Shown in pieces: positions 1 to 64,000 of a stretch of DNA of 64,000 nucleotides. The notes below the pieces were generated by a model that did no database searches, was not told the DNA's origin, and worked only from the letters and a program-made list of their open reading frames with translations. Every line of letters starts with the position of its first letter. Within the stretch, counting starts at the first letter, position 1. This stretch comes from Acidobacteriota bacterium (GTDB lineage: Bacteria; Acidobacteriota; Terriglobia; Terriglobales; Acidobacteriaceae), in the NCBI GenBank assembly GCA_021846275.1, contig JAJZBZ010000002.1, positions 1 to 64,000 on the forward strand, written 5' to 3'. The position numbers and the translations under genes are program-made.

Positions 1-102
1 CTTCGTAATCGCCGCCGTCAGCGTCGTCTTCCCATGGTCAATGTGCCCAATCGTACCCACATTCACATGCGGCTTCGAACGATCAAATTTCTCCTTCGCC
101 AT
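1..102 (-). CDS. tuf: elongation factor Tu, N-terminal fragment (cut by window edge)
   Basis: The first 34 codons of EF-Tu read leftward off the window. The protein begins [16 protein letters not shown] and contains the G1 (P-loop) element GHIDHGKTT, which binds the phosphates of GTP in the factor that brings aminoacyl-tRNA to the ribosome. It lies 100 bp after fusA and is the last gene of the classical rpsL-rpsG-fusA-tuf order. A purine-rich ribosome binding site precedes the ATG. The truncation is caused by the window boundary and is not a sign of a pseudogene. The rest of the gene cannot be assessed. Confidence 0.97.
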
Positions 103-202
103 CTCTCCCTCTGATCCTTTCCAGACTGAACTTCCGTTGCAACTCGGAGCACCGGCAATCCGGTTCCAGCCCCACAAAACCCTTATCTTTCCTGCCCTGC
201 CG

Positions 203-2284
<2,082 letters not shown>

Positions 2285-2379
2285 GTCAGCTTCTTCCTTG
2301 CGAACCCCCTGGATTCCAGGTTCGCGGTTGCAGATTCGTCATTGCGGCGACCGAAGCCGCCGCCCCAAAACAATGTCGC

Positions 2380-2850
2380 CTACCAGCGATAGTGAGCGAA
2401 GGCGCGGTTGGCCTCGGCCATGCGATGAACATCTTCCTTCTTCTTCATCGCGCCACCGCGACCGTTGGCCGCGTCGAGCAGCTCATTGCTGAGCTTTTCG
2501 ATCATGCCCTTTTCGCCACGGGCGCGTCCGTAGGAGATGATCCAGCGAATGGCCAGCGAGGTGCGCCGCTCGGGGTTAACCTCAATCGGAACCTGATAAT
2601 TGGCTCCGCCCACGCGACGGGACTTGACCTCGAGCAGCGGCTTGCAGTTCTCCACGGCGCGCTTGAAAAGCTTGATCGCCTCGTCTCCGCCACGCGACTC
2701 CAGATTGGTCATGGACTGGTAAAAAATGGCCTGCGCGGTGGACTTCTTGCCACCCCACATGAGCGAATTCACAAACTTGGTGACCAGCTCCGAACCATAG
2801 ACCGGGTCCGGCGCGACTTCCCGCTTGGCAATGTGACCTTTTCTCGGCAT
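2380..2850 (-). CDS. rpsG: 30S ribosomal protein S7
   Basis: This 156-residue protein matches the normal length of S7, a primary 16S rRNA binder that nucleates the 30S head. It begins [16 protein letters not shown] and has the family signature region [15 protein letters not shown], in which the basic N-terminus contacts rRNA. The C-terminus ends in NRAFAHYRW, typical of S7. The ATG start lies 45 bp after the rpsL stop. In the enterobacterial str operon S7 is the translational feedback repressor. Whether that holds here cannot be read from the sequence. Confidence 0.98.
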
Positions 2851-2895
2851 CGTCCAATCCTTTGCATGTCCGCCGGAGCGACCGGGGACGGAAAA

Positions 2896-3300
2896 CTATT
2901 TCTTGCCCTTGCCGGCTGCCGCAGCGCCGCCCTTGCCACGCTTGGCTCCGTACTTCGAGCGACCCTGATTGCGACCGGCCACGCCGACCGAATCGAGGGT
3001 GCCGCGCACGACGTGGTAACGCACGCCGGGCAGATCCTTGACACGGCCGCCGCGGATGAGCACGATCGAGTGCTCCTGGAGGTTGTGGCCGATGCCCGGA
3101 ATGTAGGTGGTGACCTCGATGCCGTTGGTCAGGCGAACGCGGGCCACCTTGCGGAGGGCCGAGTTCGGCTTCTTCGGCGTCTGGGTGTAGACGCGCGTGC
3201 AGACACCGCGACGCTGCGGGCATGCCTGCAGAGCGGGCGACGCCGTCTTGAACCGGGGAGCCGTACGCCCCTTGCGAACCAGTTGACTGAATGTAGGCAA
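2896..3300 (-). CDS. rpsL: 30S ribosomal protein S12
   Basis: This 134-residue S12 is a decoding-centre protein. It carries the conserved [17 protein letters not shown] block, which contains the lysine whose substitution gives streptomycin resistance in other bacteria. It also carries [17 protein letters not shown]. The lysine is present, so no resistance substitution is visible. The protein is about ten residues longer than the E. coli one because of a C-terminal Gly/Ala/Lys tail. The start codon is TTG: a good AAGGAG (3308-3313) lies 7 nt upstream and no ATG or GTG start aligns with the conserved [10 protein letters not shown]-terminus. It is the first gene of the str operon. Confidence 0.97.
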
Positions 3301-3701
3301 ACCGTTACTCCTTACCCAAACTCGACAGTCGCGCGCAACGAAGCTTCATCCCGGCATTCTGCCGTAGAAGCGTTCCCTGCTCGCGCCTGCTTCAAACCCA
3401 ATCTCAGACGAAAACCCGGACGGTGACCGCGTGCATCCCGATATTGCCTGGATGACCGGCTCCGTTTCCTGAGTTTTGGCCTGCATAGTCCTTCTGAGTG
3501 AAGGGTGTCGCAGGCACCGAAGCGATGTGCATCTCCTCTGCCCGAAGGGCTGAAAATCCGAAGATTTTCCGAGGCGAATCCGGATCAGACCACTGAGTCC
3601 GGATATTTTCTGGTGCGGGATCAGTCCCGACCGCGTCTGAATGCTACCCTCTTTGATCGGAAAACCACTCAAAGATGTCGCCCAGACGCATTCTTGACGA
3701 A
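3301..3701 (-). other. long untranslated leader of the str operon
   Basis: About 400 nt separate the predicted transcription start from the rpsL start codon. The only open frame of any size here (minus, 3346-3672, TTG start) has no convincing ribosome binding site and no recognisable protein character, so I treat the segment as untranslated. It contains short self-complementary stretches such as CCGAAGATTTTCCGAGG and a run of CTTCGG-type loops. It could therefore fold and carry regulation, but no known riboswitch or ribosomal leader motif was recognised. Confidence 0.5.
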
Positions 3702-3708
3702 CCTTCTT

Positions 3709-3737
3709 ACTCTAACAAGAACCGGGCTGGCGGTCAA
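3709..3737 (-). promoter_or_regulatory. sigma70-type promoter of the str operon
   Basis: Read on the minus strand, TTGACC (3732-3737) and TAGAGT (3709-3714) are separated by exactly 17 nt. They match the -35 and -10 consensus at 5/6 and 4/6 positions. Transcription would start near 3702. This is the best minus-strand promoter upstream of rpsL and fits the high expression expected of this operon. Assignment is by inspection only. Confidence 0.75.
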
Positions 3738-3750
3738 TAGGGGGGTGTTG

Positions 3751-3775
3751 CAGCCGTCAGGGATCAGCCGTCAGG
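3751..3775. repeat. short direct repeat of CAGCCGTCAGG
   Basis: CAGCCGTCAGG occurs at 3751-3761 and 3765-3775, a 14-bp period, ending inside the stop region of the nucleoside hydrolase gene. Read on the minus strand it is CCTGACGGCTG. The same unit forms longer tracts at 54174-54316, and a close relative (TGACGACTGA) occurs in the 30142-30553 array. Confidence 0.6.
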
Positions 3776-4889
3776 ACTGAGGGGCAAGGCGACGAAAGAG
3801 CAGGCCAAGAAACGCGGGCTGGCTGGAATGGAGGCAGACCTGAATCGGCGGAGCGGAGTTGCCTCCTGGATCGCTGAGCGATTGGGCGGTTGCTTTGGCC
3901 GTCGCTTCTTGCCCGGATGATGCCGAAGATAGCGGTAGGGTCATTCCCTGTGAAGTGACAAGCAGCGGCATGGGCTGTGTGGGGCAGAATCCGGGTTCGA
4001 GGATGGAGGCTGCGGCGACGGCATCGAAGAGTGTCGGGTTGGGCGAGTGGTTCCAGGAGTGAGGCAGCCACTCGGCGTAGAGCGCCTGAAGCGGCGCTGC
4101 GAAGGGCGTGTGGGCGTTGAAGATGCGGGTGCGCGCGGCGCGGCGGAGCGGAATCTGGGTGGAGTCGAGCGGATAGAGCCGGATGGGAATGCCGGAGGTG
4201 AAGACGGTTTGAGCGCCGGGCGTATCCTGAAGGATGTTCCACTCGGGTGCCGGAGGCGTGAGGCGACCGTCGGAGCCGGTGTAGCCATGGTGGATGGAGC
4301 CGCCCATGAGCACGATGCGGCCAAGCCGGTGCATGGTTTCGGGATTGCGGTCGATGGCGGCGGCGACGTTGAAGAGCGGTCCGATGGCGAGCAGAGTGAG
4401 CTGGTTGCCGTACTGATTGACGGCGGCCAGAAGCGCGGCGATGGCGTCGGGATGTGTGCGTGGAGGAAACTGTTCGGCGTAGGCGCGCTGGGTGAAGAGA
4501 TTGGTGGTCGAGGTGGGCAGGCCGGCGTAGACGGGGACACCGGTGACGTGGGCGTCGGCGAGGAAATGATCGAGCAGGCGGGCGCGCAGCTCGGTGTCAC
4601 CGAATGCAGTGGAGATGCCGACGACGCGAACCTGGGGGCTGCGCAGAAGCAGCGCGATGGCGAAGGCATCGTCGAGATCGTCGCCAATGTCGGTATCAAT
4701 CCAGACGAGCGTGGGGTGCGCCATCGGCCTTGAACTGTCTGCACGGACTGCGCGGGTGGAACCGATTGCGGCGGGGGACGCCGCGCGCGCGACGGGCAGG
4801 GCTGGCGAAGCAAGCAGCGCGGCGAGCAGCAGCAGCGAGCGACGACGAATGAAATGGACGACAAATGCGCAGCTGTGCGATAGGATCAT
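3771..4889 (-). CDS. exported nucleoside hydrolase (IUNH family)
   Basis: This 372-residue protein has an N-terminal export signal (basic FIRRRS, then LLLLAALLASPALPVARA) followed by an inosine/uridine-preferring nucleoside hydrolase domain. The aspartate cluster DTDIGDDLDDAFA at residues 65-77 binds the catalytic Ca2+. EWNILQD supplies the substrate-contacting Asn. A C-terminal NPTLFDAVAA gives a further Asp. The family hydrolyses the N-glycosidic bond of ribonucleosides. The signal peptide suggests periplasmic or extracellular nucleoside scavenging, which is inferred. The start at 4889 keeps the signal. A later ATG at residue 56 would give a cytosolic form. It is divergent from the phosphatase gene at 4928. 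Confidence 0.88.
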   Translation of the reverse strand: MILSHSCAFVVHFIRRRSLLLLAALLASPALPVARAASPAAIGSTRAVRADSSRPMAHPTLVWIDTDIGDDLDDAFAIALLLRSPQVRVVGISTAFGDTELRARLLDHFLADAHVTGVPVYAGLPTSTTNLFTQRAYAEQFPPRTHPDAIAALLAAVNQYGNQLTLLAIGPLFNVAAAIDRNPETMHRLGRIVLMGGSIHHGYTGSDGRLTPPAPEWNILQDTPGAQTVFTSGIPIRLYPLDSTQIPLRRAARTRIFNAHTPFAAPLQALYAEWLPHSWNHSPNPTLFDAVAAASILEPGFCPTQPMPLLVTSQGMTLPLSSASSGQEATAKATAQSLSDPGGNSAPPIQVCLHSSQPAFLGLLFRRLAPQS

Positions 4890-4927
4890 GCCAGTTCTCT
4901 CGGAATGAATCGTACAGGATTCTGCGG

Positions 4928-6970
4928 ATGGGCATGCGGGGAAGATGGATTGCCGGGATCGTTCTGGTGGCCGCAGTTGGGTCGGCGCGCGCGTGGAATC
5001 CTGTTGCGACGACGGACAAGACTGTGGGGAGCCAGGCCGCCACCTTCACGCAGGCGGACAATGGCGTACCGCTGATTTTGCTGGACGGGCAGTGGCGATT
5101 TCATCCGGGCGACGAGGCGGCAGAGCATCTGGACTGGGCGCAGCCGGGATTCAACGATTCGGGCTGGAAGCTGCTGCGCAGCGACGAGCCGTGGAGCGAG
5201 CAGGGACAGGACACTCCGGATGGCTACGGCTGGTATCGCTTTCGCGTGACGGTGGAAGGCGGCGCGCAGAGTGGCGCGAGGGAACCGATGGGCATTCTGC
5301 TGCCGCCGTTTGCGACCGGGTATGAGATTTTTGCCGATGGGCGGCAGATTGGATCGGCGGGAAGTTATGCGAAGGCTCCAATCCCCTTTGTGCGAACGGC
5401 AGCAGTGAGGGATGCGCTCTTCGAGCTGCCGCAGGCGGCACTGAATGGAGGCACGTCGACGCACACGTACCAGATTGCGCTGCGCGTGTGGTCAGATCCT
5501 TTGCTGGCACAGTACTACTTTTCGGGACCGAGTCGTGGCGGCGGCGAGGTGGGATCGCTGGCAACCCTGAACGAAGAAATTGTCCGGCAGAATACGCAGG
5601 AGATCTACTTCTACACGGACAATTTTACGTTCGCGGTGCTGGCCTTTGCGGTTGCGATTTTTTCACTCGGCCTATTCTGGTTTCGGCGGCGCGAGAGCGA
5701 GTATCTGTGGTTTGCCCTGGTGCCGGTGTTTCTGGGGCTGAATGCGCTGCTGAACATCCTGTTTGTGGTTCGATGGCAGATGTTGCCGCTGTGGGATCTG
5801 GTGGGTTCGGCAACGGAGATCGGCTACGAGGTTACGCTGCTGGTGTTTGTGAGCCGCGTGCTGGGATCGCCGTTGTCGCGTGTGCGCAAGGGCCTGATCG
5901 CGCTGGGAGTGCTTTCGATTTTCACCGTGCCGCTGTACTGGGCCGAGATCGTCACACCCCCGGTCGCAGGCTGGATCGGCATCCTGATGCTGATCCCGAT
6001 CTCGTTGTGGGTGCTGGGAAAGCTGACGCAGGAGAGTGTGCGCGGGAATACGATGGCGCGGCTGATGCTGTCTCCTGTTCTTCTGATGACGGGGCTGTCG
6101 CTGCTGGACGACCTGGCCGTGACACTGGCGCAGTTTCACCTGATCCGCGATTCTCAGATGTTTGAGCAGCCAATCCATGTGGCCGGTTTCAGTGTGCATT
6201 CGACGATGTTGGCGCAGACGCTGTTTCTGCTTTCGATGATGGGCTTTCTGGTGGATCGTTTCACGCGAGCGCGGCGACGCGAGGAGCATCTGGTCGCTTC
6301 GATGCAGGCCGCGCGGCAGGTGCAGCGGCTGCTGCTGCCGGAGGCGATGCCGGAGGTGGCGGGCGTGGAGATTGAGTGCGCGTACTATCCGGCGGAGATG
6401 GTGGGCGGGGATTTTTTTCTTGCCGTTCCGACGGAGCGTGATGGTCTGATCGCTCTGCTCGGCGACGTCTCCGGGAAGGGATTGCCGGCATCGATGCTGG
6501 TGGCGATGCTGGTGGGCGCGGCGCGCGCGCAGATGGCGATCACGACGGATCCGGCGTCGATTCTGAATGGGCTGAATGCCGCGTTGCGCGCGCACAGAAC
6601 GGGACACCTGGCGACGTGCGTGGTCTGTCATCTGGCCGCGGATGGGCAAGTGACGCTGGCCAGCGCCGGACATCCGGCACCGTATCGCAACGGAAGCGAG
6701 ATGGAGATGGAGGGCGCGTTGCCGCTGGGCGCGGTGGAGGATGGCGAATATGAAAACAGCGCGTTGCGGATGGAACCGGGGGATCGGCTGGTGATGATCT
6801 CCGACGGCATCCTCGAAGCGCAGGACGCGGCGGGAAATCTGCTGGGCTTTGCCGCGGCGGAAGAGGCTGCGGCGATGACCGCTCATGCGATGGCCGAGGC
6901 CGCGCTGGCGCATGGACAGACGGATGACATCACGGTGCTGGCGGTGACGCGACTGGCTGCGACGGCGTGA
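4928..6970 (+). CDS. 7TM-DISM-like membrane protein with SpoIIE/PP2C phosphatase domain
   Basis: A signal peptide (MRGRWIAGIVLVAAVGSARA) is followed by a beta-sandwich sensor of about 190 residues containing LDGQWRFHPGD and GWYRFRVTV. This resembles the extracytoplasmic module of 7TMR-DISM receptors. Seven or so membrane segments follow at residues 230-455. The C-terminal 220 residues form a SpoIIE-type PP2C phosphatase: RQVQRLLLP linker, EMVGGDFF, GDVSGKGLPASM, SDGILEA and DDITVLAV, with the metal-binding Asp residues present. Such proteins usually dephosphorylate anti-sigma-factor antagonists. No partner anti-sigma gene is adjacent. I chose the ATG at 4928, not an earlier in-frame one at 4865, because it starts the signal peptide and avoids overlap with the divergent gene. 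Confidence 0.85.
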   Translation: MGMRGRWIAGIVLVAAVGSARAWNPVATTDKTVGSQAATFTQADNGVPLILLDGQWRFHPGDEAAEHLDWAQPGFNDSGWKLLRSDEPWSEQGQDTPDGYGWYRFRVTVEGGAQSGAREPMGILLPPFATGYEIFADGRQIGSAGSYAKAPIPFVRTAAVRDALFELPQAALNGGTSTHTYQIALRVWSDPLLAQYYFSGPSRGGGEVGSLATLNEEIVRQNTQEIYFYTDNFTFAVLAFAVAIFSLGLFWFRRRESEYLWFALVPVFLGLNALLNILFVVRWQMLPLWDLVGSATEIGYEVTLLVFVSRVLGSPLSRVRKGLIALGVLSIFTVPLYWAEIVTPPVAGWIGILMLIPISLWVLGKLTQESVRGNTMARLMLSPVLLMTGLSLLDDLAVTLAQFHLIRDSQMFEQPIHVAGFSVHSTMLAQTLFLLSMMGFLVDRFTRARRREEHLVASMQAARQVQRLLLPEAMPEVAGVEIECAYYPAEMVGGDFFLAVPTERDGLIALLGDVSGKGLPASMLVAMLVGAARAQMAITTDPASILNGLNAALRAHRTGHLATCVVCHLAADGQVTLASAGHPAPYRNGSEMEMEGALPLGAVEDGEYENSALRMEPGDRLVMISDGILEAQDAAGNLLGFAAAEEAAAMTAHAMAEAALAHGQTDDITVLAVTRLAATA

Positions 6971-7021
6971 CCACACTGGCGGAGTTTGATGCCGACGTTT
7001 GCATCCGGAGCGAGAGCGTAA

Positions 7022-8077
7022 CTATTGGCCGAAGGCGATGTTGATGCCTGCGCCCAGCGTTCGGGTGGAGGGCGAGATGACCGGATGGACCTGATCGACG
7101 GCACGCGCGACGAGGCTCTTGTGGCCGTAACCGGCGTAGAGCGCGCGATGGTGGAGGACGTAGGAACCGACGAGGAAGCCGATGGTCTGGCCGACGATGA
7201 CATCTGAGGGGAAATGCTCCTTGGCGAGGACGCGGGCGACGCTGATGCCTTCAGCGAATCCGTAGGCGGCGGTCTGGATGTACCAGCGCGGATATTCCCC
7301 GGCAATGACGCGGGCCAGGGACATCGATGCCGTGGCGTGGTCGGAGGGGAAGGATGTATCCCACTGCCAGTGGCTGGTGCCGTCAGCCCAGAAGTTGCCC
7401 TGACCGTTGCCCTGCAATGGCCGGTGGCGATTGGAAACAAGCTTGATGAGCAGTGTTACGCTGCCGGAGTCGATAACGGCCTCCGCGCCGAGTCGTCCGG
7501 TTTCGGCGAGCTTCGGGTCTTTGGCGGCGAGTCCTGCGAAGTAAAAGCCGGCACCCTCCGCGCCCGAGGCATAAAACGAGCCGAAGTCGGAAAAGGTGTT
7601 GGCGGCGTTCTGGCGGCTGGTGTTCACGCCAAGCGCCTGCTGCGCATCGGCATCGTATGCAAGGGCCAGTCCTACGGCGGCACCGATGGGCAGCGCCCAG
7701 CGCAGGTCTTTTTTGCGGAATCGCGCCGGGCTGGTGAAGATGCCCTTCTCGTCCTGGCCGAGGTCTTCCACGCAGCGGACGAGGTGGGTGATGCCGCAGA
7801 GGACGGTTCCGGTGGCAGGCTGCCCGGCGGATGGCTGCCCGGCTGCGTCGATATTCAGCAGCGCGGCATCAAGGCTGGTGGCCGCGAGCGTGTTATCCGT
7901 GGCGGAAGCCAGGTCGGACTGCGCGCTTGAGATCGCCTCCAGCGAGGACGACGATGGATGGGCTGTCTGAGCGCTCTGCGCTGCGTAGACAGAAGACTGC
8001 GCCAGGCCGGAAGCAGACATCCCGAGGCAGAGGATGGCAAGCACGACAGGATGTGGGAGCGGAAATTGCCGGTTCAT
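7022..8077 (-). CDS. PAP2-family membrane-associated phosphatase
   Basis: The protein has about 351 residues, an N-terminal signal (HPVVLAILCLGMSASGLAQ) and a type 2 phosphatidic acid phosphatase core. The three catalytic motifs are KLVSNRHRP, SFPSDHATASM and SVARVLAKEHFPSDV, which supply the Lys/Arg, Ser-Asp-His and Arg/His residues. The family removes phosphate from lipid phosphates or undecaprenyl pyrophosphate. The substrate here is unknown. Residues 40-110 are a low-complexity Ala/Ser-rich linker. A TTG six codons upstream (8095) is an alternative start. It is convergent with the SpoIIE gene, 51 bp away. Confidence 0.85.
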   Translation of the reverse strand: MNRQFPLPHPVVLAILCLGMSASGLAQSSVYAAQSAQTAHPSSSSLEAISSAQSDLASATDNTLAATSLDAALLNIDAAGQPSAGQPATGTVLCGITHLVRCVEDLGQDEKGIFTSPARFRKKDLRWALPIGAAVGLALAYDADAQQALGVNTSRQNAANTFSDFGSFYASGAEGAGFYFAGLAAKDPKLAETGRLGAEAVIDSGSVTLLIKLVSNRHRPLQGNGQGNFWADGTSHWQWDTSFPSDHATASMSLARVIAGEYPRWYIQTAAYGFAEGISVARVLAKEHFPSDVIVGQTIGFLVGSYVLHHRALYAGYGHKSLVARAVDQVHPVISPSTRTLGAGINIAFGQ

Positions 8078-8336
8078 CCCCTTCAGTGTACTCAATCCAA
8101 TCCCAACCCCCTGCGCGACGCGAAGATGACACCGGATTCATCTTCTACAAAGAGAACAAACCGATGCGGATGCGGAACGTCCAAACGAAAGTTCATGCCA
8201 TGCGCTGATGCGAACGTTCGTGCGAAACAGGAGTTTCGGAGCGGGATTGCCGGAAGCGATCCTCAATGAGCGACAATTCTGAGCAGTATTCTGTGCAGGG
8301 CCTGAGCTGGCGGGAAAAATGACAGGGGATGAACGA

Positions 8337-8948
8337 ATGAAATCATCGCAGTGGACTCACCGACAGCGCTGGAGGCTCGCACTGCAATTCCTGCTGACGA
8401 TGAGCGTGGCGGTCATCTGCGCAGCAGTGGCGCGCGCGGAGCAGACGTTCACGGTGGACAGCAGGAGCAGCGCGATCACGTTTGCACTGACGGATACGCT
8501 GCACGCGGTCAACGGTAAATTCGGATTTGCATCCGGCACTGTCTCCTTCGATCCGCAGACGGGATCGATGTCCGGACTGCTGACCGTGAATGCAACGAGC
8601 GGACACAGCGACAGCCCGACGCGGGATCGGCGGATGATTAAGGAAGAACTGGAGGCTGCCGCTTTCCCGACAATCACATTTGCGCCGCAGAAGTTCACGG
8701 GGAGTTTTCAGCCACAGGGAAAATCGACGCTTCAGGTGACCGGGGAATTTTCTCTGCTGGGGAAGATTCATACGATAACCGTTCCCATGCAGGTGAGCGC
8801 GAGCGGCGGCAAAGCGACAGCGATGGGGACATTTCCGATTCCCTATATTGCCTGGGGCATGAAGGATCCAAGCGTGCTGTTTCTGCGCGTGGGCAAAGTG
8901 GTGACGATCGGACTGACAATCAACGGAACGCTGACGCAGGGAGAGTGA
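8337..8948 (+). CDS. YceI-family periplasmic lipid-binding-like protein
   Basis: A 203-residue exported protein. The signal peptide contains FLLTMSVAVICAAVARA. The mature part is a YceI-type lipocalin-like barrel, with FTVDSRSSAITFALTDT at the start, a central DSPTRDRRMIKEELEAAAFP and a C-terminal VGKVVTIGLTINGTLTQ. YceI proteins bind isoprenoid-type lipids in structures of homologues. The physiological role is uncertain. The start at 8337 has AGGGG nine nt upstream. An ATG at 8319 is also in frame. It ends 6 nt before the response regulator, so the three genes probably form one transcript. Confidence 0.88.
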   Translation: MKSSQWTHRQRWRLALQFLLTMSVAVICAAVARAEQTFTVDSRSSAITFALTDTLHAVNGKFGFASGTVSFDPQTGSMSGLLTVNATSGHSDSPTRDRRMIKEELEAAAFPTITFAPQKFTGSFQPQGKSTLQVTGEFSLLGKIHTITVPMQVSASGGKATAMGTFPIPYIAWGMKDPSVLFLRVGKVVTIGLTINGTLTQGE

Positions 8949-8954
8949 GAAGCG

Positions 8955-9635
8955 ATGCGGGTTCTGGTAGTGGAAGACGACGCGGCGAATCGGGAGTTTT
9001 TGCGGCGATCCCTGGCGGAAAGCGGCTACGAGCCGGTGATGGCGGCGACCGCGCGCGAGGCAAAACTGGCGGCGGAAACGACGCCGTGCGATTGCGGGAT
9101 TGTGGACCTGATGTTGCCGGATGGAGATGGCATCGGACTGATTCGCGATTTGAAGGAGTCGGGGTTTTCCGCGCCGATACTGATTCTTTCGGCGAAGCGG
9201 AGCGTGGACGAGCGCGTGCTGGGACTGCGAACGGGCGGGGATGATTACCTGACCAAGCCATACGCGATTGCGGAGCTGATGGCGCGGCTGGAGAATCTGG
9301 TGCGGCGAGCGGAATCGATTCCCGCCGAGCAGCGAACCGTGCTGCGCGTGCAGGATCTGACACTGGACCTGCTGCGCCGCGAGGCGCGACGCGGCGAGCA
9401 GGTGCTGGAGCTGACGACGCGCGAGTTTTCCCTGCTGGAGTTTCTCTGTCGCAACGCGGGCAGGATGGTGACGCGCTCGATGATCCTGGACAAGGTGTGG
9501 GGCATGCGGATTGATCCGGAGACGAACGTCGTGGATGTGCATATTTACCGGCTGCGCAACAAAATGGAGAGGCACGGGGAGCAGCCGATGCTGAAGACGA
9601 TTCGAGGCATGGGATATGTCCTCAAGGACAAATGA
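8955..9635 (+). CDS. OmpR/PhoB-family response regulator
   Basis: 226 residues: a receiver domain with the acidic pair ED-D at residues 7-9, phospho-acceptor Asp51 in GIVDLMLPDGDG, and the conserved Lys in DDYLTKPYA. A C-terminal winged helix follows (LELTTREFSLLEFLCRNAG, then TNVVDVHIYRLRNKM). It is the transcriptional output of the overlapping histidine kinase gene. The linkage to yceI (6 nt upstream) suggests the pair may respond to envelope lipids or stress, which is inference only. Confidence 0.95.
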   Translation: MRVLVVEDDAANREFLRRSLAESGYEPVMAATAREAKLAAETTPCDCGIVDLMLPDGDGIGLIRDLKESGFSAPILILSAKRSVDERVLGLRTGGDDYLTKPYAIAELMARLENLVRRAESIPAEQRTVLRVQDLTLDLLRREARRGEQVLELTTREFSLLEFLCRNAGRMVTRSMILDKVWGMRIDPETNVVDVHIYRLRNKMERHGEQPMLKTIRGMGYVLKDK

Positions 9636-11031
9636 GCGCGGCGTGACGGCGGCCTGGCGGATTGCGCTGGGCAGCACCCTCGTGTTTGCGCTGGGAACGA
9701 TGATCGCGTTTCTTTTGCTGCATGAGTTTGTCTCGCGCGAGATTCAGCGGCGCAGCGACGCCTGGCTGACGGGCGAGGTGAGCGTGCTGAGCGATGTGGC
9801 GGAGCGGACGCCGCGCGGAGCCTTGTATGACCGCATTGTGGACGAAGTGGCCCAGTTGGCTACCAAGGAGATTCCGGCGGGCATCAGTTCGGTCAGCGAT
9901 CCGACGCAGGCCGTGTTTTTCATGGAGACGGATGCGAATGACTCCCTGAAGCTGTGGGTTGGACCGAGTGACAGCGCAGTCTTTACGCGGATCATCACGC
10001 GCAATCGATTCAAGCCTGAGATTCCCATCAATGTGGCGATTGCAGGCCACGAGAATCCCTATCGCGTAGTGCAGTTTGTGGCCAACGATGGGAACGTGAT
10101 TTATCTGGGCATGTCGGAGCGGAATGACCATCAGGTGCTGGTGCGGATGCGCGGTTATTTCCTGATGATTTTCGTAGCGATCGTGTTGCTGGGATTTGCC
10201 ATCACGTTCGTCTCCTCGCGCCAGTTGCTCAGGCGTGTGCAGCGGGTGACGGAGACGGCGGCGCAGATTGACCAGGACAATCTGCAGAGCCGCGTGCCCG
10301 CAATCGACGGCAACGACGAGGTGGCGCAACTGACGGCCACAATGAATCGCATGCTGGACAGGATCTCCCGCACCGTGGAGCAGTTGCACTCCATGAGCGA
10401 CGCGCTGGCGCACGATCTGCGCAGCCCGATCACGGCGGTCCGCGGCAGGCTGGAACAGGCGCTGATGGCCGATGAGCCGGGCAGGATCAAGGAGCCGATT
10501 GCAGCGGCTGTGGAGGAACTGGATCAACTGGCGAACCTGCTGACGACTTCGCTCGATGTGGCCGAGGCCCGAGCCGGAGCGCTGCGCATGCATCGTACCC
10601 GCCTTGGTCTGAATCAACTGGTGCATTCGATTGTTGAACTGTATGAGCCCAGTCTGCATGAGCGCGCAATTTCCGTTCGCCTCCAGTGCGAGGAAGGAAT
10701 CGAAATTGAAGCCGACGCCGGACTGTTCCACCGAATGCTGGCCAATATACTCAACAATGCCATGCGGCATCTGCCACCGGGATCGACCGTGAGCCTGACG
10801 CTGCGGCGAGACGACGGGATGATGTGGATGACGGTTGAGGATAATGGCCCCGGATTTCCGCCGGAAGTATGCGCGCGGTTGTTTGAAAAGCACGTGAAAG
10901 GCCGGTCCTCGACCGGGCACGGCCTCGGGCTTGCGTTTCTGCACGCCGTGACCGTGGCACATGGTGGGACGATTGAGGGCAGAAATCGCACGAGTGGCGG
11001 AACACAGTTGATTCTGCGCTTTCCGTGCTGA
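9616..11031 (+). CDS. membrane histidine kinase (HAMP-HisKA-HATPase)
   Basis: 471 residues, overlapping the response regulator by 20 nt, which argues for translational coupling. Order: first membrane segment (residues 14-34), a periplasmic sensor of about 140 residues with no family I recognise, second membrane segment near residue 185, HAMP, then dimerisation domain with the phospho-acceptor His266 in ALAHDLRSPITA. The ATPase domain shows NILNNAMRHLPPGS (N box), VEDNGPGFP (G1) and GHGLGLAFLHAV (G2). The sensor specificity cannot be read from the sequence. Confidence 0.93.
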   Translation: MSSRTNERGVTAAWRIALGSTLVFALGTMIAFLLLHEFVSREIQRRSDAWLTGEVSVLSDVAERTPRGALYDRIVDEVAQLATKEIPAGISSVSDPTQAVFFMETDANDSLKLWVGPSDSAVFTRIITRNRFKPEIPINVAIAGHENPYRVVQFVANDGNVIYLGMSERNDHQVLVRMRGYFLMIFVAIVLLGFAITFVSSRQLLRRVQRVTETAAQIDQDNLQSRVPAIDGNDEVAQLTATMNRMLDRISRTVEQLHSMSDALAHDLRSPITAVRGRLEQALMADEPGRIKEPIAAAVEELDQLANLLTTSLDVAEARAGALRMHRTRLGLNQLVHSIVELYEPSLHERAISVRLQCEEGIEIEADAGLFHRMLANILNNAMRHLPPGSTVSLTLRRDDGMMWMTVEDNGPGFPPEVCARLFEKHVKGRSSTGHGLGLAFLHAVTVAHGGTIEGRNRTSGGTQLILRFPC

Positions 11032-11213
11032 CGACTGATCGCAAAGAACTCGCATCAAAATCAGAAGACAAGCTTGCAGTGCTGACGGATTGCGCGCGCT
11101 TTTTCATCGGACGGAAACATGGATTGTATGCGAGAACCACACTCATGGATCCTGCCGACGAGTCGCAACTTTTCGGCGGAAATGGTGTCCAAAAAAGGTT
11201 GGAGGAAACAGCG

Positions 11214-12125
11214 ATGAGGCATCGATGGATTGCAGTCGCGATGATTGGATTGGCGGGGATGAGTGCGACGGCATTGGCCCAGGGTCAGGCGTATGGACAG
11301 GGCCAGGACATCGCCCGCGTCGGCACGATCAACTACATCGAGGGAACGGTGTACGCGCAGGGCAAGCTGCTCAAGCATTCCGATGTGGGCGCTGACGTGG
11401 TGAAGGAAGGCCAGATGCTGACGACGGGCAAGGGCCGCGCGGAGATTCTGCTGACACCCGGTGTTTTTTTGCGCCTGGACGAGAACAGCGCGATCAAAAT
11501 GGTGAAGCCGGACCTGCTGCAGACGCAGGTGGAACTTTTGCAGGGCAAGGCGTCCGTGGAAGTGGATGAGATTCACGACGAAAACGATCTGGAAGTGCTG
11601 GTGGGCGGCGTGAGGACGCAGATGTTAAAGACCGGATTTTACGAGTTTGATGCGACGACTCCGCATGCGATGGTCTACAAGGGCAAGGCCGCGGTCGATC
11701 TTGGCAACAACAAGTACAACCTGATCAAGGGCGATCATGAGTTGGCGCTGACGGATAATCTGCACGCGAAACCGGCGGAGTTCAATCCGACGGCGGACCA
11801 GGATGATCTGTACCGCTGGAGCAAGCTGCGCTCGCAGTATCTGGCGGAAGCCAACAACGAGCTGGCGCAGGAGTACGGAGACATGCCGGGGTTTGAACCG
11901 GGATGGTTCTGGGATCCATACGGCTATGGTTTCACCTACATCGGTATGGATCCGTTCTGGAGCCCATTCGGATTTGGATTCTTTCCTCCGTGGTATGGAG
12001 GCTTTTATGGTGGATTCGGAGGCGGATTTTACGGTCGTGGCGGCTACTATGGACGCGGCGGATTCGGCGGCGGACGAGTTGGCGTGGGCGGAGGGATGCA
12101 TGGCGGCGGTGGTGCGCGACGCTAA
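11214..12125 (+). CDS. exported FecR-domain protein with Gly/Tyr/Phe-rich tail
   Basis: 303 residues from an ATG with GGAGG 8 nt upstream (11201-11205). The open frame extends back to 11025, but that part lacks protein character. A signal peptide (IAVAMIGLAGMSATALAQ) leads into a FecR-like beta domain: VGTINYIEGTVYAQGK, EGQMLTTGKGRAEILLTPG, LRLDENSAIKM. The last 75 residues are strongly enriched in Gly, Tyr and Phe, with repeats such as GGYYGRGGFGGG. Classical FecR is an inner-membrane anti-sigma factor, but this protein has no transmembrane anchor or adjacent ECF sigma gene. It is more likely a periplasmic or surface protein of unknown role. Confidence 0.8.
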   Translation: MRHRWIAVAMIGLAGMSATALAQGQAYGQGQDIARVGTINYIEGTVYAQGKLLKHSDVGADVVKEGQMLTTGKGRAEILLTPGVFLRLDENSAIKMVKPDLLQTQVELLQGKASVEVDEIHDENDLEVLVGGVRTQMLKTGFYEFDATTPHAMVYKGKAAVDLGNNKYNLIKGDHELALTDNLHAKPAEFNPTADQDDLYRWSKLRSQYLAEANNELAQEYGDMPGFEPGWFWDPYGYGFTYIGMDPFWSPFGFGFFPPWYGGFYGGFGGGFYGRGGYYGRGGFGGGRVGVGGGMHGGGGARR

Positions 12126-12150
12126 GGCTTGAGAGGCGAAGCGGAAACAC

Positions 12151-12182
12151 AAAGGCCGGAGCGCAGTCGTGCTTCGGCCTTT
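12151..12182 (+). terminator. intrinsic terminator after the FecR gene
   Basis: AAAGGCCGGAGC (12151-12162) pairs with GCTTCGGCCTTT (12171-12182), a 12-bp stem with one G-U pair around an 8-nt loop. The stem ends in three T residues and the following DNA is only moderately T-rich. It sits 25 bp after the stop codon, in the right place to end the yceI-to-FecR transcription unit. Confidence 0.65.
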
Positions 12183-12270
12183 ATGCTTTCCAGACGGCGC
12201 TCCTGCGATGCGATGTGGATGGAAATCATCGATCCGTGCCTGGAGTTGCGATTCGCAATAAGATGGAGGA

Positions 12271-13260
12271 GTGAATCGAGAAGACACTTCCCTGCCCCCG
12301 TTTGCTCTGAAGCCGCGGCTGGTTCCGCGCATCTGGGGGACGCGCCATCTGGAGCGCTGGTATCCGGAAGCGAAGCTGACCGAGGCAGTGGGCGAGGCGT
12401 GGCTCAGCGGGGATGATTGCGTGGCGCTGAGCGGGCCGCTGGGCGGGCAAACGCTGCGGGAGATTTTCAAGGCGCATGCGGGCGCGATGATGGGCGCAGT
12501 CGGCACGAACGGCGCGGGTTCGCCGCTGCTGATCAAGATCATCTTTGCTGAAGAGAAGCTGAGCGTGCAGGTGCATCCCGACGATGGAATGGCGCGTCGC
12601 AAAGGCGGGACGCGCGGCAAGACCGAGTGCTGGTATGCGCTGGAGGCGCGATCGGGCGCGCAGGTGGCCTGCGGACTAAGGCCGGGAGCGACGCGCGAGG
12701 CGATTGAAGCGAGCCTGAAGGACAATTCGCTGGAGGAGTGGCTGGATGTTTTGCCGATGTCAGCGGGCGAGATGATTTTTGTTCCGGCGGGAACGGTGCA
12801 TGCGATCTGGCCGGGAGCGGTGTTGCTGGAGACGCAGCAGAACAGCGATGTGACGTATCGCCTCTATGACTACGGCAGACCGAGGCCGCTGCATATTGCT
12901 GAATCACTGGAGGCGATGCGGTTCGAGACGAACTCCGGCAAGGTGAAGCCGACTGCACTGACGGATCGGGAGTTGCTGGTTGAGTGCGCGTATTTTCGGA
13001 TAGAGCGAATGACCGTCACCGGCTCAACGCCGTACGCGCGACTCAGCGATAGCGAGCCGACGCTGAATTATCTTTTTCGGACCTCCGGTGCGGTGAGCGT
13101 GACAACGCAAATGGGAGCTGAAATTCCCTGGCCGGCGAACACGGTGCTTGCGGTTCCGGCGCGGCATGAGGAATTCACTCTGTACAGCGAGATGCGGGCC
13201 GAGGTGGTTCGCATTGTGGCTTCTGTCGGGGATGGGAAAACCACGACGCGCGGCGCGTAA
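12271..13260 (+). CDS. manA: mannose-6-phosphate isomerase, class I
   Basis: This 329-residue type I phosphomannose isomerase interconverts fructose-6-phosphate and mannose-6-phosphate, feeding GDP-mannose and glycan synthesis. Zinc ligands appear as Gln100 and His102 (SVQVHPDD), Glu119 (GKTECWY) and His177 (VPAGTVHAIW). The active-site strip LETQQNSDVTYRLYDYGR follows. The only possible start is GTG at 12271, because an in-frame stop lies at 12259. The GGAGGA motif directly touches this GTG, unusually close for a Shine-Dalgarno site. The gene stands alone ahead of the siroheme genes. Confidence 0.92.
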   Translation: MNREDTSLPPFALKPRLVPRIWGTRHLERWYPEAKLTEAVGEAWLSGDDCVALSGPLGGQTLREIFKAHAGAMMGAVGTNGAGSPLLIKIIFAEEKLSVQVHPDDGMARRKGGTRGKTECWYALEARSGAQVACGLRPGATREAIEASLKDNSLEEWLDVLPMSAGEMIFVPAGTVHAIWPGAVLLETQQNSDVTYRLYDYGRPRPLHIAESLEAMRFETNSGKVKPTALTDRELLVECAYFRIERMTVTGSTPYARLSDSEPTLNYLFRTSGAVSVTTQMGAEIPWPANTVLAVPARHEEFTLYSEMRAEVVRIVASVGDGKTTTRGA

Positions 13261-13289
13261 AAACAGAACTGTCTGGAGGAATGAGCGGT

Positions 13290-14021
13290 ATGGAAATCCG
13301 ACCAGGAACGGTCTATCTGACAGGCACCGGGCCGGGCGATCCGGAGCTGCTGACGCGGCGCGCGCTGCATCTGTTGCGGGCTGCGGATGTGGTGCTGCAT
13401 GACGATCTGGTGGGCGACGCGATTCTGGCCGAGGCGCGCGCGGATGCCGAGCGCGTGAATGTGGGCAAGCGCTGCGGGACGAAGAAGATTACGCAGCAGG
13501 AGATCAACGAGTTGATGATTGCGCATGCGCGCGCCGGACGGATTGTGGCGCGCTTGAAGAGCGGCGATCCGTTGATCTTTGGCCGCGCCGGTGAAGAGAT
13601 TCGAGCGCTGCGGCGCGCGGGAGTTTCCTTTGAAGTGATTCCGGGAGTGACGGCTGCCTTTGCCGCTGCGGCGGCGTCGGGCTTTTCCATGACGGACCGC
13701 GGCGGAGCATCCCGCCTGGTGCTGGAGTCTGGCCACCACGCCGAGGAGCGAACGGAAACGCCGAGCGGGACAACCACGACGCTGGTGCGCTACATGCCGG
13801 GCAGTGATTACGAGCGGGTGCAGCAGGCGTTGATGAACGATGGATGGGATGCGGCGACGCCGGTATTGCTTGTTTCCTGCGCCGGGCAGCCGAAGCAGCA
13901 GATGGCGCGCACGACGCTGGGCCACCTGCGCGAGATTACGCCCTTGCCCGCGCCTGCGATTCTGCTGGTGGGGCAGGCGATTGCGATGGCGGACGGTGCA
14001 GTCGAGTCTGCGCAGATTTGA
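13290..14021 (+). CDS. cobA: uroporphyrinogen-III C-methyltransferase
   Basis: About 243 residues. SUMT adds two methyl groups from SAM to uroporphyrinogen III, giving precorrin-2 for siroheme (and cobalamin). Family motifs are VYLTGTGPGDPELLT at the N-terminus, VLHDDLV, GKRCG, LKSGDPLIFGRAGEE and the SAM-site VIPGVTAA. A downstream block that is usually THR-rich reads SGFSMTDRGGAS. The ATG at 13290 is preferred: GGAGGA lies 9 nt upstream, whereas it nearly touches the ATG at 13281. It is followed 30 bp later by the dehydrogenase gene, so the first two steps after uroporphyrinogen III are encoded together. Confidence 0.92.
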   Translation: MEIRPGTVYLTGTGPGDPELLTRRALHLLRAADVVLHDDLVGDAILAEARADAERVNVGKRCGTKKITQQEINELMIAHARAGRIVARLKSGDPLIFGRAGEEIRALRRAGVSFEVIPGVTAAFAAAAASGFSMTDRGGASRLVLESGHHAEERTETPSGTTTTLVRYMPGSDYERVQQALMNDGWDAATPVLLVSCAGQPKQQMARTTLGHLREITPLPAPAILLVGQAIAMADGAVESAQI

Positions 14022-14051
14022 CGAAGCACGGCAGCAGGCGAGGAGCAGGCG

Positions 14052-14687
14052 ATGGAAATGTTTCCGATGTTTTTGAAGCTGGAGGGACGCGCGTGTCTGG
14101 TGGTGGGCGCGGGCACGATTGCAGCGCCGAAGATTGAGAGCCTGTTGCGCGCAGGAGCGCGGGTGACGGTGGTGGCGCCAGAGGCAAAGCCGGCGCTGAG
14201 CGAGATGGCGGCGCAGGTTCGCTGGGTGCGGCGCGAGTTTGAAGCAGTGGATCTGGACGGAATGTTTCTGGCGATTGCGGCGACGGATCGGCAGGCGGTG
14301 AACCATGCGGTGGCCGAGGAAGCGCGTCGGCGCGGGATTCTGTGCAACTCGGTGGATGATCCGCCGGACTGCGATTTTTTCTATCCGTCGGTGGTGCGAC
14401 GGGGCGAACTGCAGATTGCGATTTCAACGGCGGGCAAAAGCCCCGCGCTGGCGCAGCGGCTGCGCGCGGAGATTGATGCGGCGATTGACGAAGAGATTGG
14501 CCAGTGGCTGGATCAGGTGGGCGAAATCCGGCTGAACATTCTGGCGCGGTTTGCGCCGTCCGATGCGCGCAAGGCGGCGCTGCATCTGCTGGCGCAGCGC
14601 GAGGTCTGCGAGCCGAGCGATTGCCCCGTGCAGGCGCTGCTGCGGGACGCGCCGAAGGTTGCCGCGACGGAGAAACCCGATCAGTAG
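14052..14687 (+). CDS. precorrin-2 dehydrogenase (siroheme synthase N-terminal domain, Met8/SirC type)
   Basis: A 211-residue protein matching the NAD-dependent dehydrogenase half of CysG. A Rossmann motif CLVVGAGTIAAPKIESLL is at residues 16-33. LAIAATDR and CNSVDDPPDCDFFYPSVV follow, and a C-terminal helical domain comes after STAGKSPALAQRLR. It oxidises precorrin-2 to sirohydrochlorin. Met8-type members also chelate iron and SirC-type members do not. I cannot decide which applies here, and no separate sirohydrochlorin ferrochelatase is seen nearby. It overlaps the convergent gene at 14681 by 7 bp. Confidence 0.88.
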   Translation: MEMFPMFLKLEGRACLVVGAGTIAAPKIESLLRAGARVTVVAPEAKPALSEMAAQVRWVRREFEAVDLDGMFLAIAATDRQAVNHAVAEEARRRGILCNSVDDPPDCDFFYPSVVRRGELQIAISTAGKSPALAQRLRAEIDAAIDEEIGQWLDQVGEIRLNILARFAPSDARKAALHLLAQREVCEPSDCPVQALLRDAPKVAATEKPDQ

Positions 14688-15202
14688 AGGTTGTCGGCGA
14701 TCTGTTCGGCGGCAAGCTCAAGCTGAGTGGGTCGGGCGGCTTCGTCGGGCCAGCGCGGCGGAGGATTGCGCAGGCTGGCCTGAGGCAGGCCCGTGGCATC
14801 GAGCGCGAACCAGCGGGTGCGGACCTGGCCGACGATGCGTGTGACTGCCATGCGCGTGATTGCGCTGGCGGAATCATGGTCGGTTGAAGCAGCGAGGACG
14901 CACTCTTCGGCGTGGTTGCCGATGCCGCGCAGCGGCGTTGCATTGCTGTCACAGGCGGCGACCGGGTGAGCTGTGACAGTGAGGATCAGCGATGGAACTG
15001 AGGTGGAGTTGGCTGTTGTTTGCGGCTGAAAACGGCAGCTTCCGGTGCCGTCGTCGGCAAGCTGCACGCGAACAACGGCAGACTCACCGAGCAGGTGAGA
15101 GACGGTTCCGAGCGTGAGCCACGGACACGGCGCAGGCGACTGCGCGCGAGCAAGTGGCGCGACGGCAAGCAGCAGCGCGAGGCAGGCGACCAATCGCGTC
15201 AT
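14681..15202 (-). CDS. small secreted protein of unknown function
   Basis: 173 residues with a clear signal peptide (ACLALLLAVAPLARAQS). The mature part has four cysteines (PCPW, GSCRF, AACDS, EECVL) spaced as if in two disulfides, and is otherwise Thr/Ala-rich with no motif I recognise. Its ATG overlaps the stop of the upstream CRTAC gene (TGATG), so translation is probably coupled. It is the last gene of the cytochrome/CRTAC operon. A weak similarity to DUF3558-type exported proteins is only an impression. Confidence 0.7.
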   Translation of the reverse strand: MTRLVACLALLLAVAPLARAQSPAPCPWLTLGTVSHLLGESAVVRVQLADDGTGSCRFQPQTTANSTSVPSLILTVTAHPVAACDSNATPLRGIGNHAEECVLAASTDHDSASAITRMAVTRIVGQVRTRWFALDATGLPQASLRNPPPRWPDEAARPTQLELAAEQIADNLY

Positions 15203-17106
15203 CAGCCTTTGCTTCCATTGGGCGGTGCGGCGAGTGGGCGCGCGGGCGTGAGCGCGGCCGATTGCAGGATCGTGCCGCCTTCCTGGAATACGTAGAGGCG
15301 ATTCACGTCGAGGTCGCGGAAGTGGTCGATCTGTCCGCTGAGCCAGCGCACCTGAATCTGGGTGATGCGCGTGGCGCGGTCGAGGCCGAAGTGAAGACGC
15401 GGGTCATTCTGAGAAAAATAGCTGCCGCCGCTGCGCAGTTCATCGATCTGCACGAGCGGGCGCTCGGCGGCGGGGTCGGTCTGCGCGGTGACGATGACTT
15501 TGCTGCCGATGCCGGAGCGGTTGGATTTGGTGCCGACCAGGCGAATCTTGACCCAGTTGCGCTTCCATGTGGAGTCGCAGCGAAGCAACTGCGGACGCCA
15601 GTTGATGCAGTTGACGACGACATCGATGTTGCCGTCGTTGTTGTAGTCGCCGAAGGCGCAGCCGCGCGCGGGAGCGTTCTCCAGGATGCCGGGTCCGCCC
15701 TGGCTGGTGACCTCTTCGAATCGTCCGTTGCGGAGGTTGCGATAGAGGTATTTGTGTTCGGCGTAGCGGAGATCGGATTTGGTGAGATCGACCTCCGGAT
15801 AGACGTGGCCGTTGGACATGAGAATGTCGGGCCAGCCGTCGTTGTCCATATCGAAGAATCCGACGCCCCAGCCGAGCAGACGCGTGTTGACGCCGAGTCC
15901 GCCCGGGTAGGTGTGATCCTCGAAGTTGGCGTCGCCGAGATTGGTGTAGAGCGAGTCGGTGTCGCCGGCGAAGTTGGTCTTGACGACGTCGAAGTTGCCA
16001 TCGCGGTTGTAGTCGCCGATGGAGACGCCCATGCCGGCCTGGGGCTTGGCTTCGGCGGAGAGCGCAGCGCCGGACTCGACGGCGATGTCGCGGAAGGTTC
16101 CGTCTTTCTGGTTCTGGTAAAGCGTGGCCGGCGCGGAATCGTTGGCGACGTAAATGTCAGGCCAGCCGTCGCCGTCCAGATCGGAGGCGGCGACGCTGAG
16201 TCCGTAAGTGCCGATTGCGCTCCACATGCCTGCTTTTTCACTCACGTCGGTGAAGGTGCCGTTGCCGTTGTTGTGGTAGAGAATGTTTTTCCCGCCAGGC
16301 AAGCCGGGCGGACCGCAGGCGACGAGCACGCCCTTGTAAGTGCAGGGACCGTCCTCGGGCAGCGGCGCGGTCTTCAGGTCAAAATCAACGTAGTTGGCGA
16401 CGAAGAGATCGAGATGGCCGTCGCGGTCGTAATCGACGAAGGTGCAGCCCGTGTTCCAACGGATTTTCGGTCCCGGCTGAATGAGTCCCGCCTGCTCGGT
16501 GACGTTGAGGAACTTGCCATTGCCGAGATTCCGATAGAGCGCGTTCTGGCCGTAGTAGGTGACGAAGAGATCGTCGAGGCCGTCGTTGTCGTAGTCGCCG
16601 ACGCAGCAGGCCTGTCCCCAGCCGGTTTTCAGCTCCAGTCCGGAGCCGATGGAGACGTCGGTGAAGGTGCCGTCACGGTTGTTTTTGAAGAGGCGGCAGT
16701 GCGGCTCCTGGCCGCTGGGAAAGCCCTCAAGACGCCAGCCGTTGACGAAGAAGAGATCAATCCATCCGTCATGATCGTAGTCGTAGAATGCGACGCCGCA
16801 GCCGGTGGTTTCAAGCAGATATTTGTTGTGCAGTTCGCCGCCGTAGATGGTTTTTGCGTTCAGGCCGGATTGCACGGCAAGATCGACGAAGCTGAGGCCG
16901 AGCGGCGTGCCTTCGATGGGCGACTTCGGTCCGGGCGGCGGCGGCGCGGCGACGGCATCGTAGCTGCGCTCCTGTGGCCCGATCTTTGCGGGTGCGGGCG
17001 ACTGCGCTGGTGCCGGACTCTGAGGCATGGCTGCGGCGAGCAGGTCATCGAGCGACACGACGAGCGCGGTGCGGCTGAGCGATTGAAGAAAGCGGCGACG
17101 ATTCAC
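15202..17106 (-). CDS. Tat-exported CRTAC/ASPIC-UnbV FG-GAP repeat protein
   Basis: 634 residues. The N-terminus NRRRFLQSLSRTALVVSL is a twin-arginine signal. After a Pro/Ala-rich linker come six to seven FG-GAP/VCBS-type propeller repeats with Ca2+-binding loops such as YDYDHDGWIDLFF, GDYDNDGLDDLFV, VDYDRDGHLDLFV and FFDMDNDGWPDIL. The C-terminal 100 residues are the ASPIC/UnbV domain (SGIGSKVIVTA, then DPRLHFGLDRATRITQIQVRWLSG). No enzymatic residues are apparent. The bacterial family is poorly characterised. Tat export suggests folding, possibly with cofactor, before secretion. It starts 45 bp after the pentaheme cytochrome-TPR gene and is coupled to the small secreted protein. Confidence 0.88.
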   Translation of the reverse strand: MNRRRFLQSLSRTALVVSLDDLLAAAMPQSPAPAQSPAPAKIGPQERSYDAVAAPPPPGPKSPIEGTPLGLSFVDLAVQSGLNAKTIYGGELHNKYLLETTGCGVAFYDYDHDGWIDLFFVNGWRLEGFPSGQEPHCRLFKNNRDGTFTDVSIGSGLELKTGWGQACCVGDYDNDGLDDLFVTYYGQNALYRNLGNGKFLNVTEQAGLIQPGPKIRWNTGCTFVDYDRDGHLDLFVANYVDFDLKTAPLPEDGPCTYKGVLVACGPPGLPGGKNILYHNNGNGTFTDVSEKAGMWSAIGTYGLSVAASDLDGDGWPDIYVANDSAPATLYQNQKDGTFRDIAVESGAALSAEAKPQAGMGVSIGDYNRDGNFDVVKTNFAGDTDSLYTNLGDANFEDHTYPGGLGVNTRLLGWGVGFFDMDNDGWPDILMSNGHVYPEVDLTKSDLRYAEHKYLYRNLRNGRFEEVTSQGGPGILENAPARGCAFGDYNNDGNIDVVVNCINWRPQLLRCDSTWKRNWVKIRLVGTKSNRSGIGSKVIVTAQTDPAAERPLVQIDELRSGGSYFSQNDPRLHFGLDRATRITQIQVRWLSGQIDHFRDLDVNRLYVFQEGGTILQSAALTPARPLAAPPNGSKG

Positions 17107-17151
17107 GAAAGGACTCCAGCCAGATCAGAATTGACGATCAGGGGCTCGGCT

Positions 17152-19608
17152 TCATGGGTTGGGTTGGCTTGCTGTGGATGGGGAGCAACTGGTGGCGGCA
17201 TGGAGCGCAGAGGGCGCGGGTTTGTCTTCGTGAACGTGCCAGGGATCGCTCTCGATGGAGATTTCCGGATGGCGGCGCAGATAGCTGAGCGAGTAAGTGG
17301 GCGCGCCCGGATCGATGCGTTTGATGGTGTACTGCTCGGCCTCAAGTCGGGCGAGATCCTTGCGGCCCGTGCGGCGATAGAGGATCGAAAGATTGTAGTG
17401 CGCGGCCAGGTCGTCGGGGTCGATGGCCTGGAGCGCGCGAAACTGCGCGATGGCCTGCTCAGGGTGGTGCTGCTGATAGAGCGAGATGCCAAGCTCACGG
17501 CGAGCGTCGCGGCACTCGGGGTATTGCGCGACGACCTGCTCCAGATCGGCTAGTTCACGCTGGGAGTGGCGCTGGCGACGCTCGACAAGCGCAAGGTAGT
17601 AGAGCGCGCGAGCATCGCCGGGGTGGATGGAGAGAGCTTTTTCAAGCGGCATGCGCGCGTTGGCGTAGTGCTCCCAGTCGATGTAGGCGAGGCCAAGATT
17701 GATCCAGCCGTCTGTGTAGTCGGGGCGCAGGGCAAGCACGCGCTGAAATGCGAATTCGGCCTGCGGATACTGGAGTTGATCGAGCAGCGCGATGCCGAGA
17801 TTGTTCCATCGCATCCAGTCCTCGTTTTGCTTCTGGTTTTCGAGCGCCTCCGGCTGGTTCTGGCCGGGCTGGTTCTCGCCGATGCGAATGGTTCGCGTCT
17901 CGGACGCGAGTACGACGACCGGATACGCGGGGTGGTCCTTTCCGAGAACGTTGTTCAGATAGGACTGGCGCAGGTGACGGTAATCGACGCGCGCGGTGAG
18001 ACGCAGCGTGCCGACAAGGTTGTCTGGGACGCGGAAGCGGTAGCGCACCAGCGTGGAGCTGCCGGACTGGATGGTATTGTCCCAGGCGTTGGAGTGGATG
18101 GCCCAGACTTTGTGATTGTCGACGAACTCGCCTGTCACATCGACGGGGCGATTGGTGAAGCTGTGCGCGCCGCGTTCGAGCGAGAGATCGGGACGCAGAT
18201 AGCCGCTGTGAAAGAGTGTTTTGCCGACGGCATCGGTGACGGTGAATTCAACCCATGCCTGATAGAGATCGCGCACCTCGGGAATGAGCGAGTGGCCGAT
18301 GCCGGTGTTCTGGACGACGACCCAGGCATCGACGACGCGACCGGCGGGAAGCGTGAACGGCTGCGAGCCAAGCGGCGCGGCTAGGTGCATGGCGTCGTCC
18401 GCGCCTGTGTTGTCGGTGCCGACACGCTCGGCATTCGTGTCCTCCGGTCGCGCGGTTTTGGTTTGCATTGCGCCGAAGGCCGCGTCGTGAATGCGCAGCG
18501 CGAAGATGTCGACGTTGAGAAATTGTCCGCTGCGCAGGAAGGCGATGGTCTGCTGCAACTGGCGGTCATAGCCGTAGTGGAACGGGACAGCGGTGTTTCC
18601 GGCGAGCCAGCGATGGGAGGCGAAGCTGCCGTTTTTCGCGCCCGGCTCGGGCAGCGCGGCCTTTGCGCGCGGCATGTGGCAGCTCTGGCAGGTCTTCTGG
18701 TCGGCGGTGTAAAACGTGAGCGGATTCTGGTGGGAGAATTTGGACAACTGCCACTCGTCGAAGGTGCTGAAGGCGCGCAGCCATTTGTAGTCGTTGAGCA
18801 TGGCCGGAAAACTGGCCTTGTGACAGACGGCGCAGAACTCCGCCTGATGATAGAGCGGCTGCATGACGGCTTTGGAGTGGCGGTCGAGATGAGCAAGAAT
18901 CTCGGCATCGGGAACGCGACCGGGAATGCGGCGACCCGATGCATCGACAAGCACCGAAGGAATGCCGAGCACAAAGCTGCCGTTGCCCTCGCGCGAGGCG
19001 ACGGCCTGTATGGAATGGCAGACCATGCAGGTGACGCCATCGTGCTCGAAGGGGCGATCGATGGGAGCGACGGGATTGAGCGCGCCGGCGAAGACGCCGA
19101 TGGGATCGTGGCAACTGTCACAGTGCCGCGCGTACTCCGGCCCCTTGGTGCGGAGCAGGATGTTGACGCTGTTGCGATAGAACGGCGCGCGAAAGGCGTT
19201 GGCGTGCAGTGACTGACGCCACTGATGGTAGGCCTGCTGATGGCAGTGTCCGCAGTAGGCGGCGTCAGGATAAGCACTGGCGGGCAGGAACTGATTGCCC
19301 TCGATGACGGCGTTGCCGGGCAGCGCGATGTTGTCCTTGACGAAGGGAAAGCTGTAACTGGCGCGCGTCTGCTGGTCGTATGCGCTCGGTGAGGTTGCAT
19401 CGGGCGCGGCGCTGGCTGTTGCATTCGGCGCGATGCTGGGAGTGGTGCCTGTTGAAGCGGTGCTGGCCGGAATGCTCGCAGCACTCGATGCGTTCGCGGC
19501 TTCTCGGGCTGGATTGCCGTAGGCTTGCCCCGCGCTCCGCGCGACCGGGTGCAGGGCGAGCGCGAGGGCTGGCAGAACGAGGAAAAACCGATGGGACGGA
19601 CGGCGCAT
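17152..19608 (-). CDS. pentaheme cytochrome c fused to TPR repeats
   Basis: About 818 residues from the ATG at 19608, which begins the signal peptide (RFFLVLPALALALHPVARS). After a Ser/Ala/Thr-rich linker there are five CXXCH heme-attachment sites near residues 119 (CGHCH), 163 (CDSCH), 194 (CMVCH), 259 (CAVCH) and 307 (CQSCH), a pattern like cytochrome c554/multiheme families. A beta-rich middle region follows, then four to five TPRs from about residue 600 (NNLGIALLDQLQYPQAEFAF and similar). The protein is expected in the periplasm or on the outer surface as an electron-transfer protein whose TPRs bind a partner. It is cotranscribed with the CRTAC gene. An earlier in-frame ATG at 19677 is less likely. 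Confidence 0.87.
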   Translation of the reverse strand: MRRPSHRFFLVLPALALALHPVARSAGQAYGNPAREAANASSAASIPASTASTGTTPSIAPNATASAAPDATSPSAYDQQTRASYSFPFVKDNIALPGNAVIEGNQFLPASAYPDAAYCGHCHQQAYHQWRQSLHANAFRAPFYRNSVNILLRTKGPEYARHCDSCHDPIGVFAGALNPVAPIDRPFEHDGVTCMVCHSIQAVASREGNGSFVLGIPSVLVDASGRRIPGRVPDAEILAHLDRHSKAVMQPLYHQAEFCAVCHKASFPAMLNDYKWLRAFSTFDEWQLSKFSHQNPLTFYTADQKTCQSCHMPRAKAALPEPGAKNGSFASHRWLAGNTAVPFHYGYDRQLQQTIAFLRSGQFLNVDIFALRIHDAAFGAMQTKTARPEDTNAERVGTDNTGADDAMHLAAPLGSQPFTLPAGRVVDAWVVVQNTGIGHSLIPEVRDLYQAWVEFTVTDAVGKTLFHSGYLRPDLSLERGAHSFTNRPVDVTGEFVDNHKVWAIHSNAWDNTIQSGSSTLVRYRFRVPDNLVGTLRLTARVDYRHLRQSYLNNVLGKDHPAYPVVVLASETRTIRIGENQPGQNQPEALENQKQNEDWMRWNNLGIALLDQLQYPQAEFAFQRVLALRPDYTDGWINLGLAYIDWEHYANARMPLEKALSIHPGDARALYYLALVERRQRHSQRELADLEQVVAQYPECRDARRELGISLYQQHHPEQAIAQFRALQAIDPDDLAAHYNLSILYRRTGRKDLARLEAEQYTIKRIDPGAPTYSLSYLRRHPEISIESDPWHVHEDKPAPSALHAATSCSPSTASQPNP

Positions 19609-19722
19609 AGAAAAACCACCCACGCTTCTGGCGGCAACCTGGCCAAATGGCTGCGCAGCGCGTGGCAATGCAGCCATCCTATCGGAGCGCTGAGCGGTCT
19701 GACAATACGCAGAGACGCTGGT

Positions 19723-20517
19723 TCAAGCGGCAAACGCAAGCATTGCCTGCGAGAACAGCTCCGGACACTCGACCGCGCCGAGATGAGCTGCGGGAAGCTC
19801 GACGTAGCGAGCGCCGCGAACCTGAGCGGCCAGAGCCTGGCTGTCAGCCGGAGTGGAGACGGGATCGAAGCTGCCGCCGAGGACGAGCGTGGGCGCATGA
19901 ATCTGCGCGGCTGTGGAGCGAAAATCGGCATCGCGGACGGCTGCGCAGCAGGCGAGATAACCGGCTGGCGAGCAGTTTGTGAGCATGGCGCGGATGGTCG
20001 AGATGATCTCTGGTTGGGCACGGCGAAAATCGGCGGTGAACCAGCGCTCCAGCGTTCCGGGGATGACGGGCGACAGGCCCTGCTCGCGCACTAGATCGAT
20101 GCGCACGTTCCAGGCGGCTGTTTCGCCGAACTTCATGGCCGTGTTGGCCAGAAAGAGATGATCGATGCGGTCCGAGGCGTGATTGCCCAGCCACTGGCCG
20201 ATGAGTCCTCCCAGCGAGACGCCACAGAAGGCGAATCGCGCGAGGCCAAGCTGGTCGGCCATGCGCAGAACGTCTGCGCCGAGTATCTCGACGCTGAGCG
20301 CGGAATCGGTTGACGCGGACTCGCCGTGGCCGCGCAGATCGTAACGGAGCACGCGCCAGCGACTGCGCAGAGCGGGCAGCGCGGCGGCCCACATGCCGCG
20401 ATGAACGCCGAGCGAGTGCGCCAGAATCAGCACCGGCTTATCCGCATCGGAGTCAAAATCGTAACCGAGCCGCGCGTCCGGCCAGTCACGAAGCGGTTTG
20501 ATGTCCAGAAGCGGCAT
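19723..20517 (-). CDS. alpha/beta hydrolase, 3-oxoadipate enol-lactonase-like
   Basis: 264 residues with an alpha/beta-hydrolase fold. The triad is Ser101 in CGVSLGGLIGQWLG, Asp218 in GGSFDPV and His245 in AAHLGAVE. The overall pattern (AHSLG, DLRGHGES, ANTAMKFG) resembles PcaD of the beta-ketoadipate pathway. No other pca gene is present, so the real substrate may differ. It lies 57 bp after the CDGSH gene and 114 bp before the cytochrome gene, all on the minus strand, and could share their transcript. Confidence 0.78.
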   Translation of the reverse strand: MPLLDIKPLRDWPDARLGYDFDSDADKPVLILAHSLGVHRGMWAAALPALRSRWRVLRYDLRGHGESASTDSALSVEILGADVLRMADQLGLARFAFCGVSLGGLIGQWLGNHASDRIDHLFLANTAMKFGETAAWNVRIDLVREQGLSPVIPGTLERWFTADFRRAQPEIISTIRAMLTNCSPAGYLACCAAVRDADFRSTAAQIHAPTLVLGGSFDPVSTPADSQALAAQVRGARYVELPAAHLGAVECPELFSQAMLAFAA

Positions 20518-20574
20518 GGGGAATCCGTTTGCCGGGCGCGGCGCGAACCGCGCCGCACCTGGCGGATGAAACGT

Positions 20575-21009
20575 TCAGCCCTCAAATCCAATGCTGTTGT
20601 GGCTGCCGTCGCAGTAGGGCTTGCTGGCCGAGGCTCCGCAGCGGCAGAGCGCGGTGGTCGTGTTGTTGGCGATGGTCTGCCGGTGCGCATTCTGGACAGT
20701 CAGTGGTCCCTCGGCGATGAGCGGGCCGTTGGGAATCATGGTCACGCGCAGGGGACCAGCGGGAGCAGGGGAATCGATCTTTGCAGCGGGAGCTGCTTCT
20801 CCGGGGTCAGCGAAGCCGGAGGTGCGGTGCGTGCCATCGCAGAATGGCTTCTTCGCCGAGGCTCCGCAGCGACACAACGAAGCTTTCGGCTGGCTCAGCT
20901 TCTGCCCATCCAGCGTTTCAATATGCAGGTCGCCGGTGGTGATGAAAGGGCCGTTTGGCGCGGTGAATCCGACGTTCGATGCTAGTTCCAGTTCCTGTGT
21001 TTCGCTCAT
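20575..21009 (-). CDS. protein with two CDGSH iron-sulfur motifs
   Basis: 144 residues containing two complete CDGSH-type [2Fe-2S] sites with the 3Cys-1His ligand set. The first is Cys46, Cys48, Cys57, His61 (CRCGASAKKPFCDGTH). The second is Cys122, Cys124, Cys133, His137 (CRCGASASKPYCDGSH). Each motif follows a short beta segment of the form GPL/GPF-x-V, so the protein is an internal duplication. The family is redox- or cluster-transfer-active. No signal peptide is present, so it is likely cytosolic. TGGAGG lies just before the ATG. It is the first gene of the minus-strand set running to 14681. Confidence 0.9.
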   Translation of the reverse strand: MSETQELELASNVGFTAPNGPFITTGDLHIETLDGQKLSQPKASLCRCGASAKKPFCDGTHRTSGFADPGEAAPAAKIDSPAPAGPLRVTMIPNGPLIAEGPLTVQNAHRQTIANNTTTALCRCGASASKPYCDGSHNSIGFEG

Positions 21010-21052
21010 TTGCTACCTCCACGCCCAGTGTAGCGCGGCGCGGGCAAAAGAA

Positions 21053-21081
21053 AGGCGACGAGCTTGGCAGCATCGTCGCCT
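21053..21081. other. 9-bp perfect hairpin upstream of the CDGSH gene
   Basis: AGGCGACGA (21053-21061) and TCGTCGCCT (21073-21081) form a perfect stem with an 11-nt loop. On the minus strand the stem is followed by TTTCTTTT, which makes it terminator-like. It sits 44 bp before the CDGSH start codon. It may end stray minus-strand transcription or act as an attenuator. Nothing else is recognised in the 269-bp divergent region. Confidence 0.45.
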
Positions 21082-21278
21082 CTGGAGGGTCATCGAAAAC
21101 AAGCCAAGCATAAATGGCTCGAATGACGCTGTCTTCGCCCTTCGGAGGGATGCTTGTCTGCAACCAAAGGTGGAGATGCAACCCATGCGGAGAGCACGGC
21201 GCGTGATGTGGCGCGCGTCCGGTTGCCGATGGTCTGCCGACTGACGAATGTTCGGAATGGAAATCCTGTTGCTTCCCG

Positions 21279-24200
21279 ATGGCGGCGCGTGTTCGACTGC
21301 TGGTGATGCGGATGGCGATTGGCAAAGGTGGGCGGAAAACCCTGCTGCGAGCGGCTGGGCGGATTCGGATGCGCGAAATCTCGACGGGTGCGATGCTAAG
21401 GATGACTACGCTCTGGCTGTTCGCGTCATGCTGCGCAGCGCTGGCACTGCAACCGACGAATTCTCTGGCCGCGCTGAGCGCGCAGAACTGGACCATCGAA
21501 AATGGCCTGCCGCAGAATACCGTGACAGCGCTCTATCAGTCGCCGGATGGATACCTGTGGATTGGCACGGAACTAGGGTTGGCGCGCTTCGATGGCAGCC
21601 GGTTTTTTCTGATCAGCCACGCAGGCACGGCGAATTTTCCGGACGCGGAGATTCGCGTTTTGCTGGCGATCGAGGCGGGTGGTGCGAGCGATGCGCTGGC
21701 CGGGCTGTGGGTGGGCACCGACGACGGACTGGTGCTCTGGCGCGACGGACAGGCGAAGCGATTCGGAAAGAATGAGGGACTACCGGGCGAGCAGATCCAC
21801 GCGCTGGTCGCGGCGGCGAACGCGCTCTGGGTGTGGGGTGATGGCGGCCTGGCGATGACGCGGGATGGACGCAGGTTTCACGTCGTTCCGTTGCCGGACG
21901 CCTCGGACGCGATCACTTCGCTGTTCTCGCATGCGGGCGCGGTGTGGGCGACGACGACGCGAGAACTCTTTCGCTGGAGCGACGGCAAATGGGATCTGGT
22001 TCAATCGTCGGCGACGCCGCTGAGCGTCTCGCGGGAACCGGCGGAGACTGAAACGAACGTGCAGGCTGGAGAAGTTTATACGGCGAACGGATCGGCGGTG
22101 AACGAGATTGCGCAGGGTCGCGCAGTTGCGATTCCGATGGATGCGACGCTGCTGGGCGCGATGCTGCTGCGCAACGGCGTGCAGCAGGTGTCGGAACCAG
22201 AGCAGGGATGGCTTGCGCTGGCCAGCGCGGACAGCCTGTTTCTTCTGCATCGGGAGGACGGCGCGCGGACGGAGTATCGGCTGGCGGCGCGGTATCGATG
22301 CGGGGCGGAGTTGCCAGGCGCGCGAATTGAGACGGTCTATCGGGATCGCGAGGGCGCGCTGTGGATTGGGACGAATCGCGGGCTGGCGCGGTGGTTTCAA
22401 GGGACACTGGAACGGATGCCGGAGCGGAATCCGATCTCGCGCGAGGCGATTCTGTCGGTGCTGGAGGATCGCGAAGGCTCGATCTTGCTGGGCACCGAGA
22501 CGGGCGGGCTGTACATCCTGCGGGATGCGCGTTTTCATTTCCTGGATGAAAGCGATGGGCTGAGCGCGGCGGATACGACGGCGATTGTGGAAGCGGGCGA
22601 TCACAGTCTGTGGGTGGGCACGCGGGAAAACGGATTGAATCAGATTTCGGAGCAACGGATTTCCCAGGTCGGAATTTCGCAGGGAGCGAGTGCACCGGGC
22701 CGGACATTCACGACTGCCAACGGGCTGCCGAGCAATGTGATTCTGGCGCTGTCGGCCTCGCGCGACGGCTCCGTGTGGGTGGGCACGCCGGACGGGCTGA
22801 GCCGACTGCGCGGGCACACGCTGACGACGATCACGGCTGCCGACAATCTGCCGGATGATTTTGTGCGATCGGTCTACACGGCGCGCAACCAGATGGTGTG
22901 GATTGGCACGCGGCATGGATTGTCCTGCCTGGACCCAACCCCGGCTCCGACGCGCGCGAAGAACCCGATCCAGACATGGGTGATCGTGAATGGACTGGGC
23001 AGCGACATGATCGGCGCAATGACGGAGGATCCGGCGGGAACGCTGTGGGTGGCCACGTTCAACGGGCTGGCGCGGCTGCGGATGGCGGCCTCGGGGTGTG
23101 GGATCATGGGCGGCATTCGCAATTTCACGACGGCGAATGGACTCTCCGGCAACGTGATTACGGCGCTGGCCGCCGACAGCGGTCGGCTGTGGATTGGAAC
23201 GCAGGGCCAGGGGCTGAGCCTGCGCAGCGGGAATGAGTTTTTCGCTCTGCCGTCGGCGCTCGGGCAGCGGCTTCCGAAGACGATCCACGGGTTGATGGTG
23301 GATGGAGCGGGGTTTCTGTGGATGACCTCCGATGACGGCATCTATCGCGCTCGCGCGGCGGAGATTGCAGCGGCGATGGCGAGGAATAGCGCCGCATCGG
23401 CGATCCGTGTGGAGCACTTCACGACGAGCGACGGGCTGCGCAGCCGGGAGATGAGCAGCGACAGCCATCCGACGATTCTGCGCGCCAGCACGGGCCAGTT
23501 GTGGTTCACGACGCCGCGCGGACTGGTCTCGGTGAACGCCGAGCACTTCGGTCCGATGCCCTCGCCGCCGCCCGTTGTGCTGGAGGATTTTCTGGTCGAT
23601 GATCTTCCGCAGCGGATGCACGACGGGTCAGCGAAGACGATTCCTGCGGGTCATCTGCGATTTGAATTCGATTACGCGGGGCTGAGCTTCGCAATGCCGC
23701 AGAGCGTGCAGTACGCCTATAAACTGGAGGGATTTGACCGCGACTGGACCTATGCCGGAAATCGCCGCAACGCCTACTACACGAATATTCCGCCGGGACG
23801 ATACCTGTTTCGCGTGCGCGCGTTTCTGCGGAGTCCGAAGTATGGCGGACGGTGGACGGAGACGCAAGTTGCATTTCGGCTGGCGCCGCATCTCTACCAG
23901 ACCGTCTGGTTTTACCTTGTGCTGCTGGGCGCGCTGGCCGCTGCCGTGCTGCTGATCCTGCGCTGGCGGCTGTATCTGACGCGGCAGGGCTTTGAGGCGA
24001 TCATGGCGGAGCGCAACCGGATTGCGCGCGAGATTCACGATACGCTGGCGCAGGGGTATGTGGGTGTTTCGGTGCAACTGGAGGTGCTGGACGAGATGCT
24101 CAAGCGCCAGCGCGTGGAGGCGGCGGCTGGCCAGTTGCAGCGGCTGAAGACGCTGGTGAGCGAGGGCCTGGAGGATGCGCGGCGATCCATCTGGGCGCTG

Positions 24201-24677
24201 CGCTCGCAGGACGCGAGCGAGCAGACGCTGCCGGTGAGGCTGAAGCGGCTGGCCGAGAAGATGACCGCCGCCGAGACGCGGACAACAGTCGATATTCACG
24301 GGGCGACGCGCGTGCTGAGCGCCGAGGTTGAGGACGAGTTGCTGCGGATTGCGCAGGAGGCCGTGCAGAACGTGAAGAAGCACGCCCGGGCGCGGCATCT
24401 GGCACTGCGGCTGGAGTACGATGAGAGCACGGTTGTGCTGACCGTCACAGACGATGGATGCGGATTTCCGGCTACCCTGCTGCAAGCTGGTGGTCCATCG
24501 TCGCCCGCCGGGCACTACGGGCTGATTGGCATGACGGAGCGCGCGGAAGGAATCGGAGCAACGATGGAGATCACGAGCGAGCCGGGCAAGGGGACGACGG
24601 TGAGGATTACGCTGTCTGACGCGACGACGGGACGCAACGCGGCGACCTCCCGGAACGATGGAAGGAGTCAATCGTGA
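21279..24677 (+). CDS. hybrid-type propeller sensor histidine kinase (reg_prop, Y_Y_Y, HisKA_3)
   Basis: Up to 1132 residues. After an N-terminal signal region (TTLWLFASCCAALAL) come two-component-regulator propeller repeats, beginning NWTIENGLPQNTVTALYQ and recurring as LWIGTNRGLARW, VWVGTPDGLSRL and LWIGTQGQGLSL. They form a periplasmic double propeller up to about residue 740. Then follow a Y_Y_Y domain (YAYKLEGFDRDWTYAG), one membrane segment near residue 890, and a HisKA_3 kinase with His920 in AREIHDTLAQGY. The ATPase boxes are VQNVKKHARARHLAL, VTDDGCGFP and HYGLIGMTERAEGIGA. These sensors often detect polysaccharide fragments; the ligand here is unknown. The start is uncertain: ATGs at 21369, 21393 and 21405 are also in frame. 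Confidence 0.9.
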   Translation: MAARVRLLVMRMAIGKGGRKTLLRAAGRIRMREISTGAMLRMTTLWLFASCCAALALQPTNSLAALSAQNWTIENGLPQNTVTALYQSPDGYLWIGTELGLARFDGSRFFLISHAGTANFPDAEIRVLLAIEAGGASDALAGLWVGTDDGLVLWRDGQAKRFGKNEGLPGEQIHALVAAANALWVWGDGGLAMTRDGRRFHVVPLPDASDAITSLFSHAGAVWATTTRELFRWSDGKWDLVQSSATPLSVSREPAETETNVQAGEVYTANGSAVNEIAQGRAVAIPMDATLLGAMLLRNGVQQVSEPEQGWLALASADSLFLLHREDGARTEYRLAARYRCGAELPGARIETVYRDREGALWIGTNRGLARWFQGTLERMPERNPISREAILSVLEDREGSILLGTETGGLYILRDARFHFLDESDGLSAADTTAIVEAGDHSLWVGTRENGLNQISEQRISQVGISQGASAPGRTFTTANGLPSNVILALSASRDGSVWVGTPDGLSRLRGHTLTTITAADNLPDDFVRSVYTARNQMVWIGTRHGLSCLDPTPAPTRAKNPIQTWVIVNGLGSDMIGAMTEDPAGTLWVATFNGLARLRMAASGCGIMGGIRNFTTANGLSGNVITALAADSGRLWIGTQGQGLSLRSGNEFFALPSALGQRLPKTIHGLMVDGAGFLWMTSDDGIYRARAAEIAAAMARNSAASAIRVEHFTTSDGLRSREMSSDSHPTILRASTGQLWFTTPRGLVSVNAEHFGPMPSPPPVVLEDFLVDDLPQRMHDGSAKTIPAGHLRFEFDYAGLSFAMPQSVQYAYKLEGFDRDWTYAGNRRNAYYTNIPPGRYLFRVRAFLRSPKYGGRWTETQVAFRLAPHLYQTVWFYLVLLGALAAAVLLILRWRLYLTRQGFEAIMAERNRIAREIHDTLAQGYVGVSVQLEVLDEMLKRQRVEAAAGQLQRLKTLVSEGLEDARRSIWALRSQDASEQTLPVRLKRLAEKMTAAETRTTVDIHGATRVLSAEVEDELLRIAQEAVQNVKKHARARHLALRLEYDESTVVLTVTDDGCGFPATLLQAGGPSSPAGHYGLIGMTERAEGIGATMEITSEPGKGTTVRITLSDATTGRNAATSRNDGRSQS

Positions 24678-25321
24678 ACCAGGCGATTCGCATACTGATT
24701 GTGGAGGATCATCACGTTGTCCGACAGGGGCTGGCCGCGCTGCTGAGCGTGGTGGACGGGATGCACGTTGTGGGCGAGGCAGCCGATGGCGAAGCGGCCG
24801 TGACGCAGTGGAACAGCCTGCGGCCGGATATTACGCTGATCGATCTGCGGCTGCCGAAGCGCAGCGGAGTGGAAGTGATTCAGGCGATCCGGCGTCGCGA
24901 AGGCTATGCGCGATTCATTGTGCTGACGACCTTTGATGGCGACGAGGATATTTATCGCGCGTTGCAGGCCGGCGCGCGGGCCTATCTGCTGAAGGGCATG
25001 ACGGCGGAGACGCTGGTGACGACGATCCGACAGGTGCATGCGGGAAAATCCTGCATTCCGCCGGTGATTGCGCAGAAGCTGGCCGAGCGCATGGGAGCCG
25101 AAGAGCTGACGCATCGGGAGCAGGACGTGCTGGAACAGATCGTGAGCGGCAAGAGCAACAAGGAAATTGGCACGGAGCTGGAGATCAGCGAGGCGACCGT
25201 GAAGACGCATATCAACAGCCTGCTGGGCAAGCTGGGCGTCTCTGACCGGACGCAGGCGGCGACGGCGGCGATCCAGCGCGGACTGGTGCAACTGGATACG
25301 ACGGGAGATATTCGCCGATGA
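24674..25321 (+). CDS. NarL/FixJ-family response regulator
   Basis: 215 residues starting at GTG, overlapping the kinase stop by 4 nt (GTGA) with GGAG upstream. The receiver has the acidic VEDHH, phospho-acceptor Asp57 in DITLIDLRLPKRSG and a Lys in YLLKGMTAETL. A LuxR-type helix-turn-helix is at the C-terminus (LTHREQDVLEQIVSGKSNKE, then ISEATVKTHINSLLGKLGV). It is the cognate output of the propeller kinase. Coupling continues into the next gene through an ATGA overlap. Confidence 0.95.
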   Translation: MNQAIRILIVEDHHVVRQGLAALLSVVDGMHVVGEAADGEAAVTQWNSLRPDITLIDLRLPKRSGVEVIQAIRRREGYARFIVLTTFDGDEDIYRALQAGARAYLLKGMTAETLVTTIRQVHAGKSCIPPVIAQKLAERMGAEELTHREQDVLEQIVSGKSNKEIGTELEISEATVKTHINSLLGKLGVSDRTQAATAAIQRGLVQLDTTGDIRR

Positions 25322-25905
25322 GAGGGATGACCGCGAAGCCGGTTCCACCGATGCGGCCACTGGCCGCCTGGACTCGGCTGCTGGCAATTTGGACACTGTC
25401 GCTGGCTCTGCTGGCCGCGTGGGCGCTGCCACTGGCGGCGGCTGGCACGCACGCAGTGTGGCGCAAGGCGACGGATGCCGAGCTGAGCGCCGTTCTGCCG
25501 CTGCGCGCGCCGGTGGAAAAAGAGCACATCGAAACCGAGATGCGCACGGCGAGCGGGATCACGGACGGCGAGGGACATTTCATTGCCGGGGTGGTGCTGA
25601 TTACGGCCGGCTACTCGGCGGATGGCAAGTATTCGCACTATCTTTTAGTCCAGTCGCCGATGAAGATGGGCGCGGTGGAACTGCGGCCGGGGCAATATAT
25701 CTTTGGCTGGGAGCGGGACGGCGACGCGATCCGGCTGCATGTGCATGAGGCCGTATCCGGCAGGCTGCTTGGCTATGTGGAGGCGCATCGCGCGCAGGCG
25801 GGAACGCGCGTGGAATCGCTGCGCATCTGGCAGGCGGAGCCGGGCACGAGCGCAGAGTTGCAGATCGGGCGCTTCGTTGTGGACTGCACATTGCAGGGCA
25901 ACTGA
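25318..25905 (+). CDS. secreted protein of unknown function in the sensor operon
   Basis: 195 residues. A signal peptide (LAIWTLSLALLAAWALPLAAA) is followed by about 145 residues predicted by eye to be beta-rich, with VVLITAGYSADGKYSHYLLV, ELRPGQYIFGWERDGDAIRL and a C-terminal RFVVDCTLQGN. I do not recognise a family. The start overlaps the regulator stop (ATGA), so it is probably translationally coupled to the two-component pair and could be an accessory periplasmic component. This role is inferred from position only. Confidence 0.75.
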   Translation: MRGMTAKPVPPMRPLAAWTRLLAIWTLSLALLAAWALPLAAAGTHAVWRKATDAELSAVLPLRAPVEKEHIETEMRTASGITDGEGHFIAGVVLITAGYSADGKYSHYLLVQSPMKMGAVELRPGQYIFGWERDGDAIRLHVHEAVSGRLLGYVEAHRAQAGTRVESLRIWQAEPGTSAELQIGRFVVDCTLQGN

Positions 25906-25983
25906 GCATTTGCTCCGCTCAGCTTCAGGCAAACATCTGTCTTTCTCCATCGAACGGTCGATACCGGGCCGAAGCTCGGACCG

Positions 25984-25989
25984 TATACT
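25984..25989 (+). promoter_or_regulatory. extended -10-like TATACT directly upstream of the second CRTAC gene
   Basis: TATACT ends 7 nt before the ATG at 25997, so transcription would begin at or next to the start codon. The best -35-like element is TCGATA (25958-25963) with a 20-nt spacer, which is poor. No Shine-Dalgarno sequence lies between. This is the arrangement seen at leaderless mRNAs in other phyla. It is suggestive, not proven. Confidence 0.4.
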
Positions 25990-25996
25990 GGCGTGC

Positions 25997-27901
25997 ATGC
26001 GTTTCGTATCTGGATTTTCTTCGAGCCTTCCCCTTGTTGCGTCCTTTGCCGTTTTCCTTGCCGCCGTCTCCGTTTGCCCGCGCGCGCTCGGCGCGCAGAG
26101 TGCATCGACCGGCAAGCCGGCGGACCAGACGATGAGCGGCACCCCGCAGTCGCAAACTGCTCAGCCGAAAACTGCTCAGCCGCAACTGGACAGCAAGGGA
26201 CGCCCGATCACCGAGGGCGGATTCGTCACGAGCGGGCCGGTGATCTTCGAGGATGTCTCCGAAAAGGCCGGGCTGACGCACTGGACGCATACGATGGGCA
26301 CGCCGGCGAAGACCTACATCATCGAGACGAAGGGGTCGGGTGTTGGGCTGATCGATTATGACAACGACGGATGGCTGGATATTTACGTCGTGAACGGCTC
26401 GACCGTGGACGCGCTGACGGGCAAGGCGACGCCACCCCATGCGGCGCTGTTTCACAACAACCACGACGGCACGTTTACCGACGTGGCTGCGAAGGCTGGC
26501 GTGACCAACGATCGCTGGGGATTTGGCGTGGCGATAGCCGACTATGACAACGATGGCTGGCCGGACATCTTCGTCTCGAACTTCGGCAAGAACCGGCTCT
26601 ACCACAACAATCACGACGGCACGTTCACGGACGTGGCTGAAAAGGCCGGAGTGACGCTGGGCAACTGGTCGTCGGGCGCGACGTGGGGCGATTACGACGG
26701 CGATGGGCGGCTGGACCTGTTCGTGGCCGGGTATCTGCACTGGGACTGGAATCACCTGCCGCAAAGCTCGGACCAGAACGCATTCTGCACCTTTCGCGGC
26801 GAACAGGTGGCCTGTGGTCCGCGCGGACTGGAAGGCGAGCCGGATCACCTCTTCCACAACAACGGCGACGGCACCTTTACGGACGTGAGCGAAAAGGCAG
26901 GCGTCTCCGATCCGGCGAAGTATTACGGGCTGGGCGCGGTCTTTGCCGACATCAACAATGACGGCAGGCCGGACCTGCTGGTGGGCAACGACTCGACGCC
27001 GAATTATCTCTACCTGAACAAGGGCGACGGGACATTTGAGGATGTGAGCTACGCCTCGGGCTATGCGCTGGATCAGGCCGGGCACGAGACGGCTTCGATG
27101 GGCATTGCCGTGGGCGACTACCAGAACAACGGGCTGCTGGATGTTTTTAACACGACCTTTTCCGACGACTACAAGCCGCTCTATCACAACGAGGGCGACG
27201 CGAACCTGACCGACATCAGCGACCAGACGGGACTGGGCGAGATTACCGTGCCGTTCCTGAGCTGGGGCGACGCGTTTTTTGACTACGACAACGACGGATG
27301 GAAAGACCTGATGATGAGCGATGGACACGTCTTTCCGCAGGCGGACAAATACAACTGGGGCACGAGCTGGAAGGAGCGGCCGATGCTCTTTCACAACATT
27401 GCGGGCAAGCGATTCGAGCCGGTTCCCGCAGTCGAAGGCACGGGACTGGCGGACGTGATCGCCGGGCGCGGCATGGCCGTGGGCGACCTGTTCAACGACG
27501 GCAAAATGGATGTCGTCATCAACGTGATGGACGGGCATCCGGTGCTGCTGCGCAACGTGAGCCAGGACCACAATCACTGGCTGGAGATGAAGCTCGTCGG
27601 CACGGGCAAAAGCCCGCGCGATGCCGTGGGCGCGGTCGTCTATCTGACGGCGAACGGGATGCGGCAGCGCGAGGACGTGCTGAGCGGCGGCAGCTATCTT
27701 TCGTCGAACGACCAGCGGCCACACTTCGGACTGGGACAGGCGACGACCGTCGACCGGCTCGAAGTTCATTGGCCGGACGGAAGCGTCGAGAGCTTTGCCG
27801 TGCCAGGCGTGGACCGCATTCTGACCCTGACCGAGGGAATGGGAACCGCCGTTCCAGCTCCGAAGGCCAGCCCGACCACCGCCGAGGCGACCAGGCCCTG
27901 A
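25997..27901 (+). CDS. exported CRTAC/ASPIC-UnbV FG-GAP repeat protein (second copy)
   Basis: 634 residues, the same length as the CRTAC protein at 15202-17106 but clearly diverged. It has a Sec-type signal (LPLVASFAVFLAAVSVCPRALGA) instead of a Tat signal. Propeller repeats carry Asp-rich calcium loops such as IDYDNDGWLDIYVV, ADYDNDGWPDIFV and GDYDGDGRLDLFV. The stretch HNNHDGTFTDVA recurs between them. The C-terminal ASPIC/UnbV domain includes DAVGAVVYLTANG, SSNDQRPHFGLGQATTVDRL and LEVHWPDGSVESF. The start is the first ATG after the TATACT element. The open frame upstream to 25703 overlaps the preceding gene and is not coding. It follows the propeller-sensor operon after 91 bp. Confidence 0.87.
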   Translation: MRFVSGFSSSLPLVASFAVFLAAVSVCPRALGAQSASTGKPADQTMSGTPQSQTAQPKTAQPQLDSKGRPITEGGFVTSGPVIFEDVSEKAGLTHWTHTMGTPAKTYIIETKGSGVGLIDYDNDGWLDIYVVNGSTVDALTGKATPPHAALFHNNHDGTFTDVAAKAGVTNDRWGFGVAIADYDNDGWPDIFVSNFGKNRLYHNNHDGTFTDVAEKAGVTLGNWSSGATWGDYDGDGRLDLFVAGYLHWDWNHLPQSSDQNAFCTFRGEQVACGPRGLEGEPDHLFHNNGDGTFTDVSEKAGVSDPAKYYGLGAVFADINNDGRPDLLVGNDSTPNYLYLNKGDGTFEDVSYASGYALDQAGHETASMGIAVGDYQNNGLLDVFNTTFSDDYKPLYHNEGDANLTDISDQTGLGEITVPFLSWGDAFFDYDNDGWKDLMMSDGHVFPQADKYNWGTSWKERPMLFHNIAGKRFEPVPAVEGTGLADVIAGRGMAVGDLFNDGKMDVVINVMDGHPVLLRNVSQDHNHWLEMKLVGTGKSPRDAVGAVVYLTANGMRQREDVLSGGSYLSSNDQRPHFGLGQATTVDRLEVHWPDGSVESFAVPGVDRILTLTEGMGTAVPAPKASPTTAEATRP

Positions 27902-27910
27902 TGGATCGCC

Positions 27911-27978
27911 TTGCATGCGGCAGCCGCTCGCTTTGCGCGCCAGGCGAGATGGGTGGACGCTTCCGTTGGTCGCGGGCC
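27911..27978 (+). repeat. dispersed two-hairpin repeat, divergent copy
   Basis: This segment begins TTGCATGCGGCAGCCGC, contains the arm CTCGC-TTT-GCGCGC and ends CTTCCGTTGGTCGCGGG. It matches the plus-orientation copies in the 30142-30625 and 53863-54100 regions. It starts about 10 bp after the CRTAC stop codon. The first stem is imperfect here, so this copy looks decayed. Confidence 0.65.
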
Positions 27979-28088
27979 GGGTTTGGATGTCTGCGAGTAG
28001 CCGGAATCGATGATTGTTGGATAAGAGTATATTATTCATCGGCTTGAGTGGATTTTCGACGGGTTACTGGTTTGCTATTAACCCGGTT

Positions 28089-28106
28089 ACCCCCCCCAGG
28101 GGGGGT
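28089..28106. other. C8-A-G7 homopolymer palindrome
   Basis: Eight C residues (28090-28097), one A and seven G residues (28099-28105) form a GC-only inverted repeat. It is flanked by AT-rich DNA (TATTAACCCGGTTA to the left, GGTATTAATTTTCTTG to the right). It could terminate the CRTAC transcript, with T-rich sequence downstream. Such tracts are also slippage-prone. Confidence 0.55.
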
Positions 28107-28119
28107 GGTATTAATTTTC

Positions 28120-28505
28120 TTGCCAACAGAAACTTAGCCAAATGATTACTGAGTAGTAATCAGTCGGCCAGTCCTGACGGCTGCGTTCCGGCGCAGGTCC
28201 GGTGTTGGAATTGCAGTATGGCACAGACGCGAATAATTGCATGCCAGTTTCTGCAAAAAAAATCCTGGGTCGAGGACGGAGAGTGGAGACGATGGGGAAA
28301 AAAGGAAAACCTGGCGCGGGAGTTGTCCCGTGCCGGGTTTGCCGAGGACGGTGCGGTCGGAGCGGTTTCACGGTTACGATGCCCGAGCCGACATCGTGAG
28401 GTGCGGCTTTTCCTGAGCAGAAGCTGCGCGAAATTCCAGTCTCGCCGGGCACACCTGTCGGGAAACTGCTTTAGACTCAAGGGTGACTGCACTGGTTGCG
28501 TCACT
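28120..28505. other. intergenic DNA with no recognised gene
   Basis: Between the G/C tract and the ribosome binding site of the carboxypeptidase gene I see only short open frames on both strands, with no ribosome binding sites or family motifs. A plus-strand frame at 28218-28514 has unusual composition, rich in Arg and Cys, and is probably random. No convincing promoter for the next gene was found. Confidence 0.4.
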
Positions 28506-28520
28506 GGAGGATGAGCAGAG

Positions 28521-30131
28521 ATGGGGAACCGGATGAAGTGGGCGCTGGCGCTGATCGCGACAGCGGGTGTGATGGGATCGACTGCGTGGGGACAGGCGGC
28601 GGCGAAGGCTGACGATGCGGCAAAGATGCCGACGATGACGGCGGACTCGACGACGGACGGAACGGTGACGGTGGGCGGGCAGGCAATCGCGTACACAGCC
28701 GTTGCCGGAACGATTACCGTGGGCGGGACCGAGGCCGCCGACGCGCAACTGGGGCTGGATGGGAAGCTGCTGCCGGAGTATGCGGCGACGGCTCCGAAGG
28801 ACGCGAAGGACGCGGCACCGACGGCGCGGATGTTTTATGTGGCGTACTTCAAAAAGGGCGCGACGGAGACGAAGCGTCCGGTGACGTTCCTCTACAACGG
28901 CGGACCGGGCAGCTCGACGATGTGGCTGCACATGGGATGTTTTGGGCCGCGCCGGGTGCAGGTGGCGGATGTGACGCATCCGGAGGGCGCGCCGTATACG
29001 GTGGCGAATAACGATTTCAGCCTGATGGACGCGAGCGACCTGGTGTTTATCGACGCGCCGGGAACGGGGTTCAGCCGGGTGTTTGGCAAGGACGCGGGCA
29101 AGGCGTTTTACGGGATCGATCCGGATGCCGAGGCGTTTGCGCGGTTCATACGGCGGTTTCTGACGAAGTACAGCCGTTGGGATTCGCCGAAGTATCTGAT
29201 GGGCGAGAGCTATGGGACGCCGCGAAGCGCGGTGCTGAGCGCGGATTTGCACGGGATTGACGTGAATGGCGTGATCCTGCTGTCAACGATTCTGAGCTTT
29301 GACAACAGCGTGGACGAGCCGAGGCTGAATCCGGGCGTGGACCAGGCGTATGCGCTGGCGATGCCGACGTATGCGGCGACGGCGTGGTATCACCACAAGC
29401 TGCCGAATCCGCCGGCGACGCTGGATGCCCTGTTGCCCGAGGTGGAGCAGTGGGCGCTGGGTGACTACATGCACGCGCTGCTGGAGGGCGCGGCGCTGCC
29501 GGAGGCGGAACGGCAGAAAGTCGCCGAGCAGATGCATGCCTACACCGGACTGCCGGTGGACTACCTGCTGAAGAGCAATCTGCGCGTGGAGGGCGGCGCG
29601 TTCAGCAAGATGCTGCTGGATGCGACGGATACCTCGACGGGACGGCTGGATACGCGCTACACGGGGCCGGATTACGATCCGCTGAGCGAGCAGGCGCAGT
29701 ACGATCCGCAGAGCAATGCGGTTTCGTCGGCGTATACGGCGGCGATCAACAGCTATCTGCGCGAGACGCTGAAGTATGGCGAGAGCCAGACGTACAAGCC
29801 GAGCGCGTATCGCGATCCGGATTTTCGCTGGCAGTACCGGAACGGCGAGGACGGGCAGAATGTGATGCCGAGCCTGGCGCACACGATGAAGGCAAATCCA
29901 GGGATGCATGTGCTGGTGGCCGGTGGCTACTACGATCTGGCGACGCCGTTTTACGAGGGCAAATTCGAGATGCTGCACCTGCCGATTCCGCAGGATCTGC
30001 AGAAGAATATCGAGTACCACTACTACCCGGCGGGACACATGATCTATGTGAATGACACGGTGCTGGGCCACTTCCACAGCGATGTGGCAGCGTTCATCCA
30101 CAAGACGGAAGACGGCGGCGCAACAAAATAA
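28521..30131 (+). CDS. exported S10-family serine carboxypeptidase
   Basis: 536 residues with a signal peptide (WALALIATAGVMGSTAWGQ). The peptidase S10 motifs are present: FLYNGGPGSSTMWLHMG forms the oxyanion and substrate region, Ser230 lies in MGESYGTPRS, Asp472 in AGGYYDLATPF and His506 in YYPAGHMIYV. S10 enzymes remove C-terminal amino acids at acidic pH, which suits an acidophilic soil organism. The protein should act in the periplasm or outside the cell. GGAGG at 28506-28510 precedes the ATG. The next 700 bp contain only repeats. Confidence 0.92.
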   Translation: MGNRMKWALALIATAGVMGSTAWGQAAAKADDAAKMPTMTADSTTDGTVTVGGQAIAYTAVAGTITVGGTEAADAQLGLDGKLLPEYAATAPKDAKDAAPTARMFYVAYFKKGATETKRPVTFLYNGGPGSSTMWLHMGCFGPRRVQVADVTHPEGAPYTVANNDFSLMDASDLVFIDAPGTGFSRVFGKDAGKAFYGIDPDAEAFARFIRRFLTKYSRWDSPKYLMGESYGTPRSAVLSADLHGIDVNGVILLSTILSFDNSVDEPRLNPGVDQAYALAMPTYAATAWYHHKLPNPPATLDALLPEVEQWALGDYMHALLEGAALPEAERQKVAEQMHAYTGLPVDYLLKSNLRVEGGAFSKMLLDATDTSTGRLDTRYTGPDYDPLSEQAQYDPQSNAVSSAYTAAINSYLRETLKYGESQTYKPSAYRDPDFRWQYRNGEDGQNVMPSLAHTMKANPGMHVLVAGGYYDLATPFYEGKFEMLHLPIPQDLQKNIEYHYYPAGHMIYVNDTVLGHFHSDVAAFIHKTEDGGATK

Positions 30132-30141
30132 GCATTGCATG

Positions 30142-30625
30142 GCATTGCATGCAGCAGCCGCGATCTTCGGTCGCCACCGAGATTTGTGGCGCTCCCGTTG
30201 GTCGCGGGTGGACTGCGGCTGAGGCCGAAGCAAGAAGCAGATTCCCTGCGGGAATGACAACAAAAGAGCAAGGACAAGAGCAAGGGCTTTGCTGACGACT
30301 GACTGCTGACGACTGACGACTCAAAAACAGATTCCCTGCGGGAATGAGCATTGCATGCAGCAGACGCGACCTTCGGTCGCCACGAACTTTTGTGGCGCTC
30401 CCGTTGGTCGCGGGTGGGCTGCGGCTGAGGCCGAAGCAAGAAGCAGATTCCCTTCGGGAATGACAACAAAAAGGCAAAGACAAGAGCAAGGTCTTTGCTG
30501 ACGACTGACTGCTGACGACTGACGACTCAGAAACAGGTTCCCTGCAGGGACGAGCATTGCATGCAGCGGAAGCGACCTTCGGTCGCCACCGAGATTTGTG
30601 GCGCTTCCGTTGGTCGCGGGTGGGG
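30142..30625 (+). repeat. tandem array of a 206-bp intergenic repeat, about 2.4 copies
   Basis: Unit starts (GCATTGCATGCAGC) fall at 30142, 30348 and 30554, a period of exactly 206 bp. Each full unit holds four parts. First is a two-hairpin element: GCGACC-TTC-GGTCGC at 30366-30380, then CCAC...GTGG and GTTGGTCGCGGG. Second is a GCGGCTGAGGCCGAAGC segment. Third is an ATTCCCTGCGGGAAT hairpin. Fourth is a tract of CTGACGA/GACGACT heptamers. The third copy stops after the hairpin element. The array fills most of the gap between the carboxypeptidase and lipoprotein genes. Open frames through it encode only low-complexity peptides and were not annotated. Confidence 0.85.
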
Positions 30626-30839
30626 CTGGGCTGGGTTTTCCACAAAACTTTTATGGGTTTTGGCGGCTGAGTGGGTGGCTGTGGTGGCGGGTTTTTCTCT
30701 TCGTTTCCGCGTTATGGGTTGAGACGGGGCGCTGGGCGCTTTTGTCGGCGGCTTTGCTTTCGCCAGGTTTTGCATGTGGCTATGAGGCGGAAGTCTGGCC
30801 GGCGCGCGGGTGTCGGCGGATCGCGAGGGGAGACGGCGT

Positions 30840-33800
30840 ATGCGTTTTGCGGTTTGTGCGGGAGTGCTGTTTGGGGTGGGCCTGGCGTTGACGGGCTGTG
30901 GCGGTGGCAAGAGCGGTGGCGGCAATGGTGGCGGTGGCGGGAGCAGCAGCTACACCGTGAACGGCACGGTGACGGGGCTGACGGCGAGCGGGCTGGTGCT
31001 GGAGGAGACCGACAGCGGGCAGACGATCACGATCCAGTCGGGGACGACCTCGTTTACGGTGTTCAATTCGGTGCCGTCGGGCACGAGCTACAACGTGATT
31101 GTGAAGACGCAGCCGACGGGCGAGAGCTGCACGGTGGCGAATGGATCGGGGACGGTGGGGTCGGCGAATGTGACGAACATTGCGGTGACCTGCGCTGCGA
31201 GCACGTATACGATTGGCGGGACGATTACGGGTCTGGCGGCAGGCGGGCTGGTGCTGAAGGAGTCGGTGAGCGGACAGACGGTGAGTCCGGCGGCGGGTGC
31301 GACGACGTTTGTGTTTCCGACGGCGGTGGCGTCGGGCGCGAGCTATGCGGTGATGGTGACGACGCAGCCGGCGGGTGAGAGCTGCACGGTGACGAATGGA
31401 TCGGGAACAGTGGCGTCGAGCAACGTGACGAATATCGCGGTTGCCTGCTCGGCGAATCCGATTCCGATGTATACGATTGGCGGAACGATTACGGGGCTGA
31501 CGGCGAGCGGGCTGGTGTTGCAGGAGACGATCAGCAACCAGACGGCGAGTCCGGCGGCGGGTGCAACGACGTTTACGTTTGCCACGGCGGAGCAGACGGG
31601 CGCGAGCTATGCCGTGTCGGTGGAGACGCAGCCGTCGGGCGAGACGTGCACGGTGGCGAATGGGTCAGGGACGGTGGGGACGGCGAATGTGACGAACATC
31701 GCGGTGAGCTGCGCGGCGAACCCGACGTATACGATTGGCGGGACGGTTACGGGGCTGACGGCGAACGGGCTGACGCTGACGGAGTCGGTGAGCAACCAGA
31801 CGGTGGCACTGTCGGCGGGGGAGACTTCGTTTACGTATGCGATCCCTGTGCCCTCGGGGGCGAACTATTCGGTGGGGGTGACGGAGCAGCCGACGGGCGA
31901 GACCTGCTCGGTGGCGAATGGGTCGGGGACGGTCGGTTCGGCGAATGTGACGAACATCGCCGTGAGCTGCGCGGCAAATACGCCCCCGGCTACGATGACC
32001 GGATACCTGATTGACGCGCCGGTGAATGGGGTCTCGTATGTGACGTCGCCCTCGGGGCAGAGCGGAACGACGCTGGCGGATGGGTCGTTTACGTATCAGA
32101 GCGGGGACACGGTGACGTTTTCGGTGCTGGGGGTTTCGCTTGGGTCGGCGGCGGGCCAGAGCGGCGGGACGACGATTCCGACGGGCGGGATCGTGACGCC
32201 GTTCACGATTTCCGGCGAGGCGCCGGGGTCGAACAGTTCGAATGCGCCAAACTCGGCGGCGATTGCGGCGTTTTTGCAGACGCTGTCGAATGTCGCCTCT
32301 GGTGGAACGGGTTCGACGACGACGCTGCTGATGCCGTCGGGCAGCGGGGTGAATGCGCTGCTGACGGCGCTGGCGCAGGAGACGGCGGCCAACGGCTCGA
32401 CGCTGATGGAGACGATTGCCAACAATCTTTCGACGATTGTGAGCGACAGCAGCCTGGTGGTGTCGCCTTCGACGGCGCTCGCGGATGCGTATATGGCGGC
32501 GGAGGCGGCGGCGAGCAGCCAGACGACGTCCGCGCAGGCGTATGCCAATTCCATCTGGAAGATCTCGGGTTGTTCGAGTGGAACCTGCGACCTGTATCTG
32601 ATATTGCAGGCGAATGGGATGATTACGGGGCTGAATATCACGCAGAACACGCTGTTTGGCGGGACGTGGATGGTCTCCGGGAGCGGTCTGGAGATCAATC
32701 TGGTGATACCGGGCGGCGGCACGGCGACGGCGACGGTGACGGGTGGCGCGACAAGCGCGACGATCACCTATACGCCGACCAGCGGCGGCACGGCGACGGC
32801 GACGATCAGCGAAGACCTGGGACCGGGTGGAGCGGCTTCGATTACCAACAGCGGTCTGTGGTACGCGAACTACACTCCGGCGGCGACGAGCGGCGGAAAT
32901 CCGGGACAGGGGATATTCATCCTGGCTCCGGATGGGACGGTGGAAGGGATCACGACGGGGTCGAGCGCGCTGTCCGGAACGTGGTCCGGGACGAGCGCGA
33001 CGGCGAGCCTGACGAATGGATTGTCGTGTTCGCTGAACCTGGCGGCGATGACGGGCAGTTGCAGCAAGCCAAACGGGGATAACGGGACGCTGGTGCTGTC
33101 GCGGACGGCGCTGCCGCCGCCGACGCTGACGACGAGCGGGACGTACACGGGCGACTTTTATCTGGAGTGTCCGGGTTGCGGCGGCACGACGCCGAGCACG
33201 GGGACGTACTCGGCGAGCGTGAGCAGCAATGGCAAGATCACGATCACGATGACGACGACGGTGGTGGGCGAGCCGGGAGTGAACTTCAACAGCTCGTTCA
33301 GCGGGACGGTTTCGGCGTCGGGTGTGGTGAATGCGACGAGTCCGTCGCCGGCGTGCGTGGCCAGCGGGTTCTATACGCTGACGGGGCAGATCGTGGGCGA
33401 TTCGCTGAGCTTCTCGATCGGGCTGCCACAGTATGGTGCCTGCAATCCGGAGTTTGGCGGATCGGGCGCGGCTGGCTCCGGCAGCACGGCCACGCCGAGC
33501 AACGGATACACGATTGGCGGGAGCGCGACCTTCGGAACGGAGACGTATGGGAACTGCGTGGCGCTGTCACTGGCGGATACGACCGTGAACGCCAGCAACA
33601 CGACGACGATTCAGGTGGGGCCGGGCTGTGGAACGCCGTCGGACTTCACCTTCAGCACTGCGATTCCATCCGGGGATGACTATGCGGTGACGATCCCGGG
33701 CAGCCAGCCGATTGCGCCGTATTGCACGGTGACGAACGGGACGGGAACGGCGACGGCGAATGTGACGAATGTAACGGTGGCCTGCAATGCGCAGAGCACG

Positions 33801-35309
33801 GGCAGCGCGCCGTTCGGCTCGTCGAACTTCAGGATGCTGTATTCGTTCCAGGGCGGAACGGACGGTGCGAATTCAGCAGGGCTTTACAACGGGCTGGCCA
33901 GCGCGCTGATTATGGACAGCAAGGGGAACCTGTATGGGACGACGAAGCTGGGCGGCAACGAGAACGGAAACTGCAACCTGGGAGGCTGCGGAACGGTCTT
34001 TGAGCTGAGTCCGACGGCGGGCCAGGACAAGGTGCTGCATGCGTTCACGGGGTATCAGACGACCTGCACGAGCTGCGATGGCTCGGACCCGCTGGGCGAC
34101 CTGATCATGGATGGCTCGGGAAATCTGTACGGAACGACCGTGGATGGCGGTGGAAGCGGCTCGTCCCCCGTCAACCCCGGTAGCGGGGTGATTTACGAGG
34201 TCGCACCGAGCACGCAGACGGAGACGATCCTTCACGCGCTGGTCGGATCGACGGATGGCTCCGCTCCGCAGGGTGGTCTGCTGATGGACACGGCGGGCGA
34301 CCTGTACGGAACGGTTAAGGGAAATTCCACCTCCGGGTCGTCGGGGCCGGTCTTCAAAATCGCGGCTGGATCGCAGACGCCGCAGTACACGGGCGGCTAC
34401 GACAGCGTTGGCTTCGCCAGTGGCGGGCTGGTGATGGACGGCGCGGGAAATCTCTACGGAGTCTCGACCGGAATCGGGAACCTGACGACGCCTCCATCGA
34501 CCTGCCAGACGGGCTGCGGAACGATCTACGAGATCGCCAGCGGAGCCTCGACGGCGACGGTCCTCTATGCGTTCACCGGGCAGAGCGATGGTCTGGTTCC
34601 CGATGGTCAACTGGTCATGGACAGCGCGGGAAATCTCTACGGCGTCACGAATGGCGGCGCTGCTGGCGGCGGAGCGACGAGCTACGGAACGGTTTTTGAG
34701 TATTCGCCCGCGACGCACACGCTGACCACGCTGTACACGTTCCAGGGCGGAACGGATGGCGCAAATCCGATCCGGGGGCTGGTGATGGACAGCGCCGGGA
34801 ATCTCTACGGCGTGACGCAGAATGGCGGCAGCACGTCCACTTGCCCGGCAGGCGGTGGGACGCTCTTCGAGATTGCAGCCGGGACGCACACCGAAACGAT
34901 ACTTTACACATTCGGTTGCGGCGGGACAGCGGTTGCCCCGACCGCGCCGAACAATCGCCTGCTGATGGATGGAGCGGGGAATCTCTACGGCATGACGGAG
35001 TATGGCGGTTCAGCGGGGAACGGAGCGGTCTACGAGGTTCTCCAGTCGCCGCAGAGCGGCTTTGCGATAGGCGGAACGATCTCCGGGCTGAAATCCGTGG
35101 GGCTGGTGCTGACGGATGGAACGCATACGGTGACACCGATGGTCAATGCGACGACGTTTACGTTCTTCCCGAACGGGTACGCAACCGGCACAGCCTATAC
35201 CGTATCGGTGCAGACGCAGCCGACGGGCCAGGCCTGCACAGTGACAAACGGAACGGGGACCGTGGGCGCGGGCAACGTGACGAATATACAGGTGGCCTGC
35301 ACACCGTAG
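30840..35309 (+). CDS. large repeat lipoprotein with GloVer-type repeats
   Basis: 1489 residues. The ATG at 30840 (GGGGAG 7 nt upstream) opens a lipoprotein signal ending in the lipobox LTGC, then a Gly/Ser linker. Four tandem beta modules of about 85 residues follow (YTIGGTITGLTASGLVLQET, with a conserved Cys pair around TVANGSGTVGSANVTNIAV). A diverged copy lies near 33508 and another at the very C-terminus (35068-35307). The middle (about 31990-33500) has further beta-rich domains. From about 33820 there are seven repeats of the form AGNLYGVTNGG typical of the GloVer tandem repeat family. It is probably anchored to the outer membrane and exposed. No catalytic motif is seen; an adhesin or matrix role is only a guess. 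Confidence 0.82.
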   Translation: MRFAVCAGVLFGVGLALTGCGGGKSGGGNGGGGGSSSYTVNGTVTGLTASGLVLEETDSGQTITIQSGTTSFTVFNSVPSGTSYNVIVKTQPTGESCTVANGSGTVGSANVTNIAVTCAASTYTIGGTITGLAAGGLVLKESVSGQTVSPAAGATTFVFPTAVASGASYAVMVTTQPAGESCTVTNGSGTVASSNVTNIAVACSANPIPMYTIGGTITGLTASGLVLQETISNQTASPAAGATTFTFATAEQTGASYAVSVETQPSGETCTVANGSGTVGTANVTNIAVSCAANPTYTIGGTVTGLTANGLTLTESVSNQTVALSAGETSFTYAIPVPSGANYSVGVTEQPTGETCSVANGSGTVGSANVTNIAVSCAANTPPATMTGYLIDAPVNGVSYVTSPSGQSGTTLADGSFTYQSGDTVTFSVLGVSLGSAAGQSGGTTIPTGGIVTPFTISGEAPGSNSSNAPNSAAIAAFLQTLSNVASGGTGSTTTLLMPSGSGVNALLTALAQETAANGSTLMETIANNLSTIVSDSSLVVSPSTALADAYMAAEAAASSQTTSAQAYANSIWKISGCSSGTCDLYLILQANGMITGLNITQNTLFGGTWMVSGSGLEINLVIPGGGTATATVTGGATSATITYTPTSGGTATATISEDLGPGGAASITNSGLWYANYTPAATSGGNPGQGIFILAPDGTVEGITTGSSALSGTWSGTSATASLTNGLSCSLNLAAMTGSCSKPNGDNGTLVLSRTALPPPTLTTSGTYTGDFYLECPGCGGTTPSTGTYSASVSSNGKITITMTTTVVGEPGVNFNSSFSGTVSASGVVNATSPSPACVASGFYTLTGQIVGDSLSFSIGLPQYGACNPEFGGSGAAGSGSTATPSNGYTIGGSATFGTETYGNCVALSLADTTVNASNTTTIQVGPGCGTPSDFTFSTAIPSGDDYAVTIPGSQPIAPYCTVTNGTGTATANVTNVTVACNAQSTGSAPFGSSNFRMLYSFQGGTDGANSAGLYNGLASALIMDSKGNLYGTTKLGGNENGNCNLGGCGTVFELSPTAGQDKVLHAFTGYQTTCTSCDGSDPLGDLIMDGSGNLYGTTVDGGGSGSSPVNPGSGVIYEVAPSTQTETILHALVGSTDGSAPQGGLLMDTAGDLYGTVKGNSTSGSSGPVFKIAAGSQTPQYTGGYDSVGFASGGLVMDGAGNLYGVSTGIGNLTTPPSTCQTGCGTIYEIASGASTATVLYAFTGQSDGLVPDGQLVMDSAGNLYGVTNGGAAGGGATSYGTVFEYSPATHTLTTLYTFQGGTDGANPIRGLVMDSAGNLYGVTQNGGSTSTCPAGGGTLFEIAAGTHTETILYTFGCGGTAVAPTAPNNRLLMDGAGNLYGMTEYGGSAGNGAVYEVLQSPQSGFAIGGTISGLKSVGLVLTDGTHTVTPMVNATTFTFFPNGYATGTAYTVSVQTQPTGQACTVTNGTGTVGAGNVTNIQVACTP

Positions 35310-35688
35310 CGTGAGAGCGCAGCGTGACGCAGGGGATGAAGCGCGACGCGGGGGATGTTGGACGAACGACCGTGGGTGCGCGTCTGGGTGCGCGTCTGGA
35401 AGCGTGCCGGGTGCGCGTCTGGAAGCGCGCCGGAGTGCGCATCGGGTCCGGATCGCGCGTGGTTTGCGCCGGGGATTGTTCGGCCTCAGATGACGGCGAG
35501 ACAGGTGACGCGCTGGAGCGGATGGCGCTCGCGGCCAGAGGTTCCCACTTGCGTGGCATGCGGCGGAGGCGAGCTGGGTTCGCAGACCTCCAGCGCACTC
35601 ACGGCATGGCCGAATCACTCTTGCCGACCTGCGAATGGAAATGGTCCCGCCGCGCATTGTCCGGTGCTATTCTGATTCGCAACCGCGC
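35310..35688 (+). repeat. intergenic region with a 23-bp microrepeat
   Basis: No gene is apparent here. GTGCGCGTCTGG occurs at 35376-35387, 35388-35399 and 35411-35422. The last two copies extend to a 23-bp unit, GTGCGCGTCTGG plus AAGCGYGCCGG (35388-35410, 35411-35433). The rest is GC-rich sequence without motifs. The short open frames on both strands are Arg-rich artefacts. Confidence 0.6.
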
Positions 35689-36000
35689 ATGCCCACTGCG
35701 ATTCAGGTCGAACTTCCCGCCGCGCTCCGGCTCCACGCCGACATCGTGAGCCACGACCCCATCGCGCTCGCCGTCGAGCCGCCGGTCACGCTGGCCAGCG
35801 TCATCACCGCGCTGGAGGCGGCTCATCCGGCCCTGCGCAACACCCTCCGCGACCCGGCCACCGGCAAGCGCCGCACGCTCGTCCGCTTCTTCGCCTGCGG
35901 AACGGACATCAGCCACCAGCCGCTCGACGCAGCCCTGCCCGAGGCAATTGCCCAGGGCCGCGAACCGCTGCTGATCCTCGGAGCCATCGCCGGCGGCTGA
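35689..36000 (+). CDS. MoaD/ThiS-family sulfur-carrier-like protein
   Basis: 103 residues from the ATG at 35689 ([18 protein letters not shown]). It shows the ubiquitin-like pattern of the MoaD/ThiS superfamily: an N-terminal beta hairpin, the segment [18 protein letters not shown] typical of these carriers, and a C-terminus [10 protein letters not shown] ending in the di-glycine that E1-like enzymes adenylate. MoaD-type carriers donate sulfur in molybdopterin or thiamine synthesis. No moa, thi or E1-like gene is adjacent, so the pathway is unknown. The PLP-dependent sulfur-amino-acid enzyme 230 bp downstream may be a functional neighbour. Confidence 0.75.
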
Positions 36001-36087
36001 CCGGAGATGCGTCCTCCTTCCGAAGCCACTTTTTTTGTTGTCACTCCCGGAGAGGATATGCTGTTCGCGCCATCCTCAGCAGCGTCC

Positions 36088-36158
36088 CGCCCGCGACCAA
36101 CGGGAGCGGCCACGGATGGCCGTGGCGCGCAAGGCGCGCGGCTGCTCCATGCAATGGT
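36088..36158 (-). repeat. dispersed two-hairpin repeat, inverted copy
   Basis: Read on the minus strand it begins CCATTGCATGGAGCAGCC. It contains GCGCGC-CTT-GCGCGC and CCACGG-CCAT-CCGTGG and ends GCTCCCGTTGGTCGCGGG. The two stems are perfect in this copy, although their bases differ from those of the 30142 array. It lies between the MoaD-like gene and the PLP enzyme gene. Confidence 0.75.
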
Positions 36159-36229
36159 GGTTTGGGGGATTGTGCGTCTGCGCGATACCCTGAGAGTCAT
36201 AGAATTGCGATCCCATTCGAGGTAGATTC

Positions 36230-37390
36230 ATGTCGTCCTACAAGTACGAAACGCTGGCCGTGCATGCCGGCCAGCATCCTGACCCGCTCACCGGAGCGGT
36301 GAACGTTCCGCTGTATCTTTCCTCCACCTTTGAGCTGACGGGCATCGGCACGGACAAGGGCTGGGATTATTCCCGCGCCGGCAACCCGACGCGCGACCGT
36401 CTGGAGCTGTCGCTGGCCGCGCTGGAGGCCAAGGACCGCGCTGGCGTCAAGGGATTCGCGTTTGCCACGGGGATGGCCGCGATTTCGGCTCTGGTCGCGC
36501 ATCTGCGCTCCGGCGACCATCTGATCTGCTCGCACAATGTGTATGGCGGCACTGCGCGCCTGCTCGACCAGATCATCTGCCACTACGGCATCGCCATCGA
36601 GTACGTGGACATGGGCAACCTGGACGCGCTGCGGGCCGCGATCCGCCCCAGCACGAAGCTCATCTACTGCGAGACGCCGAGCAATCCCCTGATGCAGTTG
36701 ACCGACATCCGCGCCGTCTGTGAGATTGCGCACGCGCACGGCATTGAAGTCAGCGTCGATAACACGTTTCTCTCGCCGTTTCTGCAAAGCCCGCTCGATC
36801 TCGGTGCCGACATCGTCATGCACTCGACGACCAAGTACCTGAACGGCCACTCGGATGGACTCGGCGGCGCGCTCATCACCACGACGCAGCAGCAGGCCGA
36901 GCGCACGCTGCTGGTGCAGAAGGCCGTCGGGGCGACGCTTTCGCCGCTGGAGTGTTTTCTGATCCTGCGCGGCATCAAGACCCTGCCGCTGCGCATGCGC
37001 CAGCACGAGGAGAACGGTCGCGCCGTGGCCGCCTGGCTTGCCACCCACCCGAAGGTGCGCCAGGTGAATTATCCGGGCCTGGCGTCGCATCCGCAGCATG
37101 AGCTTGCCTGCCGCCAGCAGAAGGGCTTCGGCGCGATGATGAGCATCGACATCGGCAGCCGCGAGGCCGCAGGCAAGTTTCTCGCGGCCATCCGGATTTT
37201 CCTCAACGCCGAGTCGCTCGGCGGCGTCGAGTCGCTTGCCTCGCACTCATCGACGACCACGCACGCCGCGCTCAGCCCGGAACGCAAGCTCGAAATGGGC
37301 ATCACCGAGGGACTGGTGCGACTGTCGATCGGCATCGAGCACAAGGACGATCTGATCGCCGATCTTGACCAGGCACTGGCCGCGATCTGA
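36230..37390 (+). CDS. Cys/Met-metabolism PLP-dependent enzyme (cystathionine gamma-synthase/lyase type)
   Basis: 386 residues of fold-type I. The PLP Lys202 lies in VMHSTTKYLNGHSDGLGG. Phosphate-binding Tyr47 and Arg49 lie in WDYSRAGNPTRDRLE. FATGMAAISAL, YCETPSNPLM and SVDNTFLSP are further family blocks. Members include MetB, MetC, MdeA and MccB and act in trans-sulfuration or methionine synthesis and breakdown. The sequence does not tell these apart with confidence, so no symbol is given. The C-terminal SLGGVESLASHSSTTTHA is typical. GAGG precedes the ATG. The gene ends in a large bidirectional terminator. Confidence 0.9.
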   Translation: MSSYKYETLAVHAGQHPDPLTGAVNVPLYLSSTFELTGIGTDKGWDYSRAGNPTRDRLELSLAALEAKDRAGVKGFAFATGMAAISALVAHLRSGDHLICSHNVYGGTARLLDQIICHYGIAIEYVDMGNLDALRAAIRPSTKLIYCETPSNPLMQLTDIRAVCEIAHAHGIEVSVDNTFLSPFLQSPLDLGADIVMHSTTKYLNGHSDGLGGALITTTQQQAERTLLVQKAVGATLSPLECFLILRGIKTLPLRMRQHEENGRAVAAWLATHPKVRQVNYPGLASHPQHELACRQQKGFGAMMSIDIGSREAAGKFLAAIRIFLNAESLGGVESLASHSSTTTHAALSPERKLEMGITEGLVRLSIGIEHKDDLIADLDQALAAI

Positions 37391-37410
37391 TTGAGCGAGA
37401 GTCGCAAAAA

Positions 37411-37562
37411 AGCAGCCTGAGCCAGACGCAACGCTAAAGCAGAATCACAGCTACTGTGCCCAGCGGAGCCAATCTGGATGCTGCCGTTCCTCGAAGAACG
37501 GCAGCCCGAACAAGGGCAAGTCCGGGTACACCTACTGTGATTCTGCGTTAGCTCAGGCTGTT
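37411..37562. terminator. 150-bp palindrome acting as bidirectional terminator
   Basis: CAGCCTGAGC (37413-37422) pairs with GCTCAGGCTG (37551-37560). GCTAAAGCAGAATCACAG (37433-37450) pairs at 17 of 18 positions with CTGTGATTCTGCGTTAGC (37535-37552). A central hairpin CTGCCGTTC/GAACGGCAG sits at 37481-37504. CTACTGTG is repeated directly at 37451 and 37532. The palindrome is followed by TTTT on the plus strand and, read leftward, by TTTTTT on the minus strand. It lies between the convergent PLP enzyme and tsaE genes, and the right arm includes the tsaE stop codon. Its size exceeds a normal terminator, so a folded RNA or a mobile palindromic element is also possible. Confidence 0.7.
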
Positions 37563-38014
37563 TTCATCTCCAGCGTAATTCGTCGGCTCTGCGGCCCGGT
37601 TGTCTCGATGCGAATCGAGCCATCGGCCAGCTCGCGCACGCTCGGGAATCGCTCGCCCCACTCGACCAGCACCAGAGCGTCGTCGGCCGCGGCCATCTCG
37701 GCCAGTCCCAGCGTGGCCAGTTGGCGCTCGTCCTCCAGCCGATAGAGGTCCAGATGCAGCACCGTTACGGGTCGGCCTTCGGACCAACCCTCGTAGGAAT
37801 GCACCAGCGTGAAGGTCGGGCTGGTCACGGCGTCTTCGTCTTCGGCGGCGAGCGCGGCGACGATGCCCTTGACCAGCGTGGTCTTGCCCGCGCCCAGATC
37901 GCCGGTCAGAATCAGCAGGCGCGGCGGAGCGGCCAGCGCGGCAATCTCCGCGGCAATCTTCGCCCCAATCGCTCGCGTCTCTTCGTCCGATGCGCTCTCG
38001 AATACATGTTTCAC
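37553..38014 (-). CDS. tsaE: tRNA threonylcarbamoyladenosine ATPase TsaE
   Basis: 153 residues. A Walker A motif LTGDLGAGKTTLVKG sits at residues 37-51. SPTFTLVHSY and HLDLYRLED are hallmark blocks of the YjeE/TsaE family. The protein is the ATPase that drives the TsaBD complex in making t6A37 in ANN-decoding tRNAs. The ATG overlaps the stop of the upstream nnr gene by 4 nt (ATGA), so the two are translationally coupled, a common pairing in bacteria. The 3' end runs into the large palindromic terminator. Confidence 0.95.
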   Translation of the reverse strand: MKHVFESASDEETRAIGAKIAAEIAALAAPPRLLILTGDLGAGKTTLVKGIVAALAAEDEDAVTSPTFTLVHSYEGWSEGRPVTVLHLDLYRLEDERQLATLGLAEMAAADDALVLVEWGERFPSVRELADGSIRIETTGPQSRRITLEMKTA

Positions 38015-39585
38015 GCTCGTCGCTCCCGGTTTGCCTGCGCCGCCCCTTGCAGCCAGATGAATCCATTGTCGTCCGCAAGCCTCAGCCGAAAGGCCTCGCT
38101 CAGCGCGGCGATGGTATCCGTGGCCAGCATCGTGTGCTCGTCCAGTCTGCGCGCGGCGCAGTCGCCAGCGAGGCCGTGCAGGCAGACCGCAGCCTCGACG
38201 GCCTCGTCGATACGGTCGGGAAACTGCGCCACGGCGGCTGCGATCATGCCTGTCAGCACGTCGCCGCTGCCGCCCTTGGCCATGCCCGGATTGCCCGTAG
38301 TATTCACGGCGATCCGTCCATCGGCGCGCGCCACCAGCGTGCGATGCCCTTTGAGCACCAGGGTTACTTGATTCGCCGCTGCATAATCGCGCGCGATGCT
38401 CACGCGATCGCTCTCAATCTCGGCTACGGGCTTGCCCGCCAGCCGCGCCATCTCGCCCGGATGCGGCGTCAGGATCAGCTTTCTGCCACGCGCCAGCGCC
38501 TTCACGCTGCCCGGCTCGCGCGCCAGCAGATTCAGGGCGTCGGCGTCGATCACCGCGGGCACGCGGCAGGCGTCGAGCAGCCCGCGCAGCGCGGCTGCGG
38601 CATCGGCTTCCGTTCCCAGGCCCGGACCGATGGCGAGCACGGTTTTTCGCCGGAGCAGCGTCTCGGCATCGGTCGCGAGCGGCACGGTCATCATCTCCGG
38701 CGCGAAGCCGACAACGAGCGGCATCAACGGCTCCGGCACGGCCGCCGTCACCAGCCCAGCGCCGGTGCGCATCGCGGCCATCGCGGCCATTGCGACAGCT
38801 CCGGCCCTGCCCGCGCTGCCGCCCGCGACCAGAACGTGGCCGAAGCTGCCCTTGTGCGCGTTCGCGGCGCGGGCTGCTTCAAAAATTGCTTTCGCCGAGC
38901 CAGCCCAGTGCATTCCGTAGCCTGTGCGGACAGCTTCCTCGGGCGATCCGATGCCGACGACGACCACGGGATCGGACCAGCGCCGAGTCAGCAGTCCGAA
39001 TGCGTGCGCCGGTTTGGGAGCCGTGAACGTGACAACGGAATCAGCAGGCGCGGCAAGCTCGGCGCAGTTCTGGTCCGCATCCCAGCCCGACGGCAGGTCC
39101 ACGGCGAGCACCGGAATGGCCTGCGCGCGCAGCCACTCCACGGCGCACAACGGCAACCCGCGCAGCGGACCGCGAAAGCCTGTTCCGACCATCGCGTCCA
39201 GCACCAGTTCCGTGTCGGCGCACTCGGCCAGCAGCGTTTGCAACGATGCCGCATCGGCGCAGGCGAGGAGTCGCACGCGACCATCGGATTTCACGCTGCG
39301 CCACAACGCGCGCAGTTCCTCGCGGAGCGTCCCTTCGGCGCCGAGCAGGATCGCCGTCACCTGCCAGCCGCGAGCGGCCAGCGCCTGCGCGGCCACCATG
39401 CCGTCGCCGCCGTTGTTGCCGCGCCCACAGAGCGCCAGCACGCGCCGCCTGTCGCCATAGTGCAGAGCAGCGAAGCGCGCCACCGCTTCGCCCGCGGCCC
39501 GCATCAGCGCCGCTGGCGAAACTCCGAACCGCTCGCTGGTCACGCGGTCGCAGGCGGCCATCTCGGTTGCGGTCAGAATACGCAT
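38011..39585 (-). CDS. nnr: bifunctional NAD(P)H-hydrate epimerase / ADP-dependent dehydratase
   Basis: 524 residues in two domains. The N-terminal 210 residues are the epimerase (YjeF_N: MRILTATEMAACDR, LCGRGNNGGDGMVAA, LDAMVGTGFRGPLRG). The C-terminal 290 residues are the ribokinase-like dehydratase (HVLVAGGSAGRAGAVAMAA, DADALNLLA, LTPHPGEMARLAG, NPGMAKGGSGDVLTGM). The enzyme repairs hydrated NADH and NADPH. In E. coli the two activities are likewise fused. It is the first gene of the pair with tsaE. The 124-bp gap upstream holds the terminator of the emrA operon. Confidence 0.95.
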   Translation of the reverse strand: MRILTATEMAACDRVTSERFGVSPAALMRAAGEAVARFAALHYGDRRRVLALCGRGNNGGDGMVAAQALAARGWQVTAILLGAEGTLREELRALWRSVKSDGRVRLLACADAASLQTLLAECADTELVLDAMVGTGFRGPLRGLPLCAVEWLRAQAIPVLAVDLPSGWDADQNCAELAAPADSVVTFTAPKPAHAFGLLTRRWSDPVVVVGIGSPEEAVRTGYGMHWAGSAKAIFEAARAANAHKGSFGHVLVAGGSAGRAGAVAMAAMAAMRTGAGLVTAAVPEPLMPLVVGFAPEMMTVPLATDAETLLRRKTVLAIGPGLGTEADAAAALRGLLDACRVPAVIDADALNLLAREPGSVKALARGRKLILTPHPGEMARLAGKPVAEIESDRVSIARDYAAANQVTLVLKGHRTLVARADGRIAVNTTGNPGMAKGGSGDVLTGMIAAAVAQFPDRIDEAVEAAVCLHGLAGDCAARRLDEHTMLATDTIAALSEAFRLRLADDNGFIWLQGAAQANRERRA

Positions 39586-39638
39586 CGAATTCCATGGTAG
39601 TCCGCTCGCGGCCAGCCTGGCTGCCGCGCGAAAGAAAA

Positions 39639-39670
39639 CGGGCGGGAGTGCGCTCTGGCAATCCCGCCCG
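39639..39670 (-). terminator. intrinsic terminator of the tolC-emrA operon
   Basis: CGGGCGGGA (39639-39647) and TCCCGCCCG (39662-39670) form a perfect 9-bp GC-rich stem with a 14-nt loop. Read on the minus strand it is followed by TTTTC. It lies 40 bp after the emrA stop codon. Read on the plus strand it is followed by CTTTTG, so it could be weakly bidirectional. Confidence 0.75.
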
Positions 39671-39709
39671 CTTTTGCGTCCCCCGCGTTGAAATCCCTCA
39701 AAGAGGAAG

Positions 39710-40924
39710 CTACTGAATCCGGACTGTCGGCTCCACGCTGAGGCCGGGCCGCAGGAGGTGGTTGCCGTCCTCGTCCTTCAGGTCCGTGAAATCGATGCGC
39801 ACCGGCACGCGCTGGACGACTTTGACGTAGTTGCCGGTCGCGTTTTCCGGCGGGAACAGCGAGAGCACTGATCCCGTCGCGCCGCCCACCTGCGTCACGC
39901 GCCCGGAGTAGGTTTTGCCCGTCGCGTCCACATCGATCTCGACCTTCTCACCCGGGCGAATGTGCCGCAACTGCGTCTCCTTGAAGTTCGCCGTCACCCA
40001 GAGATCATCGAGCGAAACGAGGGTCATCAGGTTCTGGCCCACGGAGACGTTCTGATTGATCTCCAGACTCTTGCGCGTGATGATGCCGTTCACCGGCGCG
40101 ACGATCTTCGTGTAGCTCAGGTTGAGCTTCGCCTGCTCCAGTTGCGCTTCGGCGGACTTCACCTGCGCCTCCGCCTGGCGGGCGCGCGCGTTCTGCGCCT
40201 CCACCTGCTGCGGCGCGGTCTCGGCATAGTGGAGCAGCGCCTGGGACTGCGCTTCCCGGTCGTGAGCGATCTTCACGGCAGTCTGCGCGGCCTGCTGGCT
40301 GGCGAGGGCGTCGGCGAGCGCGGCCTTGGTCGCGTCCGCTGCGGAGACGGCAGCGTCGAACTGCTGTTTGCTGATCACATCCCTGGCCACGAGCGGACGA
40401 TAGCGATCGAGATCCGACTGCGCCTTGAAGTTGTTCGCGCGGGCCTCGGCGACGCGGGCTTCGGCAGCCTGCAACTGCTGCTCGGCCTGCTGCACGGTGG
40501 CGGAAGCGCCGCTCAGGTCAGCGCTGGCGGAGCGAAGATTGCTGCCGGTGTTCACAGTCGTGATCGGCACGGTCACCTTGGCCGCCTGCGCGGCGGCTAC
40601 CGCACTGGCCACGGCCGCCTCGGCGTTCTGCACGGCGACTTCAAAGTCGCGCGGATCCAACTCGGCGATGACCGTTCCCTGGGTCACGTACTGGTTCTCG
40701 CCCACGTTGACATGAATCACCTGACCGGCGATGCGCGAGCTGATCTGGATGAGATGGCCATTGATCTGCGCGTCGTCGGTATCCTCGACCAGCGTCGAGC
40801 GCCAGTAGAAGAATCCACCGCCCACGGCGAGAATTGCCAGCACGATGATGGCAATCATCCGCTTGCGGCCTGTTGCGCCGTTCTGCACTTGTTCGTTTGC
40901 CCCGGTTGTTGTCGCGTCGGCCAC
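39710..40924 (-). CDS. HlyD/EmrA-family membrane fusion protein
   Basis: 404 residues. One N-terminal membrane anchor (IAIIVLAILAVGGGFFYW) is followed by the lipoyl/barrel-sandwich half motif ISSRIAGQVIHVNVGENQYV. A long Ala/Gln-rich coiled coil runs through about residues 95-250. The second half follows (KIVAPVNGIITRKSLEINQNV) and then the beta-barrel region NFKETQLRHIRPGEKVEI. This is the EmrA pattern of periplasmic adaptors that join an inner-membrane exporter to TolC. It begins 2 bp after the tolC-like gene, so both form one operon. No MFS or ABC pump gene lies next to them. Confidence 0.92.
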   Translation of the reverse strand: MADATTTGANEQVQNGATGRKRMIAIIVLAILAVGGGFFYWRSTLVEDTDDAQINGHLIQISSRIAGQVIHVNVGENQYVTQGTVIAELDPRDFEVAVQNAEAAVASAVAAAQAAKVTVPITTVNTGSNLRSASADLSGASATVQQAEQQLQAAEARVAEARANNFKAQSDLDRYRPLVARDVISKQQFDAAVSAADATKAALADALASQQAAQTAVKIAHDREAQSQALLHYAETAPQQVEAQNARARQAEAQVKSAEAQLEQAKLNLSYTKIVAPVNGIITRKSLEINQNVSVGQNLMTLVSLDDLWVTANFKETQLRHIRPGEKVEIDVDATGKTYSGRVTQVGGATGSVLSLFPPENATGNYVKVVQRVPVRIDFTDLKDEDGNHLLRPGLSVEPTVRIQ

Positions 40925-40926
40925 GG

Positions 40927-42333
40927 TTACTTTCCTCCGAGATACTCTTTGTAGTTCTGCGCCATGCCCATGGAACGCGCGAGATTGAGCTTCGCGACGT
41001 TGTGCTGGTAGAGGCTGTTGATATAGCTTTCGTCCGCCTGGGCCACGGACTGCTGGGCCTGGGTGACGGCCAGATTGTCGCTGACGCCAGCCGCGTAACG
41101 CTGCTGCGCGTCGGACAACTCCTCTGTGGCCAGATTTCTGTTGGACTCGGCCACGGCGACCTGCTTTTCCGTCGAGGCGATGTCGAGCAGCGCGTCGCGG
41201 ATGTCCGCCTCAATCTGGGCGTCGAGGTCGCTCTGCTTCGCCTTCTGCTGGTCCAGTTGGGACTGCGCCATCGCGGCCTCGCCGCGAAACTGCGCTTCCT
41301 TGAAAATGGGAATGGTCAGCGTCCCGCTGGCGTCGCCGGTTCCGTGCGAGTGGTTCAGATTCACGCCGATGTCGCCGTAGTCCGCGCTGACTTTCACCGT
41401 CGGCAGCCGGTCGGCGGTGGCCGCCTTGCGCTGCTCGATCATCGATGCGGTCGTCTGTGCGGATGCCTGGCGATCCTTGCGCGTGGCCAGTGCCTGGCGG
41501 ATTTCCGTCCGCACATCGGGCTGGTCGAATGCCTGGTAGGGGATCGAGTCGGCCACGGTGAACTCCTGCGCCATTGGCAGGCCGATTGCGCGGGCCAGCG
41601 CGAGCTTGTCCTTCACCAGTTGATTCCGCGCCACGATCAACTGCTGCTGGTGCGTCTGGTAATCGACCTGCGCGCGCAGCACATCAAGCTTCGGTGCCGT
41701 GCCAGCGTCGTGCCGCGCCGTGGACTGATCGAGCGAGGTCTTTGATGTGGCAACCTCGGCCTGGGTCGCGTCCACCTCGGATTGATCGGCCACAACCATC
41801 AGATACGCATTGCCGACGGTGAGAATCACCATCTGGCGCGCGTCGTCGGCTGTGAGCTGGGCAGCCCGGAAATCATGCTTCGAGGCTAGATAATTGTGCA
41901 GCGAATTCAGGCTGAGCGCGGTCCAGTTCAGGTTGGCGCGAACGTCGGTGTAGCCGAACGGGCCGATGATGGTGGGAAATCCCGGCACGCGCAGTCCCTC
42001 TGCGGCCAGGTCGGTCTCCATCAGGTTTTCGCTCAGGTTCGCGTCCACCTTCGGCAGCAGGTTCTGCAACTGCTGCAACTGCTGTCCGCGCACGGTCGCA
42101 GTCTGCGTCCGGCTGAGCAGAAGGCCGAGGTTCTGACGCAGGCCGCGCGTGATCGCGTCGTCGAGCGTCAGATGGATCGGCGCGGCCTCAACCGTTCCCG
42201 TCGGCACGCCGCCATGGAAATCCTGGGCCGTTGCCGGTCCGATCAGCGGCTGCGCGACCTGCGCCAGAGAAACCGCGCCGCCCGCGCCCAACAGGCATGC
42301 GATCAGGGCTTGTGTGATTTTGCTTCGATCCAT
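40927..42333 (-). CDS. TolC-family outer-membrane efflux protein
   Basis: 468 residues with a signal peptide (ALIACLLGAGGAVSLAQ) and two outer-membrane-efflux-protein halves of alternating coiled coil and beta strand. LTLDDAITRGLRQNLGLLLS is at the start of the first half. LEADIRDALLD-type helices and AQQRYAAGVSDNLAVTQAQQ appear in the second. It forms the trimeric exit duct of tripartite pumps. The gene is first in its operon, ahead of the EmrA-like adaptor. The 194-bp upstream gap contains no recognisable motif beyond a weak TACTTT just before the ATG. Confidence 0.92.
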   Translation of the reverse strand: MDRSKITQALIACLLGAGGAVSLAQVAQPLIGPATAQDFHGGVPTGTVEAAPIHLTLDDAITRGLRQNLGLLLSRTQTATVRGQQLQQLQNLLPKVDANLSENLMETDLAAEGLRVPGFPTIIGPFGYTDVRANLNWTALSLNSLHNYLASKHDFRAAQLTADDARQMVILTVGNAYLMVVADQSEVDATQAEVATSKTSLDQSTARHDAGTAPKLDVLRAQVDYQTHQQQLIVARNQLVKDKLALARAIGLPMAQEFTVADSIPYQAFDQPDVRTEIRQALATRKDRQASAQTTASMIEQRKAATADRLPTVKVSADYGDIGVNLNHSHGTGDASGTLTIPIFKEAQFRGEAAMAQSQLDQQKAKQSDLDAQIEADIRDALLDIASTEKQVAVAESNRNLATEELSDAQQRYAAGVSDNLAVTQAQQSVAQADESYINSLYQHNVAKLNLARSMGMAQNYKEYLGGK

Positions 42334-42527
42334 TGTCTAAAGTAATCCGCCTGCGCGTGTTCGCCGGAAATCAAGCTTTCGAGGTTCTTTCACTGTATGG
42401 ATGCGGCAATCGGACGGAAGTTTCGGAAACATCCGGATTGCCGCACAAATCCGTGGTGCATGGGTTTTTGCCGCGTCCCACGGTTGGTGACGGCGGGCGA
42501 TGGCGAACGAAGCGCCGGAGCGTCAAA

Positions 42528-43139
42528 TCAGCGGCTGGCGGAGTCCTGCAGAAGCTGGGAGGCCAGCGAACAGAGCGCCTGGCGAAAGACGTTACGCACG
42601 GCGTCGGTCATCCATCCGCGCGCGGCCTCGCCGCCATGCAGCGCCAGCAGTCCGGCCACCTCCGGCGTGGACAGCCCCGCGACGGCGCGCAGCACAAAGA
42701 TCGTTCGCTCGGCCACTGGCAGACCCTCCAGCCATTCGCGAAGCTGCTCTCGTCCCGGTCCGCTGACGAGCCGCTCCAGTTCCTCCGCCGAGACACCGGC
42801 CGCGTCCAGATCATCGTCGCCAATGCAGTTGGGCGGTCCGAACTCGCCGACCGGAGTCGCCAGTGCGCGGCTGTCGCGACCGCTGAGCAGTTCAATGACG
42901 GAGGCCGCCATGGCGACGCGCGCGCTGTGGAGCGCTGAGGATGGACCACCTTCCGGATCAGTTTCCGGATCAGTTTCCGGATCAGCGCAGGCAGGAATCT
43001 CCGCCGTGGCGATCGCCCGCTCCACGAGATGGATCGTCGCCTCGCCCTCGCCGAGCAGCATGGTTCCCAGGTGATACAGTTCTCCTGCGACGGCTTGCAG
43101 CATCTGGGTGCCGCTCCGCGGCTGGTTGCGCTCTGGCAT
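42528..43139 (-). CDS. reduced sigma-70-like (ECF-type) protein
   Basis: 203 residues. The N-terminal LYHLGTMLLGEGEATIHLVE resembles sigma region 2.1-2.2. The C-terminal REWLEGLPVAERTIFVLRAV followed by AGLSTPEVAGLLAL resembles the start of region 4, including the first helix of its HTH. The promoter-melting part of region 2 is not evident. In its place are a linker with a DPETDPETDPE repeat, encoded by a 12-bp direct repeat (TTCCGGATCAGT, three times at 42951-42986), and a Ser/Arg-rich stretch. It may be a degenerate sigma factor or a regulator built on a sigma scaffold. It is divergent from ppk. Confidence 0.6.
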   Translation of the reverse strand: MPERNQPRSGTQMLQAVAGELYHLGTMLLGEGEATIHLVERAIATAEIPACADPETDPETDPEGGPSSALHSARVAMAASVIELLSGRDSRALATPVGEFGPPNCIGDDDLDAAGVSAEELERLVSGPGREQLREWLEGLPVAERTIFVLRAVAGLSTPEVAGLLALHGGEAARGWMTDAVRNVFRQALCSLASQLLQDSASR

Positions 43140-43326
43140 GGCTGGCTCCTGTACTATCGTCTATCTGTGCGAGGAAATGCGTCAACCGAAGGCGATTGCC
43201 GATGGGCGGAAATTCCGCGAGACACTGGCTCAAGCCGTGCCCGATCAGCGACCTCGCAGAGGATTTTCTTCGCACTTTCACACGGGCAACTCGAGCGTCG
43301 GGATATGTTTCTGAAGAAGCAGGGCC

Positions 43327-45693
43327 ATGGCAGAGAAAATCACGGAAAAGCAATCGCCGACCCGCAAGCGACCGACCTCGGACAGTGCGGCATCGGGCAA
43401 AACCTCGCCGCGCGAGGGCGCGTCGCATGGTGTGATGCCGCGCAAAGCGAGGCCGGGCAAGGCTGAGTCGCGCAAAGCAGAATCGCGCAAAGCCGGGCCG
43501 CGTGTGACCGCTCGTCTGGCGGCCGTTACCGCGTCCGGCGCAGGCGAGGGGAGCAGTCAGGCTGGTGGTGAGACCGCGCTCTTTGTGGCTCGCGACCGAT
43601 CCTGGATTCAGTTCAACCGGCGCGTGCTGGAGGAGGCGCTGGATCCGGCGAATCCGCTGCTGGAGCGGGTCAAGTTTCTGGCCATTACGGGCAGCAACCT
43701 GGACGAGTACATTGAGATTCGCCTGGCCGGACTGTTGCAGCGCAACGAGGATGGCCCCTCGGAGCCGGGGTATGACGGCCTGCTGCCGGCGCAGTCGCTG
43801 GAGATTCTGAACGGTGAGATTCACCGCTTTGTGGCCGACCAGTATGCCTGCTGGAACAACGTGCTGCTGCCGGCGCTCGAACAGGAGCGCATCCGCCTGC
43901 TGAACTGGAAGAGCCTGACGGCGTCGCAGCGCAAAGGCGTCCAGTCGTATTTCCAGTCCGATGTCGATCCGCTGCTGACGCCGATCACCATTGATCCGGC
44001 GCATCCGTTTCCGCGCGTGCTGAACCGCGCGCTGTGCCTGGCCGTTCTGCTGCGGCCCAAGCGCCGACGCGGCGGATCGCGTGGCGGCTCTTCGGTGCTG
44101 GGCGTGATCACGGTGCCGCGCGCTTTGCCGCGCTTCCTGCGGCTTAGCGGGACGGACGCATCCGCCTGCGATCTGCTGCTGATGCAGGAGTTGATTGCGC
44201 GCAACCTGCCGTCGATGTATCGCGGCTATGAAGTGCTGGCCAGCGCGGCCTTTCGCGTGACCCGAAACTCGAATCTGTATTTTGAAGAGGAGGAGACGCG
44301 CTCGCTGCTGGAGTCGGTGCGGAGCGAGCTGCACAACCGGCGCAAGGGCGACGCGGTTCGGCTGGAGATCGCCTCGGATGCGCATCCGGAGATCATTGAG
44401 CGGCTGCGCGTGAACTTCGAGCTGGGGCAGGATGAGGTCTTTCTCTGCGCCGGTCCTGTGAATCTGGCGCGGACGATGTTTCTGCACGATGAGATCGACC
44501 GCCCGGAGCTGAAATTTCCTTCGTTCACGCCGCGGGCGCTTGCTCTCTCTGGCAACGCGGAGGAACTCTTTGCCCGGCTGCGCGAGCGCGACATCCTGTT
44601 GCATCATCCGTATGACTCCTACGACCCGGTGGTCGATTTCATTCGCCACGGGGCCACCGATCCGCGCGTGGTGGCCATCAAGCAGACGCTCTATCGGACG
44701 AGCACGGATTCGCCGATGTTCCAGGCGCTGACCGAAGCGGCGGCGAACAAGGAGGTGACGGTCGTGGTCGAGCTGATGGCGCGCTTTGACGAAGCCTCCA
44801 ACATTCACTGGGCGCGCAGCATGGAGGATGCCGGAGTGCAGGTTTTTTACGGCGTCGTGGGCCTGAAGACCCACTGCAAGCTGGCGCTGCTGGTGCGGCG
44901 CGACGAGGACGGCGTGACGCGGCGCTACTGCCATCTGGGCACGGGCAACTACAACCCGGTCACGGCGCGTTTTTACACCGACCTGAGCCTGCTGACCTGC
45001 GATCCGGTGATCACCGAGCGCGTGCAGCTTGTCTTTCATTACCTGACGGCGCAGGCCGAAGTGGCCGATTATGCGCCGCTGCTGGTTGCGCCGCACTCGA
45101 TGGCGCGGCGTTTTCTGGAGCTGATCGACCGCGAGGCGCGGCACGCAAGAGCGGGGCACGCGGCGCGCATCGTCGCCAAGATGAATTCGCTGCTCGATCC
45201 GGCGATGATCCGGGCGCTGTACGAGGCATCGGCGGCGGGCGTCGAGATTGACCTGATCGTGCGCGGCATCTGCACGCTGCGCCCCGGCGTGGCGGGACTG
45301 AGCGAGAACATTCGCATACGTTCGATCGTCGGGCGGTTTCTGGAGCACAGCCGCATCTTCTTTTTCCAGAACGCAAGCCATCCCGAGGTCTGGATCGGCA
45401 GCGCGGACTGGATGCCGCGCAATCTGCACGAGCGCTGCGAAGTGGTTTTTCCCATCGGGGACGCGGCGCTGCGCGAGCGCATCACGCAGGAGATACTGGC
45501 CGCTTGTCTGGCCGACAGCGTGAAGGCCCGCGCGATGGACAGCGAAGGATACTACGCGCGCGTCAGCGCAGCCGGGAGATCGGTCGGCGCGCCGGACTTT
45601 GACAGCCAGGGTTTCTTCATGCGGCTGGCGGAGGGAAGCGCCGTGGTCGATGAGATTCCGGCGCGACCGGCGGCGCATCCGCAGAAGAAATAG
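43327..45693 (+). CDS. ppk1: polyphosphate kinase 1
   Basis: 788 residues. After an unusual basic tail of about 85 residues (repeats such as KAESRKAESRKAGPR) comes the PPK1 N-domain with RDRSWIQFNRRVLEEA and AITGSNLDEYIEIR. The catalytic domains contain HHPYDSYDPVVDFI, KQTLYRTSTDSPM and the autophosphorylated His516 in VGLKTHCKLALLVRRD. LGTGNYNPVTARFYTDL and VWIGSADWMPRNLHERCEV close the domain. The enzyme polymerises the ATP gamma-phosphate into polyphosphate. The gene is monocistronic and no ppx exopolyphosphatase lies nearby. The tail may bind polyphosphate or DNA; this is speculative. Confidence 0.95.
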   Translation: MAEKITEKQSPTRKRPTSDSAASGKTSPREGASHGVMPRKARPGKAESRKAESRKAGPRVTARLAAVTASGAGEGSSQAGGETALFVARDRSWIQFNRRVLEEALDPANPLLERVKFLAITGSNLDEYIEIRLAGLLQRNEDGPSEPGYDGLLPAQSLEILNGEIHRFVADQYACWNNVLLPALEQERIRLLNWKSLTASQRKGVQSYFQSDVDPLLTPITIDPAHPFPRVLNRALCLAVLLRPKRRRGGSRGGSSVLGVITVPRALPRFLRLSGTDASACDLLLMQELIARNLPSMYRGYEVLASAAFRVTRNSNLYFEEEETRSLLESVRSELHNRRKGDAVRLEIASDAHPEIIERLRVNFELGQDEVFLCAGPVNLARTMFLHDEIDRPELKFPSFTPRALALSGNAEELFARLRERDILLHHPYDSYDPVVDFIRHGATDPRVVAIKQTLYRTSTDSPMFQALTEAAANKEVTVVVELMARFDEASNIHWARSMEDAGVQVFYGVVGLKTHCKLALLVRRDEDGVTRRYCHLGTGNYNPVTARFYTDLSLLTCDPVITERVQLVFHYLTAQAEVADYAPLLVAPHSMARRFLELIDREARHARAGHAARIVAKMNSLLDPAMIRALYEASAAGVEIDLIVRGICTLRPGVAGLSENIRIRSIVGRFLEHSRIFFFQNASHPEVWIGSADWMPRNLHERCEVVFPIGDAALRERITQEILAACLADSVKARAMDSEGYYARVSAAGRSVGAPDFDSQGFFMRLAEGSAVVDEIPARPAAHPQKK

Positions 45694-45755
45694 CCTGTGC
45701 GGCAAGGATCAGAGCCACAAGTGGACGCGCATTCCAAATCCGACGAGACGGGGGA

Positions 45756-48176
45756 TCATCGTTCGCCGGGCTTGGGCAGTCTGAGCGGTGAGCCTGGTGC
45801 GCGCGGCTGCGTATTGCCCGCGCCGCTGACGGCATTGCGGGCCGCGGCGCGCGCCGCGGCGCTCAGCTTCGCTTCTTCAGCGCGAACCGTTCGCAGAGCC
45901 GGAAGATCGGAGTCGGCGGACTTCAGCGTCGTCTGCTCCAGCATCATGAATTCGGTCGCGGCTTCGGCTTCGCGGCCTTCGGCTGCAAGAGCCTGCGCCA
46001 GTCCCAACTGCGCCAGCATGTGATCCACGCTCAGCGGATCGTTGTAGGGATGCGAGAGCAGCTTGCGATACTCCATCTCGGCCAGTTCCGGCTGCTTTTC
46101 GCCCATGTAGGCCTGCGCCCGCAGCAGGGATATCTCCATGCTGCGCATCTCGTATCCGGCGGATTGGCGCAGCGCATCGACGGCTGCCCCGGGCTTGCCC
46201 TCGGTGAGCGCGATGGCCGCGCTGATCTCCGGACCCCAGACCTGCTGCCACAGCGTTCCGGACGGATGAGCCGACAGCGCCTGCTGCATCGCCGCTGTGG
46301 CTTTTTCCACTTCGCCGGTTTCGGCCAGGGTCATGGCCAGCGGCGCGCTATCGACCATGTCGGGCAGGTTTTTGATCGCAGCCGAAGCCGTGGCGGTCAG
46401 CCCCAGCCGGGCTTCGATGGCCGCAGTCTCGGCTGCGCGCCGGTCTGCCGCGCCGGTCATGCCGGTGCTGCGCAACAGGTCCGTCGCAGCTTCCGCGTCC
46501 GCCTCCGCGTCACGCGCTTTTCCCTCGCTGAACTCGCGCCGCGCATCCATCATGTGCATCTCCGCCGCCTCTGGCCTGCCGTCGGCCCATTTGCGCTCCG
46601 CCTGAAGAGCGGCGTCGTCGGCGCGGGCCACGGCGACCTCATAGCCGATCCAGTGCAGACGGTCATCCTGCAAGCCGTGCGTCTCGGCCAGGCGGATCGT
46701 GCCCGCAGCCTCATCGAGTCGGTTGGCTTCCAGTTGCCCCTCGGCCAGCAGCGCGTAGGCCTCGGCATCGGCGTCGTCCAGTTCCAGCGCGCGCCAGGCT
46801 GGATCAAGCGCCGCCGACGGCTGTCCCAGTTGCAGCTCGATGCGCGCCTCGGCCAGTTGCGGCTGCGCGGCCAGGCGATAGGCGGCGCTCCAGAGTTTGG
46901 CGTCTTCGAGCGCGGCGTTCAGGTCTTCGCTCACCTGCTCGTCATAGGCCGTCTTCACGGAGTAGGCCACGTTTGTCGGCAGGCTGCTCTGCGCGTCGTA
47001 GGCGCGGCGCAGGCTGGCGGTGGCCAGTTCCGGCTGGCTGGCCGCAGTGTAAAGCTGGTTCAGCGCCACCTGCGCCAGTGCAAAGCCGCTGTCGGCGGCC
47101 TTCTGCATCGCCACAATCGCCGCATTCGTCCGCCCGCTCGCGGCCAAACTTTTTGCAGCGGCGTAGTCGTTGAGCGCGGCAACAAGGCCGCCGGCGGCGC
47201 TCAGAGGCTTATCCGTGCGCTCCACCGATGCACGCGTTTCGCCAAGCTGCGTGCGCAGGTCGCCGACCAGCGACGGCAGCAGCGCGACGATGCCAGCCGG
47301 GTCTTCCGCAATGCCTTCGCTGCGCCCGCGAAGCTGGTCTGTGCCACAGTCGCGCGCCTCCAGCGCAAGCACACGGTGGCTGCCGACGGGTCGCAGCGAG
47401 CCGCTCAGGTAAACATCGGCACCGCGCGCACGACAGGCCCGGCGGGCTGCGGCTGCATTCAAGGGTTGCGTTTCGGCACCGGCCTTGCCGCCGTTCAGCG
47501 CGGCGCTCACCTGCTCCGGCGTTTCCAGTTCCACGAACGGCGACTGCTCCAGTTCGAGACGCACAGCCGTATCGAGCCAATCGTCGGGCGCGCCACTTTC
47601 GTCGCGCAGGTGGCTGAGCACAGCCTTCAGGCCGTCGGGGTGCGGTTGGTGCAGCCATTGCCACGCGCCCCAGGCTCCCGCAATCGCCAGCAGCGCTCCC
47701 GCAGCGATCAGGCCCATCCGACGCAGCCGCGCGCGCTCCCGTGGCGTCATCCGCGGTCGGCCTTCCACAATATCCTCGTCGCCGCTCAGGTAGGGCGAGT
47801 AGCCGGGCGGAACTGCTTCGGCGCTCAACTCAGCGCTGTCGGCCCATATCTCCGGCTCGAAATGAACCTCGGCATCGAGCGTAGTCCCTTCGTGATCCGT
47901 CAGCAGCGGCCTGCCACCCGACGCCGTCTCCAGCAGCTTGCCGATCCGCTCCAGATACTGCGCCAGTGGAACCGACGTTTCTCCATCGGCTGGCAGGATG
48001 CCAGCCTGCAACTCGGCGTCGGGAATCGCGCGGTGCGGATTGCGCACCAGATACTCCAGCAGATCGAACTCCTCGGCTTCGAGCGGAACCTCATTGCCAT
48101 CCAGCAGGCAGAGCCGTCGGCGCGGATCGACTTCCAGTGCCTCCACGCGATACCGTCCCTGTCGCCGTGCTGCCAT
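45756..48176 (-). CDS. winged-helix membrane regulator with TPR region
   Basis: About 806 residues from the ATG at 48176 (GAGG 6 nt upstream; a TTG at 48188 is an alternative). The N-terminal 95 residues form an OmpR/CadC-type winged helix (LLDGNEVPLEAEEFDLLEYL). One membrane segment follows near residues 155-175 (MGLIAAGALLAIAGAWGAW). Then comes a TolB-like or FlgO-like nucleotide-binding-type module (ADVYLSGSLRPVGSHRVLAL) and about 450 residues of TPR-like helical pairs rich in Ala, Glu and Leu. Such CadC-like wHTH-TPR proteins are abundant in Acidobacteria and may link a membrane signal directly to DNA. Targets are unknown. Confidence 0.8.
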   Translation of the reverse strand: MAARRQGRYRVEALEVDPRRRLCLLDGNEVPLEAEEFDLLEYLVRNPHRAIPDAELQAGILPADGETSVPLAQYLERIGKLLETASGGRPLLTDHEGTTLDAEVHFEPEIWADSAELSAEAVPPGYSPYLSGDEDIVEGRPRMTPRERARLRRMGLIAAGALLAIAGAWGAWQWLHQPHPDGLKAVLSHLRDESGAPDDWLDTAVRLELEQSPFVELETPEQVSAALNGGKAGAETQPLNAAAARRACRARGADVYLSGSLRPVGSHRVLALEARDCGTDQLRGRSEGIAEDPAGIVALLPSLVGDLRTQLGETRASVERTDKPLSAAGGLVAALNDYAAAKSLAASGRTNAAIVAMQKAADSGFALAQVALNQLYTAASQPELATASLRRAYDAQSSLPTNVAYSVKTAYDEQVSEDLNAALEDAKLWSAAYRLAAQPQLAEARIELQLGQPSAALDPAWRALELDDADAEAYALLAEGQLEANRLDEAAGTIRLAETHGLQDDRLHWIGYEVAVARADDAALQAERKWADGRPEAAEMHMMDARREFSEGKARDAEADAEAATDLLRSTGMTGAADRRAAETAAIEARLGLTATASAAIKNLPDMVDSAPLAMTLAETGEVEKATAAMQQALSAHPSGTLWQQVWGPEISAAIALTEGKPGAAVDALRQSAGYEMRSMEISLLRAQAYMGEKQPELAEMEYRKLLSHPYNDPLSVDHMLAQLGLAQALAAEGREAEAATEFMMLEQTTLKSADSDLPALRTVRAEEAKLSAAARAAARNAVSGAGNTQPRAPGSPLRLPKPGER

Positions 48177-48383
48177 CGATGTCCTCAACTGTATGTTGCC
48201 CTGCCATTCGGAACCACGCCGCTGCCGTGTGGCTGTCGTGTTTGGGCGCGCGCCTGTGTCGTTAAGCGTCGTACATCAGCATACTTGACGCTTCCGTCTG
48301 CGCGCCCGCGCCACCTCCGGTTTTACCGTCTTCCCACAGTTCAAAACGCCGTTTCAACCCATCCCAGCAGGTAACACGGCGAA

Positions 48384-48413
48384 TTGCTCTTGAATTTCAG
48401 CGAGACGTACAAT
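48384..48413 (+). promoter_or_regulatory. candidate promoter of the PFOR gene
   Basis: TTGCTC (48384-48389) and TACAAT (48408-48413) are 18 nt apart. The -10 matches at 5/6 and the -35 at 3/6. Transcription would start near 48420 and leave a leader of about 190 nt. The leader contains GC-rich stems but no riboswitch motif I can name. The remaining gap from 48177 to 48384, between divergent genes, shows nothing further. Confidence 0.45.
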
Positions 48414-48607
48414 CAGGGCAATCGCGACCAGCCTCGGAGACTGCTTCCCGGTCTGTCGCCTCCGGTGGTTTTTTCGCCTCGGATATATGCTCGGCTACCA
48501 GCCCTGCTATCTGCACTGCGTTGCCACGTCGGCCTTCCCGTCTCAGGCGCTTCGGCTGCCCAGGAGACTCCGACCTGAGCCTTGCAGGCAATCATTGTGA
48601 GGGAATC

Positions 48608-53290
<4,683 letters not shown>

Positions 53291-53327
53291 TTGGCGCGAG
53301 CCTGATCCGCTGAAGCCTGAAAAACAG

Positions 53328-53359
53328 ACCGCCTGCGCATATCGCGCGGGCGGTTTTTT
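53328..53359 (+). terminator. intrinsic terminator of the PFOR gene
   Basis: ACCGCC-T-GCGC (53328-53338) pairs with GCGC-G-GGCGGT (53344-53354), an 11-bp stem with one G-U pair and a 5-nt loop. It runs directly into six T residues (53354-53359). It lies 38 bp after the PFOR stop codon. It is a textbook rho-independent terminator and separates this gene from the DoxX gene. Confidence 0.88.
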
Positions 53360-53433
53360 CTGCGCGGAAACCCTGCGCGTTCGGCCTCGGTTTGCTGTAC
53401 TCTTGCTGCGAAGTTCTTTCTGCGAGGTGACGC

Positions 53434-53856
53434 GTGCTGAAAAACCTGATCCAGCTCAAAGCCATTCCACCGAACTCCGATCTGGGCCTGCTGCTGCTGC
53501 GGTTGACCACAATGGCGCCGCTGTTTGTGAAGCATGGCATCGAGAAAATCTTCACCTTTTCACAGATGTCCGCGCACTTTCCCGATCCGCTGCACATCGG
53601 TCCGGTGCCGAGCCTGGTCTTCGCGATGCTCTCGGACTCAATCTGCACGCTGCTGATGATTCTGGGCGCGGCGACACGCTGGGCGGCGGCGATTGTCTTC
53701 GTGAATGTCTTCGTCGCCTGGGCCTTTGTGCATCACTTTGAGTTTCTGGGCCACGCGGCCGACCACGGCGAACTGATCGTGCTCTACCTGGGCGTGACGC
53801 TGACGCTGTTCTTCAGCGGGCCGGGACGATACAGCCTGGACGCCCGCAACTCCTGA
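53434..53856 (+). CDS. DoxX-family membrane protein
   Basis: 140 residues with four hydrophobic segments (LGLLLLRLTTMAPLFVKHGI, PSLVFAMLSDSICTLLMILG, WAAAIVFVNVFVAWAFVH, ELIVLYLGVTLTLFFSG). It has the DoxX-like GLLLLR...KHG start and ends GRYSLDARNS. DoxX homologues are small inner-membrane proteins often tied to redox or thiol stress. No function can be assigned here. The start is GTG with GAGG upstream. The strong terminator before it argues for its own promoter. Confidence 0.85.
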   Translation: MLKNLIQLKAIPPNSDLGLLLLRLTTMAPLFVKHGIEKIFTFSQMSAHFPDPLHIGPVPSLVFAMLSDSICTLLMILGAATRWAAAIVFVNVFVAWAFVHHFEFLGHAADHGELIVLYLGVTLTLFFSGPGRYSLDARNS

Positions 53857-53862
53857 CCATTG

Positions 53863-54316
53863 CATGCAGCAGCCATTGCATGGAGCAGCCGCGCGCTTTG
53901 CGCGCCACGGCCATTCGTTGCCGCTTCCGTTGGTCGCGGGTGAGTTGTGGTTGATGCCGACGGGAAAACAAAACAAAGACAGAAGCAGATTCCCTTCGGG
54001 AATGAGCATTGCATGCAGCCATTGCATGGAGCAGACGCGACCTTCGGTCGCCATCGAGATTTGTGGCGCTCCCGTTGGTCGCGGGTGGGCGCATGCTGAG
54101 GACGACAGGCAAGACAGAAGCAGATTCCCTGCGGGAATGACAACAAAAAGCAAAGACAAGAGCAAGGGCTTTGCTGACGACTGACTGGTGACGGCTGACG
54201 ACTGAACAGCAGATTCCCTGCGGGAATGACAACAAGAAAAGCAAAGGCAACGGTGTTGGTGACGACTGATCCCTGACGGCTGAACCCTGACGACTGACTC
54301 CTGACGGCTGACCCCC
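53863..54316 (+). repeat. composite intergenic repeat region
   Basis: It contains two copies of the dispersed two-hairpin element. The first (about 53863-53941) has GCGCGC-TTT-GCGCGC. The second (about 54006-54090) has GCGACC-TTC-GGTCGC. Each is followed by ATTCCC-TTC/TGC-GGGAAT hairpins (53989, 54123, 54213). From 54174 to 54316 comes a tract of TGACGACTGA and TGACGGCTGA units. The parts match the 30142-30625 array in content and order, but not as a strict tandem. The gap of 470 bp between the DoxX and HtrA genes holds no credible gene. Confidence 0.8.
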
Positions 54317-54326
54317 GCGTTCGGGT

Positions 54327-55472
54327 TCAGGTATTGATCTGCTGGCCTTCGCTGAGCTGAACCTGGACGGTGTGTTTGCGGCGTCCGCGGAAGAAGGTGA
54401 CGGTGACGGAGTCGCCGGGCTGGTGGCGTTCGAGGACGGCGGCGATGTCGGCGGTGTCGGCGATGGGGTGGCCGTCGATGGCGACGATGAGGTCACCGCC
54501 GAGGATGATGGGCATGTTGCCGAGGTAGGCCTGTTCGTTGCCGCCGCGGATGCCGGCGCGGTCAGCGGCTCCGCCGGGAACGACGCGCTGGACGAGGACG
54601 CCGCCATCGACGGGCAGGCCCATCTGCTGTGCGAGGTCGGGGCTGATGCCGAGGGAGACGATGCCGAGCGAGGGACGGCGGACGCGGCCGTAGCGCATGA
54701 GGTCGCCCAGGACGGCTTTGGCGGTGTTGATGGGGATGGCGAAGCCGATGCCGGAGCTTTGTTCGGCGCCGCCGGTGGCGATGAGGGAGTTGATGCCGAT
54801 GACGTCGCCGCGGGAGTTGAGCAGCGGTCCGCCGGAGTTGCCGGGGTTGATGGCGGCGTCGGTCTGGATGGCGTCTTCGATGGGCGCGCCCTGCGGGCCG
54901 CGAATGGAGCGGATGGAGCTGATGATGCCCTGGGTCATGGTGCCGCTGAGGCCGAAGGGATTGCCGATGGCGTAGACCTTCTGTCCGACGACGAGGCCGG
55001 TGGAGTCGGCGAGGGTGACGGGCTGGAGATTGGGCGCGTCGATCTGGAGCAGGGCGAGGTCGTGGACGCGGTCGTAGCCGACGATGCGGGCCTTGAAGTG
55101 GCGTTTGTCGCTGAGCATGACCTCGATGCGGTTGGCGTCGGCGATGACGTGGAAGTTGGTGAGGACGTGGCCGGCTTTGTCGAGGATGAAGCCGGAACCC
55201 TGGCCCTGCTGGGGCACATCGCCGTAGAAGAAATCAAACTTCATGGCGGTGGAGGTGATGTTGACGACGGAGGGCAGGACGCGGCGGTAGACGTTGATGT
55301 TGTTGAGTTCCTCGGCGTCGTAGGCGGGCGCGGCGTGAGCCTCGGTAAGTTCGAGGGCCGAGCTGCTGCCGCTGACGGGCAACAGGTGAGCAAGTTCGCG
55401 CGGAGGATGGGTGGTGAAGTACCAGAATCCGCTGACGAGAAGGACGACAAGTAAGAGCTGTCGCAGTCGCAT
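54327..55472 (-). CDS. HtrA/DegP-type serine protease with one PDZ domain
   Basis: 381 residues. One N-terminal membrane anchor (LLLVVLLVSGFWYFTTH) is followed by a trypsin-like domain with triad His108 (LTNFHVIADA), Asp138 (VHDLALLQID) and Ser213 (NPGNSGGPLLNS). A single C-terminal PDZ domain starts near residue 285 (LGISPDLAQQMGLPVDGGVL) and contains DLIVAIDGHPIADTAD. The layout is like DegS or bacterial HhoA: anchored in the inner membrane, facing the periplasm, with a role in protein quality control or stress signalling. It reads toward the repeat region. No rseA/rpoE-like neighbours are seen. Confidence 0.93.
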   Translation of the reverse strand: MRLRQLLLVVLLVSGFWYFTTHPPRELAHLLPVSGSSSALELTEAHAAPAYDAEELNNINVYRRVLPSVVNITSTAMKFDFFYGDVPQQGQGSGFILDKAGHVLTNFHVIADANRIEVMLSDKRHFKARIVGYDRVHDLALLQIDAPNLQPVTLADSTGLVVGQKVYAIGNPFGLSGTMTQGIISSIRSIRGPQGAPIEDAIQTDAAINPGNSGGPLLNSRGDVIGINSLIATGGAEQSSGIGFAIPINTAKAVLGDLMRYGRVRRPSLGIVSLGISPDLAQQMGLPVDGGVLVQRVVPGGAADRAGIRGGNEQAYLGNMPIILGGDLIVAIDGHPIADTADIAAVLERHQPGDSVTVTFFRGRRKHTVQVQLSEGQQINT

Positions 55473-55637
55473 GGTGGTTTCGTTCCTTGGGATGGGCGAG
55501 CCGCTGGCGGCTGCCTGAGTTTTCGATTGGCTCTTCGATTTGTTCTTCGACTTATTATCCGATGCGCGAGGCGGGCAGGTGGTCGCTTTGCGGGCATTTC
55601 CTGCGAGCGGATCGGGCGCGCAGGCCAGGCGCGCAGG

Positions 55638-56402
55638 TCAGGTGCGCTCGGCGCTTTCGGCCTGGAGCTTCTTCCACAGGATATCGGTCTGGGCGAGCAG
55701 AGCGTCGAGCGGGCCGTGGTTCGAGAGGACGAAGTCGGCGAGCGGGATTTTTTCCTCGTCGGTCATCTGGCGGCTCATGCGGGCGCGGGCGTCGGCGATG
55801 GCGGCTTCGCGCTGCGTGGCTTCGCCGGAAATGGCTTCGCGGGCTGAGGCTTCGTGCTGAGTGGATTCGTGTTGGTTGGCGGATGGATTTTTGCTGCTGG
55901 CGGTGACGCGGGCCGCGTAGCGGGCGATGCGCAGCGGCTCGGGGGCGGTGACGAGCAGGACGCGATCGAAGCGGCGACGCCAGTCGGCGAGCGGGCCGGT
56001 GGTTTCGCCGCGCAGGCGGGCGTCGCGCTCGACCTCGAAGACGAGCGCGGACTCGACGACGGTGACGGCGGCGGGATCACGAGCAAAGATAGCTTCTGCC
56101 CACTGCTGCTGGGCGGCGATGACGGCGGGGTGGATGATGGCGTTGAGTTCGTCGAGATAGTCCTTGCCGCGTTTGCCGTCGAAGGCGAGCCGGGCGAGCG
56201 CGGCGCGGTCGAGTTGGCCGTCGGGGGCGACGACTGTGGTTCCGAAGCGGTGGACGATGGCGTCGTAAACGGGCTGGCCGGGCTGCATGAGCTGGCGACC
56301 GAGCGAGTCGGCCTCGACGACGTGAGCGCCGAGCGAGCGGAGGCGCGCGGCGACGGTGGATTTGCCGCTGCCGAGTCCGCCGGTGAGTCCGACGCGGAGC
56401 AA
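55638..56402 (-). CDS. coaE: dephospho-CoA kinase
   Basis: 254 residues. TTG start at 56402, just one nucleotide after the folD stop, with GAGGG 7 nt upstream; the start aligns with the conserved N-terminus MLRVGLTGGLGSGKST (P-loop). Other blocks are GAHVVEADSLGRQLM, LAFDGKRGKDYLDELNAI, HPAVI, and VFEVERDARLRGETTG. It adds the 3'-phosphate in the last step of CoA synthesis. Residues about 175-210 form a Ser/Glu/Ala-rich insertion (SANQHESTQHEASARE) where most homologues have a short LQRV-type turn. It is cotranscribed with folD. Confidence 0.9.
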   Translation of the reverse strand: MLRVGLTGGLGSGKSTVAARLRSLGAHVVEADSLGRQLMQPGQPVYDAIVHRFGTTVVAPDGQLDRAALARLAFDGKRGKDYLDELNAIIHPAVIAAQQQWAEAIFARDPAAVTVVESALVFEVERDARLRGETTGPLADWRRRFDRVLLVTAPEPLRIARYAARVTASSKNPSANQHESTQHEASAREAISGEATQREAAIADARARMSRQMTDEEKIPLADFVLSNHGPLDALLAQTDILWKKLQAESAERT

Positions 56403-56403
56403 T

Positions 56404-57318
56404 TCACAGCCCTCGGCGAAGGCGCGCGGCCTGGACGGTGTTGGCCATGAGCATGGCGATGGTGAGCTTGCCGACGCCGCCGGGGACGGGGGTGTACGCG
56501 CGGGAGACGGCGAAGGCGTGGGGGTGAATGTCGCCGACGATGACCGAGCCGCGACGGGTGAAGGCCTCTTCGCGTTTGGCGTCGCCGGCGAAGAAGCGGT
56601 CGAAGTCGGCGCGGGTGGTGACGCGGTTGATGCCGACATCGATGAGCGTGGCTCCGTGGCGGACCATCTCCGGGGTGATGAAGCCGGGACGACCGATGGC
56701 GGCGACGAGGATGTCGGCTTGGCGCGTGAGCGTGGCGAGGTCGCGCGTCTTCGAATGGCAGAGGGTGACGGTGGCGTTGTGGTTGAGCAGGAGCGCGGCG
56801 GCGGGCTTGCCGACGATGTCACTGCGGCCGACGACGACGGCGTGAGCACCGGAGATGGGAATGGCGCTGCGCTGGAGGATTTCGATGACGCCGGCGGGAG
56901 TGCAGGGCGCGAGCGACGGGCGACCGGACTGAAGGCGTCCAGCGTTGACGGGATGGAAGCCGTCCACGTCTTTTTCGGGCAGGACGGCGTCGAGCAGGCG
57001 CTTGGTGTCCACGTGGGCGGGCAGCGGGAGCTGGATGAGGATGCCGTCGATCTGGTCGCGCTGGTTGAGGGAGTCGACGAGCGCGAGCATCTCCTCGGTG
57101 GTGATGGACTCGGGCGGGGTGATGAGTTCGCTGTGGATGCCGAGTTCTTCGCAGGTTTTGACTTTGCTGCGGACGTAGATTTCCGACGCCGGAACGTGGC
57201 CGACGAGGATGACGGCGAGGCCGGGGCGAACGCCGCGAGCGGCAAGCGCGGCGACGCTCAAGGCGACCTCCTGCTGGATTTGAGCGGCGATGGCGGTGCC
57301 ATCGAGGACTACGGGCAT
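56404..57318 (-). CDS. folD: methylenetetrahydrofolate dehydrogenase / cyclohydrolase
   Basis: 304 residues. The catalytic Lys lies in SEIYVRSKVKTCEELGI. The conserved folate-pocket block QLPLPAHVDTKRLLDAV is followed by KDVDGFHPVN. The C-terminal NADP-binding domain has VVVGRSDIVGKPAAALLLN and the terminal PVPGGVGKLTIAMLM. The enzyme interconverts 5,10-methylene- and 10-formyl-tetrahydrofolate. Two additions, AKREEAFTRRGS and its flanks, lengthen the loop before the last helix. The stop is followed after one base by the coaE start, so the two are translationally coupled. The upstream gap is 109 bp. Confidence 0.95.
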   Translation of the reverse strand: MPVVLDGTAIAAQIQQEVALSVAALAARGVRPGLAVILVGHVPASEIYVRSKVKTCEELGIHSELITPPESITTEEMLALVDSLNQRDQIDGILIQLPLPAHVDTKRLLDAVLPEKDVDGFHPVNAGRLQSGRPSLAPCTPAGVIEILQRSAIPISGAHAVVVGRSDIVGKPAAALLLNHNATVTLCHSKTRDLATLTRQADILVAAIGRPGFITPEMVRHGATLIDVGINRVTTRADFDRFFAGDAKREEAFTRRGSVIVGDIHPHAFAVSRAYTPVPGGVGKLTIAMLMANTVQAARLRRGL

Positions 57319-57427
57319 GATGGCGGTTCACACTCCCCTCTGCATCGTAGCAAGTCCAGGCAGGTGGAGGGTGACGAGCGTCCCGTCTTTCGCGATGCGC
57401 GCGCCGTGAGAGCGCTGGCACGGGAGG

Positions 57428-57727
57428 TCAGCGGTGCAGGAAGTTTTTCTCGACCTCGGGGGCGTTGTGGGTGATGGCGGCGTTTTCGAGGGCCGCTTGC
57501 TTGTCGGCAGCCTCCTGCCGGAGCCGCTCCTCGTGCTGCTCGATGGCGGCCTCGCGGTGAGCGCGGGAATCGGCGCGCATGCGGAGTGCGGAGGATAGGG
57601 AGATGTACATCCGCTCTCGACAGAGACGACAGCGGACGGGATATCGGAAGGTGAGAAGGCGAACGGAATCAGAGATGCGCAAGTGAGACAAACGGAAACG
57701 GCTGGCTCCGCAATAGGGGCATTTCAT
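57428..57727 (-). CDS. small zinc-ribbon protein
   Basis: 99 residues from an ATG with AAGGAG 8 nt upstream; a longer reading from 57814 has no support. The N-terminal half holds CPYC (residues 3-6) and CRLC (residues 36-39), a four-Cys zinc-ribbon arrangement, with basic residues between (RFRLSHLRISDSVRLL). The C-terminal half is a charged helix (REAAIEQHEERLRQEAADKQ), possibly a coiled coil. It may bind nucleic acid or another protein, but the function is unknown. It precedes folD-coaE on the same strand. Confidence 0.75.
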   Translation of the reverse strand: MKCPYCGASRFRLSHLRISDSVRLLTFRYPVRCRLCRERMYISLSSALRMRADSRAHREAAIEQHEERLRQEAADKQAALENAAITHNAPEVEKNFLHR

Positions 57728-57941
57728 GGTGACAGCTCCTTGAACAATTTGCCAGACAACGGAAAAGTTGACGAAAGAGCCGCATCGGTGGGAGTGGATA
57801 CGTATGTATCCCACAGCGGCGATTGTGTATGCCTACATGTATAGCACGGAATTGCGATTTTTCTGTGAAAGATTGCGCTGGTGCGGCGCGTGGGACAGAG
57901 AAATTCGCGTTGCGCGGGAATTGCGGAGGCGCGCGGCTCAG

Positions 57942-58051
57942 AGCATTTTCCGGAATGCTGTGAACTTTCCGGCTGAGTGGAAAGCGGATTTTCTCGAGGA
58001 AAAATCCACACGGCGATGGTGGCTCCGGTCCACACCCATCCGGAAAATGCT
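57942..58051. repeat. 13-bp inverted repeat flanking a nested hairpin
   Basis: AGCATTTTCCGGA (57942-57954) and TCCGGAAAATGCT (58039-58051) are perfect inverted copies 84 bp apart. Between them GGATTTT (57986-57992) and AAAATCC (58001-58007) form an inner stem around a CTCGAG core. The right arm ends one base before the merR stop codon. The structure could terminate merR transcription or be a small palindromic element. The rest of the 324-bp gap (57728-58051) holds no recognised feature. Confidence 0.6.
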
Positions 58052-58618
58052 TTAGGCGTCGAACTCGGCAAAGAGCGAGGGCGCGAGCGGAGCGAGGCGA
58101 GGACGACGACGCGGTGCGGCTTCCGGTACGGCGGCGGGATGAGAGTTCGTCGGGATGGCCGCGCTGCGTGTGAGCATCTCGCGGAGTTCGGTGAGCGCGG
58201 TACGGAGAGAGGCAAGAGCCTGTGGCGAGGCGATGGGAGCAGCGTTGGCTTGCGCGGAGATGGGAGAGCCTGCGGTGTGGGATGATGCGGACACAAGCGG
58301 TTGAGCCTGCGGCTGAGACTGAGCCTGCGGCAAGGGCTGGTCGGGCTGGACGAGGGCCTGGCGCGCGCCGGAGAGGGTGTAACCCTGGATGTGGACGAGC
58401 TGGTGGATGCGCAGCGCGAGGTCGAGTTCGCGACGACGATAGAGGCGCTGGCCGGTGCCGCCCTTGGTGGGCCTGAGCTGCGGGAACTGCGTCTCCCAGA
58501 AGCGCAGGACCGAGGGCGCGACGCCGCAGAGAGTGGCCACTTCGCCGATGCGATAGTAGAGGCGGTCCGGAATCGGCGAGGCGGATGGGATGTGGACCCG
58601 ACGATTGGTGTGGGCCAT
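58052..58618 (-). CDS. MerR-family transcriptional regulator
   Basis: 188 residues. Residues about 18-85 are a MerR winged helix (YYRIGEVATLCGVAPSVLRF, then FPQLRPTKGGTGQRLYRRR). The helix continues into DLALRIHQLVHIQGYTLSGA. The remaining 100 residues are a Pro/Gln/Ala-rich linker and a short helix (LASLRTALTELREMLTRSA), without the Cys residues of metal-sensing MerR proteins. This truncated-sensor type is common ahead of other housekeeping genes. The regulated gene is not evident. It is divergent from the ATP-grasp gene. Confidence 0.88.
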   Translation of the reverse strand: MAHTNRRVHIPSASPIPDRLYYRIGEVATLCGVAPSVLRFWETQFPQLRPTKGGTGQRLYRRRELDLALRIHQLVHIQGYTLSGARQALVQPDQPLPQAQSQPQAQPLVSASSHTAGSPISAQANAAPIASPQALASLRTALTELREMLTRSAAIPTNSHPAAVPEAAPRRRPRLAPLAPSLFAEFDA

Positions 58619-58912
58619 GCTGTCGAGCCTCCGTGGAACGCGAGCGCGCAGGATCAGCGCTGCGCTGAGAATTCAGTGAGAGTATAGCTGAGCGAAATGC
58701 TGCGCGTGGAAGGGTTTTTGCATGGGGGAACCAGAGTTGTGAATTGTGGAGCGGACGCGGGGTGCCGTATGCTGCCATCGGTTTCAGTGCAGCCGGGCGG
58801 GAGTCGGGCGCAGGTCAGACAACAGAATCCATCGACAGGGACGAAGCTGCGACGGAAGGCGGTATGCGGCAGTGGAGAAAGCGAAACGTTGAGCACGCAG
58901 AGGCACGAAGGA

Positions 58913-60112
58913 ATGCGAGCGACGGTGGACGCATCCATGCGGATGCGCACGGTGCGCAATCTGGTGCAGATGGGCTTCTGGGCGCCGTCGATGGCGTTTC
59001 TGCGGCGATGCAACGAGGCGGGGATTGCGACGCATTTGATTCCGATGCACGCGGAAGAGACCACTCCCGTTGCGACGAAAAAGCCGAGCGCGGTGATTGG
59101 CCGGATGAGCGAAAGCGTGCCGCTGGGGCTGGAAAAACCGACGCAGGCGCTGGAGCAGGCGGTTGCGTTTGTGCGCGCGGTGAAGGCGGAGGCGATCAGC
59201 AGCGACGACGAGGGAACGCTGGGATGGCTGGCGCGACATCGCGAGAGCTTCGAGCCGGAGTGTCGCGTGATGGCTTCGTCTGCGGCGGCGATTGAGCGGA
59301 TGATGCGGAAGTCGGAGCAGTCGGCAGTGGCGCGCAAGGCGGGATTTCGCGTGCTGCCGACGTGGCTGATTGCGCCGGGCGAGGATGGCGCGGCGGTGAG
59401 GGAATTTCCGGTGTGCGTGAGGCCGACGGAGATGCACTCGGTGGAGCCGGAGTTCAAGGCTGAGCGCGTGGAGGATCGCGGCGCGCTGGAGGGTTTTCTG
59501 CGCGGGCTGCGATGGACGAGCGCGCTGATTGCGCAGCCGTTTCTCGTGGGGCCGAATCGCGTGCTGCATGGGGTGCGCGGCGAGGATGGGCGCTTGCTCG
59601 GGCTGGAGTGTTTTCGCACGGTGTGCAAGCATCGCGGATTTGCGCTGACGATTGAGCGATGCGAGCTGCCGGAGGATCTGAGCCGGGCGGCGGAGCGGTT
59701 TGCGGCGCTGGCGGACCTTCGCGGGGCGTTTCACTTTGACCTGCTGGAGGATGGCGGGACGGGCGAGATTTATTTTCTGGAAGTGAATTATCGAATGGGC
59801 GGGACGACAGCGAAGGTGGTGCGGCTGGGATTCGACGAGCCGATGCTAGCGCTCACGGCGTTTGGCCTCGCGCCGCCGCGGGAGCCGCGCGCGCTGACCC
59901 CGGCCCGGCGCGTGACGGGCAAGCGGATGCTCGCCGGACGACTGATCGAGAGCCTGCGACGACCGGCGGGCGCGCTGGATTATCCGGCCAGTTCGCGGTG
60001 GGGCCGGTTCTGGTCAAGCGCCAGGCAACTGGCGACGGTGCCGGATGCGCTGCTGAGCTGGCGCGATGTGCGCGGGAGTCTGTGGTATCTGCGGCGCGGG
60101 GGACGGATGTGA
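58913..60112 (+). CDS. ATP-grasp-fold protein of unknown substrate
   Basis: About 399 residues from the ATG at 58913; starts at 58889 (TTG) and 58937 are alternatives, and the open frame back to 58697 lacks coding character. The N-terminal region resembles a pre-ATP-grasp domain (FLRRCNEAGIATHLIPMHAE, then ERMMRKSEQSAVARKAGFRV). The ATP-grasp core has FPVCVRPTEMHSVEP and ends with the metal-binding strand pattern FHFDLLEDGGTG, IYFLEVNYRMGG, in which Asp, Glu and Asn lie as in carbamoyl-phosphate-synthetase-like and carnosine-synthase-like members. The usual products are amide or thioester bonds. The C-terminal 90 residues are basic and unassigned. Confidence 0.7.
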   Translation: MRATVDASMRMRTVRNLVQMGFWAPSMAFLRRCNEAGIATHLIPMHAEETTPVATKKPSAVIGRMSESVPLGLEKPTQALEQAVAFVRAVKAEAISSDDEGTLGWLARHRESFEPECRVMASSAAAIERMMRKSEQSAVARKAGFRVLPTWLIAPGEDGAAVREFPVCVRPTEMHSVEPEFKAERVEDRGALEGFLRGLRWTSALIAQPFLVGPNRVLHGVRGEDGRLLGLECFRTVCKHRGFALTIERCELPEDLSRAAERFAALADLRGAFHFDLLEDGGTGEIYFLEVNYRMGGTTAKVVRLGFDEPMLALTAFGLAPPREPRALTPARRVTGKRMLAGRLIESLRRPAGALDYPASSRWGRFWSSARQLATVPDALLSWRDVRGSLWYLRRGGRM

Positions 60113-60158
60113 GACGAGCAAACGCTGGTGACGGAGCGTGAGCATTTGACAACCACGG

Positions 60159-60650
60159 CTACAGGAGTTTTTCGATGGCGGGGGCGATTTCGCTGGGGGC
60201 TATGCGTGGGGCGAAGCGTTCGGCGATGTGGCCCTGGCGGTTGATGAGGAATTTGGTGAAGTTCCATTTGACGGCTTCGGTGCCGAAGATGCCGGGTTTT
60301 TCGCTGGTGAGGAAGTGGAAGAGCGGGTGAGCGGTGGGTCCGTTGACGTCGATGCGGGCGAAGATGGGGAAGGTGACGCCGTAGTTTTGCTGGCAGAACT
60401 GGCCGATCTCGCTGCTGGTGCCCGGCTCCTGGGCGCCGAACTGGTTGCAGGGGAAGCCGAGGACGGTGAGGCCGCGATCCTTGTATTGCCTGTAGAGGGA
60501 TTCGAGGCCGGCGTACTGGCCGGTGAAGCCGCAGCGGGAGGCGGTGTTGACGATGAGCAAGACGTGGCCTGCAAAGCTGGCGAGCGGACAGTCGGTGCCG
60601 TCGAGAAGCGGCGCGGAGAACGAATAAATTTCCGTTGGGGTGGAGATCAT
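60159..60650 (-). CDS. glutathione peroxidase family (Cys type)
   Basis: 163 residues from the ATG at 60650 with GAGG 9 nt upstream (an earlier in-frame ATG at 60665 is possible). The peroxidatic Cys40 lies in IVNTASRCGFTGQY. Gln74 lies in CNQFGAQEPG and Trp near residue 128 in VKWNFTKFLINRQG, which complete the catalytic site. A Cys near residue 86 (QFCQQNYGVTFPIF) is in the position of the resolving Cys of thioredoxin-dependent GPx. The protein reduces hydroperoxides in the cytosol. It is convergent with the ATP-grasp gene and divergent from bamA. Confidence 0.93.
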   Translation of the reverse strand: MISTPTEIYSFSAPLLDGTDCPLASFAGHVLLIVNTASRCGFTGQYAGLESLYRQYKDRGLTVLGFPCNQFGAQEPGTSSEIGQFCQQNYGVTFPIFARIDVNGPTAHPLFHFLTSEKPGIFGTEAVKWNFTKFLINRQGHIAERFAPRIAPSEIAPAIEKLL

Positions 60651-60808
60651 CGGGGAAAGCCTCACAAGTCGGGTTCGGTTGCGTCTATAGATTAGCGAAT
60701 CCGGATGGATGTCTGCATGAGCGGGGCTGTGAAGTCTGGCTATCGGCTTTTGACCCGATGAAGAAGCGAGCGGGTGTGGCGAAGCGGACAGGAAAGGTCG
60801 GCGGGATT

Positions 60809-60837
60809 TGGGCAGGGGTGGTGCGGTCCAATATAAT
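60809..60837 (+). promoter_or_regulatory. promoter of bamA with consensus -10
   Basis: TATAAT (60832-60837) is a perfect -10 box. TGGGCA (60809-60814), 17 nt upstream, matches the -35 at 4/6. Transcription should start near 60844. This fixes the bamA transcript start downstream of the upstream open-frame extension and supports the ATG at 60887. Confidence 0.75.
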
Positions 60838-60849
60838 CAGATTTTCGCC

Positions 60850-60942
60850 ATGCAACACGGATTCCGGGGGGAGTTTCCCCGGAGGCATGCGGTCCGCAAG
60901 CAAAAGGCCGCGTTCTGGGCCAGTACGATTTTCGAGCAGTGA
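60850..60942 (+). CDS. possible 30-codon upstream open frame overlapping the bamA start
   Basis: An ATG six bases after the predicted transcription start opens a 30-codon frame (beginning MQHGFRGEFPRRHAV). It ends with TGA inside the bamA N-terminal region, in another frame. No Shine-Dalgarno site can precede it, so it would have to be translated as a nearly leaderless mRNA. It may be chance. It is listed because of its position. Confidence 0.2.
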   Translation: MQHGFRGEFPRRHAVRKQKAAFWASTIFEQ

Positions 60943-63900
60943 GGGTGCGCTTATCTTTCCCGTTCAGTCGATCCAAGCACTGAGTACCACCAGTGGTTCC
61001 CGCGAAGAGACTCCTTCAGCCAACGCCGGGCGACCTCGATCACGGAATCCTCAGCGAAGCCGCCGGAGTGGTGTTTGCGGGAGCTGGAGCGCTTTTGGCG
61101 CGGGCGGGCGCGCGGCAAGCGCGGGCTGGCGAGCGCTGGTGCTGCTGGCGGCGATGCTGTGTGTCTGCGGTGGATTTTCTGTTCGCGCGGCGGCGCAGGA
61201 GGGACCGAACACGATCTATCAGATTCGCGTGATCGGCAATCGAAGGATTCCGAAGGAGACGATTCTGGCGCGGTTGTTCACGCATGTGGGCGACACGTAT
61301 GACCCGGCGTCGATTGAGCGCGACTTCAATTCGCTGTGGAACACGGGCTACTTTGACAATCTGAGGATTGAGCGCGAGGACTCCGACCGGGGGATCATTC
61401 TGGATATTTTTGTGGTGGAGCGGCCGACGATCCGGGAGATCAACTACAAGGGGCTGAATTCGGTTTCGCAGTCGGATGTGCTGGATCGGTTCAAGAAGGA
61501 AAAGGTTGGGCTGTCGGTGGAGAGCCAGTTTGACCTGACGAAGGTGAAGCACGCGGAGACGGTGCTGAAGCAGTTGCTGGCCGAGCATGGACACCAGTTT
61601 GCGACGATTCGCACGGAGGTGAAGCGGATTCCGCCGGCGTCGGTGCAGGTGAACTTCCTGATCAAGGAAGGGCCGACGGTGAAGGTGGGCAATATTAAGT
61701 TTGTGGGCAACCAGCACATCAGCAGTCTGGTGTTGCGGCGCGCGATGAGGAACCTGCGTCCGATCGGCATTCCGTACTCGATTTTCTTCGAGGATCTGTT
61801 CCCGAAGACCTATGACAGCTCGAAGCTGGAAGAGGACGCCGAGCGGGTGCGGCAGGTGTATCGCGACCACGGCTACTACAACGCGGCGGTGGAAGACCCG
61901 AAGACGCAGATTCGCGATCAGGGCGGGCTGAATATCTTTACCTTCCAGCCGAACAAGGGCAAGCGGATCGACATCCTGATGCCGATTGAGGAAGGCGACA
62001 AGTACAGGCTGAGCCACATCACCTTCACGGGAAACAAGGCCGTGGCCAATACGCGGGCGCTGCGCAATACGTTTCCAATCAAGGATGGGGCGACCTTCAG
62101 CGCGACGGCGATTGCCAAGGGACTGGAAAACCTGAAGAAGGCGTATGGCCAGCTTGGCTATATCAACTTTGGCGCGATTCCGAGCGCGACGGTGGACGAC
62201 AAGAACCACACGGTGGCGATGAACGTGGACATCGACGAAGGCAAGCAGTTTTATGTTTCGCGGATCGAGATTCAGGGCAACACGCTGACGCGCGACCGCG
62301 TGATCCGCCGCGAGCTGCTGCTGCAGGAAGGTCAGGTGTACAACTCGCAGTTGTGGGAGTACAGCCTGCTGCGGCTGAACCAGCTTGACTACTTCGATCC
62401 GCTGAAGGTGGACCAGGACACGGAGGCGCACCAGAATACGGAAGCCGGAACGGTGGACCTGCTGCTGAAGGTGAAGGAAAAGGGCAAGAACTCGATTGGT
62501 CTGAATGGCGGCGTGTCGGGACTGGAAGGCGCGTTCCTGGGCGTGAACTACCAGACGAACAACTTCCTCGGGTTGGGCGAGACGCTGAGCCTGCAGGCGA
62601 ACCTGGGCAACGTGCAGCGGCAGTTTCTGTTCGGATTCACGCAGCCGTACATTCGCAATCGTCCGATCAACGTGGGCTTCCAGGTGTTCAATACGAAGTC
62701 CGACTACAACCCGGCGAAGAACTACGCGGCGACGGCGGGAATTGGATTCAACCAGCAGCAGGCGAACAATACGCTGGTGCAGAACTACAACAGCGCGCAG
62801 TCGGGGCTGAACTACTCGATGAGCTATCCGCTGCCGCATCACAACTTCCAGCGGGTGGGCTTCACGTATTCGTGGTCGCGGGCGACGATCACGGCGTTCA
62901 GCTCGGCCTCGCAGGAGCTGTTCAACACGCTGAACTTCCGCTCCGGCATTCAGGGTCAGAACGCGCTGGCGGGCATTGTGAACAGTAACCTGTCGCTGAC
63001 CTACACGATGAGCACGATCAGCGATCCCTATCGTCCGCGCACAGGCAAGGAACTCTCGGTGTTTGTGCAGACGTCCGGTCTGTTTGGCGATGTGCGGTAC
63101 GTGAACCCCGCGGTGGCTTACAAGCAGTTCATTCCGGTGAAGGGATTGTGGCCCTCCTCGCAGGGGCGGAACATTCTGGGCTGGCGCGCGGAGCTGAAGT
63201 ATATCCAGGGCTGGGGCGGCGACGTGGCACCGCCAAACGACCGCTTCTATGCCGGTGGCGAGGCGGACCTGCGCGGCTTCGATGTTCGCTCGGCGACGCC
63301 GTATGCCTACATTCCGAACCGCATTGCCTTCCAGCTTGAGAATCCGGATGGAAGCTGCATTCCGCGCGACCCGTACAACCCGCAGTTGAACCAGTGCATA
63401 CAGATTCCGCTGCCGGTCTACAGCATCGTCTCGATTGGCGGGGATACGGACTTCACGAACAACCTGGAGTACCGGATTCCGATCATCGGGCCGGTGACGT
63501 TTGCCATCTTTGACGACTTTGGCATCGCCACCTCGGTGGACAACAATCAGCTTCAGGAAAGCCCGGAAGGCTATGCGGCGCTGAACTCGCCGCTTTATGG
63601 CTGCCCGGTGTATAACAACGGAACCTGCGAAGGCGGCGTGCCGATTCATTTCAGCGACTACATCCGTCCGCTGTCGGGAACGAACTTCCGTCCGCGCATG
63701 TCGACGGGCGCGGAGATTCAGGTGCTGGCACCGATCATCAACGCGCCGGTGCGGTTCTATTACGCCTGGAACCCGATGCGCATCGACCAGTACAATCCTG
63801 GCGAGACGCTGATTACACGGGCGATGTTCCCGCCGGGCGGCGCGGGCGACTACTCCTATCAGCGGGCGATCCAGTTGTATGGGCCGCAGTACCTGTTGCG

Positions 63901-63946
63901 GGAGCCGCATGCGACGTTCCGGCTGACGGTTTCGACGACATTCTGA
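60887..63946 (+). CDS. bamA: outer-membrane assembly factor BamA
   Basis: 1019 residues from the ATG at 60887, larger than the usual 800. About 75 residues, rich in Arg and Ser, precede a signal sequence (ALVLLAAMLCVCGGFSVRAA). Five POTRA domains then run to about residue 520 (for example YQIRVIGNRRIPKETILARL, VGNIKFVGNQHISS, YRLSHITFTGNKAV, VSRIEIQGNTLTRDRV). The 16-strand barrel begins with SIGLNGGVSGLEGAFLGVNY and contains FYAGGEADLRGFDVRS (the RGF loop). It ends in HATFRLTVSTTF, with a terminal Phe as BAM substrates and BamA have. It inserts outer-membrane proteins. The N-terminal extension is odd and the start may lie elsewhere, although no later in-frame start leaves an adequate signal. 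Confidence 0.92.
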   Translation: MRSASKRPRSGPVRFSSSEGALIFPVQSIQALSTTSGSREETPSANAGRPRSRNPQRSRRSGVCGSWSAFGAGGRAASAGWRALVLLAAMLCVCGGFSVRAAAQEGPNTIYQIRVIGNRRIPKETILARLFTHVGDTYDPASIERDFNSLWNTGYFDNLRIEREDSDRGIILDIFVVERPTIREINYKGLNSVSQSDVLDRFKKEKVGLSVESQFDLTKVKHAETVLKQLLAEHGHQFATIRTEVKRIPPASVQVNFLIKEGPTVKVGNIKFVGNQHISSLVLRRAMRNLRPIGIPYSIFFEDLFPKTYDSSKLEEDAERVRQVYRDHGYYNAAVEDPKTQIRDQGGLNIFTFQPNKGKRIDILMPIEEGDKYRLSHITFTGNKAVANTRALRNTFPIKDGATFSATAIAKGLENLKKAYGQLGYINFGAIPSATVDDKNHTVAMNVDIDEGKQFYVSRIEIQGNTLTRDRVIRRELLLQEGQVYNSQLWEYSLLRLNQLDYFDPLKVDQDTEAHQNTEAGTVDLLLKVKEKGKNSIGLNGGVSGLEGAFLGVNYQTNNFLGLGETLSLQANLGNVQRQFLFGFTQPYIRNRPINVGFQVFNTKSDYNPAKNYAATAGIGFNQQQANNTLVQNYNSAQSGLNYSMSYPLPHHNFQRVGFTYSWSRATITAFSSASQELFNTLNFRSGIQGQNALAGIVNSNLSLTYTMSTISDPYRPRTGKELSVFVQTSGLFGDVRYVNPAVAYKQFIPVKGLWPSSQGRNILGWRAELKYIQGWGGDVAPPNDRFYAGGEADLRGFDVRSATPYAYIPNRIAFQLENPDGSCIPRDPYNPQLNQCIQIPLPVYSIVSIGGDTDFTNNLEYRIPIIGPVTFAIFDDFGIATSVDNNQLQESPEGYAALNSPLYGCPVYNNGTCEGGVPIHFSDYIRPLSGTNFRPRMSTGAEIQVLAPIINAPVRFYYAWNPMRIDQYNPGETLITRAMFPPGGAGDYSYQRAIQLYGPQYLLREPHATFRLTVSTTF

Positions 63947-63970
63947 GACTGACCGAAAAAGGAAAACCAA

Positions 63971-64000
63971 AGCCCTTCGGAGCACACACTCCGAAGGGCT
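63971..64000 (+). terminator. intrinsic terminator after bamA
   Basis: AGCCCTTCGGAG (63971-63982) and CTCCGAAGGGCT (63989-64000) form a perfect 12-bp stem with a 6-nt loop (CACACA), 24 bp after the bamA stop. The T tract, if present, lies beyond the window edge. Confidence 0.8.

Follow-up and report, generated by a model that had tools for sequence, protein, structure and literature searches.

Three adjacent genes on the minus strand of an acidobacterial genome form a unit that is real and that recurs beyond chance. They encode a pentaheme c-type cytochrome with C-terminal TPRs (CYT), a protein with an FG-GAP propeller and an ASPIC/UnbV domain (CRTAC), and a small secreted protein (SMALL). 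The unit lies at 14681-19608 of the window, i.e., the 64,000 nucleotides of contig JAJZBZ010000002.1 that were analysed, and its gene content, conservation, fusions and export motifs are matters of observation. The CRTAC of the window belongs to a new class, which has one Tat-like signal motif and up to eight extra conserved cysteines. Some acidobacteria have many CRTAC genes, for which no established role is known to us, and no description of the three-gene unit was found in the literature searched, judged largely from listings. The operon is a defined handle on these genes: it offers a partner that recurs and whose hemes can be seen, a TPR domain like those beside many other CRTACs, and a class rich in cysteines that can be examined directly for a cofactor.

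The Genes and Their Products

A first-pass annotation had described three minus-strand genes with 45-bp spacing and a TGATG overlap, encoding a five-heme cytochrome c with C-terminal TPRs, a twin-arginine FG-GAP/ASPIC-UnbV protein and a small four-Cys secreted protein. This description holds in each of its parts. The features are:

17152..19608, minus strand: CYT, predicted secreted pentaheme c-type cytochrome, beta-rich in the middle and with TPRs at the C-terminus
19240..19254, minus strand: CYT heme site 1, CGHCH
19108..19122, minus strand: CYT heme site 2, CDSCH
19015..19029, minus strand: CYT heme site 3, CMVCH
18820..18834, minus strand: CYT heme site 4, CAVCH
18676..18690, minus strand: CYT heme site 5, CQSCH
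18163..19206, minus strand: span of CYT H158, H267, H355, H462 and H505, candidate distal heme ligands (841-aa numbering)
17308..17823, minus strand: CYT TPR domain, limits approximate (Pfam match and structure model)
15202..17106, minus strand: CRTAC, FG-GAP propeller and ASPIC/UnbV protein of the multi-cysteine class
17023..17106, minus strand: predicted twin-arginine signal peptide of CRTAC (NRRRFLQSLSRTALVV...), end approximate
15577..16800, minus strand: span of the class-associated CRTAC cysteines C103, C137, C167, C168, C221, C483, C500 and C510
15292..15513, minus strand: CRTAC ASPIC/UnbV domain
14681..15202, minus strand: SMALL, secreted protein with a Mog1/PsbP/PknH-sensor-like fold by prediction

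The CYT gene starts with the ATG at 19608 and stops at 17152, and a longer in-frame ORF begins at 19677. The CYT ORF of 841 amino acids has exactly five CXXCH sites, a Sec-like N-terminus (MRRPSHRFFLVLPALALALHPVARSAGQ, judged by eye), a Pfam match to Cytochrome_C554 (E 1.2e-8) and TPR matches that fall inside residues 624-793; a match to Mtrc-MtrF_II-IV is marginal (31.1 bits against a cut-off of 30). H158, H267, H355, H462 and H505, in the heme and beta part, are invariant both in an alignment of 15 sequences and in one of 75, and are candidates for the distal heme ligands.

CRTAC starts with the GTG at 17106, 45 bp past the CYT stop. It matches FG-GAP_3 in six stretches (E 2.5e-53, 179 bits, cut-off 26.9) and UnbV_ASPIC (E 2.6e-19, 69.3 bits, cut-off 23.4), and its N-terminus carries the RRxFL motif of Tat substrates. 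Export via Tat is therefore predicted from this motif; TatC and cytochrome c assembly proteins are encoded in the window's genome.

The ATG of SMALL overlaps the CRTAC stop in TGATG. The protein has 173 amino acids and five cysteines, i.e., C7 within a signal-like stretch and four (C26, C56, C84 and C101) in the remainder. Scans of SMALL against Pfam and NCBIfam gave nothing at E up to 0.1, and a Pfam scan of 39 SMALL members gave ten weak matches, each in one member and none to DUF3558. Its structure model (pTM 0.80) aligns with 3v7b (Z 10.5), 4esq (Z 9.8) and the immunity protein Tsi3 (4n7s, Z 9.8), Tsi3 also being the best, if weak, Foldseek match (E 1.8e-3). By the model, SMALL would resemble the Mog1/PsbP/PknH-sensor fold.

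Conservation of the Unit

Co-occurrence across acidobacterial genomes had been set beforehand as the test of the first-pass annotation. The best 80 of 557 relatives were taken, and the loci are thus close relatives; L167, which is without the heme part, was dropped, leaving 79. A neighbour was defined by a same-strand gap between model matches of less than 300 bp downstream or less than 400 bp upstream. By this measure CRTAC is the neighbour of CYT in 54 of the 79 loci (downstream in 26, upstream in 28). SMALL follows at 39 loci, all of which belong to the 54 and none to the remaining 25. The loci share kinship, so the counts are not independent. The three genes recur as a unit, which rules out chance-level neighbour conservation. 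Likewise, the five hemes of CYT and the RR motif of CRTAC recur in relatives and are thus not due to chance. Further afield, among the matches listed, a distant CYT relative lies at most 4 kb from an UnbV match in six of the nine genomes, other than the window's, that are listed with matches of both kinds (G013, G150, G162, G166, G172 and G178, but not G156, G157 or G164). UnbV/ASPIC matches as such number 10 in the window's 3.3-Mb genome, and in a phylum-wide sample of 40 genomes 17 have them.

In nine of the 25 loci where CRTAC is not a neighbour, the stretch ends within 2.5 kb of the gene; the others include most of one sub-clade of the sister clade and the C5 copy of the window's genome. 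Thus, CYT can do without CRTAC. In 16 loci (sister clade, judged from names), the CYT match is followed 12-153 bp further downstream by a gene for a monoheme cytochrome c.

CYT-SMALL fusions also occur (L147, L148, L055, second CYT copy in the window's own genome). Near this second copy is a decaheme DmsE-type gene, flanked on one side by an alpha-glucosidase-like gene; no other locus scanned has its like. Two candidates for further members were rejected: the siroheme genes at 13281-14687 are absent from the neighbour families found in at least eight loci, and the approximately 1.6-kb 'cyt' matches upstream of CYT, considered as a second cytochrome, form a cluster with TPRs only, and its representative lacks CXXCH.

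Proposed Mechanism

We propose, tentatively and at slightly less than even odds, that the operon encodes an exported redox module in which the three proteins form one complex. CYT would be the electron carrier, with a penta-heme c552-type head joined to the TPR domain; its five hemes are probably all bis-histidine ligated, as befits electron transfer rather than catalysis. The TPR domain would dock the beta-propeller of CRTAC, much as other CRTACs may be held by separate TPR proteins, and SMALL would be an accessory subunit, placed on the CYT/TPR side because it is sometimes fused there. The complex, periplasmic or associated with the outer membrane, might carry electrons between two sides, with the respiratory chain or a small cytochrome c on one and a CRTAC-bound partner or substrate on the other. 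TPR docking and electron flow through the hemes had both been suggested in the first-pass annotation, and both are kept here as conditional steps. The 25 of 79 CYT loci that do without a CRTAC neighbour count against the redox module.

Pairing of CRTACs with TPR Proteins

The pairing of TPRs with CRTAC, suggested earlier for the operon, is supported by genome context beyond it and by fusions. Phylum-wide, a TPR lies beside CRTAC in 22 of 40 loci versus 4 of 20 controls (p 0.013). Class CRTACs away from CYT have a TPR ORF nearby at 16 of 21 loci, compared with 2 of 20 controls (p 2.5e-5); the controls were drawn from 12 of these 21 genomes, and a CRTAC was present in one control. TPR-CRTAC fusion proteins were found at L110 and in 3 of the 40 sampled CRTAC loci. 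Since CRTACs have TPR ORFs nearby even where hemes are absent, the core may be the TPR-CRTAC pair, with the heme head added to it.

Multiheme proteins do not accompany CRTACs in this way. An ORF with at least three CXXCH lies beside CRTAC in 4 of the 40 phylum-wide loci, which were picked from the matches listed (a floor, as the CYT relative G172:C197:24086-25528 falls just outside a sampled stretch) versus 2 of 20 controls (p 1.0), and CRTACs as general partners of multiheme cytochromes were therefore rejected. None of the 21 class CRTAC loci away from CYT has such an ORF. A heptaheme-TPR protein directly adjoins CRTAC in all three loci where it was seen, these having been chosen for closeness to CYT. 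The scarcity of multiheme neighbours weighs against the redox module, as does the similarity of the CYT TPRs to neighbouring TPR proteins, which is only approximately 30%, ordinary for TPRs.

Another possible reading places the CRTAC-TPR pair in an outer-membrane system for uptake or secretion, with the pentaheme head incidental or put to another purpose in the same location. The TPR ORFs of the 21 class loci fit this, and 14 of these loci also have a TonB-receptor-like protein (OMP_b-brl_4/CarboxypepD_reg, a label taken from Pfam matches of one member), versus 3 of 20 controls (p 0.0013). However, just 16 of 80 CYT neighbourhoods include this protein, approximately the control rate, and the five hemes and their candidate ligands have been kept across the aligned CYT family. 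We consider such a system unlikely.

A Multi-Cysteine Class of CRTACs

The multi-cysteine class goes beyond the earlier claims, as do the CYT-SMALL fusions, the finding that sampled CRTACs do not generally adjoin multiheme cytochromes, and the Sec-type CRTACs of sister CYT loci, which are without most of the eight class cysteines. In the loci of CYT relatives, all 26 CRTACs of the downstream type have the RR motif, compared with 2 of the 27 of the upstream type, three of the latter stretches (L140, L166 and L177) not reaching the true N-terminus. The shift between downstream Tat-type and upstream Sec-type CRTACs requires at least two changes on the tree, or one if well-supported branches only are used. 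At least five of the eight cysteines are present in 72 of 72 distinct CRTACs with the class signal motif versus 2 of 136 others, one of these two (L268) being matched only from query residue 43. A looser RR pattern occurs in 38 of 38 CRTACs that have at least seven of the cysteines, compared with 8 of 125 that have at most five.

This joint occurrence would be expected if the class CRTAC were itself a redox protein with CYT as its electron partner: its cysteines would bind a cofactor (a metal, Fe-S or another) that is put in place in the cytoplasm, ahead of Tat export. Within the class C103 and C168 are invariant, C221 is conserved at 98% and C510 at 94%, and from a reading of the repeats these four core cysteines appear to lie in neighbouring blades. 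Class-specific polar residues, including N94, R125, R144, Q165, Y184, K376 and K452, might contribute to a binding site, and at L065 a class CRTAC away from the CYT operon adjoins the heptaheme-TPR protein. C137 alone is absent in six class CRTACs and C483 alone in three, which argues against simple disulfide pairs for these two; C167 and C500, however, are jointly absent in 5 of 65 ungapped class sequences, which argues for a C167-C500 pair, as in disulfides. Also against a cofactor are the 21 other class loci away from CYT, without a multiheme ORF nearby; the Sec-type CRTACs of the sister loci; the 12 of 136 non-class CRTACs that have C168 and C221 but none of the other six; and Tat-like RR signals without the class cysteines (L105, and by eye L085 and L100). 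A cofactor-bearing CRTAC is likewise unlikely, and its more specific form, a Tat-exported beta-propeller whose cysteines hold a metal or Fe-S centre wired through the TPR-linked pentaheme cytochrome, slightly more so.

A role for CRTAC in the assembly or folding of exported multiheme proteins is improbable. It would fit the three multiheme types that CRTAC adjoins (CYT, heptaheme-TPR and hydrazine-synthase-like, the last both here and in PMC12758564), but 36 of the 40 phylum-wide CRTAC loci have no ORF of at least three CXXCH.

Comparison with Known Systems

The outer-membrane decaheme cytochromes MtrC and OmcA have ten hemes, whereas CYT has five. The cytochrome c nitrite reductase NrfA has a catalytic CXXCK heme site; CYT has none, as all five of its sites are CXXCH. 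The SMALL model is alike in fold to Mog1/PsbP/LpqN and the PknH extracellular domain (Z 10.5 and 9.8), but no Pfam match is common to more than one of the 39 SMALL members.

For CYT, the first-ranked Foldseek match of the model is the penta-heme cytochrome c552 of Thermochromatium tepidum (PDB 5ZE8; E 7.7e-10), which likewise has five hemes and aligns with the heme and beta part (Z 15.7, 337 residues, 3.6 A). The two differ in sequence (15-19% identity), and the 385-residue chain is too short for the TPR part. The c552 reportedly has low redox potentials, and we know of no pairing of it with a CRTAC.

Human CRTAC1 (PDB 9etn) has the same FG-GAP propeller and ASPIC/UnbV domain as the CRTAC of the window, which it matches over residues 285-593 (E 7.3e-15). 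Unlike it, the window's protein is bacterial, has a twin-arginine motif and lies in an operon with a cytochrome; its eight extra cysteines are relative to other bacterial CRTACs, human CRTAC1 being outside that comparison.

Finally, hydrazine-synthase-like gene clusters of clades I-III include a CRTAC1-family gene, according to PMC12758564. As in the CYT operon, the CRTAC gene there adjoins heme-protein genes, but the cytochromes are others, and CYT has no match to HZS_alpha (PF18582) at E up to 0.1. The window's genome has both arrangements, with one hydrazine-synthase-like cluster with a CRTAC located elsewhere (L104).

The three genes

The first-pass annotation had placed on the minus strand of the window three genes, encoding a pentaheme cytochrome with C-terminal TPRs (CYT), an FG-GAP/ASPIC-UnbV protein (CRTAC) and a small secreted four-cysteine protein (SMALL). 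This placing is borne out, as the coordinates agree:

17152-19608, minus: CYT; exactly five CXXCH motifs, Cytochrome_C554 match, TPRs
15202-17106, minus: CRTAC, 45 bp after CYT; FG-GAP and ASPIC/UnbV
14681-15202, minus: SMALL; start codon inside the CRTAC stop codon (TGATG)

CYT has an alternative, longer in-frame ORF starting at 19677. CRTAC comprises six FG-GAP stretches and one ASPIC/UnbV domain, above the Pfam cut-off, and matches human CRTAC1 (9etn, E 7.3e-15). SMALL matched no family in Pfam or NCBIfam at E up to 0.1; its 3′ end overlaps that of a convergent siroheme-synthase-like gene (14052-14687, plus) by 7 bases (window 14681-14687). Another CRTAC gene of the window (25703-27901, plus), which has no RR match and lacks the eight cysteines described below, lies just 3′ of histidine-kinase-like and response-regulator-like genes (21279-25321, by eye).

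Conservation of the operon

Relatives of CYT are found in 99/150 genomes of the family (E <= 1e-20, including a longer type of ~960 amino acids) and in 41/149 genomes of a phylum-wide sample (E <= 1e-60). Synteny was scored in 80 loci, the best of 557 CYT relatives, of which 79 were scorable; a neighbour was a same-strand match <300 bp downstream or <400 bp upstream of CYT. CRTAC is such a neighbour in 54/79 loci (26 downstream, 28 upstream), which is far from chance given the ten CRTAC matches in the window's own 3.3-Mb genome. SMALL lies downstream in 39/79 loci, every one among these 54. In L147, L148, L055 and the own genome's second copy (contig C8), CYT and SMALL are a single fused protein, with SMALL joined to the CYT end. 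About 4 kb from that copy is a gene for a DmsE-family decaheme cytochrome (L051:1079-2068; C8, about 379-380 kb; TIGR03508, 249 bits, above cut-off), one flanking gene of which is alpha-glucosidase-like. The third copy, on contig C5, has a single-CXXCH ORF directly after it and no CRTAC match within the 14.5 kb fetched.

In the window's clade of the tree, CYT comes with CRTAC and in most cases with SMALL too (L152 stops within CYT). No SMALL match was seen in the sister clade, where CRTAC accompanies some loci only; in 16 loci, assigned to that clade by name, CYT is followed after 12-153 bp by a monoheme cytochrome c gene, whether CRTAC is present or absent, an arrangement that supports a role for CYT in electron transfer. 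Among relatives from other families, distant CYTs lie <=4 kb from CRTAC in 6/9 genomes other than the window's that had both CYT and UnbV matches among those listed (by eye). Three of the ~960-amino-acid relatives (L108, L109, L110), which CRTAC genes adjoin, begin with a region where histidines are conserved and hydrophobic segments recur (by eye); it may be a b-heme domain in the membrane.

Structure of CYT and SMALL

The CYT model (residues 80-841, pTM 0.86) has a heme and beta part followed by a TPR array. Foldseek ranked first the penta-heme cytochrome c552 of Thermochromatium tepidum (E 7.7e-10), the fold of which the heme and beta part is predicted to share (Z 15.7 over 337 residues, 3.6 A). 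In an alignment of 15 sequences, with identity to the window CYT down to 28%, the invariant non-CXXCH histidines of this part are H158, H267, H355, H462 and H505. Five is the count needed for five bis-His hemes, and we infer that these are the heme ligands. Also invariant in the 15 sequences are H814 and H816, beyond the TPRs, and H522 is a further invariant histidine among 75 close sequences.

The SMALL model (pTM 0.80) is similar to the Mog1/PsbP/PknH-sensor fold (Z 10.5 and 9.8), and to the immunity protein Tsi3 just as much (Z 9.8); Foldseek returned nothing below E 1e-3. The four mature cysteines are kept in >=90% of 39 members.

Two kinds of CRTAC

The downstream CRTACs carry an RR motif in 26/26 scored, mostly of the form RRxF(I/L)xSLSRTALVLPF, whereas the upstream CRTACs carry one in 2/27 (three of the 27 without a true N-terminus in view). 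Eight cysteines are present in the downstream proteins (24 sequences); seven of these are almost wholly absent upstream (25 sequences), where roughly half have C500. Both kinds share the additional pair C255 and C264. In a survey of 208 distinct CRTACs, at least five of the eight cysteines were found in 72/72 with the class signal motif vs 2/136 others. Among 65 ungapped class sequences C103 and C168 are invariant, followed by C221 (98%), C510 (94%), C483 (92%), C500 (91%), C167 (89%) and C137 (85%). Tat-like signals in general do not imply the eight cysteines, as the L105 CRTAC lacks all of them despite a good RR signal.

A cofactor, or else disulfides specific to the class, would explain the association of motif and cysteines. 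One main rival to the reading proposed below is that CRTAC is a cofactor-bearing redox protein. Both kinds of CRTAC occur with one and the same CYT clade, the kind having changed at least once on the tree; thus, CYT itself cannot depend on the eight cysteines.

Genes accompanying CRTAC

In a phylum-wide sample (40 picked loci vs 20 control regions), CRTACs were not enriched beside multiheme ORFs (4/40 vs 2/20), whereas separate TPR ORFs were enriched near them (22/40 vs 4/20, p 0.013). Of the class CRTAC loci that lie apart from CYT, 21 were scored: TPR ORFs are present in 16/21 vs 2/20 controls (p 2.5e-5), and ORFs with >=3 CXXCH in none. TonB-receptor-like proteins occur in 14/21 of these loci vs 3/20 controls (p 0.0013); a second main rival is a role in outer-membrane transport, the heme head being an extra. 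Beside the class CRTAC genes in 9/21 loci is a protein of ~899 amino acids (in L102 at 9261-11957) with a signal-like start, one member of which had no Pfam match and another no NCBIfam match.

TPR-CRTAC fusions exist (L110, and 3/40 loci of the phylum sample) and, together with the enrichment of TPR ORFs, make the TPR-CRTAC pair look like the constant part. A heptaheme-TPR protein adjoins CRTAC in 3/3 loci where it was seen, and at one of these (L065) the neighbour is a class CRTAC away from CYT that is not among the 21; the pair may thus have acquired heme heads on more than one occasion.

Proposed function and known systems

The likeliest reading is that CYT, CRTAC and SMALL form a complex outside the cytoplasm: CYT would hold the CRTAC propeller by its TPRs and would carry electrons to or from it through the pentaheme head, and SMALL would be an accessory subunit. 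An assembly role for CRTAC is the remaining main rival.

The c552 fold, TPRs and CRTAC are already known as separate parts; for their combination the literature search found no description, judged from result listings. The nearest published case (PMC12758564) concerns hydrazine-synthase-like clusters that include a gene of the CRTAC1 family. The window's own genome has a cluster like these (L104:9608-14921; C8, about 412.6-417.9 kb), in the order HZS_alpha-matching protein (E 2.7e-14 over one 55-residue stretch, above cut-off), CRTAC, and beta-gamma-fusion-like protein (NF052342, E 1e-44 but scoring well short of the cut-off).
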